A stretch of 42,294 nt of DNA from a virus, in the IMG/VR virus record IMGVR_UViG_3300019888_000009, positions 1 through 42,294 of that record. One strand, given 5' to 3'. Shown one piece after another: positions 1-42,294 of the stretch (within the stretch, counting starts at the first letter, position 1; every line of letters begins with the position of its first letter). Position numbers and translations under genes: made by a program. The notes beneath the pieces are model-generated. The model had not been told where the DNA came from. It searched no databases and was given only the letters and a program-made list of their open reading frames with translations.

Positions 1-142
1 TCATTGGCCTCGTCGGAGACCTTCTGCACCGCGCTCAGCGACTCGCGCCGCCGCTGGCGGTCCTCCAGGGCGTTCTCCAGGGCGGTGTCTTCGACCAGCT
101 GCTCGTCGAAGGCGAGCTGGTTGCGGACCAGGACAGGACGCG
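1..142. repeat. Terminal repeat, left copy
   Basis: These 142 bases recur at 42153-42294. The copies differ at one base: G at 16 against T at 42168. The repeat shows that the molecule is circular or circularly permuted, because a gene reads through the join without a break. It could be an assembly overlap or a real redundancy; the mismatch suggests strain variation in the sample or a real second copy. Confidence 0.9.
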
Positions 143-146
143 GCAT
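1..146 (-). CDS. Small protein across the join, 5' part
   Basis: This is the start of a gene cut by the contig ends; the rest is at 41990-42294. ATG is at 146, behind GGAGA about eight bases upstream. Joined, the protein is 102 residues, beginning MPRPVLVRNQLAFDEQL, with a charged helical N-terminal half rich in Glu and Arg that may form a coiled coil. I do not recognise a family. It sits in the early operon upstream of many small genes, 18 bases after the 96-residue gene at 165-455. Residue 46 is Ser in this copy and Tyr in the right copy. Confidence 0.75.
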   Translation of the reverse strand, partial: MPRPVLVRNQLAFDEQLVEDTALENALEDRQRRRESLSAVQKVSDEAN

Positions 147-164
147 CAGATGATCTCCTCTCGG

Positions 165-455
165 CTACAGATGGGCTCGGCGAGTCAGCTCGCGGGCGAT
201 GACGACGAGCAGCCGGGCCTGGGCGTCGGTCGGGCTCTGCTGGGGCAGGTCCCAGGTGAGGCGCGCCAGCTCGTCCAAGACGTCGGTGAAGCGGGCCTCC
301 GCGGCGGGGTCAAGGATCCGAATCTCGAACGGCGTACCGAACACCGGCGGCGGGACCGAGCCCAGGCTGCGCAGCACCGGATGGCTGGCAGGGCGATGGG
401 CGCCGTCGCTGTGACCACCGATCAGCGCGCGGCTGCGGATCACGGGCTGGCTCAC
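165..455 (-). CDS. Hypothetical early protein, 96 aa
   Basis: The GTG start at 455 overlaps the stop of the SbcC gene by four bases (GTGA), which supports coupled translation. No motif is recognised. The sequence has a Pro-rich middle and a helical C-terminal half ending in an Arg-rich stretch (ARELTRRAHL). It is probably a small accessory of the SbcCD block because of its position; this is inference only. Confidence 0.7.
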   Translation of the reverse strand: MSQPVIRSRALIGGHSDGAHRPASHPVLRSLGSVPPPVFGTPFEIRILDPAAEARFTDVLDELARLTWDLPQQSPTDAQARLLVVIARELTRRAHL

Positions 456-2590
456 GCGACCGCCTCGGTGACGACGGAGCCGCCGGGGCCCTTCGCCACC
501 ACGTAGGTCGCGTCGGCGAACTCCGAGAGGTCGTCATGGTGCGAGACCAGTACGATCCGGGAGAGCTCGCCGGCGTGGGCCAGGATCCGGAGCGATTGCC
601 CGAAGGCGCGGCGCGACTCGACGTCGAGGCCTTCGGGCTCGTCGATGACAAGAGACTCGATGCGAGAGCCTGCCCGACGCGCGACCAGGCGTGAGAGCCC
701 GACGGCCAGGGCCAAACTCACCGAGGTGCGCTCGCCGCCTGAGAACATGGCCAGCGGCCGCTCGCCGACCTCGTCGCGGACGACGAGGTCTAGGGCCTCG
801 ATGATCCCGGCGCCGCTCTTCTTTGCCCGCTGGGCGCGGATCTCCAGCGCCATCCCCGGGCGCAGCTGGGCGAGCAGCTCGTTGGCGTAGCGGCCCAGCT
901 CGGGCAGAACCGACTCGACGATACGTGCTGGGATGCCGTTGACCCCGAAGGCGGTCACCAGCCGGCGCAGGCGCCCGGCCGTGACGACGTCGCCGGCGAT
1001 CTCGGTGGCGAGGGTGTCGCGCTCGGCGCGCGCCATGGCGATCTGCTCCAGCCGCGCCCCGAGACGGCCCGCCGCCTGCCGGCGATCGGCCAGGGCGGCC
1101 TCGGCCTCTCGCTCCCCGCGGTTCAGCTGCTCGATCGCCGCCTCGAGGCTGTGGCGCTGGTCGCGCAGGTCCTGCCCGGCGGCGGCGGCATTCCGCGCGA
1201 CATCGAGCGCCTTGCGGGTCGTCTTGCCATCGGCCTCGATTCGCACGGCCTCCGCGGTCTCGATCTCGATCGCCTCGAGCGCGGCAGCGCGGATGCCAGC
1301 GGCCTCGACCAGGCTGGCTTCGCCCGCCGCGGTGGCGCGTGCCGTCGCCAGCTCCTCGCTGATCGACCAGGCGTCGGTCGTCGGCTTGGCTGGCGCTGGC
1401 TCTGGCTCGCCGGTGTTGTCCGTCCTGGCCCTGACGAGGGCGTCTTCCGCTGCGGTGATGCGCTCGTGCAGGGCGGTACCGCCCGCAGGGATGGTGGCCC
1501 CGCACTCCGGGCAGGTGATCGTGTCAGCGGCTTGTGCCTGCAGGTCGTCGAGGCGCTGCCTGGCACCGTCCTCCGTGGCGGTGAGCCGCGCGCACTGGCG
1601 CACGTCCTGCTCCCAGACGTGGTGTGCGGCCTGGTAGGCCTCGTACTCCGCGCGCGCGGCCGCCAAGCGCTCCTCGAGGCCCGGGATGGACTCGGAGGCG
1701 GCGCGGATCCGCTCGGCCTGGGCCAGCACGACCTCGGCGCGCTCGGCGCGAGAACGAGCCTCGACGCGCCGACGCGCGGCGGCCTTCCAGGTGGCGGCCT
1801 GCTCGGTCATCAGCGTGGTCAGACGGGCGACCTCGCGGCTCGCGGCATCCGCCTCGCCGAGCTGGCCGATGAGGTCGACCAGCGCAGCCTGGGATTGGTC
1901 GCGCTCCGCGCGTACCCGGCTCAGCTGGTCATCGAGGACGGTGATGTCGGTCCGGATCCCGTCGAGGTCCGCGGCGACCGTCTCCTGCTCGGCGATCGTC
2001 AGCTCGAGCCGCACGACCTGGTCGCGGCGTGCGCCGGTCTGCGCCTCGAGGTCGCGGGCCAGCTCACGCGCGCGGGCCTCGGCGAGGGCATAGACGTCGA
2101 GTCCGAGGACGGTGCCCAGGATCCGCTTGCGTTCCGCGGCGGTCGCCTCGGCGAAGGCGTTGGCGCGGCCCTGCATCAACCAGGCGGCCGTCTCGAAGGT
2201 CGCCGCGTCCATCCTCAGCAGCTGCTCGATGGCCGCCTGCGTCTCGCGGATCGAGTCGGCGGTCAGCGGCCGCCAGCCGTCGCCCTCGGCGATCGCCAGC
2301 TCGAGGAAGGACTTGCCGCCGGCGCGGGTAGTTCGGCCGCGCGTGACCCGGTAGCGGCCGCCGGCGTAGCTGAACTCGACGGTGGCCACCATCTCCGAGG
2401 CGCCCAGCTGCACCAGGTCGTCGGTGCGGCCGCGGGCGTCGTCGTACAGCGCGTAGAGGACGCCGTCGAGGAGGCTGCTCTTGCCGGCACCGTTCGGTCC
2501 GACCACGGCCGCCAGGCGGGCGCCGTTGGGCTGCCAGTCGGTGGCCGAGTGGCTGAGGAACCCGCGGAGGGCGATCCGCTCGATCTTCAT
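452..2590 (-). CDS. sbcC: SbcC/Rad50-like ATPase subunit
   Basis: ATPase subunit that would pair with the SbcD-like nuclease just upstream to process DNA ends and hairpins. The 712-residue protein has Walker A GPNGAGKSS near residue 31, a zinc hook CPEC near 359-362 in the middle of a long Ala/Arg/Glu coiled coil, the ABC signature FSGGER near 615, Walker B LVIDEPEGLD near 645, and the H-loop VLVSHHDD. It is shorter than the roughly 1050-residue E. coli protein because the coiled coil is short, as in phage gp46-type subunits. I chose ATG 2590 (MKIERIALRG) because the longer frame adds an Arg-rich stretch antisense to nothing conserved, and because ATG overlaps the stop of the 40-residue gene upstream. 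In phages this complex supports recombination-dependent replication. Confidence 0.95.
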   Translation of the reverse strand: MKIERIALRGFLSHSATDWQPNGARLAAVVGPNGAGKSSLLDGVLYALYDDARGRTDDLVQLGASEMVATVEFSYAGGRYRVTRGRTTRAGGKSFLELAIAEGDGWRPLTADSIRETQAAIEQLLRMDAATFETAAWLMQGRANAFAEATAAERKRILGTVLGLDVYALAEARARELARDLEAQTGARRDQVVRLELTIAEQETVAADLDGIRTDITVLDDQLSRVRAERDQSQAALVDLIGQLGEADAASREVARLTTLMTEQAATWKAAARRRVEARSRAERAEVVLAQAERIRAASESIPGLEERLAAARAEYEAYQAAHHVWEQDVRQCARLTATEDGARQRLDDLQAQAADTITCPECGATIPAGGTALHERITAAEDALVRARTDNTGEPEPAPAKPTTDAWSISEELATARATAAGEASLVEAAGIRAAALEAIEIETAEAVRIEADGKTTRKALDVARNAAAAGQDLRDQRHSLEAAIEQLNRGEREAEAALADRRQAAGRLGARLEQIAMARAERDTLATEIAGDVVTAGRLRRLVTAFGVNGIPARIVESVLPELGRYANELLAQLRPGMALEIRAQRAKKSGAGIIEALDLVVRDEVGERPLAMFSGGERTSVSLALAVGLSRLVARRAGSRIESLVIDEPEGLDVESRRAFGQSLRILAHAGELSRIVLVSHHDDLSEFADATYVVAKGPGGSVVTEAVA

Positions 2591-2709
2591 GAGCAGGCTC
2601 GCCGGTGGACGAACCAGGTGCCGTGCTCGTCGGTGACTACGATCAGCTCGGTGTCGTCGGCCAAGGCATGGCAGCGATGGCACTCGTGGCGAAGCTCGAC
2701 GTCGCTCAT
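2587..2709 (-). CDS. 40-aa CxxC mini-protein between sbcC and sbcD
   Basis: A 40-residue frame (MSDVELRHECHRCHALADD...) that fits exactly between the two nuclease genes. Its ATG overlaps the SbcD stop (GATGAG) and its TGA overlaps the SbcC ATG. It has one CxxC with flanking His residues (HECHRCH), which is half a zinc ribbon. The double overlap is strong evidence that it is translated. Function unknown; a structural zinc-binding partner of SbcCD is only a guess. Confidence 0.65.
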   Translation of the reverse strand: MSDVELRHECHRCHALADDTELIVVTDEHGTWFVHRRACS

Positions 2710-3851
2710 CCCGCGGCCTCGAGCAGCTCACGGCCGCGGCTGATCAATGCCTCCGCATCCGGGTCGTCTGCGAAGTAGGCAGCCAGCGCCTGTTCCGCAG
2801 AAAGCGCCTCAGACAGGCCGCCGGCAAGCGCCGGGGCCTCGACGGGGCGGACCTGGATGGCGGCGACCTCGAAGGCGCCCATGTTCTCGACCTGCTGGCG
2901 CAGCTGCGCCACGTCCATCGAGGGATCCACGTCGACGATGCGGACAATGGCTCCCTCGACGTCGTCCTCGGAGACTCCCTCGGCCGCGTAGTCGCCCTGC
3001 AGCGTCACGTACCGCCGCGCCGGCGTCTCGACGAACTCCCACTCGAACCGCCCGGGCCCGACGTCGGCGACGATGAAGCCCTTGGCCTCGTGCTCCTCGC
3101 CGAAGTCGACGCGCTCGATGGAGCCTGGGTACAGGACCGGCGGATCGGTCGAGAGCACCTGGTGCCGATGCAGATGGCCGGCGACGATGCCCTCGAAGCC
3201 GATCGCGGCCAGGTCGGCGGCGTTGACCACCAGCTGCTGGTCGCCCAGGAACGCCTGCTGGCTCTCACTCAGGAGCGCGCCGGCCAGAGTCTGGTGACAG
3301 ACCAGGACCGCCGCGGTCGCGTGGCTCTCCTGCGCCTCCGCGTACAGGCCGCGGGCGATCGCCATGAACTGTTCGGCGAGCACCGCGAAGAGCTGCGCCT
3401 CGGGGACGTCCTCGAAGCCGGGCTGGGCCCTGAGCCAGTGGCGGTCGAGGTATGGGATCAGACAGACGGCGACGTCGTCGACGTACACCTTGCGCGGCCT
3501 CGTGACCGCCCAGCGCCCGCGGCCTGTACGCGGAGGCTCTTCGCCGAGGACGGTGACGATCGAGCCGCCGGCGATCTCGCCGTCGTGGTTCCCGCGCAGG
3601 TAGATCTGCGGATCGGCGAACGCCTCCAGGGAGTCGCGGATCTGGGAGACCAGCCAGGGCGCCGGATGGCGACGCTCGGTGAAGTCGCCGGCGATCACCA
3701 GCGCGTCGCACTCTCGATCGGTGGCCTGCGTGGCGACGATGTGCAGCGTGTCCAGGTAGTCCACGAGCCGCGCGTTGAGCCCGGTGGCCGGATCCACCTT
3801 CGAGCCGTAGGCGTCGATATGCAGGTCGGCGGCGAATGCGATGCGGGTCAT
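2706..3851 (-). CDS. sbcD: SbcD/Mre11-like nuclease subunit
   Basis: Calcineurin-like metallophosphoesterase of 381 residues, the nuclease partner of the SbcC-like ATPase. The metal-binding motifs appear in order: ADLHI (Asp9, His11), GDF (Asp56), GNHD (88-90), a CHQ motif near residue 186 and GHLH near 221. A roughly 120-residue C-terminal capping region ends in a Glu/Arg-rich tail. The start ATG overlaps the stop of the upstream zinc-ribbon gene (ATGA). The length fits the SbcD family. It acts on double-strand ends in the cytoplasm and probably serves phage recombination or replication with the annealing protein upstream. Confidence 0.95.
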   Translation of the reverse strand: MTRIAFAADLHIDAYGSKVDPATGLNARLVDYLDTLHIVATQATDRECDALVIAGDFTERRHPAPWLVSQIRDSLEAFADPQIYLRGNHDGEIAGGSIVTVLGEEPPRTGRGRWAVTRPRKVYVDDVAVCLIPYLDRHWLRAQPGFEDVPEAQLFAVLAEQFMAIARGLYAEAQESHATAAVLVCHQTLAGALLSESQQAFLGDQQLVVNAADLAAIGFEGIVAGHLHRHQVLSTDPPVLYPGSIERVDFGEEHEAKGFIVADVGPGRFEWEFVETPARRYVTLQGDYAAEGVSEDDVEGAIVRIVDVDPSMDVAQLRQQVENMGAFEVAAIQVRPVEAPALAGGLSEALSAEQALAAYFADDPDAEALISRGRELLEAAG

Positions 3852-4075
3852 CGCCGGATCTCTTCCATCGCGCGCTCGACGTAGTGGGTCGCGGCATCGA
3901 AGGCCGGACAGGACTCGGCGCGGTCCAGCGTCCGCCAGGTCTGCTCGAGGAAGGTCAGGGCCCGGCGGCGATCGCGATCCCGGTCGCAGAAGCGACGCGC
4001 GGCGGGAATCGTCCTACCGCAGTCCGGACAGGTCCGCTCGGCCTCAGCGGTTTGTACAGAGGCTGCTGGGGCCAT
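3848..4075 (-). CDS. Small zinc-ribbon protein, 75 aa
   Basis: An N-terminal half zinc ribbon CPDCGRTIPAARRFC (residues 16-30) is followed by a helical, Arg/Glu-rich tail. ATG 4075 overlaps the upstream stop (TGATG) and the stop overlaps the SbcD start. It is one of at least ten short Cys-rich proteins in this genome. The specific function is unknown; nucleic-acid or protein binding is inferred from the zinc motif. Confidence 0.75.
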   Translation of the reverse strand: MAPAASVQTAEAERTCPDCGRTIPAARRFCDRDRDRRRALTFLEQTWRTLDRAESCPAFDAATHYVERAMEEIRR

Positions 4076-4290
4076 CAGTGCTGGGCCCCGCCGGCAGCCG
4101 GCGTGACGTCAGCGGTCCGGTAGAACGGCCACCCGGAGTGAGCCGCGTGAGGGCAGTACCAGCCCCAGTTGGGCGACGTCCAGGCGAGCAGCATCCCGTG
4201 CTCGGGATCCTGCGGGCACGGCGGGCCCCAGCTGCCGGTGGCGTGGCTGCCACGGCTGCGCCGGGTCGGGGTGGTGGCTGGTGACGCCAT
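4075..4290 (-). CDS. Small Cys/His protein, 71 aa
   Basis: Contains CPQDPEHG and WYCPHAAHSG, a C-x6-H ... C-x2-H-x2-H arrangement that looks like a phage zinc ribbon in which a header cysteine pair is split by a Trp-rich strand. I chose ATG 4290, two bases after the stop of the annealing-protein gene, over an upstream start at 4335 that would run into that gene. It ends at the TGATG overlap with the next zinc protein. Confidence 0.7.
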   Translation of the reverse strand: MASPATTPTRRSRGSHATGSWGPPCPQDPEHGMLLAWTSPNWGWYCPHAAHSGWPFYRTADVTPAAGGAQH

Positions 4291-4292
4291 GG

Positions 4293-5492
4293 CTAGGTGG
4301 CCGGCGAGGCCAGGTCGGCTGCCGCGCGCCGCCACCGGTTGAGGAAGTCGCGGTTGCCTTCGGCCGCGTCGAGGATGGCGTCCGCCTGGGCGGCGCTAAT
4401 CAGCCGGTGGTCGCTGACGTTCCAGGCGGAGACCAGGACGACGCGGATGTTGTCGATGCCCAGGCCGCGCAGGGTGGCCTGCAGCTGGTCGCGCTGCTCC
4501 TTGGTGGCGGAGCCGGTGACCTGGCTGGCCTCGGCGCGCTCGCGCAGTCCGATCACGAAGCGATCGCCGAAGGGCGGCTCGGCTGCCGCCTCGGCGGGCG
4601 CCGCCCAGTCCGGATCCTCGACGGCAACCTCGCCGCTTTGCGGGTCGACCGGGGCTGGCTCGGCGGCGCCCAGCTCCTCGGGGGTCAGCTCCCCGCCCTC
4701 GACTGGCTCAGTCGGTTCGGTCGGAGGCTGGCTGCTGGTCAGCTGCCGCGGCTCCTGGCGCACCTGGCCGGGACCGAACAGGGCCGACGTCGCCGAGGTC
4801 GCCTGGTCGAGTAGCCGCTCACGCAGCTCCGGCTGGTTGACGTCGGGGACGACCGCCGCGATCACGAACGGCTTGGCCAGCTCGGCGGGGCTGTACTTCG
4901 AGCGGAGCGCGAGCGCCGCGCGCACGCAGCGGTTGGTGGCTCCGGTCTCGGCGAGGCGCTCCATGAACTTCTCCTTGAGGAGCAGCTCCTTGGCGATCTC
5001 GGCCTCGAGACGCAGGTCGGTCCAGTCGTACTGGCGGGCCTTGGCCTCCTTGAGGGTGCGGATCTCCTTCTCGACGGTGGCGAGCTTGATCGTGCACTCG
5101 CGGGTCAGCACCCGCCATTCGCCGTCGGGAAGGCGGATGGCCTTGGTGGCACGGTAAGTGACGACCTTCGGGTCGCGGCCGTCGTCGGCGCGGCCGGAGG
5201 CCTGGGGCACGTCGAGCATGCCGGCCACGCTGGCCAGCTTGGCCAGGCCGACCGCCGACAGGCCCAGCTCGGAGGCGATCCACCGCTCGCCCTGCTTGCG
5301 CTGGGTGATCGGGTAGACCTCGCCGTGGTCGGGATCCGGATCGATCTCGACGCGGCGCGCGATCGGGCGCAGGAATGGCGTGACCTGGGTGGTCATGTCG
5401 CCGGGGATCAGGACGTTGTACTTGTCCTTGGGGTAGTCGTTGATCTTGATCGCGCTGGTGGGCTCGAAGCGAGCCAGAGCCTGGGATGCCAT
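4293..5492 (-). CDS. Probable ssDNA annealing / recombination protein
   Basis: A 399-residue protein with a conserved-looking core (residues 1-240) and a low-complexity Pro/Glu linker followed by a C-terminal helical domain (about 300-395). The core contains TGATNRCVRAAL and SKYSPAELAKPFV, similar in style to the (E)T-x-A-x-NRA-hR segment of RecT/Rad52-fold phage annealing proteins, but I cannot assign the family. The neighbouring SbcCD complex fits a phage recombination module. I prefer ATG 5492 to the TTG at 5501, with AGAAGGA upstream. Alternative: an uncharacterised DNA-binding protein. Confidence 0.6.
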   Translation of the reverse strand: MASQALARFEPTSAIKINDYPKDKYNVLIPGDMTTQVTPFLRPIARRVEIDPDPDHGEVYPITQRKQGERWIASELGLSAVGLAKLASVAGMLDVPQASGRADDGRDPKVVTYRATKAIRLPDGEWRVLTRECTIKLATVEKEIRTLKEAKARQYDWTDLRLEAEIAKELLLKEKFMERLAETGATNRCVRAALALRSKYSPAELAKPFVIAAVVPDVNQPELRERLLDQATSATSALFGPGQVRQEPRQLTSSQPPTEPTEPVEGGELTPEELGAAEPAPVDPQSGEVAVEDPDWAAPAEAAAEPPFGDRFVIGLRERAEASQVTGSATKEQRDQLQATLRGLGIDNIRVVLVSAWNVSDHRLISAAQADAILDAAEGNRDFLNRWRRAAADLASPAT

Positions 5493-5497
5493 ATCGG

Positions 5498-5863
5498 TCA
5501 ACGTCCTTCTGCTTGCCAGGGGGCCAGCGGCTCGTCGCCGTAGGCGGCCCGGAATGACTGCTCGATGGGTTCGGCGGGGGCCGCCGGCTGTGTGAGGTCA
5601 GCCGGCGCCTCCGTCCTCGCCTGCCCCCTGGAGACAGGCTGCTCAATGAGGGCGACCAGGCGGTCGATCAGCGCGGGGCCGCCGGGCATGATGGGGTGCT
5701 GGAGGAGGTCCTCGACGATGCGGCTGCGCTCGGCCTCGGCGCCCTCAGCCTTGGCGGCAGCGATGGCCTCGTCGATACGAGGCCCCAGCCACTCAGCCTT
5801 CGGATAGCCGGGATGGGACTGGATGGCGTTGAGCAGCCGCTCGGCGGCCTCGATGGCGGTCAT
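5498..5863 (-). CDS. Hypothetical protein, 121 aa
   Basis: Starts MTAIEAAERLLNAIQSHPG at ATG 5863, overlapping the upstream membrane-protein stop by four bases. The N-terminal half is helical with an Ala/Glu-rich stretch (IAAAKAEGAEAERSR); the C-terminal half is Pro-rich and ends FRAAYGDEPLAPWQAEGR. No family recognised. It precedes the annealing-protein gene by five bases. Confidence 0.75.
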   Translation of the reverse strand: MTAIEAAERLLNAIQSHPGYPKAEWLGPRIDEAIAAAKAEGAEAERSRIVEDLLQHPIMPGGPALIDRLVALIEQPVSRGQARTEAPADLTQPAAPAEPIEQSFRAAYGDEPLAPWQAEGR

Positions 5864-6105
5864 CGCCCCGCACCCGGGATGATCCAGGCGATGGCGACCA
5901 GGAGCAGCGCCCAGGCGATCAGCGCCATCCACAGCGTCTCGTGGTCCCAGGCCTGAGTGAGCCGGTAGGCCCGGACGACGAGCCAGGCGAGGATCCCGAT
6001 CGGTAGCCAGCCGATGTCGCGGAGGATCGAGCGCCTGGGCGAGACGTAGCCCTCGATGACCTGCGGACCGTCCTGCTCGATGCGGGAGACGATCTGCTCG
6101 CTCAC
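5860..6105 (-). CDS. Small two-helix membrane protein, 81 aa
   Basis: GTG 6105 gives MSEQIVSRIEQDGPQ, then two hydrophobic segments around residues 33-48 (LPIGILAWLVVRAY) and 58-76 (LWMALIAWALLLVAIAWII). The GTG overlaps the stop of the 57-residue membrane gene (GTGA). It may be a holin-like or superinfection-exclusion protein, but it lies at the head of the early operon, away from the peptidase genes, so exclusion or membrane anchoring is as likely. Confidence 0.75.
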   Translation of the reverse strand: MSEQIVSRIEQDGPQVIEGYVSPRRSILRDIGWLPIGILAWLVVRAYRLTQAWDHETLWMALIAWALLLVAIAWIIPGAGR

Positions 6106-6275
6106 AGCTGGATCCAGCCGATCCCGACCAGGACGGTCTGCAGGACCTGGGCGAAGAGGATCCACAGGCACCAGGCGCGCAGCGCCCGGAGGAGGTTCTC
6201 GTCGATGGTGAGGGGCGCACCTTCGGGGAGGGGATGGCGCCAGTGGGTGTTCCAGTGCTTGGTGAAGGCGGTCAT
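6102..6275 (-). CDS. Small membrane protein, 57 aa
   Basis: Starts MTAFTKHWNTHWRHPLPEG at ATG 6275 behind AGGAGAGAG. It has one hydrophobic segment in the last third (residues 34-54, CLWILFAQVLQTVLVGIGWI). It follows a strong inverted repeat (6294-6338) and overlaps the next membrane gene by GTGA. Function unknown. Confidence 0.7.
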   Translation of the reverse strand: MTAFTKHWNTHWRHPLPEGAPLTIDENLLRALRAWCLWILFAQVLQTVLVGIGWIQL

Positions 6276-6293
6276 GTAGACTCTCTCCTGTCT

Positions 6294-6338
6294 GAGGCTC
6301 CTCGCGCTTTTCCTTGACTGGGAAGAGCGAGGGGCCTC
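6294..6338 (-). terminator. Stem-loop in leader of early genes
   Basis: The arms GAGGC-CCTCGC and GCGAGG-GCCTC, with a central CTT/AAG extension, form an imperfect hairpin with a loop around TTGACT. It lies between the 95-residue gene and the 57-residue membrane gene. No clear U-run follows on the minus strand, so it may be an attenuator or RNA-stability element rather than a full terminator. Confidence 0.5.
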
Positions 6339-6341
6339 GGT

Positions 6342-6629
6342 CTATGTGGTGGATCCGTCGAGTGCGCCGGCCTGCTCCCGCAGCTCGCCGAGGAGCCTGG
6401 TCAGCGCCGTGTGGGTCTCGAAAGTGGCGAGGGTGGCCGCCTGCAGCAGCCCGTTGCCGGGGGTCTGCTGGCGCGCCTGGGTGAGGCAGGTCAGCGCCCC
6501 GCCGTTGGCGCCCATGGCGTCCTGGGTGATGGCGATCAGGTCCATGACCTTGCCGACCGCCTCGTGGCGCTCGACGGTCATCAGCACCGGGCGACGTCGA
6601 CCGCTGACCCGCTGCGTCATCGCACTCAC
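6342..6629 (-). CDS. Hypothetical early protein, 95 aa
   Basis: GTG 6629 overlaps the repressor stop (GTGA). The protein starts MSAMTQRVSGRRRP and continues as an Ala/Leu/Thr-rich helical sequence. No family recognised. As the second gene of the repressor transcript it could be a partner such as an antirepressor or regulator; this is inferred from position only. Confidence 0.7.
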   Translation of the reverse strand: MSAMTQRVSGRRRPVLMTVERHEAVGKVMDLIAITQDAMGANGGALTCLTQARQQTPGNGLLQAATLATFETHTALTRLLGELREQAGALDGSTT

Positions 6630-6847
6630 GATGCGGCCTCCCGCGGGTCTGACGTGCTCAGTGACATGACCAAGCCCGGCAGGAGCTCGGGGAACGCCCG
6701 GACCGCGCGCATGGCGATCGCCTCTGAGAGGGCCAGCCGGCCGAGCTTGATGCTCGTCCAGGTCGACCGGGCGATTCCGAGGCGCGCGGCGAGCTCGCGG
6801 TCGTTGAGCTTCTCGCGCTTCTGGATCGTGATAAGATTCTCGCGCAT
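6626..6847 (-). CDS. Small XRE-family HTH repressor/Cro-like protein
   Basis: A 73-residue protein with a helix-turn-helix at about residues 16-37 (DRELAARLGIARSTWTSIKLG). No dimerisation or peptidase domain follows, so it resembles Cro-like or small actinophage repressors rather than CI. I chose ATG 6847; the longer frame to 6985 would cover the promoter and operator. A TTGACA-17-CATAGT promoter ends nine bases before this ATG, so the mRNA is probably leaderless or nearly so. The inverted repeats upstream are likely its operators. Confidence 0.85.
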   Translation of the reverse strand: MRENLITIQKREKLNDRELAARLGIARSTWTSIKLGRLALSEAIAMRAVRAFPELLPGLVMSLSTSDPREAAS

Positions 6848-6856
6848 CGCGTCAGG

Positions 6857-6885
6857 ACTATGACATGCGTACAGCGCGGTGTCAA
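6857..6885 (-). promoter_or_regulatory. Consensus sigma70-type promoter for repressor
   Basis: On the minus strand, TTGACA (6880-6885) and CATAGT (6857-6862) are separated by 17 bases. The -10 element ends nine bases before ATG 6847, which puts the expected transcript start within about three bases of the start codon. Confidence 0.75.
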
Positions 6886-7858
6886 GCAAATTGTCACAAA
6901 GGTGACGCGAGCACGTAGAGTCCGCGTCACCTATGACGCTGCGCGCCTCGGACTGGCTCAAACAGAAGCGGATCGCCGCCGGCATCGCTGCCGCGGCTCA
7001 CCCCTGCTGGGGTCCGCCTTTGTCGCCATCATCGTGCTGCTGGCGCTGCTGCTCCTGATGCGCATTGGGCAGGCGTTCACCAACTGGGACGGGGCCGACT
7101 TCGAGGTCTATCGACGCGCGGCTGCATCCTGGGTCTCGAGCGGGAATCCCTACGCCTACGCCGGAGATTCAGGGCTGGCGACCTACCGCTATGCGCCGTG
7201 GTTCGCTGCGCTGTGGATCCCGTTCGGCGGCGTGCCCCGCGAGCCGCTGCTCATCGGTTGGGTCATCGTTCTGCTGGGGATGACCGCGGCGATCATGGTC
7301 AGCCTGGTCCGACAGCATGGCCCGGTTGCCATTCCGCTGGCCCTGCTAGGTGGATGTCTGCTGGTCAGCACCACCGCCGGCGGCAACATCCAGGCCCTGC
7401 TGGTCGGCGCGCTCTACTTCGGGATCCACCGTCGGTCCGGACCATTCTGGGTGGGCGTGGCCGCCTCGATCAAGATCTTCCCGATCCTGTACGTGATCCC
7501 GTGGCTGCGGCAGGGTGAATGGCGCAAGGCGGCCATGGCGGTCGGCGTAATGGCTGCCCTGTATGCACCGCTGCTGTTGTTCAGGCTGCCGCCGGCGGCG
7601 CTGGACCCAGGCGCCGAGTACTGGCCGTCGACCTGGCTGTGGGCCGGCGTGGCGGTCGCAGCGGTTGTGGCCGCCGTAGTCGTTGCGAGGACGCGCTATG
7701 CGTGGCTGGCTGCTGGCGCGGCGACCATCCTGACCATCCCTCGCCTGCTGGCGGTGGACTATTCGATGATCCTGCCAGCCGTCGGCCCATCAGCTGATCG
7801 TGTTGGCTCGGATCGAGTACTTGTCGGTCGTCACGTTGAGCGTGTAGACGGTGCCTGA
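6860..7858 (+). CDS. GT-C (GT87/DUF2029-like) mannosyltransferase, probably decayed
   Basis: The only clear plus-strand gene. It encodes a multi-pass membrane protein resembling polyprenyl-phosphate-dependent GT87 sugar transferases: a helix at about 54-69, a loop [14 protein letters not shown] (75-88) with the acidic residue expected for GT-C catalysis, GNPY and YAPW motifs, [15 protein letters not shown], and a [14 protein letters not shown] block. The start is uncertain. A frame one base off begins [21 protein letters not shown] at 6933 and looks like the true N-terminus, so a one-base change near 6996-7010 may have split the gene. The last 22 residues are antisense to the tail-fibre gene and the usual C-terminal helices are missing, so the gene is probably truncated. 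Confidence 0.7.
6893..6931. promoter_or_regulatory. Inverted-repeat operators in divergent region
   Basis: GTCAC-AAAG-GTGAC (6893-6906) is a 5-bp palindrome. It overlaps a second inverted repeat, GGTGACGCG (6901-6909) and CGCGTCACC (6923-6931), with a 13-base spacer containing TAGAGT, a possible plus-strand -10. The three GGTGAC-type half-sites lie between the repressor promoter and the plus-strand gene, as expected for repressor operators. Confidence 0.65.
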
Positions 7859-8638
7859 GGTGTCCGGACCGTCTGTGACGAACGCGTTGCCGCCAGCATC
7901 CCAGAAGACGTCGGTCCCGCTGCCGTCCTTGTAGAGATTGCAGACATTGCCCTGAACCGCTGTCTTGATCCCGATCCAGTAGTCACCAGCGGGGAGGTAG
8001 ATTCCGATCGGCGTGGCCAGCCAGCGAGCATCGCCCGCCGTCCCCGATACCCGATAGGGATTGATTGTGTTCGCCGGACTCACGTAGGCCATCAGCAGCT
8101 TCGGCTTGCCACCGCTGTCGGTCCACACAGCCGCCTCCGGCCGCCATGCGTTCGCCGCGGTGTTCTGCTTGACGTAGGCCTCGACGGTTAGCAGCTGACA
8201 CGCTGTGGCGATGGTGATCTTCTTGGCGTAGATGCGTTCGTTGGTGGCTGCGAAGGACGTCCCGCCGATCGTGTTGTATCCGACGTAGGCCTGGGTCACT
8301 CCGCCGCCGCCTCCTCCGGTGGCGCCGGTCGCACCAGTGGGTCCCGTCGCACCCGTGGCGCCGGCCGTCCCTGTCGCCCCGGTGGCTCCTGTTCCGCCTG
8401 TTGCCCCGGTCGCGCCGTTGGTCCCATTCGTCCCTGTTCCGCCCGTGGCACCGGTGGCCCCAGTCGCTCCGGTGGCACCGGCTGCGCCGGCGAGAGCGTG
8501 GAAGGCGCCGCCCGAGTCCTTGTAGTACGGCGCGCCGCTGTGGTCGGAGTCCATGAACAGCGTCGTCTGCCCGCTGGACGGGGTCGAGATGTCGGCCTCG
8601 GCCGCCTGGCGCATCTTGATCTGGGAGCCCTCGGGCAT
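7790..8638 (-). CDS. Collagen-like tail tip / receptor-binding protein
   Basis: A 282-residue protein. The N-terminal 50 residues ([29 protein letters not shown]) resemble adaptor regions of phage fibres. Residues 51-112 form about twenty Gly-X-Y triplets (GAT, GPT, GTN), a collagen-like trimer shaft. A C-terminal beta-rich domain of about 170 residues would be the tip. The ATG overlaps the glycosyltransferase stop (TGATG). As the last late gene it is most likely the host-range protein. Confidence 0.85.
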
Positions 8639-9690
8639 CAGTGCACTCCTATCGGGTCAGGCTGCGACGGCAGCGCTTGATTGCGTAGCAGGGCCTCGCG
8701 GATGGTCTCGGGCACACGCCGTCGCAGCAGCGAGTCGGTGAGGCTGGCGAACTCCCGGCGCTCGCCGACCCACCAGGCCGCGAGCGAGCGCTCGAACTCG
8801 ATGCCCCAGTCCCAGACACCGTGCTCGATGAACAGGACGTCGCCTTCGGGCGGGGTGAACGGCACCTTGGAGAGCCGGTAGGCGGCCCGGTGCAGGCCGC
8901 GAGCGTTGAGCTCCTTGAGCAGGCAATACAGCGGCTCGAGCCGGTGCGGCCGCCGCTCCCACGCGGCCATCAGCTCCGTGGCCTGCGCAGGCCAGCGTGC
9001 CAGCAGCGCCGCGCGGAAGGCCGCGTACCAAGCCTCCTCCTCGAAGCCGCCCATGTCGGCCCGGCGCAGGTAGAGCCGCCGAGCCCAGGCGGGGTCGTCC
9101 ATCTCCCGGTAGGTCTGCGCCAGGTAGAAGACGGTGCGTGGGTTGTCGGGCTCCCGCTTGAGCTCCTCCTCGAGCATGTCGGCGTGCCAGCGCCGCTTCG
9201 CAGGAGACGTCGGCGTGGTGGGGAAGTGGACCCGGACCTCATCGGTCGGCCGCGATCGGTAGGCCCGGTCGGGCAGGCAGGTGTACTCATGGACGGCGCC
9301 GCGGCTCTCCCAGGGCAGGTCGCCGCGCAGCAGCAGCGGCAGGCGCCAGGCCGTGCCGTTGTCACGCATCTCGATCATGTAGGCGTCGTAGGCGGGGTCC
9401 GGGGCGAAGCCGGCGTCGATATCGACGGTCATGTCGGCGTCGAGCGCCAGCAGCCAGTCGGCCGTGCCCTGGGCCAGCTTCAGCGCCTCGCTGCGGTTGC
9501 GGCCGAAGTTGACCCACGGGCGACGGTAGACCTGTGCCTCCGGCATCAGCGAGCAGATCAGGTCCGGCGTGCCATCGGTCGATCCGGTGTCCACGATCGT
9601 CGCCGCGCTGATGTGCGGACGGGCAGCGGCGAGGCAGGCCTCGATCGAGGCCGCCGCGTCCTTGACGATCGCGACCAGGGCAAGCGTCAT
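8638..9690 (-). CDS. GT2-type glycosyltransferase with TPR-like tail
   Basis: A 350-residue cytoplasmic enzyme. The GT-A fold signature is clear: [26 protein letters not shown] (acceptor/nucleotide loop) and the DxD-like ALDADM near residue 85. The C-terminal 150 residues carry tetratricopeptide-like helices ([16 protein letters not shown]), as in many short GT2 proteins. It sits between two tail genes with TGATG overlaps on both sides, so it is made with late proteins and may glycosylate a phage tail or capsid protein. Action on a host surface polymer is an alternative. Confidence 0.85.
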
Positions 9691-11897
9691 CAGTCCACTC
9701 CGATCAGCTCGCCGAGGACGACCAGGGCGCCGTCGGCTTCTATCGGGTCGGCGAACAGCGCCTGCTGGTAGAGCGCCACGGTGTAGGTCACGCCGGCGGG
9801 GATGTAGTAGGGGACCTCGGAAGAGCTCAGGGCGCTGATCTCGGTCTGCAGCGTGGTGAGCGCGGTCTGCACGTCCGTCGGCGTGCCGGGGATGCCGGTG
9901 CCGCCGCCGACGCTGACGTCGGTGGCCGTCTTGGGCGTGGTCGCCGCCGCCTGAGCCTTGCCGTGGCTGGCCGGCATGTTGCGGATGGCGCGGCCCAGCT
10001 GCAGGTCGACCCGATACCAGGACTCGCCGGAGTCGTCCTGCGGGGCGATGGGCGTGAACTGGTGCTGCGCGATGCGCCGCGTCTGCCAGGTGCCGAGGTT
10101 CTGCCCGGAGCTGGTGACCGCGGTCTTGATCTGGATGCTCATGCCGGCGGTGATCAGGTTGGTCTGGCTGGCCTTGAGCTTCAGCGAGGGGAAGTCGGTC
10201 AGGACCCCCGCCTTGCGGTAGGCGAGGATGGCCGACGCGCGGGCGATGGCCTGCGCCTCGGTGACCGAGTCGGAGTCCATGTAGGAGTCCACCCGCCAGT
10301 CGTAGGCGTCGAGCAGGGTGTCGTCGTGGACGAAGACGGCCGCCTCGCTGGCGCCCCACTTCGAGACCAGCCCGGTGATCAGGTCCTGGCCGTCGGAGGT
10401 ATGGCCCAGGTTGGTGAGCCACTGCGGCGCGATCACCGGGGGGCTGGCGTCGGGAGCGATCAGGGTCGGGTCGTCGGTGATCTTGACCGTGCACGGGTAG
10501 GTGGTGTGGTCGGTCTCCTCGCTGTACCACATGCACAGATGGCTGCAGCCGCCTGTCTCGCCGTTGATCGCCACGGCGGCCGAGCCCCAGAACGCGAAGT
10601 CCGAGCTGATGGCCCACGACATCGTGGTCGAGGTGCCCGTGGCGACCTCCGTCGACCCGTCAACCTCGGCGCTCGGATCTCCCGGGCCACCGGCTGTCTC
10701 GTTGCACCACAGCTGGCTCGAGGAACCGCCAGGGGTCGAAGTCCAGGTATGCCCGATGCCGTTGATCGCGCCGATGCCGTTGATGACGAGCTGGCTGGGG
10801 CTCGTGGTCACCGCCACTGACGGCGCGAGGTTGGTCCCGGTGGCTGCCTGGAGATCGGAGTAGGGCGTGGCCTGGTCGACGTCCTCGAGGAGGATCAACT
10901 GCGCGGCATAGCGGAACGAGCCGGGGATGGTGAAGGTGACGCGGCCATTGGCGCCGACGCTCGGCGACGGCATCTTGAGCGCCCAGACCTCGAGGATCGA
11001 CTCGGATGTGCCGTCGTTGTGGAAGGTGCTACTCGACAGGTGGGTGAACGCCTCGTTGGGCGCTCCACTGCCGGGGCGCTCGTCGTTGATGTAGCCGACC
11101 GAGCCGACGTGCGGCGAGTTGCCCACGAAGCCGCGAATGGTGAAGAAGGCCAGCATGTAGCGGTCCGGCACCGCTGGCACGGTCAGGTCGGGGAAGGTGG
11201 AGGCGTTGGTGCCGGTGACCGCCGCTCCCCAGTCGGTGACCACGGTTGCCGTGCCCGGGATGCCGCCCGCGTGGTGGTAGCACAGGTACCAGAGCTTGCC
11301 CGCGGTGTCGGCGCAGTCCTGGAGCATGTCGAAGACGTTGGACTGGATCGGGTAGGTCTTGGCCGGCATGGTGACGGTCGGGCTGGCGACGATGAAGTGC
11401 TCGAGCACGTAGGTCGACAGCCGCGGGTTGCCCTGCAGGAAGGTCTCGACGATGGCCTTCACGCGGGCGACGTCGGTCTCCGCGCCGCGCGGCCACGCCG
11501 CCGTCAGGGTCAGCAGGTTGGTGTCGGCGGCTGAGTCCTCGACGGTGACCTTGTAGCCGACCGCCACGCCGGTGAACAGCTGGTGACGGCCGTTCTCGGT
11601 CTGGACGATCCGCTCGCGGGCCAGCCAATACGGGCAGCCCGGCGCATCCTCGGTCCAGAGGACGACGTCGCCGCTGGGCAGGTTGTTGGACAGGTCCGCG
11701 GCCGGGATCAGGTTGGCGTCGTCGTCGATCCAGAACTCGCCTTGGCTGGCCTCCTTGGCGTTGCAGCGCTGGCCCAGGGTGATGATCGGCTGCGGGTTGC
11801 CGGTCTGGTCGAGGCCCCAGTACGGGACCTGGGCGGTGTAGTCCTTGATGGTGGCCGTCGGCTGGCCGCCGATGCGGACGGTGACCTGGCTGGTCAT
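9690..11897 (-). CDS. Minor tail / tail-tip protein
   Basis: A 735-residue protein directly after the tape measure. The N-terminal 250 residues resemble the hub/tail-associated region of siphophage baseplates. A middle domain of about 200 residues (roughly 235-435) reads as a beta-sandwich ending in MSWAISSDFAFWGSAAVAIN, as in lectin-like insertions of phage tail proteins. The C-terminal part resumes the hub. The ATG overlaps the tape-measure stop (ATGA). Probably contacts the host surface together with the collagen-like protein. Confidence 0.8.
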   Translation of the reverse strand: MTSQVTVRIGGQPTATIKDYTAQVPYWGLDQTGNPQPIITLGQRCNAKEASQGEFWIDDDANLIPAADLSNNLPSGDVVLWTEDAPGCPYWLARERIVQTENGRHQLFTGVAVGYKVTVEDSAADTNLLTLTAAWPRGAETDVARVKAIVETFLQGNPRLSTYVLEHFIVASPTVTMPAKTYPIQSNVFDMLQDCADTAGKLWYLCYHHAGGIPGTATVVTDWGAAVTGTNASTFPDLTVPAVPDRYMLAFFTIRGFVGNSPHVGSVGYINDERPGSGAPNEAFTHLSSSTFHNDGTSESILEVWALKMPSPSVGANGRVTFTIPGSFRYAAQLILLEDVDQATPYSDLQAATGTNLAPSVAVTTSPSQLVINGIGAINGIGHTWTSTPGGSSSQLWCNETAGGPGDPSAEVDGSTEVATGTSTTMSWAISSDFAFWGSAAVAINGETGGCSHLCMWYSEETDHTTYPCTVKITDDPTLIAPDASPPVIAPQWLTNLGHTSDGQDLITGLVSKWGASEAAVFVHDDTLLDAYDWRVDSYMDSDSVTEAQAIARASAILAYRKAGVLTDFPSLKLKASQTNLITAGMSIQIKTAVTSSGQNLGTWQTRRIAQHQFTPIAPQDDSGESWYRVDLQLGRAIRNMPASHGKAQAAATTPKTATDVSVGGGTGIPGTPTDVQTALTTLQTEISALSSSEVPYYIPAGVTYTVALYQQALFADPIEADGALVVLGELIGVD

Positions 11898-14503
11898 CCG
11901 AGGAGGCCGGCGTTCCAGCTCCCCGGCGACACCGACTGCTGGTAGCTGTTGACCTTGTAGACCACCTGCTGCGTGGAGAGATCAACTCGATTCGCCACGT
12001 TGACGAATACGTTGGTCTTCGGGTCGAGCACCCACTTCTTGGCGTTCAGCGCCGCGAGCTGGTGCTCGGCGCTACGGGTGGCCTCGCCGTTGGCGTCCAG
12101 GCCGCGCTTGGTGAGCTGGCCGCTGGCAGTGACCGCGGCCTTGAGGTTGGCCTGCGAGGTCGCGTTGGCGTGGTGGCCCGCCTCGGTCACGCCGATCAGA
12201 CGGTCGATGGCCGAGATGTTCTTGGCCACGTCGGCGGCGAGGTTGGTGTCGCCGTGGGCGACGTAGTAGGCCTCCAGGTTGCGCAGCTCGGCGAGGTGAC
12301 CGCGGATCTCGCCGAATACCGCGGGCGCCTTGGGGTTCTTGAGGTTGTCGAGCAGGGTCACGAAGATGGCCCCGGTCGGGTCGAAGCGCGCCTTCTCGGT
12401 GGAGGTCGTCTCGTACACGCTCTTGTAGCCCTTGGGACCCATGAACGGGCTGGTGCCCAGCGTCTTGAGGAACTGCGAGGCGTCGATCTTCGGCGCGACC
12501 CCGGTGGGGTGGCGGGCTCCGTAGTCGCTGACCGTGGCGGGGTTGATCGGCTTCAGCAGCCCGGGCGCGGTGACGTGGAGGGGGTCAGAGGCTGTGCCCT
12601 TGGGTCCGGTGATGAGCTGGCCCTTCGGACCGTAGCCGTGGGGGTCCAGCTTCCCTCCGGCACCGGCGCCATGCGTGTCGGTGATGGTGTTGTGCAACTT
12701 GTGGTCGGGACTGAGTTGCGCGAGCAGCCAGGCGCCACCCAGCAGCGTCACGACTCCCGCGGCGGCGGTGGCCAGGAGGGGCATCATCGCGGAGGTGCCC
12801 AACAGGCCAGCGCCGAACTCCAGCGCGCCAGCGCCTTCAGCCGCGGCAGCTCCTTCCCCAGCCGCGGCGCCCTCACCCGCTGCCGCCAGTGGGTTGCCGC
12901 CCCCTCCACCGCCCAGCCCGCCGACCCCGGGTGCCATGCCGGTCACGAAAACCGGGACGGCGCCCGCCATGGTCCCCGCGATCAGCTGCGGTATGGCCTT
13001 AGTGGCGGCGCTGCCGAACAGGCCGGCGGCGGCCCGACCGATACCGCCGATGACCGTGCCGAGCAGGGCCTTACCCATCTGCAGGCCGAAGCTGAGCGGC
13101 GAGATCCCGAACGCGAACTTGATGACGCTGTTGGCGATGAAGCCCTTGATCAGGACGTCCTTCACCCAGCCGGGCAGGGCATTGAACTTGTCGACGATGA
13201 AGCCAATGACCCCGACCGCCTGGCGGCCGAAGGTCACCGCGCCCTTGAAAAAGTTGGCGATGTCGTCCTGGTGGGCGTCGAGCCAGGTGCCCAGCCCATC
13301 CATGGCGTCGACGACCGCCGGCAGCAGCTGGTGGCCGATCTTGATCTGGAGTGCATCGAAGGTGGCGCCGAAGCGGTTGAACTTCTCCTGGGAGGTCTCG
13401 GCCGTCTTGGCCACCGCGTCGGCGAAATCGCCCTGGCCCTTGATGACCCGGTCCTGGGCGGACTTCAGGGCGTCGATGTTGCCGACCAGGGTCATGATCG
13501 CCGTGCTCGAGCGGCCGCCGCCGAACGCCTTGGAGATGAGCGCCGCCTGCTGGGTCGCCGACAGCCCGGACTTATCGAGATGGGTGCGCAGGTCCTCCAT
13601 GGCGGCTAGGATCCCGCCCGAGCCGCGCATGTCGGTGGCCAGCTGGGTGCCCGAGATGCCGATACTCTTGAGCTCGGTGACCGCCTTACTGGTGGGCGCC
13701 CCGAGCAGCGACATGCTCATCCGCAGCCGGGTGGCCGCGTCCTGGGCGGGGATGCCCTGGCTGGTCATGTCGGCCAGGGCGGCGCCGACCGACTGAATCG
13801 AGATCCCGAACGTCTTGGCGCTCGACAGGATCCCGGTGCCCATCGCCGCCGCCAGGTCCCCCATGCGCATGTTGCCCGAGCCGACGATGGCGTTCAGGGT
13901 GCCCATCGCGGACTGCATGTTCTGCACGCCGCCGACTCCGGAGTTGACCGCGGCGATCAGCGCGTTGGTGACGCTCTCGAGGTCGGCCTGCCCGACGCGG
14001 GCGCCTTCGGCCGCCGCCTTCATGATGTCGAGCGCTTGCGCGCCGCGGTAGCCGGCCGACTCGATGTGGAACAGGGCCGCCGCCAGCTGCTCGGGCCCGG
14101 TGGCCAGGCTGCCGGACAGCTTCAGCACCGAGGCCGACAGGTTGTCCACTTCGGACTGACTGGCGCCGGCCTGGGTGTGCAGCAGCTCCATGGCGGCGTC
14201 GAAGTCGCGGGTCTTGTTGATGGCGCTGCTCAGGAAGCCGGCCAAGCCCAGGATCCCGGCGCCGCCGCCCAGGATGCCGATGCCGGTCACCACCTGGCCG
14301 ATCCGCCCGCGCAGCGTGGTCATCGCGTTGCCGAAGCCGGCGGCCGCGGTGCGCGCCACGCCGAAGCCCCGGGACAGCAGCCCGCCGCCGACGTTGGCCG
14401 ATGCGGCCGCGGTGCCCATCCCGCCGAGCTCGCCGCGCACCCGGTTGAGGGTGGCCGAGGCCATGTCGCGGGCGACCAGGCTGATGCCGACCTGCTCGTC
14501 CAT
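11894..14503 (-). CDS. Tape measure protein
   Basis: The longest protein (869 residues), rich in Ala/Gly with a TP901-type core. An N-terminal segment (DEQVGISLVARDMASATLNRVRGELGGM) is followed by a membrane-like stretch around 70-95, then the conserved ESAGYRGAQALDIMKAAAEGA and AFGGGRSS regions, and hydrophobic helices around 570-605. It follows the tail chaperones directly, as usual. From the common proportion between tape length and tail length, a medium-length tail is expected. It ends with a four-base overlap into the minor tail gene. Confidence 0.95.
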   Translation of the reverse strand: MDEQVGISLVARDMASATLNRVRGELGGMGTAAASANVGGGLLSRGFGVARTAAAGFGNAMTTLRGRIGQVVTGIGILGGGAGILGLAGFLSSAINKTRDFDAAMELLHTQAGASQSEVDNLSASVLKLSGSLATGPEQLAAALFHIESAGYRGAQALDIMKAAAEGARVGQADLESVTNALIAAVNSGVGGVQNMQSAMGTLNAIVGSGNMRMGDLAAAMGTGILSSAKTFGISIQSVGAALADMTSQGIPAQDAATRLRMSMSLLGAPTSKAVTELKSIGISGTQLATDMRGSGGILAAMEDLRTHLDKSGLSATQQAALISKAFGGGRSSTAIMTLVGNIDALKSAQDRVIKGQGDFADAVAKTAETSQEKFNRFGATFDALQIKIGHQLLPAVVDAMDGLGTWLDAHQDDIANFFKGAVTFGRQAVGVIGFIVDKFNALPGWVKDVLIKGFIANSVIKFAFGISPLSFGLQMGKALLGTVIGGIGRAAAGLFGSAATKAIPQLIAGTMAGAVPVFVTGMAPGVGGLGGGGGGNPLAAAGEGAAAGEGAAAAEGAGALEFGAGLLGTSAMMPLLATAAAGVVTLLGGAWLLAQLSPDHKLHNTITDTHGAGAGGKLDPHGYGPKGQLITGPKGTASDPLHVTAPGLLKPINPATVSDYGARHPTGVAPKIDASQFLKTLGTSPFMGPKGYKSVYETTSTEKARFDPTGAIFVTLLDNLKNPKAPAVFGEIRGHLAELRNLEAYYVAHGDTNLAADVAKNISAIDRLIGVTEAGHHANATSQANLKAAVTASGQLTKRGLDANGEATRSAEHQLAALNAKKWVLDPKTNVFVNVANRVDLSTQQVVYKVNSYQQSVSPGSWNAGLLG

Positions 14504-15267
14504 CTACTCGGGGTCCGGACCGGGCGGCGGTCCCTGCAGGAGCTCGTCGAGCGAGGTGACCCCGTACAGGCGCATCTCGAGCAGCGGCTTGGCCCGCAGG
14601 TTGTCGGGGGTGAGGTGCTCCAGGACGGTCACCGTCTTGCGCGCGTCCACCAGCGCCAGCCAGCGCTTGCGGCGGGCAGGGTCAGCGCCAGCCAGGTCGG
14701 CCTCGCTGAGCCCCAGCTCCGCCAGCAGGATGTCATCGGCTAGCTCGGGGTCTTCGCCGTCGATCGACGGGAGCGTGACTTGGCCGGCGGCCCACTCTCC
14801 GAGGAGCCGCCTGACCCGTTTGGGGGTGTCGCCGCCGTCTCGGGCTCGGGCGCCAGCATGCGCTGGAACTGGGGTCGATCGAGGCGCGCCACGAGAATGT
14901 TGGCCTGCGCCGCGCGCAGCTTGTCGATCGCCGGGATGTTGACGAACAGTGGAGAACTTCGCCCATCGAGGAGGTTCCAGGCGGAGATGCTCTTCTGCAG
15001 CAGCCGCGCCTGGCCGAGCCCGGTGTCGTCGCCGGCGTAGGCGGAGCCGATGTAGCGCAGGGTGCCGTAGTCGGGTCGATCCCAGACGTCGGCCCAGTCG
15101 CCGGTGACGTCCTTGGGGCCGTCCCATCTCCACTCCACGCCCCCGGCCGGCGTCCGCTCGGGGACACCGACCAGGGCCTGGGTGTGCTCGGCATCGTGCG
15201 GGCTGCCGGGGCAGTCGCAGGCGCCGAGGCTGATTCGCTCGGTAGCAGGCTGGTCTTCACGGGACAT
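14504..15267 (-). CDS. Tail assembly chaperone, -1 frameshift product
   Basis: The expected fusion is 254 residues: 150 from the first frame, then a -1 shift at the heptamer and 104 from the second frame, ending at TAG 14504. The second frame has no convincing start of its own and reads RVRRLLGEWAAGQ...LLQGPPPGPDPE, a plausible chaperone tail. It sits directly before the tape measure, as for lambda gpGT. The product helps assemble the tail and is absent from the virion in known systems. Confidence 0.85.
14740..15267 (-). CDS. Tail assembly chaperone, unshifted product
   Basis: The 175-residue zero-frame product starts at ATG 15267 behind GGAGGA (eight-base spacing). It is probably the lambda gpG equivalent: SAWNLLDGR and DKLRAAQANILVARLDR are helical regions, with a Ser/Lys/Arg tail after the slip site that appears only in the unshifted form. 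It lies between the major tail protein and the tape measure. Confidence 0.85.
   Translation of the reverse strand: MSREDQPATERISLGACDCPGSPHDAEHTQALVGVPERTPAGGVEWRWDGPKDVTGDWADVWDRPDYGTLRYIGSAYAGDDTGLGQARLLQKSISAWNLLDGRSSPLFVNIPAIDKLRAAQANILVARLDRPQFQRMLAPEPETAATPPNGSGGSSESGPPAKSRSRRSTAKTPS
14818..14824 (-). promoter_or_regulatory. -1 ribosomal slippery heptamer C CCA AAC
   Basis: On the minus strand the zero frame reads ACA CCC CCA AAC GGG. The heptamer CCCAAAC fits X XXY YYZ, so both tRNAs can re-pair after a -1 slip (CCC AAA). The second chaperone frame is open from here to 14504. Confidence 0.85.
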
Positions 15268-15289
15268 GGCTGGTTCCTCCGGCGGTCGC

Positions 15290-16516
15290 CTAGCTGGCGA
15301 TCGCGTTGTTGAGTGTCAGCTGCAGGTCGCTGCCGCCGAGCGCCGAGTCGCCGACGCACTCGGCGTCGATGGCCAGGATCGATGCGCCGTTGAACTCCTG
15401 GACCGGGACGGTCCGGAAGCGGATGCGGCTGTCGATGTAGGCGTTGTTGTTGCCCGAGCCGACCGCCTTGAGGCGCAGGCGGCGCTCGACCATCTGGCCG
15501 ATGTTTCCCTGCCAGGCCGCGAACAGGTCGGTCTCGGAGCCTGAGCTGAGAAAGAAGCTGATCGTGAGCAGGGGCGTCCTCTTCAGGCGCCCGTGGGTGG
15601 ACAGGGTGTCGGTGGTCTCGCCGTACTTGCGAGGGGTGACACCCGAGGGGATCGTGAAGTCCATGGCCAGCACGCCGACCTCTTCGGTGCCTGACCCGAA
15701 CGCCACGCTGGTGGTGTCGATGTAGGCCCGGGTGAGGTGGCCCATCAGCGACTCGGCGCCGGTCACCGTCGCCGGCGTGCCGGTGAAGGCGGTCGGGACC
15801 TTGTCCTGACCCATCCAGGTCGTCTTGAGCTCCCAGGGCATGTTGCCCGGGGCGGTGAGCTGGTTGAAGCTCAGGTGACCATCGGTGATCATCCCGTAGG
15901 TCATCTCGTAGGCCTGGACGTTGTCGCCTTCCTGGATGGTCGCCGACTTCAGCGTGTCGGAGCTCGCGTCGAGCGGGAAGACCCACTTGTCGGCGCCCGC
16001 GGCGACGCTGCCCGCGGTGCCGGCGATGGTGACGTTGACCGGGATCGAGAAGGTCGTCGTGGTCAGCACCGTGACTGTCCAGGTGCCATCGATCAGCGGC
16101 GTGCTGTTGCTCCCCGAGATGAGGACCGTGTCGCCGGTGACCAGGCCGTGCGCCGCGGTCGTCGTCACCACCGTCGGGCTGGCGGCCGTGTTGCCGCTGA
16201 TCGTCTTGGAGGTCGCGCCAGTCGGAGTGACGCCGCCCGCCCACCAGTGCTGGCAGTAGCGCATCAGGTCCTGGTAGCGGGCCACGCCGTCCATCTGCAG
16301 GCCGGCCAGGCGCACGCCGAAGGTGCCGCGCCCGGGCTGGTTCATGACCAGCGACTGGTAGTCCTCGTCAGGGTTGGCCGGGCTCTTGTCGAGGGTGATG
16401 ATGGATGAGCTGGCCATGTTGAGGTTGAAGGTCGGATCGACCCGCGTGCCGTGTGTGCTCTCCACACCGAGGCTGACTCGATGGAACGCGCGGGAGCCGA
16501 CGGTGATGGGAGCCAT
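15290..16516 (-). CDS. Major tail protein with Ig-like insertion
   Basis: A 408-residue protein in the position of the tube protein, before the chaperones. Residues 1-95 and 175-408 form the tail-tube core. Residues 103-173 look like an inserted beta domain of a kind common on phage virions, with AAHGLVTGDTVLISG, IDGTWTVTVL and TTTFSI. Such domains are usually exposed and may bind sugars. ATG 16516 is three bases after the next gene's stop. Confidence 0.85.
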   Translation of the reverse strand: MAPITVGSRAFHRVSLGVESTHGTRVDPTFNLNMASSSIITLDKSPANPDEDYQSLVMNQPGRGTFGVRLAGLQMDGVARYQDLMRYCQHWWAGGVTPTGATSKTISGNTAASPTVVTTTAAHGLVTGDTVLISGSNSTPLIDGTWTVTVLTTTTFSIPVNVTIAGTAGSVAAGADKWVFPLDASSDTLKSATIQEGDNVQAYEMTYGMITDGHLSFNQLTAPGNMPWELKTTWMGQDKVPTAFTGTPATVTGAESLMGHLTRAYIDTTSVAFGSGTEEVGVLAMDFTIPSGVTPRKYGETTDTLSTHGRLKRTPLLTISFFLSSGSETDLFAAWQGNIGQMVERRLRLKAVGSGNNNAYIDSRIRFRTVPVQEFNGASILAIDAECVGDSALGGSDLQLTLNNAIAS

Positions 16517-16519
16517 TGG

Positions 16520-16882
16520 CTATTCCTCCGCGGGCTTGACGCCCTGGTCGGGCGTGGACTCGGCTGGTGTCTCGGCCTTGGCTGGCTTCTTGGCCTTGGA
16601 GCGGGTTGGGCGGGAGGCGCCGCCAGCCTTGTCGACGCCCCCCACGAAGCGATACAGGCCGGAGGCGGCGAGCGACTCGGTCAGCTCCTTGGAGGCGGCC
16701 GTGAAGCCCTTGTCGGCAGGGACCAGGCCGGCCTGCTTGTCGGGCCGCGAGTCGACGGTGCGGACGTACACGGAGCGCGCGATGTCCGCCTCGTCGAGGT
16801 CGCGCGCCGGAATGCCGGGGATGTAGCGGTTGCCGTCCCCGGCGTAGGTAAGAACCAGCTGCGGGTCCTTGTCGTGGCTCAT
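16520..16882 (-). CDS. Small tail-region protein, paralogue A
   Basis: A 120-residue protein. Its N-terminus (LTYAGDGNRYIPGIPARDLDEADI) matches in pattern the next protein upstream (LKYVGEGAFRAGFPSRDVDEAEI), so the two are probably tandem duplicates. The C-terminal 35 residues are Lys/Pro/Ala-rich and disordered. ATG 16882 overlaps the paralogue's stop. Function unknown; genes of this kind sit at the neck-tail boundary. Confidence 0.75.
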   Translation of the reverse strand: MSHDKDPQLVLTYAGDGNRYIPGIPARDLDEADIARSVYVRTVDSRPDKQAGLVPADKGFTAASKELTESLAASGLYRFVGGVDKAGGASRPTRSKAKKPAKAETPAESTPDQGVKPAEE

Positions 16883-17250
16883 GACTGCGCCTCGACCTCG
16901 GCCTCAGCGGCCGGCTGGTCCCCAGCTGCCGTCTGCTCCTCCTCGAAGCCGGCGATGCGCTCGGCGATCTCCGCCTTGGTGCCCGAGGTGTCGAGGCCGC
17001 GCTCTTCGGCGAGCGCCACCAGCTCGTCCTTCTTGACCTTGTCGGGATCGGGAGGCATGGCCTCGACCTCGGCCTCAGATGCCGGCTGGTCCGACTCGTA
17101 GGTGGCCTCGTAGAGCCCGGAGGCGATCGCGGCCTGGACGACATCGGGCGGCAGGGTATGGATCTCGGCCTCGTCGACGTCGCGGGACGGGAAGCCGGCT
17201 CGGAAGGCGCCTTCGCCCACGTACTTCAGAAAGGTGATGCCACAGCTCAC
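16879..17250 (-). CDS. Small protein with SAP-like motif, paralogue B
   Basis: A 123-residue protein. The N-terminal 50 residues share the YxGxG..PxRDxDEAxI pattern with paralogue A. Residues 70-105 read KKDELVALAEERGLDTSG then TKAEIAERIAGF, which fits a SAP/HeH helix-turn-helix often found in phage neck or tail proteins. A Glu-rich tail follows. The stop overlaps the next gene by four bases. Confidence 0.75.
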   Translation of the reverse strand: MSCGITFLKYVGEGAFRAGFPSRDVDEAEIHTLPPDVVQAAIASGLYEATYESDQPASEAEVEAMPPDPDKVKKDELVALAEERGLDTSGTKAEIAERIAGFEEEQTAAGDQPAAEAEVEAQS

Positions 17251-17265
17251 GGGGGTCTCCTTTAG

Positions 17266-17760
17266 CTATCCGGCCTGGTAGTCGAGGTTGAGGCGCTCCT
17301 TGGCCTCGAGGGTCATGCGCATCGCGAACCAGGTGCCCTGCTCGACCGTCCACGAGACGTCCTGCAGGAGCGCCGCGTTGACGACGCCCGAGTACTGGGT
17401 GAAGAGCAGCGAGTGAGCCGCGAAGGCGGCCAGGTACTTGGGGATGAACGGGAAGCCGACGCGGCGCGCGTTCTGCTGGTCGTTGGCGTCCAGGAACAGC
17501 GTCAACGGGATCCGCCAGGTGACGTCGGTCCAGGTCGCCGAGTGCGCGGTGAAGCTGCCTGACGGCATGTCCGACAGGTGGGTGTAGGGCTCGACGGGCT
17601 CGCCGGTGAAGGTCTTCACCACGCCGTCAAGCAGCACGGAGTTGACCGGGAAGGTGATCCCCGAGGTGCCGGCGCCCCACACCGTCTTCACGCCATCGAT
17701 CAGGCTGGCGACGTAGGCCGAGGCGTCGACGATCTTCTCGATCTGGCTGGCGTCGGTCAT
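17266..17760 (-). CDS. Probable tail terminator / completion protein
   Basis: A 164-residue protein between the gp10-like connector and the major tail genes, the usual place of a tail terminator. It starts MTDASQIEKIVDASAYVASL and ends in a beta-rich region. Its identity rests mainly on position and size. The ATG overlaps the upstream gene's stop (ATGA). Confidence 0.7.
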   Translation of the reverse strand: MTDASQIEKIVDASAYVASLIDGVKTVWGAGTSGITFPVNSVLLDGVVKTFTGEPVEPYTHLSDMPSGSFTAHSATWTDVTWRIPLTLFLDANDQQNARRVGFPFIPKYLAAFAAHSLLFTQYSGVVNAALLQDVSWTVEQGTWFAMRMTLEAKERLNLDYQAG

Positions 17761-18350
17761 GGCCGGCCTCGCAGGTAGTGCAGCAGCATCGGCCCGATCT
17801 GGCCGCGCACCTCGGCGAGCGCCTTGGTGAAGGTGTGCAGCGGCTCGAAGCTGTAGCCCGACTTGCCGATCTTGCGGGCGATCAGGAAGGCGATCGAGCG
17901 CACCGCCGCCTGGTCGCCGCTGCCGACGCGACTCGCCCGAGAGCCGGTGATGAAGCCGCCCGAGTTGCGCCGGACGCCGACGCCGCCCTGGGCGAGTAGC
18001 TGCGCGCCCTTCCCGGAGCCGGTCAGCCAGGCCATGATCGCGTCGGTGGGCGGCTGGCGGCCGCTGCCGCTCTTCCAGCCGAAGGTCAGCGGCCGCGCCT
18101 CAGGGACCATCGCCGAGCTGACGCCGACGTGGGCGGCCACGTTCAGCCCGGAGCCGGTCACGGTGGTGTGGATCTGCTGCTCGAAGCGGCCGTGCCAGTG
18201 GTGTGGCCTCACGATTCTCCGAGCCGCTGGCGCCACCAGCTGGTCGCCGACGGCTTGGAAGCCGGTGCGCAGCCCGACGGCCATGCGGGCCGGATCCAGG
18301 TCGCGCATGGCCTTGGGGATGCCGACAATGACGACCTCGACGTCGCTCAT
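17757..18350 (-). CDS. HK97 gp10-like head-tail joining protein
   Basis: A 197-residue protein. MSDVEVVIVGIPKAMRDLD opens like gp10/neck proteins, followed by a long helix (AVGLRTGFQAVGDQLVAPAARRI) and a beta region. ATG 18350 overlaps the upstream stop and the stop overlaps the next start. The longer frame to 18551 is rejected because it overlaps the gp6-like gene. Confidence 0.75.
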   Translation of the reverse strand: MSDVEVVIVGIPKAMRDLDPARMAVGLRTGFQAVGDQLVAPAARRIVRPHHWHGRFEQQIHTTVTGSGLNVAAHVGVSSAMVPEARPLTFGWKSGSGRQPPTDAIMAWLTGSGKGAQLLAQGGVGVRRNSGGFITGSRASRVGSGDQAAVRSIAFLIARKIGKSGYSFEPLHTFTKALAEVRGQIGPMLLHYLRGRP

Positions 18351-18952
18351 CGCGGGATCCCGCCGGCGCGGCTGTAGCGGCTGATCAGGCGCAGGGTGCG
18401 GTTGGTGAAGGCCTTGGAGGTCACCACCTGGCCGAACGGCGTGATTCCTAGCCGGTCGTCGTTGCCGGCCCGGTTGGCCAGGAAGACGCGGATTGATTCG
18501 GTGATCGTTGCCCGGTGCACGTCGCCCGGGCAGGTGATCGCGTAGCCCCACTTGGCCACGACCGTGATCGCGCCGGGCCCGAAGCTCCAGCTGCCGTTGA
18601 GCCGCACGAGGCCGACGATCGGCGTGCCCTGGATCGGATCCGTGATGTAGTCCACGCCCGCGACGAGGGCGATCCCGTTCTCCGTGACGCTGCTGATCGA
18701 GACGCAGTCGTCGATCGCCAACCAGCCTCGGTTGCCGCGCCGCCCGGTGAACTGACGAGCGGAGGCGGCGGAGTCGGCCACGAACGACCAGGCCGCGGTG
18801 ATGCCACGGCCCTGGATCACCTCGTTGTCCAGCTCGGACTGGACGTCGGCGATGATCGAGGTCAGCGTCGTCGTCCAGTTGCCCGAGAAGTTCGGGGTGT
18901 CGCCGGTGAGGTTCGACTTGACGTCGTCGGGCGTCGCGTAGGGCGTGGTCAA
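18347..18952 (-). CDS. gp6-like head-tail connector
   Basis: A 201-residue protein with an N-terminal helix bundle (YATPDDVKSNL, WTTTLTSIIADVQSELDNEV), a beta-rich middle, and a C-terminal helix ending in SRYSRAGGIPR. This matches head-tail connectors that follow the capsid gene. It lies just after the strong hairpin downstream of the capsid gene. Confidence 0.75.
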   Translation of the reverse strand: MTTPYATPDDVKSNLTGDTPNFSGNWTTTLTSIIADVQSELDNEVIQGRGITAAWSFVADSAASARQFTGRRGNRGWLAIDDCVSISSVTENGIALVAGVDYITDPIQGTPIVGLVRLNGSWSFGPGAITVVAKWGYAITCPGDVHRATITESIRVFLANRAGNDDRLGITPFGQVVTSKAFTNRTLRLISRYSRAGGIPR

Positions 18953-18972
18953 TCAGTCACCTGATGGGAGGT

Positions 18973-19004
18973 GCCCCGGGCCGGGAACGCGGGCGGCCCG
19001 GGGC
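18973..19004 (-). terminator. Strong hairpin after the capsid gene
   Basis: Eleven bases (18973-18983) pair perfectly with 18994-19004 around a ten-base loop: GCCCCGGGCCG and CGGCCCGGGGC. No U-run follows in the direction of transcription, so it more likely stabilises the capsid mRNA or reduces read-through than acts as a full terminator. Confidence 0.6.
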
Positions 19005-19028
19005 GATGGCTAACGGGTCAGGGTCGAC

Positions 19029-20492
19029 CTAACCGTTGGCGATGCCGCTCAGCACGGCACACCCGGCGGGGAAGTAGACCTTCAGCACTTCGCGGGCGTA
19101 GACCCCGAACTCGTACTTGCGCTGGACGCGGGCCCAGTCGTATTGCACGTACTCGCTCTGGACCTCGACCTCGAAGACGTTGGGGACGTTGTTGTTGGGG
19201 TAGGGGAGCCGCTCGGACAGCATCAGGATCAGCCCGGCGGGCAGGTTGGGGTGGGTCATCAGCGGGATGCGCTGCTGGGTGAACTTGTCGAGGTAGTCGC
19301 CCAGCATCAGCCCGCCGCTGACGGTGCCATCGGCTCCGACCGCCGCCGTCAGGCGCAGGGTCGTGGTCGAGCCGTTGGCCGCGATCTTGGCCAGCCCGTT
19401 CTTGGCCTCCTGGGAGTTGACCAGGATGATCGTCGGCCCGATGCGGCTGTTGTCCCACAGGGACTGCAGCGCGGTGTCGAACTCGACGATGCCGCCGGCG
19501 TTGTCGCCGGTCAGGGTGGCGTTGGCCAGGTCCTTGAAGTAGGCGCCCGAGCCCGAGACCTCGAGCTGGGGAATGACCCCGTCGAAGCTCAGCGCGTCCG
19601 CGGTCTGGTCGGCGGTGTTGGGCACGTTGCCCGAGCCGGGGATCGACAGGATGCGGATGTACGGCGTGGTCACCGTGGCCACGTAGTACTTGGTGCCGCC
19701 GGAGGTGCCGGCGAACACGTTGTAAGCCACCGCGCCGCGCACGGCGGGCCAGGTGATGTCGGTCGCCTTGGAGCCATTGCCCGAGGCCGCGGTGGTGTGG
19801 CTGCCGGTGCGCCCGTCGGTCTCATCGGCCGCGTCGGCAGCGGCGTGGCCCGTCGAGCCGTTGGCGAAGCCGTACAGGGTCAGCGCTGACACCGCGTAGT
19901 CGTAGGCGGTGGCCGCGGTCAGCGAGCCGATCGTGCTGGCCGCTGTGTCGGCGAAGGTCAGGGAAGCGGGCTTGCCGATGGCGGTCACGTTGCCGCCGAG
20001 CAGCAGAATCTCCTCCTGGATCATGACCGCGCTGAGCAGGTTGACGCCTGCCATGGCGCGCACGTCCTCGAAGGTGCGCCCGGCCCACACCGCCTCGTCG
20101 GTGACGAAGTCGTCGAGCCCGAAGCTCTTGAAGCTCGCGAGCTTGTCGGCCTCGGTCGTCGATACCACGCTGTTGCGGGCGCCCTCGGCCACGCCGGCCT
20201 TGACCTTGGAGGCGTTGATGGCGGTGATCGCCTTCCAGTTGACCGCCGTGCCACCCACGCCACGGTTCGGCCGCGGGAAGCGGTTCCTCAGCGGGCTGAG
20301 GACCGGAAAGAGCTTCTTGGATGGGGCCTCGAGGTTGTAGGCGACGAGGCCGGTGGTGGTGCTGATGCCCTGGGTGGTGGCCTTGGCCATCACCGTCGGG
20401 TCACCGGCTCCCACCGGGATGGGGCTCGCGAGCGCCTGACGAACGGCCTCGATCGTCTCGGCGCTGACGCCCCCCGGGTTCGTGGGGTCCAT
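19029..20492 (-). CDS. Major capsid protein (HK97 fold) with Ig-like insertion
   Basis: A 487-residue protein after the protease/scaffold. The core has NLEAPSKKLFPVLSPLRNRFPR, NWKAITAIN and a long spine-helix region (residues 117-165), then the A domain after about residue 305. Residues 173-303 read as a fibronectin/Ig-like insertion (ITWPAVRGAVAYNVFAG, SGGTKYYVATVTTPYIRIL). ATG 20492 has AGGAG six bases upstream. Insertions of this kind are exposed on the capsid surface. The N-terminal region may be processed by the adjacent protease. Confidence 0.9.
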   Translation of the reverse strand: MDPTNPGGVSAETIEAVRQALASPIPVGAGDPTVMAKATTQGISTTTGLVAYNLEAPSKKLFPVLSPLRNRFPRPNRGVGGTAVNWKAITAINASKVKAGVAEGARNSVVSTTEADKLASFKSFGLDDFVTDEAVWAGRTFEDVRAMAGVNLLSAVMIQEEILLLGGNVTAIGKPASLTFADTAASTIGSLTAATAYDYAVSALTLYGFANGSTGHAAADAADETDGRTGSHTTAASGNGSKATDITWPAVRGAVAYNVFAGTSGGTKYYVATVTTPYIRILSIPGSGNVPNTADQTADALSFDGVIPQLEVSGSGAYFKDLANATLTGDNAGGIVEFDTALQSLWDNSRIGPTIILVNSQEAKNGLAKIAANGSTTTLRLTAAVGADGTVSGGLMLGDYLDKFTQQRIPLMTHPNLPAGLILMLSERLPYPNNNVPNVFEVEVQSEYVQYDWARVQRKYEFGVYAREVLKVYFPAGCAVLSGIANG

Positions 20493-20495
20493 CGG

Positions 20496-21518
20496 TTACT
20501 CCTGTCCGCCGGGACGCCCGGCGAGCTGTGCCTTGTAGAGCTCCTGAGCCGCGAGTCGCCCGAGCTCCTCCTTGGTCTGCGGGCTGATGCCCGGGGCCAG
20601 CGACGCCTTCGACAGCGCCTCGGCCACGTCGCTGCTACCGGCCTGCCCCATGTGATCGGTCAGGAACCCGCGGCTGTCGGTCGCGTAGCGCAGCGGCCCT
20701 CCCGCAGCTGGCTGGGCAGCGATCTTCGCGAGCGTGTCCTGGAGGGGCTTGAGCGCCCCGACAAACTCGCCTCTTACCGCTTCCATGTCGGCCTTGGATG
20801 CCACCGCGCCGATGCGGTCAACCAGCCGGCTGGCCAGTCCTTCCACGAAGGCATCGGTATCGACTCCGCTCGCCACCTTGGCGAGCTCGGGAGCCGGCGG
20901 GGTCTCGCACTCCGCGCCGGCGTTGTGTGACATGTCGTGCAGGGCCTGGTTGCGCTGCTGCGCCGCCTGGTCCGGCGTGGATCCCTTCTTGAGCGCCATC
21001 GCCTGCTTGGCGAGGTCGCCGATGACGCTGGCGTAGGCCATGCCAACCACCACGACCGGGATCGGCTCCTCAGCCTCAGCGGCCGCCGTGTCCTCCGGGG
21101 TGCCGAGCTCATCCGCCTCGCTGGCGGAGAAGGCCTGCATAGCGGTGAGCGCGGTCTTCAGCTGCGTGACGCCCTCGCTGTCGCCCTCCTCGCCCTCGGT
21201 CTCGATTAGGCGGGCGATGGAGTCGATCACCCAGTGAGCGTCGCGGAGATCGTCGGCAGCGCTCTTGGCAAGCGGCTTCGATTGCGACGCCTTCTCGGTC
21301 GGCTCTGCAGCGGGCTCGGCCTCATGCTCTGCGGCGGCCTCTGCGGCGGCCTCTTCCTCCTCCTCGGGCTGCTCAGCCGCCGGCTCGGCGGGCACCCCCT
21401 GGGGTGTGGCGTCTTCGGTCGACGGGTGGGTCTCCGCGGCCGGCTCCTCTGGCGCCGCTGGGGTGGGCTCAGACGAGCCCTCGGTGCCGGCCTTGGCCAG
21501 CTCGTTCTCTGGGTCCAT
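20496..21518 (-). CDS. Nested scaffold protein, internal start
   Basis: In-frame ATG at 21518 (MDPENELAKAGTEG) lies four bases after AAGGAGG (21523-21529), the best ribosome binding site seen in the head region. The 340-residue product would be the Glu/Ala-rich scaffold without the protease, as for lambda C/Nu3. This is inferred from the RBS and domain layout; no experimental evidence is available. Confidence 0.65.
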   Translation of the reverse strand: MDPENELAKAGTEGSSEPTPAAPEEPAAETHPSTEDATPQGVPAEPAAEQPEEEEEAAAEAAAEHEAEPAAEPTEKASQSKPLAKSAADDLRDAHWVIDSIARLIETEGEEGDSEGVTQLKTALTAMQAFSASEADELGTPEDTAAAEAEEPIPVVVVGMAYASVIGDLAKQAMALKKGSTPDQAAQQRNQALHDMSHNAGAECETPPAPELAKVASGVDTDAFVEGLASRLVDRIGAVASKADMEAVRGEFVGALKPLQDTLAKIAAQPAAGGPLRYATDSRGFLTDHMGQAGSSDVAEALSKASLAPGISPQTKEELGRLAAQELYKAQLAGRPGGQE

Positions 21519-22292
21519 CTGTCCTCCTTCGATGGGTTCGGCGTGGCTGGCCTTCGCTGACTTGGTAGATCCCGGCCAGTCGGCCGGCAGCAGATCGGTG
21601 GCGCCCAGCGCCTTGGCTCGCTTGGTGATGTGCTTCTTGGCGGCCGGCTTGTCGCCGGCGCGGCCGAAGGCCTGGATGGCGTTCGACAGATCGGCGCGGT
21701 TGGCGATCGGGAAGCTGCCATCGGGCAGCGCCTGGCCCTTGTCGGCCATCGCCGAGCGCTGCTTGTCCGAGTAGTCCGCCTTGGCCAACGGCTCGAACGC
21801 CTCGACGTCGGCGTCGCTGACCTTGAGCAGCGTCAGCACCGCGCTCGGCCGGCTGGGACGGTCGACCAGGCTCTCCTCGCGAAGGTCGATGGCGGTCACC
21901 GTGCGATACGGCTTGTCGGCGACCTTGCGCATCGGGCCGAACTCGGTCTTGAAGCCGCCGTGGCTGATGCCCTTGTAGACGCCGGTCTGGACCTTCTTGA
22001 CGGCCACTGGGTCGACGATGTGCAGGACGGCGGTGTGGGTGCGTGCCTCGGCGTTCTTGCGCAGCTCGACCACCGTGCCGGCGGCGCGGTCGGCCTGGTG
22101 CATCTCTCGCACGTTGGCCCAGCGCATGAACGGGCCAGACGCCTTCTCGAAGGCCTCGTAGGTGACGATCTCGCCCTGGTCGTCGGGGGTCTCGTCGTTG
22201 ACGGCCGCCTCGATCAGGATGGTGCCGTCGCCCTGATCGGCGACCTTGCCGAAGGGGACGAACACGTTGAAGCGCTGCGGATCCATGGTCAC
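20496..22292 (-). CDS. Prohead protease fused to scaffold (XkdF-like)
   Basis: A 598-residue protein. Residues 1-170 resemble XkdF-type prohead proteases: REMHQADRAAG with a likely catalytic His, GISHGGFK with a likely Ser, and EESLVDRPSRPSAV. Residues about 175-245 form a conserved small domain seen in other phage proteases (DKQRSAMADKGQALPDGSFP). The rest is an acidic, disordered and coiled-coil scaffold. An internal start at 21518 would release the scaffold alone. The ATG overlaps the stop of the minor head gene. Confidence 0.85.
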   Translation of the reverse strand: MTMDPQRFNVFVPFGKVADQGDGTILIEAAVNDETPDDQGEIVTYEAFEKASGPFMRWANVREMHQADRAAGTVVELRKNAEARTHTAVLHIVDPVAVKKVQTGVYKGISHGGFKTEFGPMRKVADKPYRTVTAIDLREESLVDRPSRPSAVLTLLKVSDADVEAFEPLAKADYSDKQRSAMADKGQALPDGSFPIANRADLSNAIQAFGRAGDKPAAKKHITKRAKALGATDLLPADWPGSTKSAKASHAEPIEGGQMDPENELAKAGTEGSSEPTPAAPEEPAAETHPSTEDATPQGVPAEPAAEQPEEEEEAAAEAAAEHEAEPAAEPTEKASQSKPLAKSAADDLRDAHWVIDSIARLIETEGEEGDSEGVTQLKTALTAMQAFSASEADELGTPEDTAAAEAEEPIPVVVVGMAYASVIGDLAKQAMALKKGSTPDQAAQQRNQALHDMSHNAGAECETPPAPELAKVASGVDTDAFVEGLASRLVDRIGAVASKADMEAVRGEFVGALKPLQDTLAKIAAQPAAGGPLRYATDSRGFLTDHMGQAGSSDVAEALSKASLAPGISPQTKEELGRLAAQELYKAQLAGRPGGQE

Positions 22293-22891
22293 TCCTCGTC
22301 CACGCCGGCGGCCAGCGCGTCCTCGCTGCTGATGGGGTTGGCCGACCGGCTGCAGTCGGGGTGCTCGAGCAGGTTGGCCTCGTAGTAGTCGAGGCTCCAG
22401 ATCTGGCCATCGGCGACACGGCAGGGCTCATCGAAGTCGTCGCCGTCGGTGATCTCGACGTAGGTGGTGCCGCCGTCGCGGTAGCCGGCGACATTGCCGT
22501 GGCCGGCGGCATAGGCGGTCTCGGTGCGAGCGATCAGCTCCGCGCGGGCCGTGCTCATGTCGTCGAACATCGAGAGGATGGCGTCCGACAGGTCCGCCTC
22601 GCTCATCTCGGAGTCGTCGATCGCGTCGGCGATCAGCGCACGCAGGCGGTCGCGGCTGACGTCATCGACGCCGGCCACCAGGCTGGCGGCGCGATCGCGC
22701 GCGTAGCCGGCCGCGGCCGGGAAGGCCAGCGCCCAGTCATCGGTGACCTCGCCCGATCCGGCCTCAACGTAGCCGAGCGCCCACATGGTGCCCAGCAGGT
22801 CGGCCGTGGGATCCGTGAGCGCGGCGATCTCGTGACCCCAGGGGTACTGGTCGAGGACGGTCGAGGGAATGGCGACCTTGGCGAGGGTCAT
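22289..22891 (-). CDS. Minor head protein, Mu F/SPP1 gp7-like
   Basis: A 200-residue protein. RAELIARTETAYAAGHGNVAGYRDGG, then DGDDFDEPCRVADGQIWS and EHPDCSRSANP match the conserved Mu F-like domain found next to portal proteins. It is short: the usual N-terminal region is missing. It follows the repeat protein and overlaps the protease start, so it fits the head-assembly cluster. Confidence 0.8.
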   Translation of the reverse strand: MTLAKVAIPSTVLDQYPWGHEIAALTDPTADLLGTMWALGYVEAGSGEVTDDWALAFPAAAGYARDRAASLVAGVDDVSRDRLRALIADAIDDSEMSEADLSDAILSMFDDMSTARAELIARTETAYAAGHGNVAGYRDGGTTYVEITDGDDFDEPCRVADGQIWSLDYYEANLLEHPDCSRSANPISSEDALAAGVDEE

Positions 22892-23604
22892 GCCGCCTCC
22901 TCCAGAAGAGCGACCAGCAGCCAGTCGTCATCGTCGAGGACCTCGGCAGAACCGTGGTCGACCTGCGCAGCCTGGACGTCTCGGGCCCGTGCGCGCAGGC
23001 GGAGCTGGAAAGTGACCACCAGCCCGGCACTGTCGGGGTTGCCGCCAACCACCGGCACCGGCACCACACCGCCGCCACCGGTTGCGACGCCGGTGCTCGT
23101 CTGGGCAGCCTGGCTGTCCGCGCCGGCGACCGTGAAGCGCTCAAGCGCGGCCGCCTGATCTGTCTGGCGCGCCTGCTGGCTGCCTACCATGGCAGCGAAC
23201 TCGATCACGCCGCTGCCAACGTCGGTCTGGGTGCGCTGGCTGTCGGCGGCGCTAGCCATGAATCGCAACAGCGAGGCGCCCCCACTGGTCTGGGACTGCT
23301 GGGCCCCAGCCGCGGAGGCGAGGAAGCGCTCCAGTCCCGCGGCCGCATCGGCCTGACGGGCCTGTGAGTCGCCGACGCTGGCCAGGAAGCGCTCCACAGC
23401 GATCCCGCTGCTGGTCTGAGTCGCCTGAGCGCCGGCAGCCGTGCCCGTGAAGCGCAGCAATGCCGCGCCGGACCCCGCCTGGGCGCCCTGGCTATCGGCT
23501 CCGCTGGCCGCGAAGCGCAGCAGGGCGCTGGCAGCATCGCTCTGGGCAGCCTGAGCGTCGGCTCCCGAGCCGGCTGTCCGCCAGAGCCGTTCCCAGAGCA
23601 GCAT
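22888..23604 (-). CDS. Tandem 21-residue repeat protein
   Basis: A 238-residue protein. Residues 9-176 consist of eight repeats of exactly 21 residues with a pattern like RFxASxADSQxxQTxxGxxLL; RF (once EF) recurs every 21. The C-terminal 60 residues begin with a Gly/Pro-rich linker and end in an acidic DDDDWLL. It lies in an unusual four-gene block between portal and minor head protein. No family recognised; the regular repeat suggests a fibrous or solenoid virion decoration. Confidence 0.75.
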   Translation of the reverse strand: MLLWERLWRTAGSGADAQAAQSDAASALLRFAASGADSQGAQAGSGAALLRFTGTAAGAQATQTSSGIAVERFLASVGDSQARQADAAAGLERFLASAAGAQQSQTSGGASLLRFMASAADSQRTQTDVGSGVIEFAAMVGSQQARQTDQAAALERFTVAGADSQAAQTSTGVATGGGGVVPVPVVGGNPDSAGLVVTFQLRLRARARDVQAAQVDHGSAEVLDDDDWLLVALLEEAA

Positions 23605-24252
23605 CTACAGCGGCCAGTCGATCTCGACCCAGACCAGCCCGGCGTCGACGATGTGGGTCGTGCCGGCACCGGTGGCTGACAGCCCAAAGATCCCGCCCGG
23701 GGGCACGATGAACATGCCCGCTTCCTCGAAGTCGGCGTGGTAGACGCCTGCGCCGGCGGCGATGGCCGCTGGTCCGCCCGCCGGCAGCTGGAAGGAGCCG
23801 CCACCGGCGGCCACGTAGCCGGTGAGCGCCACGTTGTTGTAGGCCTTCATCGACGACGAGGCCCCCTGCAGCGACAGATCCAGGATCGAGCCTGCCGCCG
23901 CGGTGGTGATGGCGCCAGAGGTGATGCCGCCTACCGCGTACAGCGGACCGGCCGGCGTGCCGGATCGGGACTGATGGCGCGCCCGGATGATGACCGCGGC
24001 GCGCGAGTTGCCGATCGGGTTGACGATGCCGACGATGGGCTGCAGCGCTGCGGCGAGCGCGCCGGCGTTGGCCGCGACCAGCGTGAACCCGGCCGCGCCG
24101 AGGCCGAAGATGCGCTTGTTGAGCGCCGCCTCGAAGTAGCGGCCGAGGCCGACGTCATTGACGATGAGCTCCGAATACCGACCGGCGCGTGCGTCGGTCT
24201 GGACGTTGGAGGCGGCCCGCCGCTCCCCCTGGACCGCTTCTATGAGAGCCAT
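23605..24252 (-). CDS. Hypothetical structural protein, 215 aa
   Basis: Starts MALIEAVQGERRAASNVQ behind GAGGAGA. GRYFEAALNKRIFGLGAAGFTLV, IVGIVNPIGNSRAAVIIRARHQ and a Gly/Ala-rich beta C-terminus resemble a group of phage virion proteins of unknown role that carry a GRY...EA and NP-x-G-(S/N) pattern. The start overlaps the previous gene's end by 13 bases. Probably a capsid or tail surface protein. Confidence 0.75.
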   Translation of the reverse strand: MALIEAVQGERRAASNVQTDARAGRYSELIVNDVGLGRYFEAALNKRIFGLGAAGFTLVAANAGALAAALQPIVGIVNPIGNSRAAVIIRARHQSRSGTPAGPLYAVGGITSGAITTAAAGSILDLSLQGASSSMKAYNNVALTGYVAAGGGSFQLPAGGPAAIAAGAGVYHADFEEAGMFIVPPGGIFGLSATGAGTTHIVDAGLVWVEIDWPL

Positions 24253-24530
24253 GCTGTCTCCTCAAGTGGCGCTATCTCGGAGGTGTTGGGCTTCAGCCCG
24301 GCAATGCACACGCCGATGAGGCGGTCCAGCTGCTGGCTGATGATGTGGAGCGCATCGAGCGTGACGGTCGGGTCGAGGTTGAGGGGCTTGCCGGTAGCCG
24401 GGTCGGCGATGGTCAGCACCTGCATCTGAACGGTTGTCGGGGTGCCGTTGATCAAGGTGGTGACCGCCAGGACGCGGACGCCCTTGCCGGTGCTGTCGGG
24501 TGGGAGCTGGATCTGCCCTTCGTCGGCCAT
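24240..24530 (-). CDS. Small structural-region protein, 96 aa
   Basis: Starts MADEGQIQLPPDSTGKGVRVLAVT at ATG 24530, overlapping the upstream stop by one base (TAATG). Predicted beta-rich N-terminus and a helical C-terminus. No family recognised. It belongs to the accessory block between portal and minor head protein. Confidence 0.7.
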   Translation of the reverse strand: MADEGQIQLPPDSTGKGVRVLAVTTLINGTPTTVQMQVLTIADPATGKPLNLDPTVTLDALHIISQQLDRLIGVCIAGLKPNTSEIAPLEETAWLS

Positions 24531-24940
24531 TACTTCGTCACCGTGTGGGTGAAGGAGGTGACCTCGACGTCGGCGTTGATCTGGATGGCGGTGCTGTCGA
24601 TCTCGAGGTCCGACCCTGACCCGACGGTGCCGATCGCTCCGTCCCACAGCGGGGTGGATCCGTCGCTCTTGAGGACGCGATACCAGGCGGCGGTGCCGGT
24701 GGCGTTGGCGGCGGTGTCGCCGGTGATGGCGTTGGCGGTCATCACGCCGGCGACGGTGGCCCCGAAGGCCGTCGCGCCGAAGCGCAGCTCGGCGAGCAGG
24801 ACCTGGGAGCCGACCGCGGTGTCGGCTGTGGCCGGCTGGCTGCCGTCGTAGATGCGCAGGTAGCCGCTGGCGGCCGCCACAGCGAGGGCATCGCCCTCGG
24901 CGTTGACGGCCGCGTTGGCCATCTTGACGTTGTGGGCCAT
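24530..24940 (-). CDS. Phage structural protein, 136 aa
   Basis: The YLRIYDGSQPATADTAVG and LLAELRFG pattern, followed by GTAAWYRVLKSDGSTPLWDG and an ending in SFTHTVTK, is found in small beta-rich proteins of other tailed phages whose role is not known to me. Its ribosome binding site GAGGAG overlaps the end of the portal gene, so portal translation probably drives it. Confidence 0.75.
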   Translation of the reverse strand: MAHNVKMANAAVNAEGDALAVAAASGYLRIYDGSQPATADTAVGSQVLLAELRFGATAFGATVAGVMTANAITGDTAANATGTAAWYRVLKSDGSTPLWDGAIGTVGSGSDLEIDSTAIQINADVEVTSFTHTVTK

Positions 24941-24943
24941 CGC

Positions 24944-27097
24944 CTACTCCTCTCGCACCGTGACGCGCCGCGTGCGGCCGGGCTCCACGAGCTCGACGGT
25001 GCGGGTGCGCGGCCCGGGCTGTGCCATCTCGACGGTGATCGCCACCGGGGTCGGCGGGCCCTCGGGAGCGGCGACATTGACGATCGGCGCCGGCGCGGGC
25101 GGCACGTCGACGTGGATGACCGCCGGCGGCTGCTTGGGCACGTTGACGGTCACCTGCGGCGCGGGCATGGCGGCGGCGATCTTGGCCAGATCCGGCATCA
25201 GCTCAGCGCTCCGGGAGGCCCAGCCGGCGTACCACATCGCGCCCCTGCTCAGCGAAGAAGGCCGCGAAGAGCCGGCGAAGTCGAGCCTCAACCTCGCGTC
25301 GGCTGCGAGGGCGCCGAAAGGGCCGGCGGATGCACCGGCCTTCTCCAGCCGGAAGATGTCACGCACCCGCTCGGGTTCCGTGGCGCCGGTCAGCGCGATG
25401 CGCACCCGCTGGGCTCGTGCGGGGCTGATGGCCTCGCTCTCGAATGCGACGCCGGCGTTCTTGCCGAGGCGTAGCGCCTTCAGGCTCTTGCGCTGCCAGC
25501 GGTCCAAGTCCTCATCAATCGAGACCTTGGCGATCGGCTGGCCGGGGTTCGGGTTGGGCTGCTGGTTGGTCAGCTCGTCAGGGGCCGCCGAGGGCGTGGC
25601 CGGCTCCGGGCCGCCTGGCTCGGGTGGGGGAGCGGCGGCCTCGGCCAGCAGGGTGCTCACCAGGACCGGGCCCTGGGCGGTGGACACGTAGGCGCCCAGG
25701 CCGATCGGATCCTCGTCGTCGCGCTCGCGGAGCTCGTCGACGCTGATCTTGCCCATGCGCACGTAGAGGTCGTCGCTGGTCGCCTTCTGGACGGTGTCCT
25801 CTTCCTCCTCGAGGCCGTCGAGCAGGAACTCCAGCTCGGGCTGGTTCAGGTCGTCGGCGATGACCCGGTCGAGGATGCCCTTGATGTGCATCGCCATCGG
25901 CGCGGTGTCGTTGCGGTAGCTGGCGCTGACCTGGGTGTCGGCCACGCCCTTGCCGCCCAGGCCGCCAGAGTGCTGGGGCATGATCCCGAGGTCGGTCATG
26001 GCGTTCACGCCGAAGGCCGCGCAGGTGATGTGCAGCAGCCAGTCCTCGACCTCGCTCTTGGGCTCGGCCTGCCAGGGCTCGAGGCCGGTGTTGGCGCCGC
26101 CGGGCACGAAGCGGATCCGGGCGCGCTCGATGTCGTTGCCGGACAGGATCTCGTCGAAGACCTTCTGCAGCTCCTGGATCTGGCCGGTCGTCCAGTTCTC
26201 GGGCACCTTGTAGAAGCCGACCGGCATGGTGCCCTCGGAGAACTTCGACAGGTCGAGCGTCTGACGGCGCAGGGCCCGGTTGACGGCCAGCACCACCCAC
26301 ATCACCGGCGGGAAGCCGTAGGGGCTCCGGGTGCGCTGCCAGTACGGCGCGTAGACCATCTGGTCCGCGGTGTACATCTGCCAGGTGATGCCCTTGATCA
26401 CCTGGCCGAAGGCAGGCTCCGGCGGGATTGGCTGTCGGCCGTAGGCGTCGATGATCGGGCGAATGGTGGCGCCGTCGATGACGTCCAGGCCGTACAGGCC
26501 GCCGTCGCGCCGCGGCCGCTTGAACAGGGTGCCGGCGTCGATGCTGATGATGTCGTCGAGCCACTGCGTCAGCCAGGCGCCGAAGTCGTCCTCGGAGTTG
26601 GGGGTCTCGAAGAAGCCGGTGACGTCCTGGATCTGCGACTCGAGCGACGTCGCCCGCGCCTTGGCCTCCGGCCGGCTCATGCCGGCGACCGCCTTAGGCT
26701 GGATGTGCCAGCCGAGGCCGCGGAACTCGCTCTTGCGCTTCTCGATGCACAGCCGGGCGACGTCGTAGTTGTCGCACAGCGCCCGGAGCATCGCGAAGCT
26801 GATCGGCTCGTAGGAGCGCGGGGTGACGGTGATGTTGAAGCCGGGCTGGTAGTCCCAGCGCCGCGGCTCCGGCTCGTCGGGATGCGCCGGCGACATCGGG
26901 ATCCCGGGGCCCATGTCGGTGGTGGACTGCGACCCGGAGCCCAGCTGGCGGGCGAGCTCGCTCAGGCCGCGGGTTGAGACTGCCTGCGAGGCCAGGCTGG
27001 CCTTGGCCAGGCCCAGCTCCTCGCGCAGCCGAGCTGCCGTGGACGCGTCGCCTCTCACAGCAGCTGCGCGGTAACGGGCCCAGGCCTCGGTGCTCAT
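24944..27097 (-). CDS. Portal protein
   Basis: A 717-residue protein immediately after the terminase. ITVTPRSYEPISFAMLRALCD, CIEKRKSEF, DAGTLFKRP, QMYTADQMVYAPYWQRT and the long helical segment around 280-400 match the portal family. Residues from about 490 are Pro/Ala/Glu-rich and unlike the core, ending in VEPGRTRRVTVREE. The length is above the usual portal because of this tail. The start overlaps the terminase stop by four bases. Confidence 0.95.
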   Translation of the reverse strand: MSTEAWARYRAAAVRGDASTAARLREELGLAKASLASQAVSTRGLSELARQLGSGSQSTTDMGPGIPMSPAHPDEPEPRRWDYQPGFNITVTPRSYEPISFAMLRALCDNYDVARLCIEKRKSEFRGLGWHIQPKAVAGMSRPEAKARATSLESQIQDVTGFFETPNSEDDFGAWLTQWLDDIISIDAGTLFKRPRRDGGLYGLDVIDGATIRPIIDAYGRQPIPPEPAFGQVIKGITWQMYTADQMVYAPYWQRTRSPYGFPPVMWVVLAVNRALRRQTLDLSKFSEGTMPVGFYKVPENWTTGQIQELQKVFDEILSGNDIERARIRFVPGGANTGLEPWQAEPKSEVEDWLLHITCAAFGVNAMTDLGIMPQHSGGLGGKGVADTQVSASYRNDTAPMAMHIKGILDRVIADDLNQPELEFLLDGLEEEEDTVQKATSDDLYVRMGKISVDELRERDDEDPIGLGAYVSTAQGPVLVSTLLAEAAAPPPEPGGPEPATPSAAPDELTNQQPNPNPGQPIAKVSIDEDLDRWQRKSLKALRLGKNAGVAFESEAISPARAQRVRIALTGATEPERVRDIFRLEKAGASAGPFGALAADARLRLDFAGSSRPSSLSRGAMWYAGWASRSAELMPDLAKIAAAMPAPQVTVNVPKQPPAVIHVDVPPAPAPIVNVAAPEGPPTPVAITVEMAQPGPRTRTVELVEPGRTRRVTVREE

Positions 27098-28419
27098 GAG
27101 GCCTGGGCCTGCGTGGCTCGGCGCGCCTCTATCTGAGCGCGGTAGAAGCCCAGGATCCCCATCTCTGACCCGAGACCCATGACCGCGTAGCGCCAGGCGT
27201 CCATGGCGTCGTCGGCTTCCTTGACCGGCTGCTCGCGGGTCTGGCCGGTGCTGCGGTCGCGCGACCAGGCGTAGGACGGCAGCTCATCGAGCAGACCGGT
27301 ACAGCGAGGGCTGACCGTCATGCCGCCGGCGATCGCCTCCTTGACCGCGCCGATGCCGGGCATCACATCATTGGTGGCCGGCACGATCTGCACGCCCTTG
27401 GTCTTGCAGGCGGCGATGTACTCGGGCTCCGACGGGTCGGCGTAGAAGGTCTCGATGTGGTAGCGCTCCTGGAGCTTGAGCAGCTGCGGGACGAGGTCCT
27501 CGATCAGCTGGCCACGGGCGTAGACCTCATCGATGGTCGCCCGCCGGCCGGTGCCTGACTCGGCGACCACCTCGCAGGCGAAGGCGTGCACAAAGCCCCA
27601 GTCCACGCCGGCCACCACGCGCTTCCAGGTCGTCTGCTCGGGCTCGCGCACCTGGTCATCGGGCAGGAGGTAGATCTGGCCCTCGTAGGCCACCCACTCG
27701 CCCAGGTAGTAGCGCTGGTGGTAGACGTCGTCGGTGTCGCTTGAGCGCGCCTGGTCGACGTAGTCCGCCGGCAGCGCGGGGTTGTCGAAGGTCGAGGCGT
27801 GCAGGTAGACCCGGTCGTTGGTGGGCGGCGTGAAGCGGCGCTTGAGCCAGTGCTTGGGGCCAGCGGGGTTGGTCGCGGCCGCCAGCTGGTGGTACGGGAT
27901 CCCCGGCCACGAGAGGCGGCCCTTGACGAAGGCCCAGTCCGCCTCGCTGAGCTCGTAGGCCTCGTCGATGAACGCCCAGCCGAGCTCGACCGAGCCGACC
28001 TTGGAGGGAGCGCCGGTGATCGGGTTGGGCTCGAGGCCAAAGAAGCGAATGATCGAGCCGTTGGCTAGGTCGTAGCGGCGCAGGGTGTCGTTGCGCCGCA
28101 CGATGGCCTCGGGCGGGATGACGTCGTGGAACAGTGTGAAGCGCGTCGAGGCCTCGAGGTCGGCAGCCACCTTGCGGAAGATGCCGATCGGGATCCCCGG
28201 ATAGCGCTTCGCCAGCGAGTAGGCCTTCTCGCAGCCGATGCGGCTCTTGCCGGCGCGGAAGGCGCCCGAGTACAGCACCTCGGGCGCCTTCGAGTCGAAA
28301 AAGGTCCGCTGCTGCTCGTTGATGAAGGTCGGTTCCCGATCCGCCTCGATCCGCGCCCGATGCCCAGCGCGGATCCGTTGGGCGAGCAGGGTCTCGAAGC
28401 TCTGGGCGGCCATGGCCAT
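27094..28419 (-). CDS. Terminase large subunit
   Basis: A 441-residue DNA-packaging motor. Walker A SGAFRAGKS (51-59), Walker B AFIDEAYE (149-156), an ATP-coupling AATNPAG (181-187), and RNaseH-like nuclease acidic residues in VAGVDWG (Asp273), FYADPSE (Asp328) and EADDAMDAW (403-407) are all visible. I chose ATG 28419, one base over the small-subunit stop (TGATG). The longer frame to 28935 is an antisense shadow. Confidence 0.97.
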   Translation of the reverse strand: MAMAAQSFETLLAQRIRAGHRARIEADREPTFINEQQRTFFDSKAPEVLYSGAFRAGKSRIGCEKAYSLAKRYPGIPIGIFRKVAADLEASTRFTLFHDVIPPEAIVRRNDTLRRYDLANGSIIRFFGLEPNPITGAPSKVGSVELGWAFIDEAYELSEADWAFVKGRLSWPGIPYHQLAAATNPAGPKHWLKRRFTPPTNDRVYLHASTFDNPALPADYVDQARSSDTDDVYHQRYYLGEWVAYEGQIYLLPDDQVREPEQTTWKRVVAGVDWGFVHAFACEVVAESGTGRRATIDEVYARGQLIEDLVPQLLKLQERYHIETFYADPSEPEYIAACKTKGVQIVPATNDVMPGIGAVKEAIAGGMTVSPRCTGLLDELPSYAWSRDRSTGQTREQPVKEADDAMDAWRYAVMGLGSEMGILGFYRAQIEARRATQAQAS

Positions 28420-29093
28420 CAGTTGAGCTCCGCCCCGACCGGTGGTGCTGGGTCCAGGATGTTCGCGGCGGCTGACTCGGCCTGCTTCCGCGTCTCGGGA
28501 TCCAGGCCGGCCGCGTCGAGCGCTGCCTGCAGGGCACGGAACGCGAGCTCGACCTGGAACTCGGCGAGCTCGGTCATCCGCACGTCGATGCCCGCGTCGA
28601 CGGCCATCTTGGCGATCTCGGCGCGGCGCTTGAGCGCCCGGTCGTGCATGGCCGACACGACGCTCTCGCGCTCGTCGCCGAGGTGGTCCTCGACGGTCAG
28701 GCTGGCCTGCGTGCGCAGCAGCCCGCGCAGCCCCGCCTCGCGCCAGGAGGCGACGCGCAGCGCCTCGAGCAGCGCCGCGATGGGATCCTCGGACTCGGGG
28801 ATGTTCAGCTTGGTCAGGGCGTTCTCGGCAGCCTGGCGGGCCGCCTGGCGCTTGCCGGTCGGGGCGCGGCCGCCGTGCAGCCAGCAGTGGCCGAAGCCCG
28901 AATGGTCGGTGCGATGGCCGCGGTACTGCTTGCACGGCAGGCCGGTGCGCCGGCTCTTCACGCCGCAGTGGATCTTCGGGTCGAAGGGCACCGGCAGGCC
29001 TTCTTTGGTCAGCCGCTGGCCCAGGTGCGGCGATGCCGGGGAGGCAACTCGCTCCCCGGCGCTGGCCGCTTGCGCGGGCGTTCGGACTGTCAC
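28419..29093 (-). CDS. Terminase small subunit-like protein with zinc finger
   Basis: A 224-residue protein directly upstream of the large subunit. An N-terminal finger CGVKSRRTGLPCKQ ... GHCWLHGGRAPTG (about 43-80) has the Cys/His pattern seen in phage small terminases and related proteins of high-GC hosts. A long Ala/Arg/Glu helical region follows. GTG 29093 has GGAG six bases upstream. It would bind the packaging site and load the large subunit. Confidence 0.8.
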   Translation of the reverse strand: MTVRTPAQAASAGERVASPASPHLGQRLTKEGLPVPFDPKIHCGVKSRRTGLPCKQYRGHRTDHSGFGHCWLHGGRAPTGKRQAARQAAENALTKLNIPESEDPIAALLEALRVASWREAGLRGLLRTQASLTVEDHLGDERESVVSAMHDRALKRRAEIAKMAVDAGIDVRMTELAEFQVELAFRALQAALDAAGLDPETRKQAESAAANILDPAPPVGAELN

Positions 29094-29113
29094 CGGCCGC
29101 TCCGCGTGGTCAT

Positions 29114-29338
29114 TCAGCGCACCGCCTTGAGCGCTGGCTGCAGGGCTCCGCTGTCGATGGCGCGCACCACCCGGCGGGTGGCTCCCATCTCCGAGCCGCT
29201 GGCAGCCATCGCGTGGCGGGCGATGTGGCTGTCGATGTCGATCACCCGGGACAGGTCAGCGCGGCACGTCCCGCACAGACGTGGCGGGATGCTGCGCGCG
29301 TACTGGCGCCGGATGCGACGGGCCGCCGAGGAGCTCAC
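29114..29338 (-). CDS. Small CxxC protein, 74 aa
   Basis: GTG 29338 overlaps the upstream stop (GTGA). It contains CGTC near residue 22, then a helical, Arg-rich sequence. One CxxC could bind a metal with a partner chain. No function is assigned. The GTG 20 bases downstream starts the terminase small subunit. Confidence 0.7.
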   Translation of the reverse strand: MSSSAARRIRRQYARSIPPRLCGTCRADLSRVIDIDSHIARHAMAASGSEMGATRRVVRAIDSGALQPALKAVR

Positions 29339-29577
29339 GGCTGGCTGGCCTTCGCGATCTCGTCAGGGGTGGCCGGGCGCCCCTCTTCGACGCGCTCCGG
29401 CCAGTGCCAGTTGCCCTCGCCTTCACCCTGCGGGACGGAGGTCCGGGCGAACGGCTGGCCGTTCTGATCAAAGCCACCGACGTTGATGGTCTGGCCGGAC
29501 CAGACGTGGGCCACCATGGCGCCCTTGCAGGAGCCGCCGATAGTGACGTGGACGATGCGGCCGATGGAGGGGGTCAT
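29335..29577 (-). CDS. Hypothetical protein, 80 aa
   Basis: MTPSIGRIVHVTIGGSCKGAMVAHVWSG opens a short beta-rich protein, with Pro/Glu-rich tail EEGRPATPDEIAKASQP. ATG 29577 is preferred to TTG 29586. Similar short proteins (beta start, GDGNWHWPE ending) are common in actinobacterial phages, function unknown. It ends with the GTGA overlap. Confidence 0.75.
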   Translation of the reverse strand: MTPSIGRIVHVTIGGSCKGAMVAHVWSGQTINVGGFDQNGQPFARTSVPQGEGEGNWHWPERVEEGRPATPDEIAKASQP

Positions 29578-29582
29578 GGCTC

Positions 29583-29759
29583 TCAACTCGTCTTCGTCGG
29601 CGATGCGTTGTTGACCAGCCCCGAGGCGACGAAGAAGGCCAGGCCCAGCGCGACCAGGTCGATGGTGGTGTGGATGTGGAAGAAGGCGGCGTCGAAGGCC
29701 GCCACGATGAAGCAGATCAGCGCCAGGACCTGCAGCACGAGCGGTGCGGTGAGCCTCAT
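29583..29759 (-). CDS. Small membrane protein, 58 aa
   Basis: Two hydrophobic stretches (residues 6-22 and 34-50) with a charged loop between, beginning MRLTAPLVLQVLALICFIV. It is followed by the beta-rich 80-residue gene and preceded by a holin-like gene, so it may be a holin/anti-holin pair. Position and topology are the only evidence. Confidence 0.65.
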   Translation of the reverse strand: MRLTAPLVLQVLALICFIVAAFDAAFFHIHTTIDLVALGLAFFVASGLVNNASPTKTS

Positions 29760-29763
29760 GGCT

Positions 29764-30024
29764 TCAGCCCACCACCGTGGTCTTCGTGCTGCCCTGCACC
29801 TTGACCACCGTCCCGGCTGGCAGCTGCGGAGCGGCCACCGGGGTCACGAAGTTGTGGATGATGAACCCTGAGATGACGGGGGCTAGGACGGTGATCAGGT
29901 TGGCGATGGTCTGCGCCGTGTTGCCGGCGACGATGATGCCCGGCCCCGAGACCGCGGTCAGGATGCCGATCACCAGGCTGACGATGAGGCCGATCCACAC
30001 GGCCGGTAGGCGTCCGAAGATCAT
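29764..30024 (-). CDS. Holin-like membrane protein, 86 aa
   Basis: Two hydrophobic segments around residues 9-27 (AVWIGLIVSLVIGILTAV) and 41-60 (ANLITVLAPVISGFIIHNFV), with a Lys-containing C-terminus. The size and two-helix topology fit a class II holin, and it follows the papain-like peptidase genes. This suggests a lysis cassette, but the function is not proven. Confidence 0.7.
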   Translation of the reverse strand: MIFGRLPAVWIGLIVSLVIGILTAVSGPGIIVAGNTAQTIANLITVLAPVISGFIIHNFVTPVAAPQLPAGTVVKVQGSTKTTVVG

Positions 30025-30033
30025 GGGGTTCTC

Positions 30034-30774
30034 CTATGCGTTGCGGACGGTGAACGGGCCAGACTTGCCGGCGACCAGGTACAGGCCGGCGAATGGCCCC
30101 TCGTGGACGAGGTAGTAGCCGGCGTAGCCCTGCGACACCGGGATCGGCGTGCCGGAGCGGGTGAAGGTCACGGTCTTGGAGCCGATGAGCGTCCTGGTGC
30201 CGCGCAGGACGTGGAAGGCGGTGACGGTGCCCGGACCGACAGCTGCGACCAGCGATGGCGTCGGCGGGTCGGGGAACAGGACGTAGCGGTCCTGCAGCCC
30301 ATCGGCGAAGGCGCGGAGGTCGCCGATGACAGCGGTGGTGTCGCCCCAGGCCAACGGATCGCCAACGATGACCGGCGTGCTCAGCGGACCGATCGCGGCC
30401 TGGATCGCGGCCCAACCCTGACCGCGGCTGTCGGCGAGGCCGTAGCGCTTCTGGATCCCGGTGGCCAGCTGCGCCTCGTTGGCGCCGACGTCCTGGGTGC
30501 CCATTGCGTTCTGCAGGGCCTCGCGCTCGGTGTAGGTGCACGGCGCCTTGCGGCCGCGGGTCTGGTAGTTGACGCCGCGGACGCCAGAAGCGGGGACGCA
30601 GTCGGCGACGACGCCGGGCTCATGGTCGAACTCGCTGAGGAAGCCCGGCACGAACGCCACCGAGCGGCGCTGAACGTAGATGCAGTGCCCGCCGGCGAAG
30701 CCCGGCTGATTGCCGTGGTCGCGGATGGCCGCAGGAAGCCTCGGATAGAGCCCGAACAGGGCGACGGCGCTCAT
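30034..30774 (-). CDS. GGHC-containing protein, possible cysteine peptidase
   Basis: A 246-residue protein with PGFAGGHCIYVQ (His30) and VADCVPASG (Cys59). The Cys region with TEREALQNAMGTQD and TGIQKRYG resembles C39-like peptidases, but the His-containing strand lies before the Cys, opposite to the usual order. It may be a circularly permuted or inactive relative of the papain-like gene upstream, which it overlaps by ATGA. The C-terminal 80 residues form a beta region that could bind cell wall. Confidence 0.65.
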   Translation of the reverse strand: MSAVALFGLYPRLPAAIRDHGNQPGFAGGHCIYVQRRSVAFVPGFLSEFDHEPGVVADCVPASGVRGVNYQTRGRKAPCTYTEREALQNAMGTQDVGANEAQLATGIQKRYGLADSRGQGWAAIQAAIGPLSTPVIVGDPLAWGDTTAVIGDLRAFADGLQDRYVLFPDPPTPSLVAAVGPGTVTAFHVLRGTRTLIGSKTVTFTRSGTPIPVSQGYAGYYLVHEGPFAGLYLVAGKSGPFTVRNA

Positions 30775-31589
30775 GCCGCCACCTCAGCCGCCAGCAGGAA
30801 GTCGCCCGACGCCGAGAGCAGCTTGTCAAGGTCCGCGTCGCGGATTAGGAAGTCGCCCGAGTCGTTGATGCCCCAGGCGCCCCACGAGTTGCGGCCAAGC
30901 GAGGCATTCTGGCTGCCGCGGTCCTGACGAAGAATCACGCAGTGGCCGCCAGCTACGCCTCCGGTGAGGTTGACGAACCCTGCGGCGTCGGTGCCTTCCA
31001 TGCCGTAGTACCAGTCGACGCCGATGACGACTGGGCCGTGGTTGTGCAGCCACTCGCTGACTTCAGCGATGGAGTTGGCGAAGGCGTAGGCGCTGATCTT
31101 GCCGCGCTTCTGAAGGACCTTGGCCAGCGAGCGCACCGTCGCGCCGTTCTGATAGGTCGAGTCGCAAGCCCCGTCCTCGCAGGTCGTGTCGTAGTAGAGC
31201 TGCCGGGCATAAGACTCGTTGAGTCCCTTGTCCTCGACCGGCGCGCAGGCCAGCCAGCCGGTCCCGCCATTCCCCACGCACGTCCCGAACTGTCCCTGAT
31301 CGAGGAGCAGCAGGTCTTCCCACAGCGGCCCGTCAACGTTCGTCGGGGTCGGGCTCGGAGGAGTCGGAACGAGGTGCTTTTTTATCCAGCGCCACAGGGC
31401 CAGGATCCCCGCCCAGGTCGTGAAGAAAGGGTTGTCCTCGGCGATCGCCTCCCGCACGGTCTTGTCGAGCAGCGAGTCGTCGGGCGGAGGGAGTGGCGTC
31501 TTGTGGTCGACGCCCAGCTTCTGGTGGAGCTTGTCGGCTGACCAGTCGCGGTCGTCGGGCGGGTTGGGGATGCGGCCGTAACTAGGCAC
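30771..31589 (-). CDS. Papain-like (C1A) cysteine peptidase
   Basis: A 272-residue protein with the C1A triad: DQGQFGTC (Gln98 and Cys104, six apart as in papain), GGHCVIL (His216) and NSWG (Asn234). The N-terminal region (RIPNPPDDRDWSAD, then a hydrophobic segment near 56-70) could be a pro-region or membrane anchor. GTG 31589 has AAGGAG seven bases upstream. It lies beside the holin-like gene; it may replace a classical endolysin or process a virion protein. Which substrate it cuts cannot be told here. Confidence 0.85.
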   Translation of the reverse strand: MPSYGRIPNPPDDRDWSADKLHQKLGVDHKTPLPPPDDSLLDKTVREAIAEDNPFFTTWAGILALWRWIKKHLVPTPPSPTPTNVDGPLWEDLLLLDQGQFGTCVGNGGTGWLACAPVEDKGLNESYARQLYYDTTCEDGACDSTYQNGATVRSLAKVLQKRGKISAYAFANSIAEVSEWLHNHGPVVIGVDWYYGMEGTDAAGFVNLTGGVAGGHCVILRQDRGSQNASLGRNSWGAWGINDSGDFLIRDADLDKLLSASGDFLLAAEVAA

Positions 31590-31710
31590 TCGGGTTCTCC
31601 TTCACGAACTTGTGAGTGATGTAGCCCGGCCGCGTGCGTGAGTGATGGTTGCGAGGCTTGCCGCACACCGCGCAGTCCAGCCGCTTCGGTTCGAGCTTGA
31701 GGTCAACCAT
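31582..31710 (-). CDS. Small zinc protein, 42 aa
   Basis: MVDLKLEPKRLDCAVCGKPRNHH begins with a CxxC and a following HH, a compact zinc knuckle, then an Arg/Lys-rich tail. Its stop overlaps the GTG of the papain-like gene by eight bases, and its end carries that gene's ribosome binding site. Translation coupling is likely. Confidence 0.6.
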   Translation of the reverse strand: MVDLKLEPKRLDCAVCGKPRNHHSRTRPGYITHKFVKENPSA

Positions 31711-32056
31711 CGGCCACCGCCTGACCGGCAGCCAGCATCGCGGTGCCGAAGTCGCTGCCATCAGGGAGAGCGATGCTGCCGTCGAATCGGCCCCCGTACT
31801 TGTCCCAGCCGTGGCTCAGGACCGTGACGTGCGTTCCGGGCGGACATAGCTGCTCGGCGTACAGCAGCGCGGCCTTACCAGCGTCGGTGCTCAACTCTGG
31901 GGCGTTGATGCCGTAGATCCGGCAGGACAGGATCGGGTGCCCATCGAGGTCGTGGCCGTACTCGAAGGTGGCGAAGCCGAGGTCGATGTTCAGGTGGCAG
32001 GTGTCGCCGTCGTGCCAGTCGGTGACAACTGCGGGATACGGGCCGTAGACGGTCAT
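31703..32056 (-). CDS. SNase-like (thermonuclease) protein
   Basis: A 117-residue protein with the staphylococcal-nuclease pattern: DWHDGDT (Asp16/Asp18), RIYGINAPE (Arg46, Glu54) and GGRFDG (Arg90). The residue in the place of the calcium-binding Asp40 is Asn51, so activity may be weak or altered. ATG 32056 overlaps the upstream zinc-protein stop (ATGA). It might degrade host DNA or process phage DNA. Confidence 0.8.
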   Translation of the reverse strand: MTVYGPYPAVVTDWHDGDTCHLNIDLGFATFEYGHDLDGHPILSCRIYGINAPELSTDAGKAALLYAEQLCPPGTHVTVLSHGWDKYGGRFDGSIALPDGSDFGTAMLAAGQAVADG

Positions 32057-32256
32057 CGCTCCACCCGACGCACGGCGTCCTCGATCTTGTGTATGCGGTC
32101 GTCCATACGTCTCACCAGGACCCTCCGCTCGCCGGGGTCGTAGGCGTGGAAGCCCACCTCTGGCGCCCAGTCGTGCAGCTCCGAGACATCGCCGCCGGCA
32201 CCGTGCAGCGTGTCGCCCTGCGGTCGTCGGCAGATGAGGCACAGCCGCGGGTCCAT
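32053..32256 (-). CDS. Small zinc-ribbon protein, 67 aa
   Basis: MDPRLCLICRRPQG has a CxxC, with later His residues (TLHG, ELHDW) that could complete a metal site. The C-terminal 25 residues form a charged helix (RRMDDRIHKIEDAVRRVER). It overlaps the nuclease start and follows the Flp-pilin-like gene by four bases. Function unknown. Confidence 0.75.
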   Translation of the reverse strand: MDPRLCLICRRPQGDTLHGAGGDVSELHDWAPEVGFHAYDPGERRVLVRRMDDRIHKIEDAVRRVER

Positions 32257-32260
32257 CGGG

Positions 32261-32401
32261 TCATCGAGAGGTCTGGATCGTCTGACCGATGTTGTTGAAC
32301 AGTCCCGACACGACGGGCCCCAGGAACAGCAGAGCGACGATGACCACGACCGCGATGAGCGCGATGAGCAGGCCGTACTCCACGAGCGTCTGCCCTCTCA
32401 T
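32261..32401 (-). CDS. Flp-type (Tad) pilin-like protein
   Basis: A 46-residue protein, the size of Flp pilins, made of a short leader (MRG), then QTLVEYGLLIALIAVVVIVALLFLG. The prepilin site G/QTLVEY has Glu at +5 and Tyr at +6 of the mature chain, as in Flp pilins. One membrane helix fills residues 10-30. ATG overlaps the upstream 34-residue membrane gene. No Tad ATPase or peptidase is in the window, so it would need host machinery. A surface decoy or exclusion role is speculative. Confidence 0.8.
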   Translation of the reverse strand: MRGQTLVEYGLLIALIAVVVIVALLFLGPVVSGLFNNIGQTIQTSR

Positions 32402-32502
32402 AGCGATCCCAGCACGCGGCCTATCAGCCCGATGTAGGTCAGCGCCACGAAGGCGATGACGAACACCCAGCCGGCGAACCACAGCGGGCTCCAGTCGTCC
32501 AT
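32398..32502 (-). CDS. Single-helix membrane mini-protein, 34 aa
   Basis: MDDWSPLWFAGWVFVIAFVAL carries one hydrophobic segment of about 20 residues and ends in VLGSL. It overlaps the Flp-like gene by four bases. Very small, but the ATGA overlap and the pilin neighbour support translation. Function unknown. Confidence 0.55.
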   Translation of the reverse strand: MDDWSPLWFAGWVFVIAFVALTYIGLIGRVLGSL

Positions 32503-32652
32503 TCATCGGGTCTCCTTCGGCTTGTGCGGTACGTCATGGATCGGGTCGCTCCGGCGGGCGCCGCAGCGGTTGCTGCCGGAGCCATATCCGCAGGCATCCT
32601 TCGAACCCTTGCGGGACGGGACGAAGGCGTGCTTCTCATGGAACCCGCTCAC
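32503..32652 (-). CDS. Small Cys/His protein, 49 aa
   Basis: GTG 32652 gives MSGFHEKHAFVPSRKGSKDAC with CGY...NRCG and DPIHDVPH, a small Cys/His pattern. Similar short basic proteins are found in actinophages. The GTG overlaps the upstream stop (GTGA), and its stop is followed at once by the 34-residue membrane gene. Confidence 0.6.
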   Translation of the reverse strand: MSGFHEKHAFVPSRKGSKDACGYGSGSNRCGARRSDPIHDVPHKPKETR

Positions 32653-32873
32653 CCGATCCGCCTCTGCATCTGCTTGAAGGCGTCGTTGGTCTCGTAGCAG
32701 ATGTCTAGGGCGCGCTGCTTCATGGCGAGCTCGCGCTGGAGCTGCTGATTGCGCTTCGACTCGCGCGGGTAGTTCGACTGCGCGTGTCGCCACAGCTCGA
32801 TCACCTTCAGCAGCCCCGTCACCCCCGCCGTCAGGGTGGCCAGCGCGCCGATCACGCCCGCTACGTCGCTCAT
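32649..32873 (-). CDS. Membrane-anchored coiled-coil protein, 74 aa
   Basis: An N-terminal helix VAGVIGALATLTAGVTGLLKVIELW (residues 4-28) is followed by a basic, Gln/Arg-rich coiled coil. The layout resembles small holins or inner-membrane spanin-like proteins. It overlaps the TadE-like stop (ATGA). Function not assigned. Confidence 0.7.
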   Translation of the reverse strand: MSDVAGVIGALATLTAGVTGLLKVIELWRHAQSNYPRESKRNQQLQRELAMKQRALDICYETNDAFKQMQRRIG

Positions 32874-33220
32874 GGGAGCGCCGCTCGCTCATCGACCGCG
32901 ATCCGCCAGACACCGGGACCGAGCGGAACCAGAAGAGGGAGGTCCACGGCTGCGGTGACCTCGATCGAGGAGCCGGCTGTACAGGAATCGTTGTCGGGTA
33001 CCCGGCCGTAGTCCGAAGCCAGGACAGCCAGCGCGGTATCGCAGCGCGTGAGCGGGTCGATGTCGCGGGCGCCGGCATCGGCGCCGTCGATGGCAGCGTG
33101 GACGAGCTCATAGCGCACCATCAGGGCGAGACCGACCTGCAAGCCGCCGAGCATCAGCATCAGAAAGATGGGCAGGATCAGGGCGAACTCGACGAGCGCC
33201 TGCCCCCAGCTGCGAGCCAT
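32870..33220 (-). CDS. TadE-like pseudopilin
   Basis: A 116-residue protein: MARSWG then QALVEFALILPIFLMLMLGG, a prepilin site with Glu +5 and Phe +6 and a membrane helix, then a region of about 90 residues including SIEVTAAVDLPLLVP, the TadE pattern. The N-terminus closely matches the Flp-like protein 0.5 kb away (GQ-LVE). Minor pseudopilins initiate Tad pilus assembly. Its presence in a phage late region is unusual. Confidence 0.8.
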   Translation of the reverse strand: MARSWGQALVEFALILPIFLMLMLGGLQVGLALMVRYELVHAAIDGADAGARDIDPLTRCDTALAVLASDYGRVPDNDSCTAGSSIEVTAAVDLPLLVPLGPGVWRIAVDERAALP

Positions 33221-33502
33221 TCACTTCGCACTCGGTGCTTCGGTGAGCTCGTCGATGGCGGTGGCCATGGCCACCACCAGCTTGCGGATGGAGACGATCT
33301 GGTCGCGCAGCCGGTCGACCAGCGGCTTGAGCCCTTCGGCCTCCAGGCGGGCGACCACGCCCTCGAGCTGGTCGACCTCGGTGAGCAGCGCGGCCCGGCG
33401 GACCTCGAGCTCGTCGATGTGGACGCGGTAGCCCTCGGAGGTGGCACGGGAGTCGTCGAGCTCCGACTGGAGCTGGTCTTTCTCGGACTTGTCGGCGCTC
33501 AT
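33221..33502 (-). CDS. Coiled-coil protein, 93 aa
   Basis: Almost entirely heptad-like (EKDQLQSELDDSRATSEG, then LTEVDQLEGVVARLEAEGLK). ATG 33502. The stop directly precedes the TadE-like ATG (TGAATG). It may be a scaffold-type or regulator protein; no family is recognised. Confidence 0.75.
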   Translation of the reverse strand: MSADKSEKDQLQSELDDSRATSEGYRVHIDELEVRRAALLTEVDQLEGVVARLEAEGLKPLVDRLRDQIVSIRKLVVAMATAIDELTEAPSAK

Positions 33503-33512
33503 GCGCCGGGCT

Positions 33513-33540
33513 GTATGACGCCGCCTAGCAGATTGCGCAA
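33513..33540 (-). promoter_or_regulatory. Possible weak promoter
   Basis: TTGCGC (33535-33540) and TCATAC (33513-33518) on the minus strand, 16 bases apart, precede ATG 33502 in a 54-base gap. The match is poor, but this is one of few non-coding gaps in the operon, so a late promoter is possible. Confidence 0.3.
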
Positions 33541-33556
33541 GCCCGTTTCCGCGCGA

Positions 33557-33772
33557 TCAGGCCGTTTTCGTGCTCAAACGCGGCTCTGAAGTTCCCAAAG
33601 AATTCGGCAGCTCTGTCTCACGCAGGCAGCGCTCACAGAGGTGCATGCTGCCCACAGCACGGCCCTCACTGACGAGCTCGAAGCGGTGCACGGCGATCCC
33701 CGCCCTGTTGCCCCGGGCGATCAGGCAGCGCCAGCAGCGCACCTGGCGGTTAGGCGGTCGCCCCCGCGGCAT
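33557..33772 (-). CDS. Zinc-ribbon protein, 71 aa
   Basis: A CxxC pair near residue 13 (RCWRCL) and another near 45-48 (LCERCL) give a complete four-Cys zinc ribbon, with a basic N-terminus MPRGRPPNRQ. It starts two bases after the endonuclease VII stop. Similar ribbons bind nucleic acids or subunits of nucleases. Confidence 0.75.
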   Translation of the reverse strand: MPRGRPPNRQVRCWRCLIARGNRAGIAVHRFELVSEGRAVGSMHLCERCLRETELPNSLGTSEPRLSTKTA

Positions 33773-33774
33773 GC

Positions 33775-34371
33775 TCAGCCGAGCGCCTCGACGAGCCACG
33801 GTGCTCGGGTGATCTCGAGGTAGGTCGCGAGCTTACGGGCCAGTTCGGGATCGTCCCGGAGTGAGCCGAGCGCACGATTGCAACGACGGCACAGCAGGCC
33901 TCGGACCCTACCTGTGCGATGGTCGTGGTCGACGTCGAGCAGGCGTTTCTCGGTTGGTGGCGCGGCACATGCTGCGCAGACGCCGCCTTGGGCGCGGAGG
34001 AGCTCGTCGTACTGCTCGATGGTGATCCCGTAGCTCTGCAGGGCCCGAGCTCTGCGGGAGCGCGCCCGGCCCGGAGCCGCGACGTCCACTTCGTAGCAGT
34101 CGATGCATCGAGAGGGATCCCGCCGCGACTTGCGTCGCTCTGGATGGCAGGTCGGTCGTGGGTGCCGATGAAGGGCGACCTGCCGCTCGTAGCATTCCGC
34201 GCACAGCCCTCGGCCTCGATGACGTCGGTCAGGATGACACTCGGGCGGCAGGCCCCGGAAGCGCAGCTGGCGCGGAATCCGGGCATCGCGGCGGTCCCGC
34301 TTGTAGCAGCTTTCGCATTGACCTCGCGCCTTGTTCGGCCGGCTAGGATGACAGAGGGACGGCGTCTTCAT
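33775..34371 (-). CDS. Endonuclease VII-like (HNH) with three zinc repeats
   Basis: A 198-residue protein. The C-terminal 85 residues have the T4 endonuclease VII pattern: YGITIEQYDELLRAQGG, VCAAC (Cys132/135), DVDHDHRTG (148-154) and LLCRRCN (161/164). The N-terminal 95 residues carry three tandem zinc repeats CHPSRPNKARGQCESCY, CHPDRRHRGRGLCAECY and CHPERRKSRRDPSRCIDCY. The stop overlaps nothing, but the start overlaps the recombinase stop (ATGA). It probably resolves branched phage DNA; the repeats may bind DNA. Confidence 0.85.
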   Translation of the reverse strand: MKTPSLCHPSRPNKARGQCESCYKRDRRDARIPRQLRFRGLPPECHPDRRHRGRGLCAECYERQVALHRHPRPTCHPERRKSRRDPSRCIDCYEVDVAAPGRARSRRARALQSYGITIEQYDELLRAQGGVCAACAAPPTEKRLLDVDHDHRTGRVRGLLCRRCNRALGSLRDDPELARKLATYLEITRAPWLVEALG

Positions 34372-35678
34372 GCGAGCTCCGCCAGGGTGAGTGGGGTTCC
34401 GTTCATGGAAACCGAAACTTTGACTCCTTTCGCCCCGACATCAACCACCGCCTGAGCACCAGAGCGGAAGTTCCAGGTCGTCCGCCGCGCGCCGAGCGCC
34501 TCGACGCTGCTGAACAGCTCGATCGCCAGGCGTCGGCGATCGAGGTCGTCGGCGTCGCGGTCCGCCCACATCGCCGGGACGTCGCGGAGCAGCTGCAGGG
34601 CCTCGGACCAGTCGGGAGCGCTCACATCGTGAGCAGCTTTGGCAGCAGCCTCGCGCTCGTCGAGCCGGGCCATGTCGGCCTCCAGGCGGGCGGGATCCCG
34701 GTGCTCGCGGTAGCGGGCTAGGACGCGATCGCGATCGGCCTCTAGGCGGCGCAGCGCCAGCTCGTCGACCATCGGCGCCGGCGCCTGCCACAGCTCGGCC
34801 GCTCTGCTCAGGTCGACCGCGTCGAGCGACAGCGCCACCTTGCGCAGCACCAGCGGCACGAGGTCCTCGTAGACGCTGCGCCGGTAGCTGTGGCCTGGCA
34901 CACGGTGCAGGCGGTTGCGGTACGCCGAGCGCGGCCGCGCCGCGGTGAAGGCGGCACACGGGTCGAGGTGGCGGTAGCGCCCAGAGTCGCCGACCAGACC
35001 GCGGCCGCAGGCGGCGCAGGCCAGCATCGGCAGCAGGTAGGTCCGGTTCACGGCCGGTCGGCCGCCGCGGCTGTTCCGCTCGGAACGCAGCTGCTGGACG
35101 CGGTTCCAGGTGGCGACGTCGACGAGGGGCTCGACTGACGCCGGGCTGCCATCCCTGAGCCGGCCGACGTAGATCGGGTTGGTCAGGATCCCGCGGACGG
35201 TGTGGATCGGTAGGGCAAGGTCACGCGCAACGTCACGGTCACCATCACCCCGTGCAGCTCGCTCGAAACAGCTCCGCACCTGCACCGATGCTGGCCCAGG
35301 AGCGAGTCGGGGCGGTCGTCCAGTCCGCACGAATCCATGTGGCGGACGGCCTCCTGGCTCACCAAGGCGACGGCGCTTGGCGGCATAGCCCTCTCGGATT
35401 CGCTTGCTGAGTCGGTGGCTGTAGCTCTCGGACTCGACGATCTCACGTGCCCAGGCCTCCCATGCATCGGGGTCGCTGCTCAGGATCCGCTCGTCGGCGA
35501 AGAGCAGCGTGGCGCCGGCAGCATGGAAGGCTCTTCTGGCGTCGACGTGTGCCTCGAGCGAGCGGGCGAAGCGGCTGGCGTAGCCGACGACCAGGACGTC
35601 GAAGTCGCGTAGACGGGTAGAACTGTGCCCGGTAGTGGCCGCGAACGATCCAGCGCTGCTTCCAGCGCGGCCCTTCAC
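34368..35678 (-). pseudogene. Large serine recombinase lacking its N-terminus
   Basis: A 436-residue frame. From DFDVLVVGYASRFARS onward it looks like the later catalytic helices of a large serine recombinase, then RIREGYAAKRRRLG, PHGF, ILTNPIYVGRL, a zinc region ACAACGRGLVGDSGRYRHLDP, and a coiled coil. The N-terminal 60 or so residues holding the catalytic YxRxS serine are missing. The nominal first 25 residues are the wrong frame of the neighbouring gene. The gene can hardly catalyse integration. Homology begins at about 35606, next to the end of the plasmid-type gene. Confidence 0.75.
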
Positions 35679-36435
35679 CGGCCTCGATCCGAACCGCCTC
35701 TCGGACTTCTGCGCGGAGCGTCACTACATTCAGCGCCACTGGATCGCCGATGCGAGGCCCCAGCCGGCGTCGGTGGCTATGCGTCATCTGGAATCTCTGA
35801 GACCGGACGTCCACGAATGGGGAGTTCAGGAAGGCCGCCATCTTGAGAAGGTCCTCAGCCACCCCGCCGTGGATGTCCTGCGGGTAGCGTGAGCCAAAGG
35901 GAAGGACCTCGACAGACAAGGCTGTCCGCTGCGGGGTCCCATTCAGCGAGCCGACAGCGATCTGCCCGAACACGTATTCGCTGGTGCCGCGAACTACTGT
36001 CCAGGCTTGAATGCGCACGTCCGTCCAGGCAGGCTCTGGGTTGACGACCAGCAGCTCGCGATCCATCGTCCAATACATGGCGTCATGGGGGAAGAGATCT
36101 GCTCCGAGCACGTGACGTGGCAGCGGCATAGACCGCGCCAGCAGTACAAGGTCCCGACGCCAGAGGTAAGGCACACCTCCCGACACAGCCTGAGCGAACA
36201 TCAGTGCGCTGCGCTCATGGCCGAGCCCATTCAGCAGCGAGATGGCAGATGCGTTGGTGGTGGTGAAAGCCGTGAGCTTCATGGCGAGCAGCAGCGCTTG
36301 AACAAGCTGCTCTTCTCGGACCCGACCAGGCGTGAGGGGAGCCTTGGTGAGGTCACGGCGCTGAGCCCGGCGAGCCACCTCTCTAAGGGCTGGCTCGGCA
36401 CGAAGTTCCTGGATGAGGTCCTCCAGGTCGCTCAC
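35443..36435 (-). CDS. Plasmid-type conserved protein, 3' end lost
   Basis: GTG 36435 starts MSDLEDLIQELRAEPALREV. The middle resembles proteins of plasmids and mobile elements, with PYLWRRDLVLLARSMPLPRHVL, DLFPHDAMYWTMDREL, AAFLNSPFVDVR, and RWIVRGHYRAQFYPS near its end. After that residue (about 275) the frame becomes an Arg-rich tail that reads the recombinase DNA in another phase. The expected C-terminus is therefore missing. It overlaps the 44-residue gene by GTGA, so it is still in the phage operon. Function unknown. Confidence 0.75.
   Translation of the reverse strand: MSDLEDLIQELRAEPALREVARRAQRRDLTKAPLTPGRVREEQLVQALLLAMKLTAFTTTNASAISLLNGLGHERSALMFAQAVSGGVPYLWRRDLVLLARSMPLPRHVLGADLFPHDAMYWTMDRELLVVNPEPAWTDVRIQAWTVVRGTSEYVFGQIAVGSLNGTPQRTALSVEVLPFGSRYPQDIHGGVAEDLLKMAAFLNSPFVDVRSQRFQMTHSHRRRLGPRIGDPVALNVVTLRAEVREAVRIEAGEGPRWKQRWIVRGHYRAQFYPSTRLRRPGRRLRQPLRPLARGTRRRQKSLPCCRRHAALRRRADPEQRPRCMGGLGT
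35606..35611. other. Deletion junction between two genes
   Basis: In one frame the conserved family sequence stops at YPS (35611-35619). In another frame the recombinase homology begins at DFDV (35606 downward). The two meet within about six bases, so a deletion likely removed the end of one gene and the start of the other. Confidence 0.6.
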
Positions 36436-36566
36436 GCCGCGTCGTCCTTGGCCACGACCCGCAGTCTACGGCGCCGCTGGGCTCGCTCGGCAGCCTCACG
36501 GGCATGGCGCCGCTCCAGGATGCGGCGGGCCATGGCCAGCAGCGCGGCCAGCAGCTCGTCGCTCAT
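36432..36566 (-). CDS. Small basic helical protein, 44 aa
   Basis: MSDELLAALLAMARRILERRHAREAAER and an Arg-rich remainder make a charged helix. ATG 36566 overlaps the upstream stop (ATGA) and its TGA overlaps the next gene's GTG. It is too short for a family assignment. Confidence 0.6.
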   Translation of the reverse strand: MSDELLAALLAMARRILERRHAREAAERAQRRRRLRVVAKDDAA

Positions 36567-36946
36567 CGGATCAGCTCCTCGAGGGCGACCACGTCGGGGC
36601 TGGCGTACACGGTGGCGGCGCGCACCTCGCGGACGCCGGCCAGGTCCCGCAGCCAGTGGCGCTGCTCGTCGGTCGGCCGCCCGTCGCGGCTCTTGAGCTC
36701 GAGCGCCACCGCCACGCGACCCTTGACCGCGAAGATGTCCGGCCAGCCCGAGTCGGCCGCCCAGTGCTCGGTGCGGCTGTCGTGGACGACGTGGATCCGG
36801 TAGCCGGCGGCCTTGAGCCTGGGGATGACGATGCGGTCCTGGAACGGGCCTTCCTCGGTCGCCTCGGGCAGCGTCCAGCCCACCGCCAGCGCCTCGCGGC
36901 TGACCGCGACCGGGTCCCTGCGCTCGCCGCGGCGGAAGTGGCTCAT
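36563..36946 (-). CDS. VRR-NUC-type nuclease
   Basis: A 127-residue protein with the PD-(D/E)XK pattern of VRR-NUC: GWPDIFAV (Asp70), ALELKSRDGRPT (Glu83, Lys85) and Gln95 in TDEQ. Such small nucleases in phages are proposed Holliday-junction or flap nucleases. I chose ATG 36946, overlapping the upstream secreted-protein stop; the longer frame to 37438 is antisense. It lies next to replication genes. Confidence 0.85.
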   Translation of the reverse strand: MSHFRRGERRDPVAVSREALAVGWTLPEATEEGPFQDRIVIPRLKAAGYRIHVVHDSRTEHWAADSGWPDIFAVKGRVAVALELKSRDGRPTDEQRHWLRDLAGVREVRAATVYASPDVVALEELIR

Positions 36947-37326
36947 GGCGCCGTCGCCGTGTTCGGCAGCGTCGAGATCGGACCGATGATCTGCACCGAG
37001 ACCTCGAACAGCCCGTCGGCGGGATCCAGTCCGAGCGCTCGGACCATGGCGGGATCCAGGTCGATCAGCCGGTCGGGATGGGCGGCGCCGGCGACATGGC
37101 AGTCGCACCACATGGTCGGGGTGACGATGATGACCAGGCCGGTCCGCAGGCTCTGCACCGAGCGTGGCGCGCAGTCCCTCCAGGGCCAGACGCAGTCGTG
37201 GGTCGCTGCTCCCGGTCCCTGCCATTCGCTGGCCCAGCCGTCGACGGGGACGGCGGCGCGGACCGGGACGGCAGCAGCTGCCAGCAGGAACGCGGTGACC
37301 AGGACGAGCCGCCGCAGCAGCCTCAT
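36943..37326 (-). CDS. Secreted double-psi beta-barrel-like protein
   Basis: A 127-residue protein with a signal peptide (MRLLRRLVLVTAFLLAAAAVPVRA, cleavage likely after residue 24). The mature part has WCDCHVAG, LIDLDPAMVRALGLDPADG and EVSVQII, a pattern like the RlpA/double-psi beta-barrel that binds or cuts peptidoglycan. It sits among early DNA genes. A cell-wall or exclusion function is possible; the fold call is by pattern only. Confidence 0.65.
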   Translation of the reverse strand: MRLLRRLVLVTAFLLAAAAVPVRAAVPVDGWASEWQGPGAATHDCVWPWRDCAPRSVQSLRTGLVIIVTPTMWCDCHVAGAAHPDRLIDLDPAMVRALGLDPADGLFEVSVQIIGPISTLPNTATAP

Positions 37327-37553
37327 GGCGCCTCCCGGTGGCCGACGTGCCAGTCGCCGCAGCGCCGGCAGCGGAACACCACCAGCAGCTCGCGATCGGG
37401 GTCGTCGGGGCGATGCAGCAGCTCGGCGAGGACCTCACGGGCCGCCTGCTGAGTGGGGTGGCGAACCTTGCCCGTGGCGTCGCAGCGCTGCCCTGAGGCG
37501 GCCTCGATCAGGATCCCCAGGCGCCGGCGGTTCGGCTTGCGAATGGAGGTCAC
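37323..37553 (-). CDS. Zinc-ribbon protein, 76 aa
   Basis: GTG 37553 overlaps the upstream stop. HPTQQAAREVLAELLHRPDDP leads to FRCRRCGDWHVGH, a common zinc motif (C-x2-C-G-x-WH-x-GH) in phage small proteins. Probably nucleic-acid binding; the exact role is unknown. Confidence 0.75.
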   Translation of the reverse strand: MTSIRKPNRRRLGILIEAASGQRCDATGKVRHPTQQAAREVLAELLHRPDDPDRELLVVFRCRRCGDWHVGHREAP

Positions 37554-37876
37554 AGCAGCTTCCTCCCGTCAGCCGAGACCAGGCGGGCCGGCGGCTGCTG
37601 CTCGGGCGGCAGCGGGATCAGCTGCCACGCCGACCCCGGCGGCAGGAACACCGGGCGCCAGGCGCCGAGCTTGGGCTCGAGCACCATCAGCTGGGCGCCG
37701 ACATCGGCGTAGGCCAGGAAGCGCATGCGGCCCTGCTCGCCGAGCTGCACCGCATCGGGCAGGATCGGCAGCACCTTGGGGAAGGCGCCCAGCGGCTGGC
37801 GAGCCGCCTCGACGGCCTGCTCGACCGGGCTCGGCTTCGCCGGCACAACCGGTCCCCGGCGACTGGTCTTAGCCAT
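37550..37876 (-). CDS. Hypothetical protein, 108 aa
   Basis: MAKTSRRGPVVPAKPSPVEQAVEAA starts basic and Pro-rich and continues as a compact beta-like region (MRFLAYADVGAQLMVLEPKLG). ATG 37876 lies eight bases inside the 3' end of the initiator-like gene. No family recognised. Confidence 0.7.
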   Translation of the reverse strand: MAKTSRRGPVVPAKPSPVEQAVEAARQPLGAFPKVLPILPDAVQLGEQGRMRFLAYADVGAQLMVLEPKLGAWRPVFLPPGSAWQLIPLPPEQQPPARLVSADGRKLL

Positions 37877-38567
37877 CGGCGCTGCCCTCCGGCCGGCTGA
37901 AGTCGACGTCCTCGTCGGACTCGACCAGGCGGTCGTAGCTCTGCCTGGGTCGGCCCCACTTGTCGGCGTCAGCGCCGTTCGCCTTGCGCTGGTCGCCGCG
38001 ACGGTCGCCGCGACGAGAGGGGGAAGAGGGGGAGAGAGAACCAGCGCTAGCTGGTGTCTTCTGTCTTACGCCTCGCCCCGCCGGGGGCGTCGTAGCCTCA
38101 GGCGCCGGCGCCTCAGACGGCGCGGCACGGTTGTGTAACGGAGGAGTAACGGACCGATCGTTACGTGGCCGTGACGGCGGCGTGACTCCGTTACGCGAGC
38201 GAGGGCGTCCCCGGATGCGCCGCTGGCGCTCTCCGACGGTGATGTCGCCCTCCTGCCACTGGTCCCAGCCATCGAGGTACAGCATCTCCGGCTCGGCGTC
38301 CGCGCCGCCGTCGCAACTGTCAAGCGGGCAGTCTTCCGGATCGTGCTCGCGCAGCGTGATGACGTCATGACGATTCATCGCGCGCCTGGCCTTCGACGGG
38401 CCCAGCACGCGGCGCAGGACGGTGACGTTCTTGAAGCGGCCGCGCCTCGGCTGGCGGTTGGCCTCGCAGATCAGCAGCAGCATCTCCGAGGGCGCCTCGT
38501 GGGTGCGATCGATGTTCGGATCGAGGCGCAGGTACGCCTTCGGCAGCTGGCCCTTGGCGTCGCTCAC
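37869..38567 (-). CDS. Replication initiator-like protein
   Basis: GTG 38567 starts MSDAKGQLPKAYLRLDPNID. The first 80 residues (PSEMLLLICEANRQPRRGRF, NVTVLRRVLGPSKARRAM) fit a winged-helix of phage replication proteins. The rest is a disordered Arg/Ser/Pro-rich segment. It directly follows the helicase-loader gene, as in lambda O/P (reverse order). The candidate iterons at 38135-38194 lie inside it. Confidence 0.65.
   Translation of the reverse strand: MSDAKGQLPKAYLRLDPNIDRTHEAPSEMLLLICEANRQPRRGRFKNVTVLRRVLGPSKARRAMNRHDVITLREHDPEDCPLDSCDGGADAEPEMLYLDGWDQWQEGDITVGERQRRIRGRPRSRNGVTPPSRPRNDRSVTPPLHNRAAPSEAPAPEATTPPAGRGVRQKTPASAGSLSPSSPSRRGDRRGDQRKANGADADKWGRPRQSYDRLVESDEDVDFSRPEGSADG
38135..38194. 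other. Candidate origin with iteron-like repeats
   Basis: GTAACGGA at 38135-38142 and again at 38146-38153 (11 bases apart, about one helical turn), with inverted copies of the core CGTTAC at 38159-38164 and in TCCGTTAC at 38187-38194. They lie inside the initiator-like gene, where lambda-type origins lie. A purine-rich run lies 100 bases away (38014-38040). Confidence 0.5.
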
Positions 38568-39223
38568 GACTCGCTCCTCCGGTGGTCGTCGGCGCTGAGC
38601 AGGACGAGCTTGCCCCCCTCGGTGAGGCGGCTGATGATCGCGTCGTGCCCCGCCGCTGACAGCTCGTCGGGGCTCAGGTTGGAAGTCACGATCGTCGGGC
38701 GCAGGCCCTCGTAGCGCTCGTTGACCAGCACGTACAGGCGCTCGAGCGCCCAGTCGGTCTGCTTCTCGCGGCCGAGGTCGTCGAGCACCAGCAGGTCGGC
38801 GGTGGCCCAGCCCGGCAGCGGGTCCGGGTCGTCGCGGCCGATGCGGTAGCGCAGCGTGTCGAGCAGCTTAGGCACGCCCAGGAAGCCGACGCGCAGCGAC
38901 GGGCGTACCGCCAGGCTGCCATCGTCGAGGGTGCGCGTCTCGACCGGGTAGGAGCTCAGCCACTCGGCCAGGCGTCCCGCCAGGATCCCTACCGCGAGGT
39001 GGGTCTTGCCGGTGCCCGGCGGACCGACCAGGACCAGGCTGTGAGCCATCACCCGCCGCGCCGCGGCAGTCGCCAACTGAAGCGCGCGATTGGTGCCCGG
39101 CCTGGGCGTGAAGGTGGCCAGGCGCCGGTCCTGGAAGCGCATCGGCACGCCGGCGCCGGCCAGGCGTCGCGTCACCTCCGTCTCGAGCCGTGCGCCGTCG
39201 ATCGCGGCCAGCAGGCTGGGCAT
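38564..39223 (-). CDS. DnaC/IstB-like helicase loader ATPase
   Basis: A 219-residue AAA+ ATPase: Walker A GPPGTGKT (67-74), Walker B ADLLVLDDLG (142-151), sensor TSNLS near 180-184. The N-terminal 50 residues could bind the helicase. ATG 39223 overlaps the upstream stop by TGATG. It would load the host helicase on phage DNA with the initiator downstream. Confidence 0.9.
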   Translation of the reverse strand: MPSLLAAIDGARLETEVTRRLAGAGVPMRFQDRRLATFTPRPGTNRALQLATAAARRVMAHSLVLVGPPGTGKTHLAVGILAGRLAEWLSSYPVETRTLDDGSLAVRPSLRVGFLGVPKLLDTLRYRIGRDDPDPLPGWATADLLVLDDLGREKQTDWALERLYVLVNERYEGLRPTIVTSNLSPDELSAAGHDAIISRLTEGGKLVLLSADDHRRSES

Positions 39224-39465
39224 CAGTGCTTGCCTCCGGTCGTGAGCTGCAGCGGCCGCGCGTGGTAGTCGTCGCGGATCTGATCGACGCTCGGGCGCTC
39301 GACCGTGAACCTGTACGGCAGCCCGTCGAGGATGAACTGGATCGCCGATCGCCCCGGCTCCTCGGCGGTCGCGAAGTGCTGGCAGCCGTGCCGGGCCAGC
39401 AGCGTGCGGATCTCGGCCTGGCTGGCCTCGACAGACACGGTGGTGCCCTCCGCGTACCGGCTCAT
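39223..39465 (-). CDS. Hypothetical early protein, 80 aa
   Basis: MSRYAEGTTVSVEASQAEIRTLLARHGC, then a beta-like stretch (AIQFILDGLPYRFTVERP). Similar short proteins are widespread in tailed phages, role unknown to me. It is the gene before the helicase loader. Confidence 0.75.
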   Translation of the reverse strand: MSRYAEGTTVSVEASQAEIRTLLARHGCQHFATAEEPGRSAIQFILDGLPYRFTVERPSVDQIRDDYHARPLQLTTGGKH

Positions 39466-39471
39466 GCGGCC

Positions 39472-40266
39472 TCACTCACTACGAAGCCCCCCCCCGGCGT
39501 TGTCGACCGGCTTCGGCTTCCAGGGGTTCTCAGGTGGCCGCCGCTTGGTGGTGTCGTGCTCGCGCAGCACGGGCACCGGCGCTGGTTCGTCGTGGCCGGT
39601 CAGCTTCAGGTGGGCCCGCAGCTCCTCGCGGCTCTTGCCCCGGAACGAGCAGCCAGGGCGGCACATCCACTCCTCGCGGGCGTGGATGTTCACCGGCGGC
39701 GGGATGGTGCCCGGCACGATCGGCGTGGGCCGCCATGGCTCGGTGGTGGAGCGGAGGGGAGGGGTCGAACCCCCATCTGCTGGCTGGTCGGCCAGCCGCT
39801 CTGCTGGTTGAGCTACCTCCGCCTGGCGGTGGGCGGCCTTGCGATGCAGGCCGAGGCCACCCGGCATCGGGAATACGCGATCGCAGTCCGGGCACGGGTA
39901 CGGGCCCTTCGCGCGCTGAGTGGCCGCGGAGCCAGCCTTGCCGCGGCGGCCAGGCGACGGCGGAGCAGGAGTGCCCTCGGGCCGTGACAACCCGCCCTCC
40001 TCCGCCTGCGACACCGGGGCAGGGAGCGGTGCCACCGCTCCGTCGCTCGCGGGCTGGAGATCGGCACCCAGCGTCGCTCTCGACTCGGCCAGCCCCGGCT
40101 GATCTGATGGCTCGTGCTCCTCGGCTGCCGCCCAGCTGACGTCCAGCGCCGCGACCGCAGCCGATGCGATGCCAGCCAGCGTGTCCACGTCGTAGCGGCG
40201 ATCGCGCATGTGGACGGTGATCGAGCCGTCGTCGAAGAGCTCGAAGGTGGCCAGCAGCTCGGTCAT
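39472..40266 (-). CDS. C2H2 zinc-finger protein with embedded tRNA-like segment
   Basis: A 264-residue frame from ATG 40266. It has two Cys2His2 fingers: YPCPDCDRVFPMPGGLGLHRKAAH (residues 123-146, C-x2-C-x12-H-x4-H) and MCRPGCSFRGKSREELRAHLKLTGH (201-225, C-x3-C-x12-H-x5-H). Between them, residues 149-173 are encoded by a tRNA-like sequence, read in frame without a stop. The N-terminus (residues 1-30) and linkers are Pro/Ala-rich. Either one gene gained the insert or two short genes were joined. C2H2 fingers of this type are uncommon in phages. Confidence 0.65.
   Translation of the reverse strand: MTELLATFELFDDGSITVHMRDRRYDVDTLAGIASAAVAALDVSWAAAEEHEPSDQPGLAESRATLGADLQPASDGAVAPLPAPVSQAEEGGLSRPEGTPAPPSPGRRGKAGSAATQRAKGPYPCPDCDRVFPMPGGLGLHRKAAHRQAEVAQPAERLADQPADGGSTPPLRSTTEPWRPTPIVPGTIPPPVNIHAREEWMCRPGCSFRGKSREELRAHLKLTGHDEPAPVPVLREHDTTKRRPPENPWKPKPVDNAGGGLRSE
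39747..39822 (-). tRNA. tRNA-like sequence, anticodon uncertain
   Basis: A 76-base cloverleaf: acceptor GCGGAGG/CCTCCGC perfect, D-stem GCTC/GAGC, T-arm GGGGG TTCGACC CCTCC (one G-T pair), discriminator T and encoded CCA. The anticodon arm GCTGG/CCAGC closes over an eight-base loop CCGACCAG with no U33, so the anticodon cannot be assigned; GAC (Val) and ACC (Gly) are options. The loop and its in-gene position suggest a degenerate, unusual or decoy tRNA. Confidence 0.6.
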
Positions 40267-40670
40267 GTGGCCGGCTCCCAGGCACTGACCTGAACCGGGC
40301 GGTCGCCTTGGCCGATGACGAACCAGGCCTGCCAGTTTTCGACGTGAACACGGAACGGCGGCGTCGCTGAGAGGTATCGGACGATCGTGCGCGTCGAGAC
40401 GCCGTAGGCCCGCGCCAGATGCTCGATCCGCCACCCCTCGCGGCGGCGCTGGCGAAGCTCCTCGGTCTCGCTGGGATCGAGTGCACGGGTGTTGCCGAAG
40501 TTGGCGATTGAGCGGTGATCCACTCGTCGCAGATGAGCCTTGTGGCGCTTCACCTGCTCCTCGACCAGCCGGCGTAGGGTCGCTCGGCAGCCTGGTCCGC
40601 AGTACATCCGCGGCCGGCCACAACCTCGGAGTGCCGGCAAGTCCGAGCCGCAAGCGAGGCAGGTCCTCAC
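40263..40670 (-). CDS. Zinc-finger plus HTH DNA-binding protein
   Basis: A 135-residue protein. MRTCLACGSDLPALRG and RMYCGPGC give a four-Cys zinc ribbon (residues 4-30); a helix-turn-helix follows at about 82-100 (WRIEHLARAYGVSTRTIVRYL). GTG 40670 overlaps the upstream stop. Probably a DNA-binding regulator of early genes. Confidence 0.75.
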   Translation of the reverse strand: MRTCLACGSDLPALRGCGRPRMYCGPGCRATLRRLVEEQVKRHKAHLRRVDHRSIANFGNTRALDPSETEELRQRRREGWRIEHLARAYGVSTRTIVRYLSATPPFRVHVENWQAWFVIGQGDRPVQVSAWEPAT

Positions 40671-40879
40671 GTCTCGCCCCCGTTCCTGCCCACGCACGCC
40701 GAGCACTTGCCCTCGCCGCCCCAGCCCAGGTCGAGCAGCATGTGGCCGTGCAACGGCTTGCCGCAGGCGGTGGTGGAACGGCTCAGCACCGACGCCGGCA
40801 CGAGGTGCGCGACGCCATGGGCGGAGAGGTGCCTCCACCGAAACCCCAAGGATGTGAGGCGGCCGGTCGCGCTGGTCAT
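40667..40879 (-). CDS. Small Cys/His protein, 70 aa
   Basis: Residues about 36-66 have ACGKPLHGHMLLDLGWGGEGKCSAC, a C-x4-H-x1-H... C-x2-C zinc motif found in actinophage zinc ribbons. ATG 40879 overlaps the upstream stop by four bases. Function unknown. Confidence 0.7.
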   Translation of the reverse strand: MTSATGRLTSLGFRWRHLSAHGVAHLVPASVLSRSTTACGKPLHGHMLLDLGWGGEGKCSACVGRNGGET

Positions 40880-41148
40880 GACGCGACCTCCTCGGCCGGC
40901 GCCAGGTCCCAGCCCTCTTCCCGAATCAGCGCGCGCAGCACCGGCCCGTCGTCGAAGATCGAGGAGGTGCTGCCTCCGGAGAACAGGACCCCGCCACCGT
41001 GCCCGTACAGGCCGGCGGCACTATCGGCCTCGGCGACCTGGTTGATGCGGCGGGTGAGGGCGTGCAGCAGGGCATGATCTCGATCGTCGAGGCCCTGATG
41101 CTGGCAATGCTGCGCGAAGAGCTCGCAGCTCTCGATGCGGAACCTCAC
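40876..41148 (-). CDS. Hypothetical early protein, 90 aa
   Basis: GTG 41148 starts MRFRIESCELFAQHCQHQGL and overlaps the winged-helix stop (GTGA). It has Cys/His residues but no recognised pattern, then an acidic C-terminus EEGWDLAPAEEVAS. The longer frame to 41322 is antisense. Confidence 0.65.
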   Translation of the reverse strand: MRFRIESCELFAQHCQHQGLDDRDHALLHALTRRINQVAEADSAAGLYGHGGGVLFSGGSTSSIFDDGPVLRALIREEGWDLAPAEEVAS

Positions 41149-41483
41149 GACGCCACCGCCAGGTCCCACAGCTGGGGTTCGGGGAGGTTCAGCAGGTAGG
41201 CCTGCAGCCCGTCGAGTCGCGCGCGCTGGTGGCCGATACGGGCCCCGAGCTGGGCCACGTAGGCGCGCACCTCGGCCTCGCTGCCCAGCCACACGCCGGC
41301 CGGCTTCGACGTCGCCGCGCACAGCGGGACCTGGCCACGCATGGCGATCGCCTGTAACGCTTCTTCGACGTCGCGCTTTGGCAGGGCGAGCTGGCGCGCC
41401 AGGTCTGCGATGGTCACCGCGTTACGCCGGCCGCGCGGTAGCGCGCAACAGACGACGTCGACGAGCTCGGGGTTCGCGATCAT
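41145..41483 (-). CDS. Winged-helix-like DNA-binding protein
   Basis: A 112-residue protein. AVTIADLARQLALPKRDVEEALQ then AIAMRGQVPLCAA forms a winged-helix pattern (residues 22-57), followed by GVWLGSEAEVRAYVAQL. It is probably a phage regulator or replication accessory. ATG overlaps the upstream stop. Confidence 0.75.
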   Translation of the reverse strand: MIANPELVDVVCCALPRGRRNAVTIADLARQLALPKRDVEEALQAIAMRGQVPLCAATSKPAGVWLGSEAEVRAYVAQLGARIGHQRARLDGLQAYLLNLPEPQLWDLAVAS

Positions 41484-41743
41484 CGGACCGCGACCTGGAG
41501 TGCCTCAGCGGCCTTCTCCCTAGTCAGGAATGAGCAGACTTGGCCGGTCTCGTCCTGAACGGCGCCGCCTTCTGGAAGCCACGCCTCCCACACCGGGTTG
41601 ACGCTGCGGCGACCAGGCCGGAGGTGCGAGGGCTCGTGAACGGCGCGGACGATGCCGATGCGGACCAGCGAGTCATAGACCGCGTAACGACGTCCCCAGC
41701 TGCTGTCGGGCAGCTCGCTGAAGCGGAAGCGACTCGTCCTCAT
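41480..41743 (-). CDS. Hypothetical early protein, 87 aa
   Basis: MRTSRFRFSELPDSSWGRRYAV starts a basic protein ending FLTREKAAEALQVAVR. No family recognised. ATG overlaps the upstream stop by four bases and the stop overlaps the winged-helix start. Confidence 0.7.
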   Translation of the reverse strand: MRTSRFRFSELPDSSWGRRYAVYDSLVRIGIVRAVHEPSHLRPGRRSVNPVWEAWLPEGGAVQDETGQVCSFLTREKAAEALQVAVR

Positions 41744-41985
41744 GCGTCGCGGTCCATGACGGCGAGCGATACAGGTGGGATCGGCTCACCGACGATGCCG
41801 AGCAGGAGGTCAGCGCCAGCGGCGAGAGCCTCGCGGTCCTCGGCCGAAGGTCGCCACACCGAGTAGATCGTCGTACCGCCGTACTCGTTCTGGACCCGCC
41901 AGTAGGGCAGCCCGCCGATGCTGTCCTCGAGGCCAGGCGGAGCGCCGTAGATCCCCTGGGTGTGGGGCGTCTTCACAGGCTGCAT
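41740..41985 (-). CDS. Hypothetical early protein, 81 aa
   Basis: LPYWRVQNEYGGTTIYSVWRP and LLLGIVGEPIPPVSL give a small alpha/beta pattern shared by other actinophage proteins of unknown role. ATG 41985 lies four bases after the stop of the gene across the join. Confidence 0.7.
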   Translation of the reverse strand: MQPVKTPHTQGIYGAPPGLEDSIGGLPYWRVQNEYGGTTIYSVWRPSAEDREALAAGADLLLGIVGEPIPPVSLAVMDRDA

Positions 41986-41989
41986 GCCG

Positions 41990-42294
41990 CTACTCGTCCT
42001 CGCCGATCAGCGCGATCCGCACGCGGCTGGTGGCCTTGGCGTCGAAGGTGACGTGGCGCGCCGCGACCGGGTTGCGGGTGATGCGGAAGCGACCTACCCG
42101 GACGGCCCCCCCCTCGGGCAGCTCCAGCTTGGCGATCTCGGCGGTGGCGACCTCATTGGCCTCGTCGTAGACCTTCTGCACCGCGCTCAGCGACTCGCGC
42201 CGCCGCTGGCGGTCCTCCAGGGCGTTCTCCAGGGCGGTGTCTTCGACCAGCTGCTCGTCGAAGGCGAGCTGGTTGCGGACCAGGACAGGACGCG
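41990..42294 (-). CDS. Small protein across the join, 3' part
   Basis: The remainder of the 102-residue gene whose ATG is at 146 in the left copy. Read in frame across the join: RPVLVRNQLAFDEQLVEDTA, then KVYDEANEVATAEIAKLEL, and a basic-to-acidic end VRIALIGEDE. The charged helix in the N-terminal half is compatible with a coiled coil. It is not truly partial; the contig was cut inside it. Confidence 0.75.
   Translation of the reverse strand, partial: RPVLVRNQLAFDEQLVEDTALENALEDRQRRRESLSAVQKVYDEANEVATAEIAKLELPEGGAVRVGRFRITRNPVAARHVTFDAKATSRVRIALIGEDE
42153..42294. repeat. Terminal repeat, right copy
   Basis: Right copy of the 142-base repeat at 1-142. The last 126 bases are identical and one mismatch lies at 42168. 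The mismatch changes a Tyr codon here to a Ser codon in the left copy of the gene that spans the join. Confidence 0.9.

Follow-up and report, generated by a model that had tools for sequence, protein, structure and literature searches.

The Glu and Tyr of Caulobacter Tad pilins build the hydrogen-bond network of the fibre, as seen by cryo-EM, and are required for fibre assembly, not for expression or processing (PMC11067988). TadEFG have been proposed to be tip complexes that initiate the fibre, and in the Kil Tad pili of Myxococcus one major pilin works with different minor-pilin tip sets, whose genes lie at other places in the genome (PMC12075869). The tad locus of Pseudarthrobacter pACHL01 contains Flp, TadE, a TadG-related protein, RcpC/CpaB, an AAA ATPase, CpaF and two T2SS F proteins. 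The host pilus is also a common phage receptor, and the phage proteins D3112 gp05, DMS3 Aqs1 and the Pf4 capsid protein shut off type IV pili by inhibiting motor or platform proteins (PMC11436027). We found no account of phages that supply Tad-class pilin subunits (Flp or TadE) in the open-access literature.

We studied the linear IMG/VR record IMGVR_UViG_3300019888_000009 (42,294 bases, 70% GC), the whole of which is called the window here. Compared with the Flp/Fap pilins (PF04964; Caulobacter PilA, 8u2b, 8u1k), a 46-aa ORF in the window has the same G/Q-T-L-V-E-Y site, the same E5 and Y6, a single helix of ~43 residues and a collinear match of 41 residues. Unlike them, it is encoded by a phage without Tad machinery and is at most about 54–55% identical to the sampled bacterial Flps. 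A 116-aa ORF resembles the TadE/TadF pseudopilins (PF07811): it scores twice the cut-off and has the same prepilin site, with a predicted long helix and small beta head. Unlike TadE/TadF pseudopilins, it is phage-encoded, its head closely resembles no known sequence, it has two conserved Cys, and a relative is fused to a Cys/His-rich part.

As in the pACHL01 tad locus, Flp and TadE lie side by side in the phages. Unlike that locus, the phages keep the subunits only, with no CpaF-type ATPase, T2SSF or prepilin peptidase. The cassette shares with gp05, Aqs1 and Pf4 the use of phage genes against the host pilus, which we presume to be its target. Unlike these inhibitors, the proteins encoded by the window phage are Tad-class pilins. 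Interchangeable minor-pilin tips for Tad pili are the common point with the Kil system, which differs in that it serves bacterial predation, has machinery of its own and involves no phage.

Flp- and TadE-type genes in the window

Nearly all genes of the window are on the minus strand. The genes that define the locus are listed below, where G051, G054 and G055 are three other phage contigs with related pilins.

24944..27097 (-): portal protein, marking the phage context (phrog_2662, E=4.1e-53)
27094..28428 (-): terminase large subunit, also marking the phage context (phrog_2, E=2.4e-38 with ORF 27094-28935, in which it lies)
30034..30774 (-): perhaps a second cysteine peptidase, judged C39-like only visually, start uncertain (Pfam and PHROGs gave no match)
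30771..31589 (-): papain-like cysteine peptidase that may be an endolysin or a virion protease (phrog_16701 peptidase, E=3.8e-24)
32053..32256 (-): 67-aa Cys/His-rich protein downstream of Flp (60% identity to G054, 37.5% to G055)
32261..32401 (-): 46-aa prepilin like the Flp-type (type IVb/IVc) major pilins (PF04964, PDB match, relatives in three phages)
32398..32502 (-): 34-aa membrane protein with a single helix, overlapping Flp by ATGA (no notable family match)
32503..32652 (-): 49-aa Cys/His-rich protein, GTG start (matches the leader part of G055 TadE at 55% identity across 38 aa)
32649..32873 (-): 74-aa protein with an N-terminal hydrophobic stretch and a coil, weakly spanin-like (only phrog_214, Rz-like spanin, E=0.012); -4 overlap with TadE
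32870..33220 (-): 116-aa TadE-type minor pilin or pseudopilin (PF07811, AF2 model, relatives in three phages)
33221..33502 (-): 93-aa coiled-coil protein, whose gene opens the coupled block (65–69% identity in G051 and G054; gap of 0 to TadE)
34368..35678 (-): large serine recombinase (integrase; phrog_95, E=1.8e-28; PF07508 and PF00239 over cut-off)

Judged from the large serine integrase, the window phage is probably temperate. PF10145 was found on a tail protein of the record. A tail-region protein at 7790-8638 (-) has a collagen-like Gly-X-Y repeat (PF01391 below cut-off), and a glycosyltransferase family 87 gene (6860-7858 (+), PF09594 over cut-off) is oriented against the annotated phage genes.

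The 46-aa ORF starts with MRG/QTLVEYGLL. Cleavage is predicted after G3, leaving a mature chain of 43 aa in which positions +5 and +6 are E and Y. PF04964 matched it with 31.2 bits (E=1.8e-7), 1 bit short of the curated cut-off of 32.2, and with 29.5 bits in the whole-record search. Its homologues in G051 (33.1 bits) and G054 (32.2 bits) passed this cut-off. A single-sequence search of the PDB returned two matches only, the Caulobacter Tad pilins 8u2b and 8u1k (E ~1.5e-5); the alignment spans 41 residues and keeps T2, E5 and Y6 in register. The features of a Flp/Fap pilin are present: a prepilin site with Gly before the predicted cut, E5 and Y6, a single hydrophobic helix and no globular domain. 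On these sequence features, the ORF almost certainly belongs to the Flp family.

The 116-aa ORF starts with MARSWG/QALVEFALI, and the predicted cleavage after G6 places E at +5 and F at +6. PF07811 matched it with 48.7 bits (E=8e-13; cut-off 22.9), or 50.9 bits in the whole-record search, and it is a member of the TadE family. An AF2 model from a four-sequence alignment (pLDDT 85.1, pTM 0.68) has helices at 3-52 and 59-71 and strands at 77-82, 85-95 and 104-114. As modelled, this layout is that of a small type IV pilin, with a long helix and a beta-sheet head. Foldseek with this model found no match at E<=0.001 in the PDB or among viral models. C60 and C80 are invariant across the four phages.

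The initial annotation had placed a Flp-like ORF with Glu +5/Tyr +6 at 32261-32401 (-) and a TadE-like ORF with Glu +5/Phe +6 at 32870-33220 (-), and the position, site and size of both are borne out. Of the two profiles it had named, PF07811 clearly matches TadE, whereas the PF04964 match to Flp lies just under its cut-off (31.2 vs 32.2). The three small genes that it saw between the pilins are exactly three, of 74, 49 and 34 aa.

From the coil gene (33502) through Flp, each junction is 0 or -4 bases, so these genes are one translationally coupled operon. Because of these abutting and overlapping junctions, the pilins form an integral part of a phage operon. The gap ahead of the coil gene is 54 bases, Flp is followed by the next gene at +4 bases, and the papain-like peptidase gene overlaps its next gene by 4. 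No sigma-70-like promoter was found in 31500-34500, a weak test at this GC content.

Related cassettes and Tad machinery in other viral contigs

We ran a degenerate DNA pattern for GQ(T/A)LVE(Y/F)(G/A) on 2.9 million viral contigs. Six records were returned, all six with a prepilin-like ORF. In G051 (15,974 b), G054 (62,308 b) and G055 (30,586 b), Flp is 76–78% identical to the window Flp over the alignment and is adjoined by a TadE over the PF07811 cut-off, which is 34–41% identical to the window TadE. Phage hallmarks are present in all three: terminase and portal in G054, tape measure in G051 and G055, and both terminase subunits in G055. Their GC is 46–68%, where 46% is that of a 20-kb stretch of G054. 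The cassette is thus carried by at least four phages, which are otherwise dissimilar and unrelated.

The 93-aa coil gene is common to G051 and G054, where the order is Flp-coil-TadE. As transcribed, these two contigs have tail-region genes, a TM/coil protein, a ~125-aa protein, Flp, coil, TadE, a candidate cysteine peptidase and membrane proteins. The peptidases were assigned by eye, with no Pfam or PHROG match. By eye, the TM/coil genes upstream of Flp are laid out like the 74-aa gene of the window. In G055, the order is a tyrosine-integrase-like ORF (by eye), Flp, a TadE fusion, a membrane protein, an M23-type peptidase and the small terminase; the counterpart of the 49-aa Cys/His-rich protein is fused to the TadE N-terminus.

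To estimate selection, we used pairwise Nei-Gojobori calculations on the four phage Flps, whose local identity is 73–88%. With dS of 1.3–1.7 and dN of 0.10–0.21, dN/dS is 0.07–0.16, and Flp is under strong purifying selection in the four phages. The GC3 values of their Flp genes (0.87, 0.54, 0.65 and 0.92) broadly track the GC of each phage (46–70%). The low dN/dS together with this matching composition indicates long residence under selection. The coil protein has dN of 0.23–0.28 with saturated dS. TadE has local identities of 34–44% across the four phages, with most dS saturated and one finite dN/dS of 0.61 (window vs G055). Strong constraint is therefore found for Flp and the coil protein, and that on TadE was not quantified. 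The greater divergence of the TadE heads is as expected of variable tips.

A Flp match was present in 65 of 299 Pseudomonadota genomes. Compared with the ten best-scoring Flp genomes among these 299, the phage Flps are at most about 54% identical, although the host phylum may differ and a closer host Flp is possible; identity to a Pseudarthrobacter Flp is 55%. By sequence identity, the phage Flps resemble each other more than they resemble the sampled bacterial Flps.

A looser pattern gave 26 stretches, and 15 contigs had a prepilin-like ORF by inspection. With two more contigs from the first pattern and the window, these make a set of 18 records, some of which are fragments; phage hallmarks were checked in G051, G054, G055, G061 and G063. 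At E<=0.01, TadE was found in 11 records and Flp in 12. Six have both: the window, G051, G054, G055, G059 and, weakly, G063. An additional TadG-like ORF is present in G059 and in G063. In G059, PF13400 exceeds its cut-off on the TadG-like ORF; in G063, it does so at a site that PF07811 also matches weakly. These two profiles overlap, and both match the same TadE ORF in G051, G054 and G055.

No record of the 18 had a TadA/CpaF-type ATPase (T2SSE, PF00437) over cut-off, the one sub-threshold match being of 10 bits in G058. Likewise, the TadB/TadC platform (T2SSF, PF00482) and the A24/TadV prepilin peptidase (PF01478) were found in 0/18. The same machinery profiles were positive in 12–14 of 14 control genomes. 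For the window, this agrees with the earlier reading of the sequence: T2SSE, T2SSF and Peptidase_A24 searches of the whole record found no Tad ATPase or prepilin peptidase. The secretin RcpA/CpaC is not expected in single-membrane hosts.

TadG-, TadE- and Flp-like ORFs lie close together at L123 5203-7218 (G063, a 60 kb phage contig) and at L116 1-5944 (G059). These clusters suggest that some phages carry larger sets of pilus subunits. In G059, a weak C39-like peptidase adjoins Flp.

Possible functions of the cassette

Our preferred reading, to which we give a probability of roughly 0.4, is that the cassette provides fibre and tip subunits which a presumed host Tad machinery processes and assembles, and that pili are thereby remodelled late in infection or in lysogens. 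Flp and TadE would be made from one coupled operon adjoining the peptidase and terminase genes, and both would enter the cytoplasmic membrane. Because prepilin peptidases are described as promiscuous (PMC12075869), a host peptidase could cut both pilins, after G3 and G6. The host Tad ATPase and platform would then polymerise the phage pilins, with TadE, which has a variable head and two conserved Cys, presumably at the pilus tip. The product would be a pilus that is phage-type in whole or in part. Co-assembly with host pilins is not guaranteed, because the phage Flp differs from the sampled bacterial Flps.

The likeliest benefit would be a remodelled surface receptor or adhesin, so that sibling or rival Tad-dependent phages fail to adsorb, or that cell-cell contact changes. 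Should assembly take place, phages could redefine both the fibre and the tip of a surface organelle of the host, which would matter for receptor switching, superinfection exclusion and adhesion. As the machinery is absent from the phages, we predict that they depend on the prepilin peptidase and ATPase of the host. The four related cassettes are a directly testable set. We tentatively propose, at a little below even odds, that these loci are a class of cassette not described before, in which a conserved Flp-TadE pair, in some contigs with TadG-like proteins, is carried without machinery by tailed phages of very different GC, and the host Tad machine builds phage-specified pili during infection.

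The initial annotation had speculated that the pilins jam a host Tad pilus, act as decoys or block superinfection. A jam would mean that they compete for the prepilin peptidase or terminate the growing fibre, and the infected cell would lose its pili, a dominant-negative form of superinfection exclusion. This is unlikely in our view. A cassette without its own machinery and a Flp divergent from the sampled bacterial ones would both fit it, and phages do switch off type IV pili by other routes, namely PilB inhibition and a Pf4 protein acting on PilC (PMC11436027). However, a poison need not be assembly-competent, and here Glu5/Tyr6 and the full pilin helix are under purifying selection; a matched set of fibre and tip also exceeds the needs of a jam. 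A simple jam or decoy fits the data less well than assembly does: Glu5/Tyr6 are retained, fibre and tip subunits are supplied as a pair, and G059 and G063 add TadG-like proteins, a set that looks assembly-competent. A block to superinfection through pilus remodelling is compatible with the data.

A lysis module of pilin-like proteins, TM/coil proteins and peptidases is less likely again. For example, a host-driven pseudopilus might carry a lysin across the envelope, or the membrane proteins might aid release. The nearby genes would also suit such a role: confirmed or candidate peptidases and holin- or spanin-like small membrane genes are found near the pilins of the window, G051, G054 and G055 (M23 in G055), and G059 has its C39-like gene. 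However, several of the peptidase assignments and all of the holin assignments are weak. Phage accessory genes typically sit beside lysis or tail genes, and the position of the pilins is equally typical of these. We know of no lysis system that uses Tad pilins.

Lysogenic conversion, in which the phage pilins alter attachment or biofilm formation of the lysogen for the benefit of the host and have no part in infection, is improbable. The serine integrase of the window phage and the tyrosine-integrase-like ORF of G055 would allow it, but the pilin genes are coupled within a block that runs into peptidase and packaging genes, and no sigma-70-like promoter was seen in the region, which leaves separate expression in the lysogen unsupported. 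Least probable is that host pilin genes, which do belong to common bacterial families, were acquired by chance and are functionless now; the selection result disfavours this, as four dissimilar phages keep Flp with the identity and dN/dS given above and TadE adjacent.

Searches of known phages and minor observations

PHROGs had no family for either pilin (best E 0.03 and 0.083). The window TadE had no match among 50,697 phage records. With G051 TadE as query, 30 plasmid records were found, and most of those listed have an annotated TadE aligned over most of the length of the query; thus, TadE is detectable by such a search. In the phage records, the same query gave one borderline match, MT838758.1 (E=3e-3), and three chance-level matches. 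MT838758.1 (L146) is filed as Bacteriophage sp., but its other ORFs look bacterial chromosomal by eye and it is probably not a phage. Together, these TadE searches yielded no credible phage record among the 50,697. The tblastn search with Flp had no match in phages and none in plasmids either, though Tad loci occur there; it is uninformative, probably due to low-complexity filtering.

Close relatives of the window terminase, portal or TadE were not found among viral contigs. Relatives from the portal alignment were at most 39% identical, with TadE in 0/50 of the records searched and Flp in 0/44 of those searched. Among bacterial genome contigs, the coil protein gave three weak 38-residue matches in Alphaproteobacteria, which we treated as chance coiled-coil similarity; no host emerged from this search. 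L087 was rejected as a pilin: by eye, it is a chance match within a ThyX-like gene. Mature pilins are membrane- or filament-bound, and the idea that they are virion proteins was dropped, as we saw no support for it.

Other features were observed in the window and in the pilin-bearing contigs. An overlapping pair at 452-3851 (-) of the window encodes an SMC/SbcC-like ATPase and a calcineurin-like phosphoesterase, arranged as in SbcCD. ARAGORN called a tRNA at 39747-39822 (-), with its anticodon unresolved, inside the long ORF 39472-40653. In G051, a CAP-domain protein (L100 1005-1484, PF00188 over cut-off) is encoded downstream of the pilins and the peptidase. One short Flp-like ORF (MRRRGQSLVEYALLLAAVGLLVLGGAG...) occurs twice, at L117 2139 and L124 5409, in two viral contigs of 66% GC, with weak PF04964 matches. 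At L093 2463 (G056, a 79.9 kb contig), a Flp-like N-terminus is fused to a larger C-terminal domain in an open frame of 176 codons.
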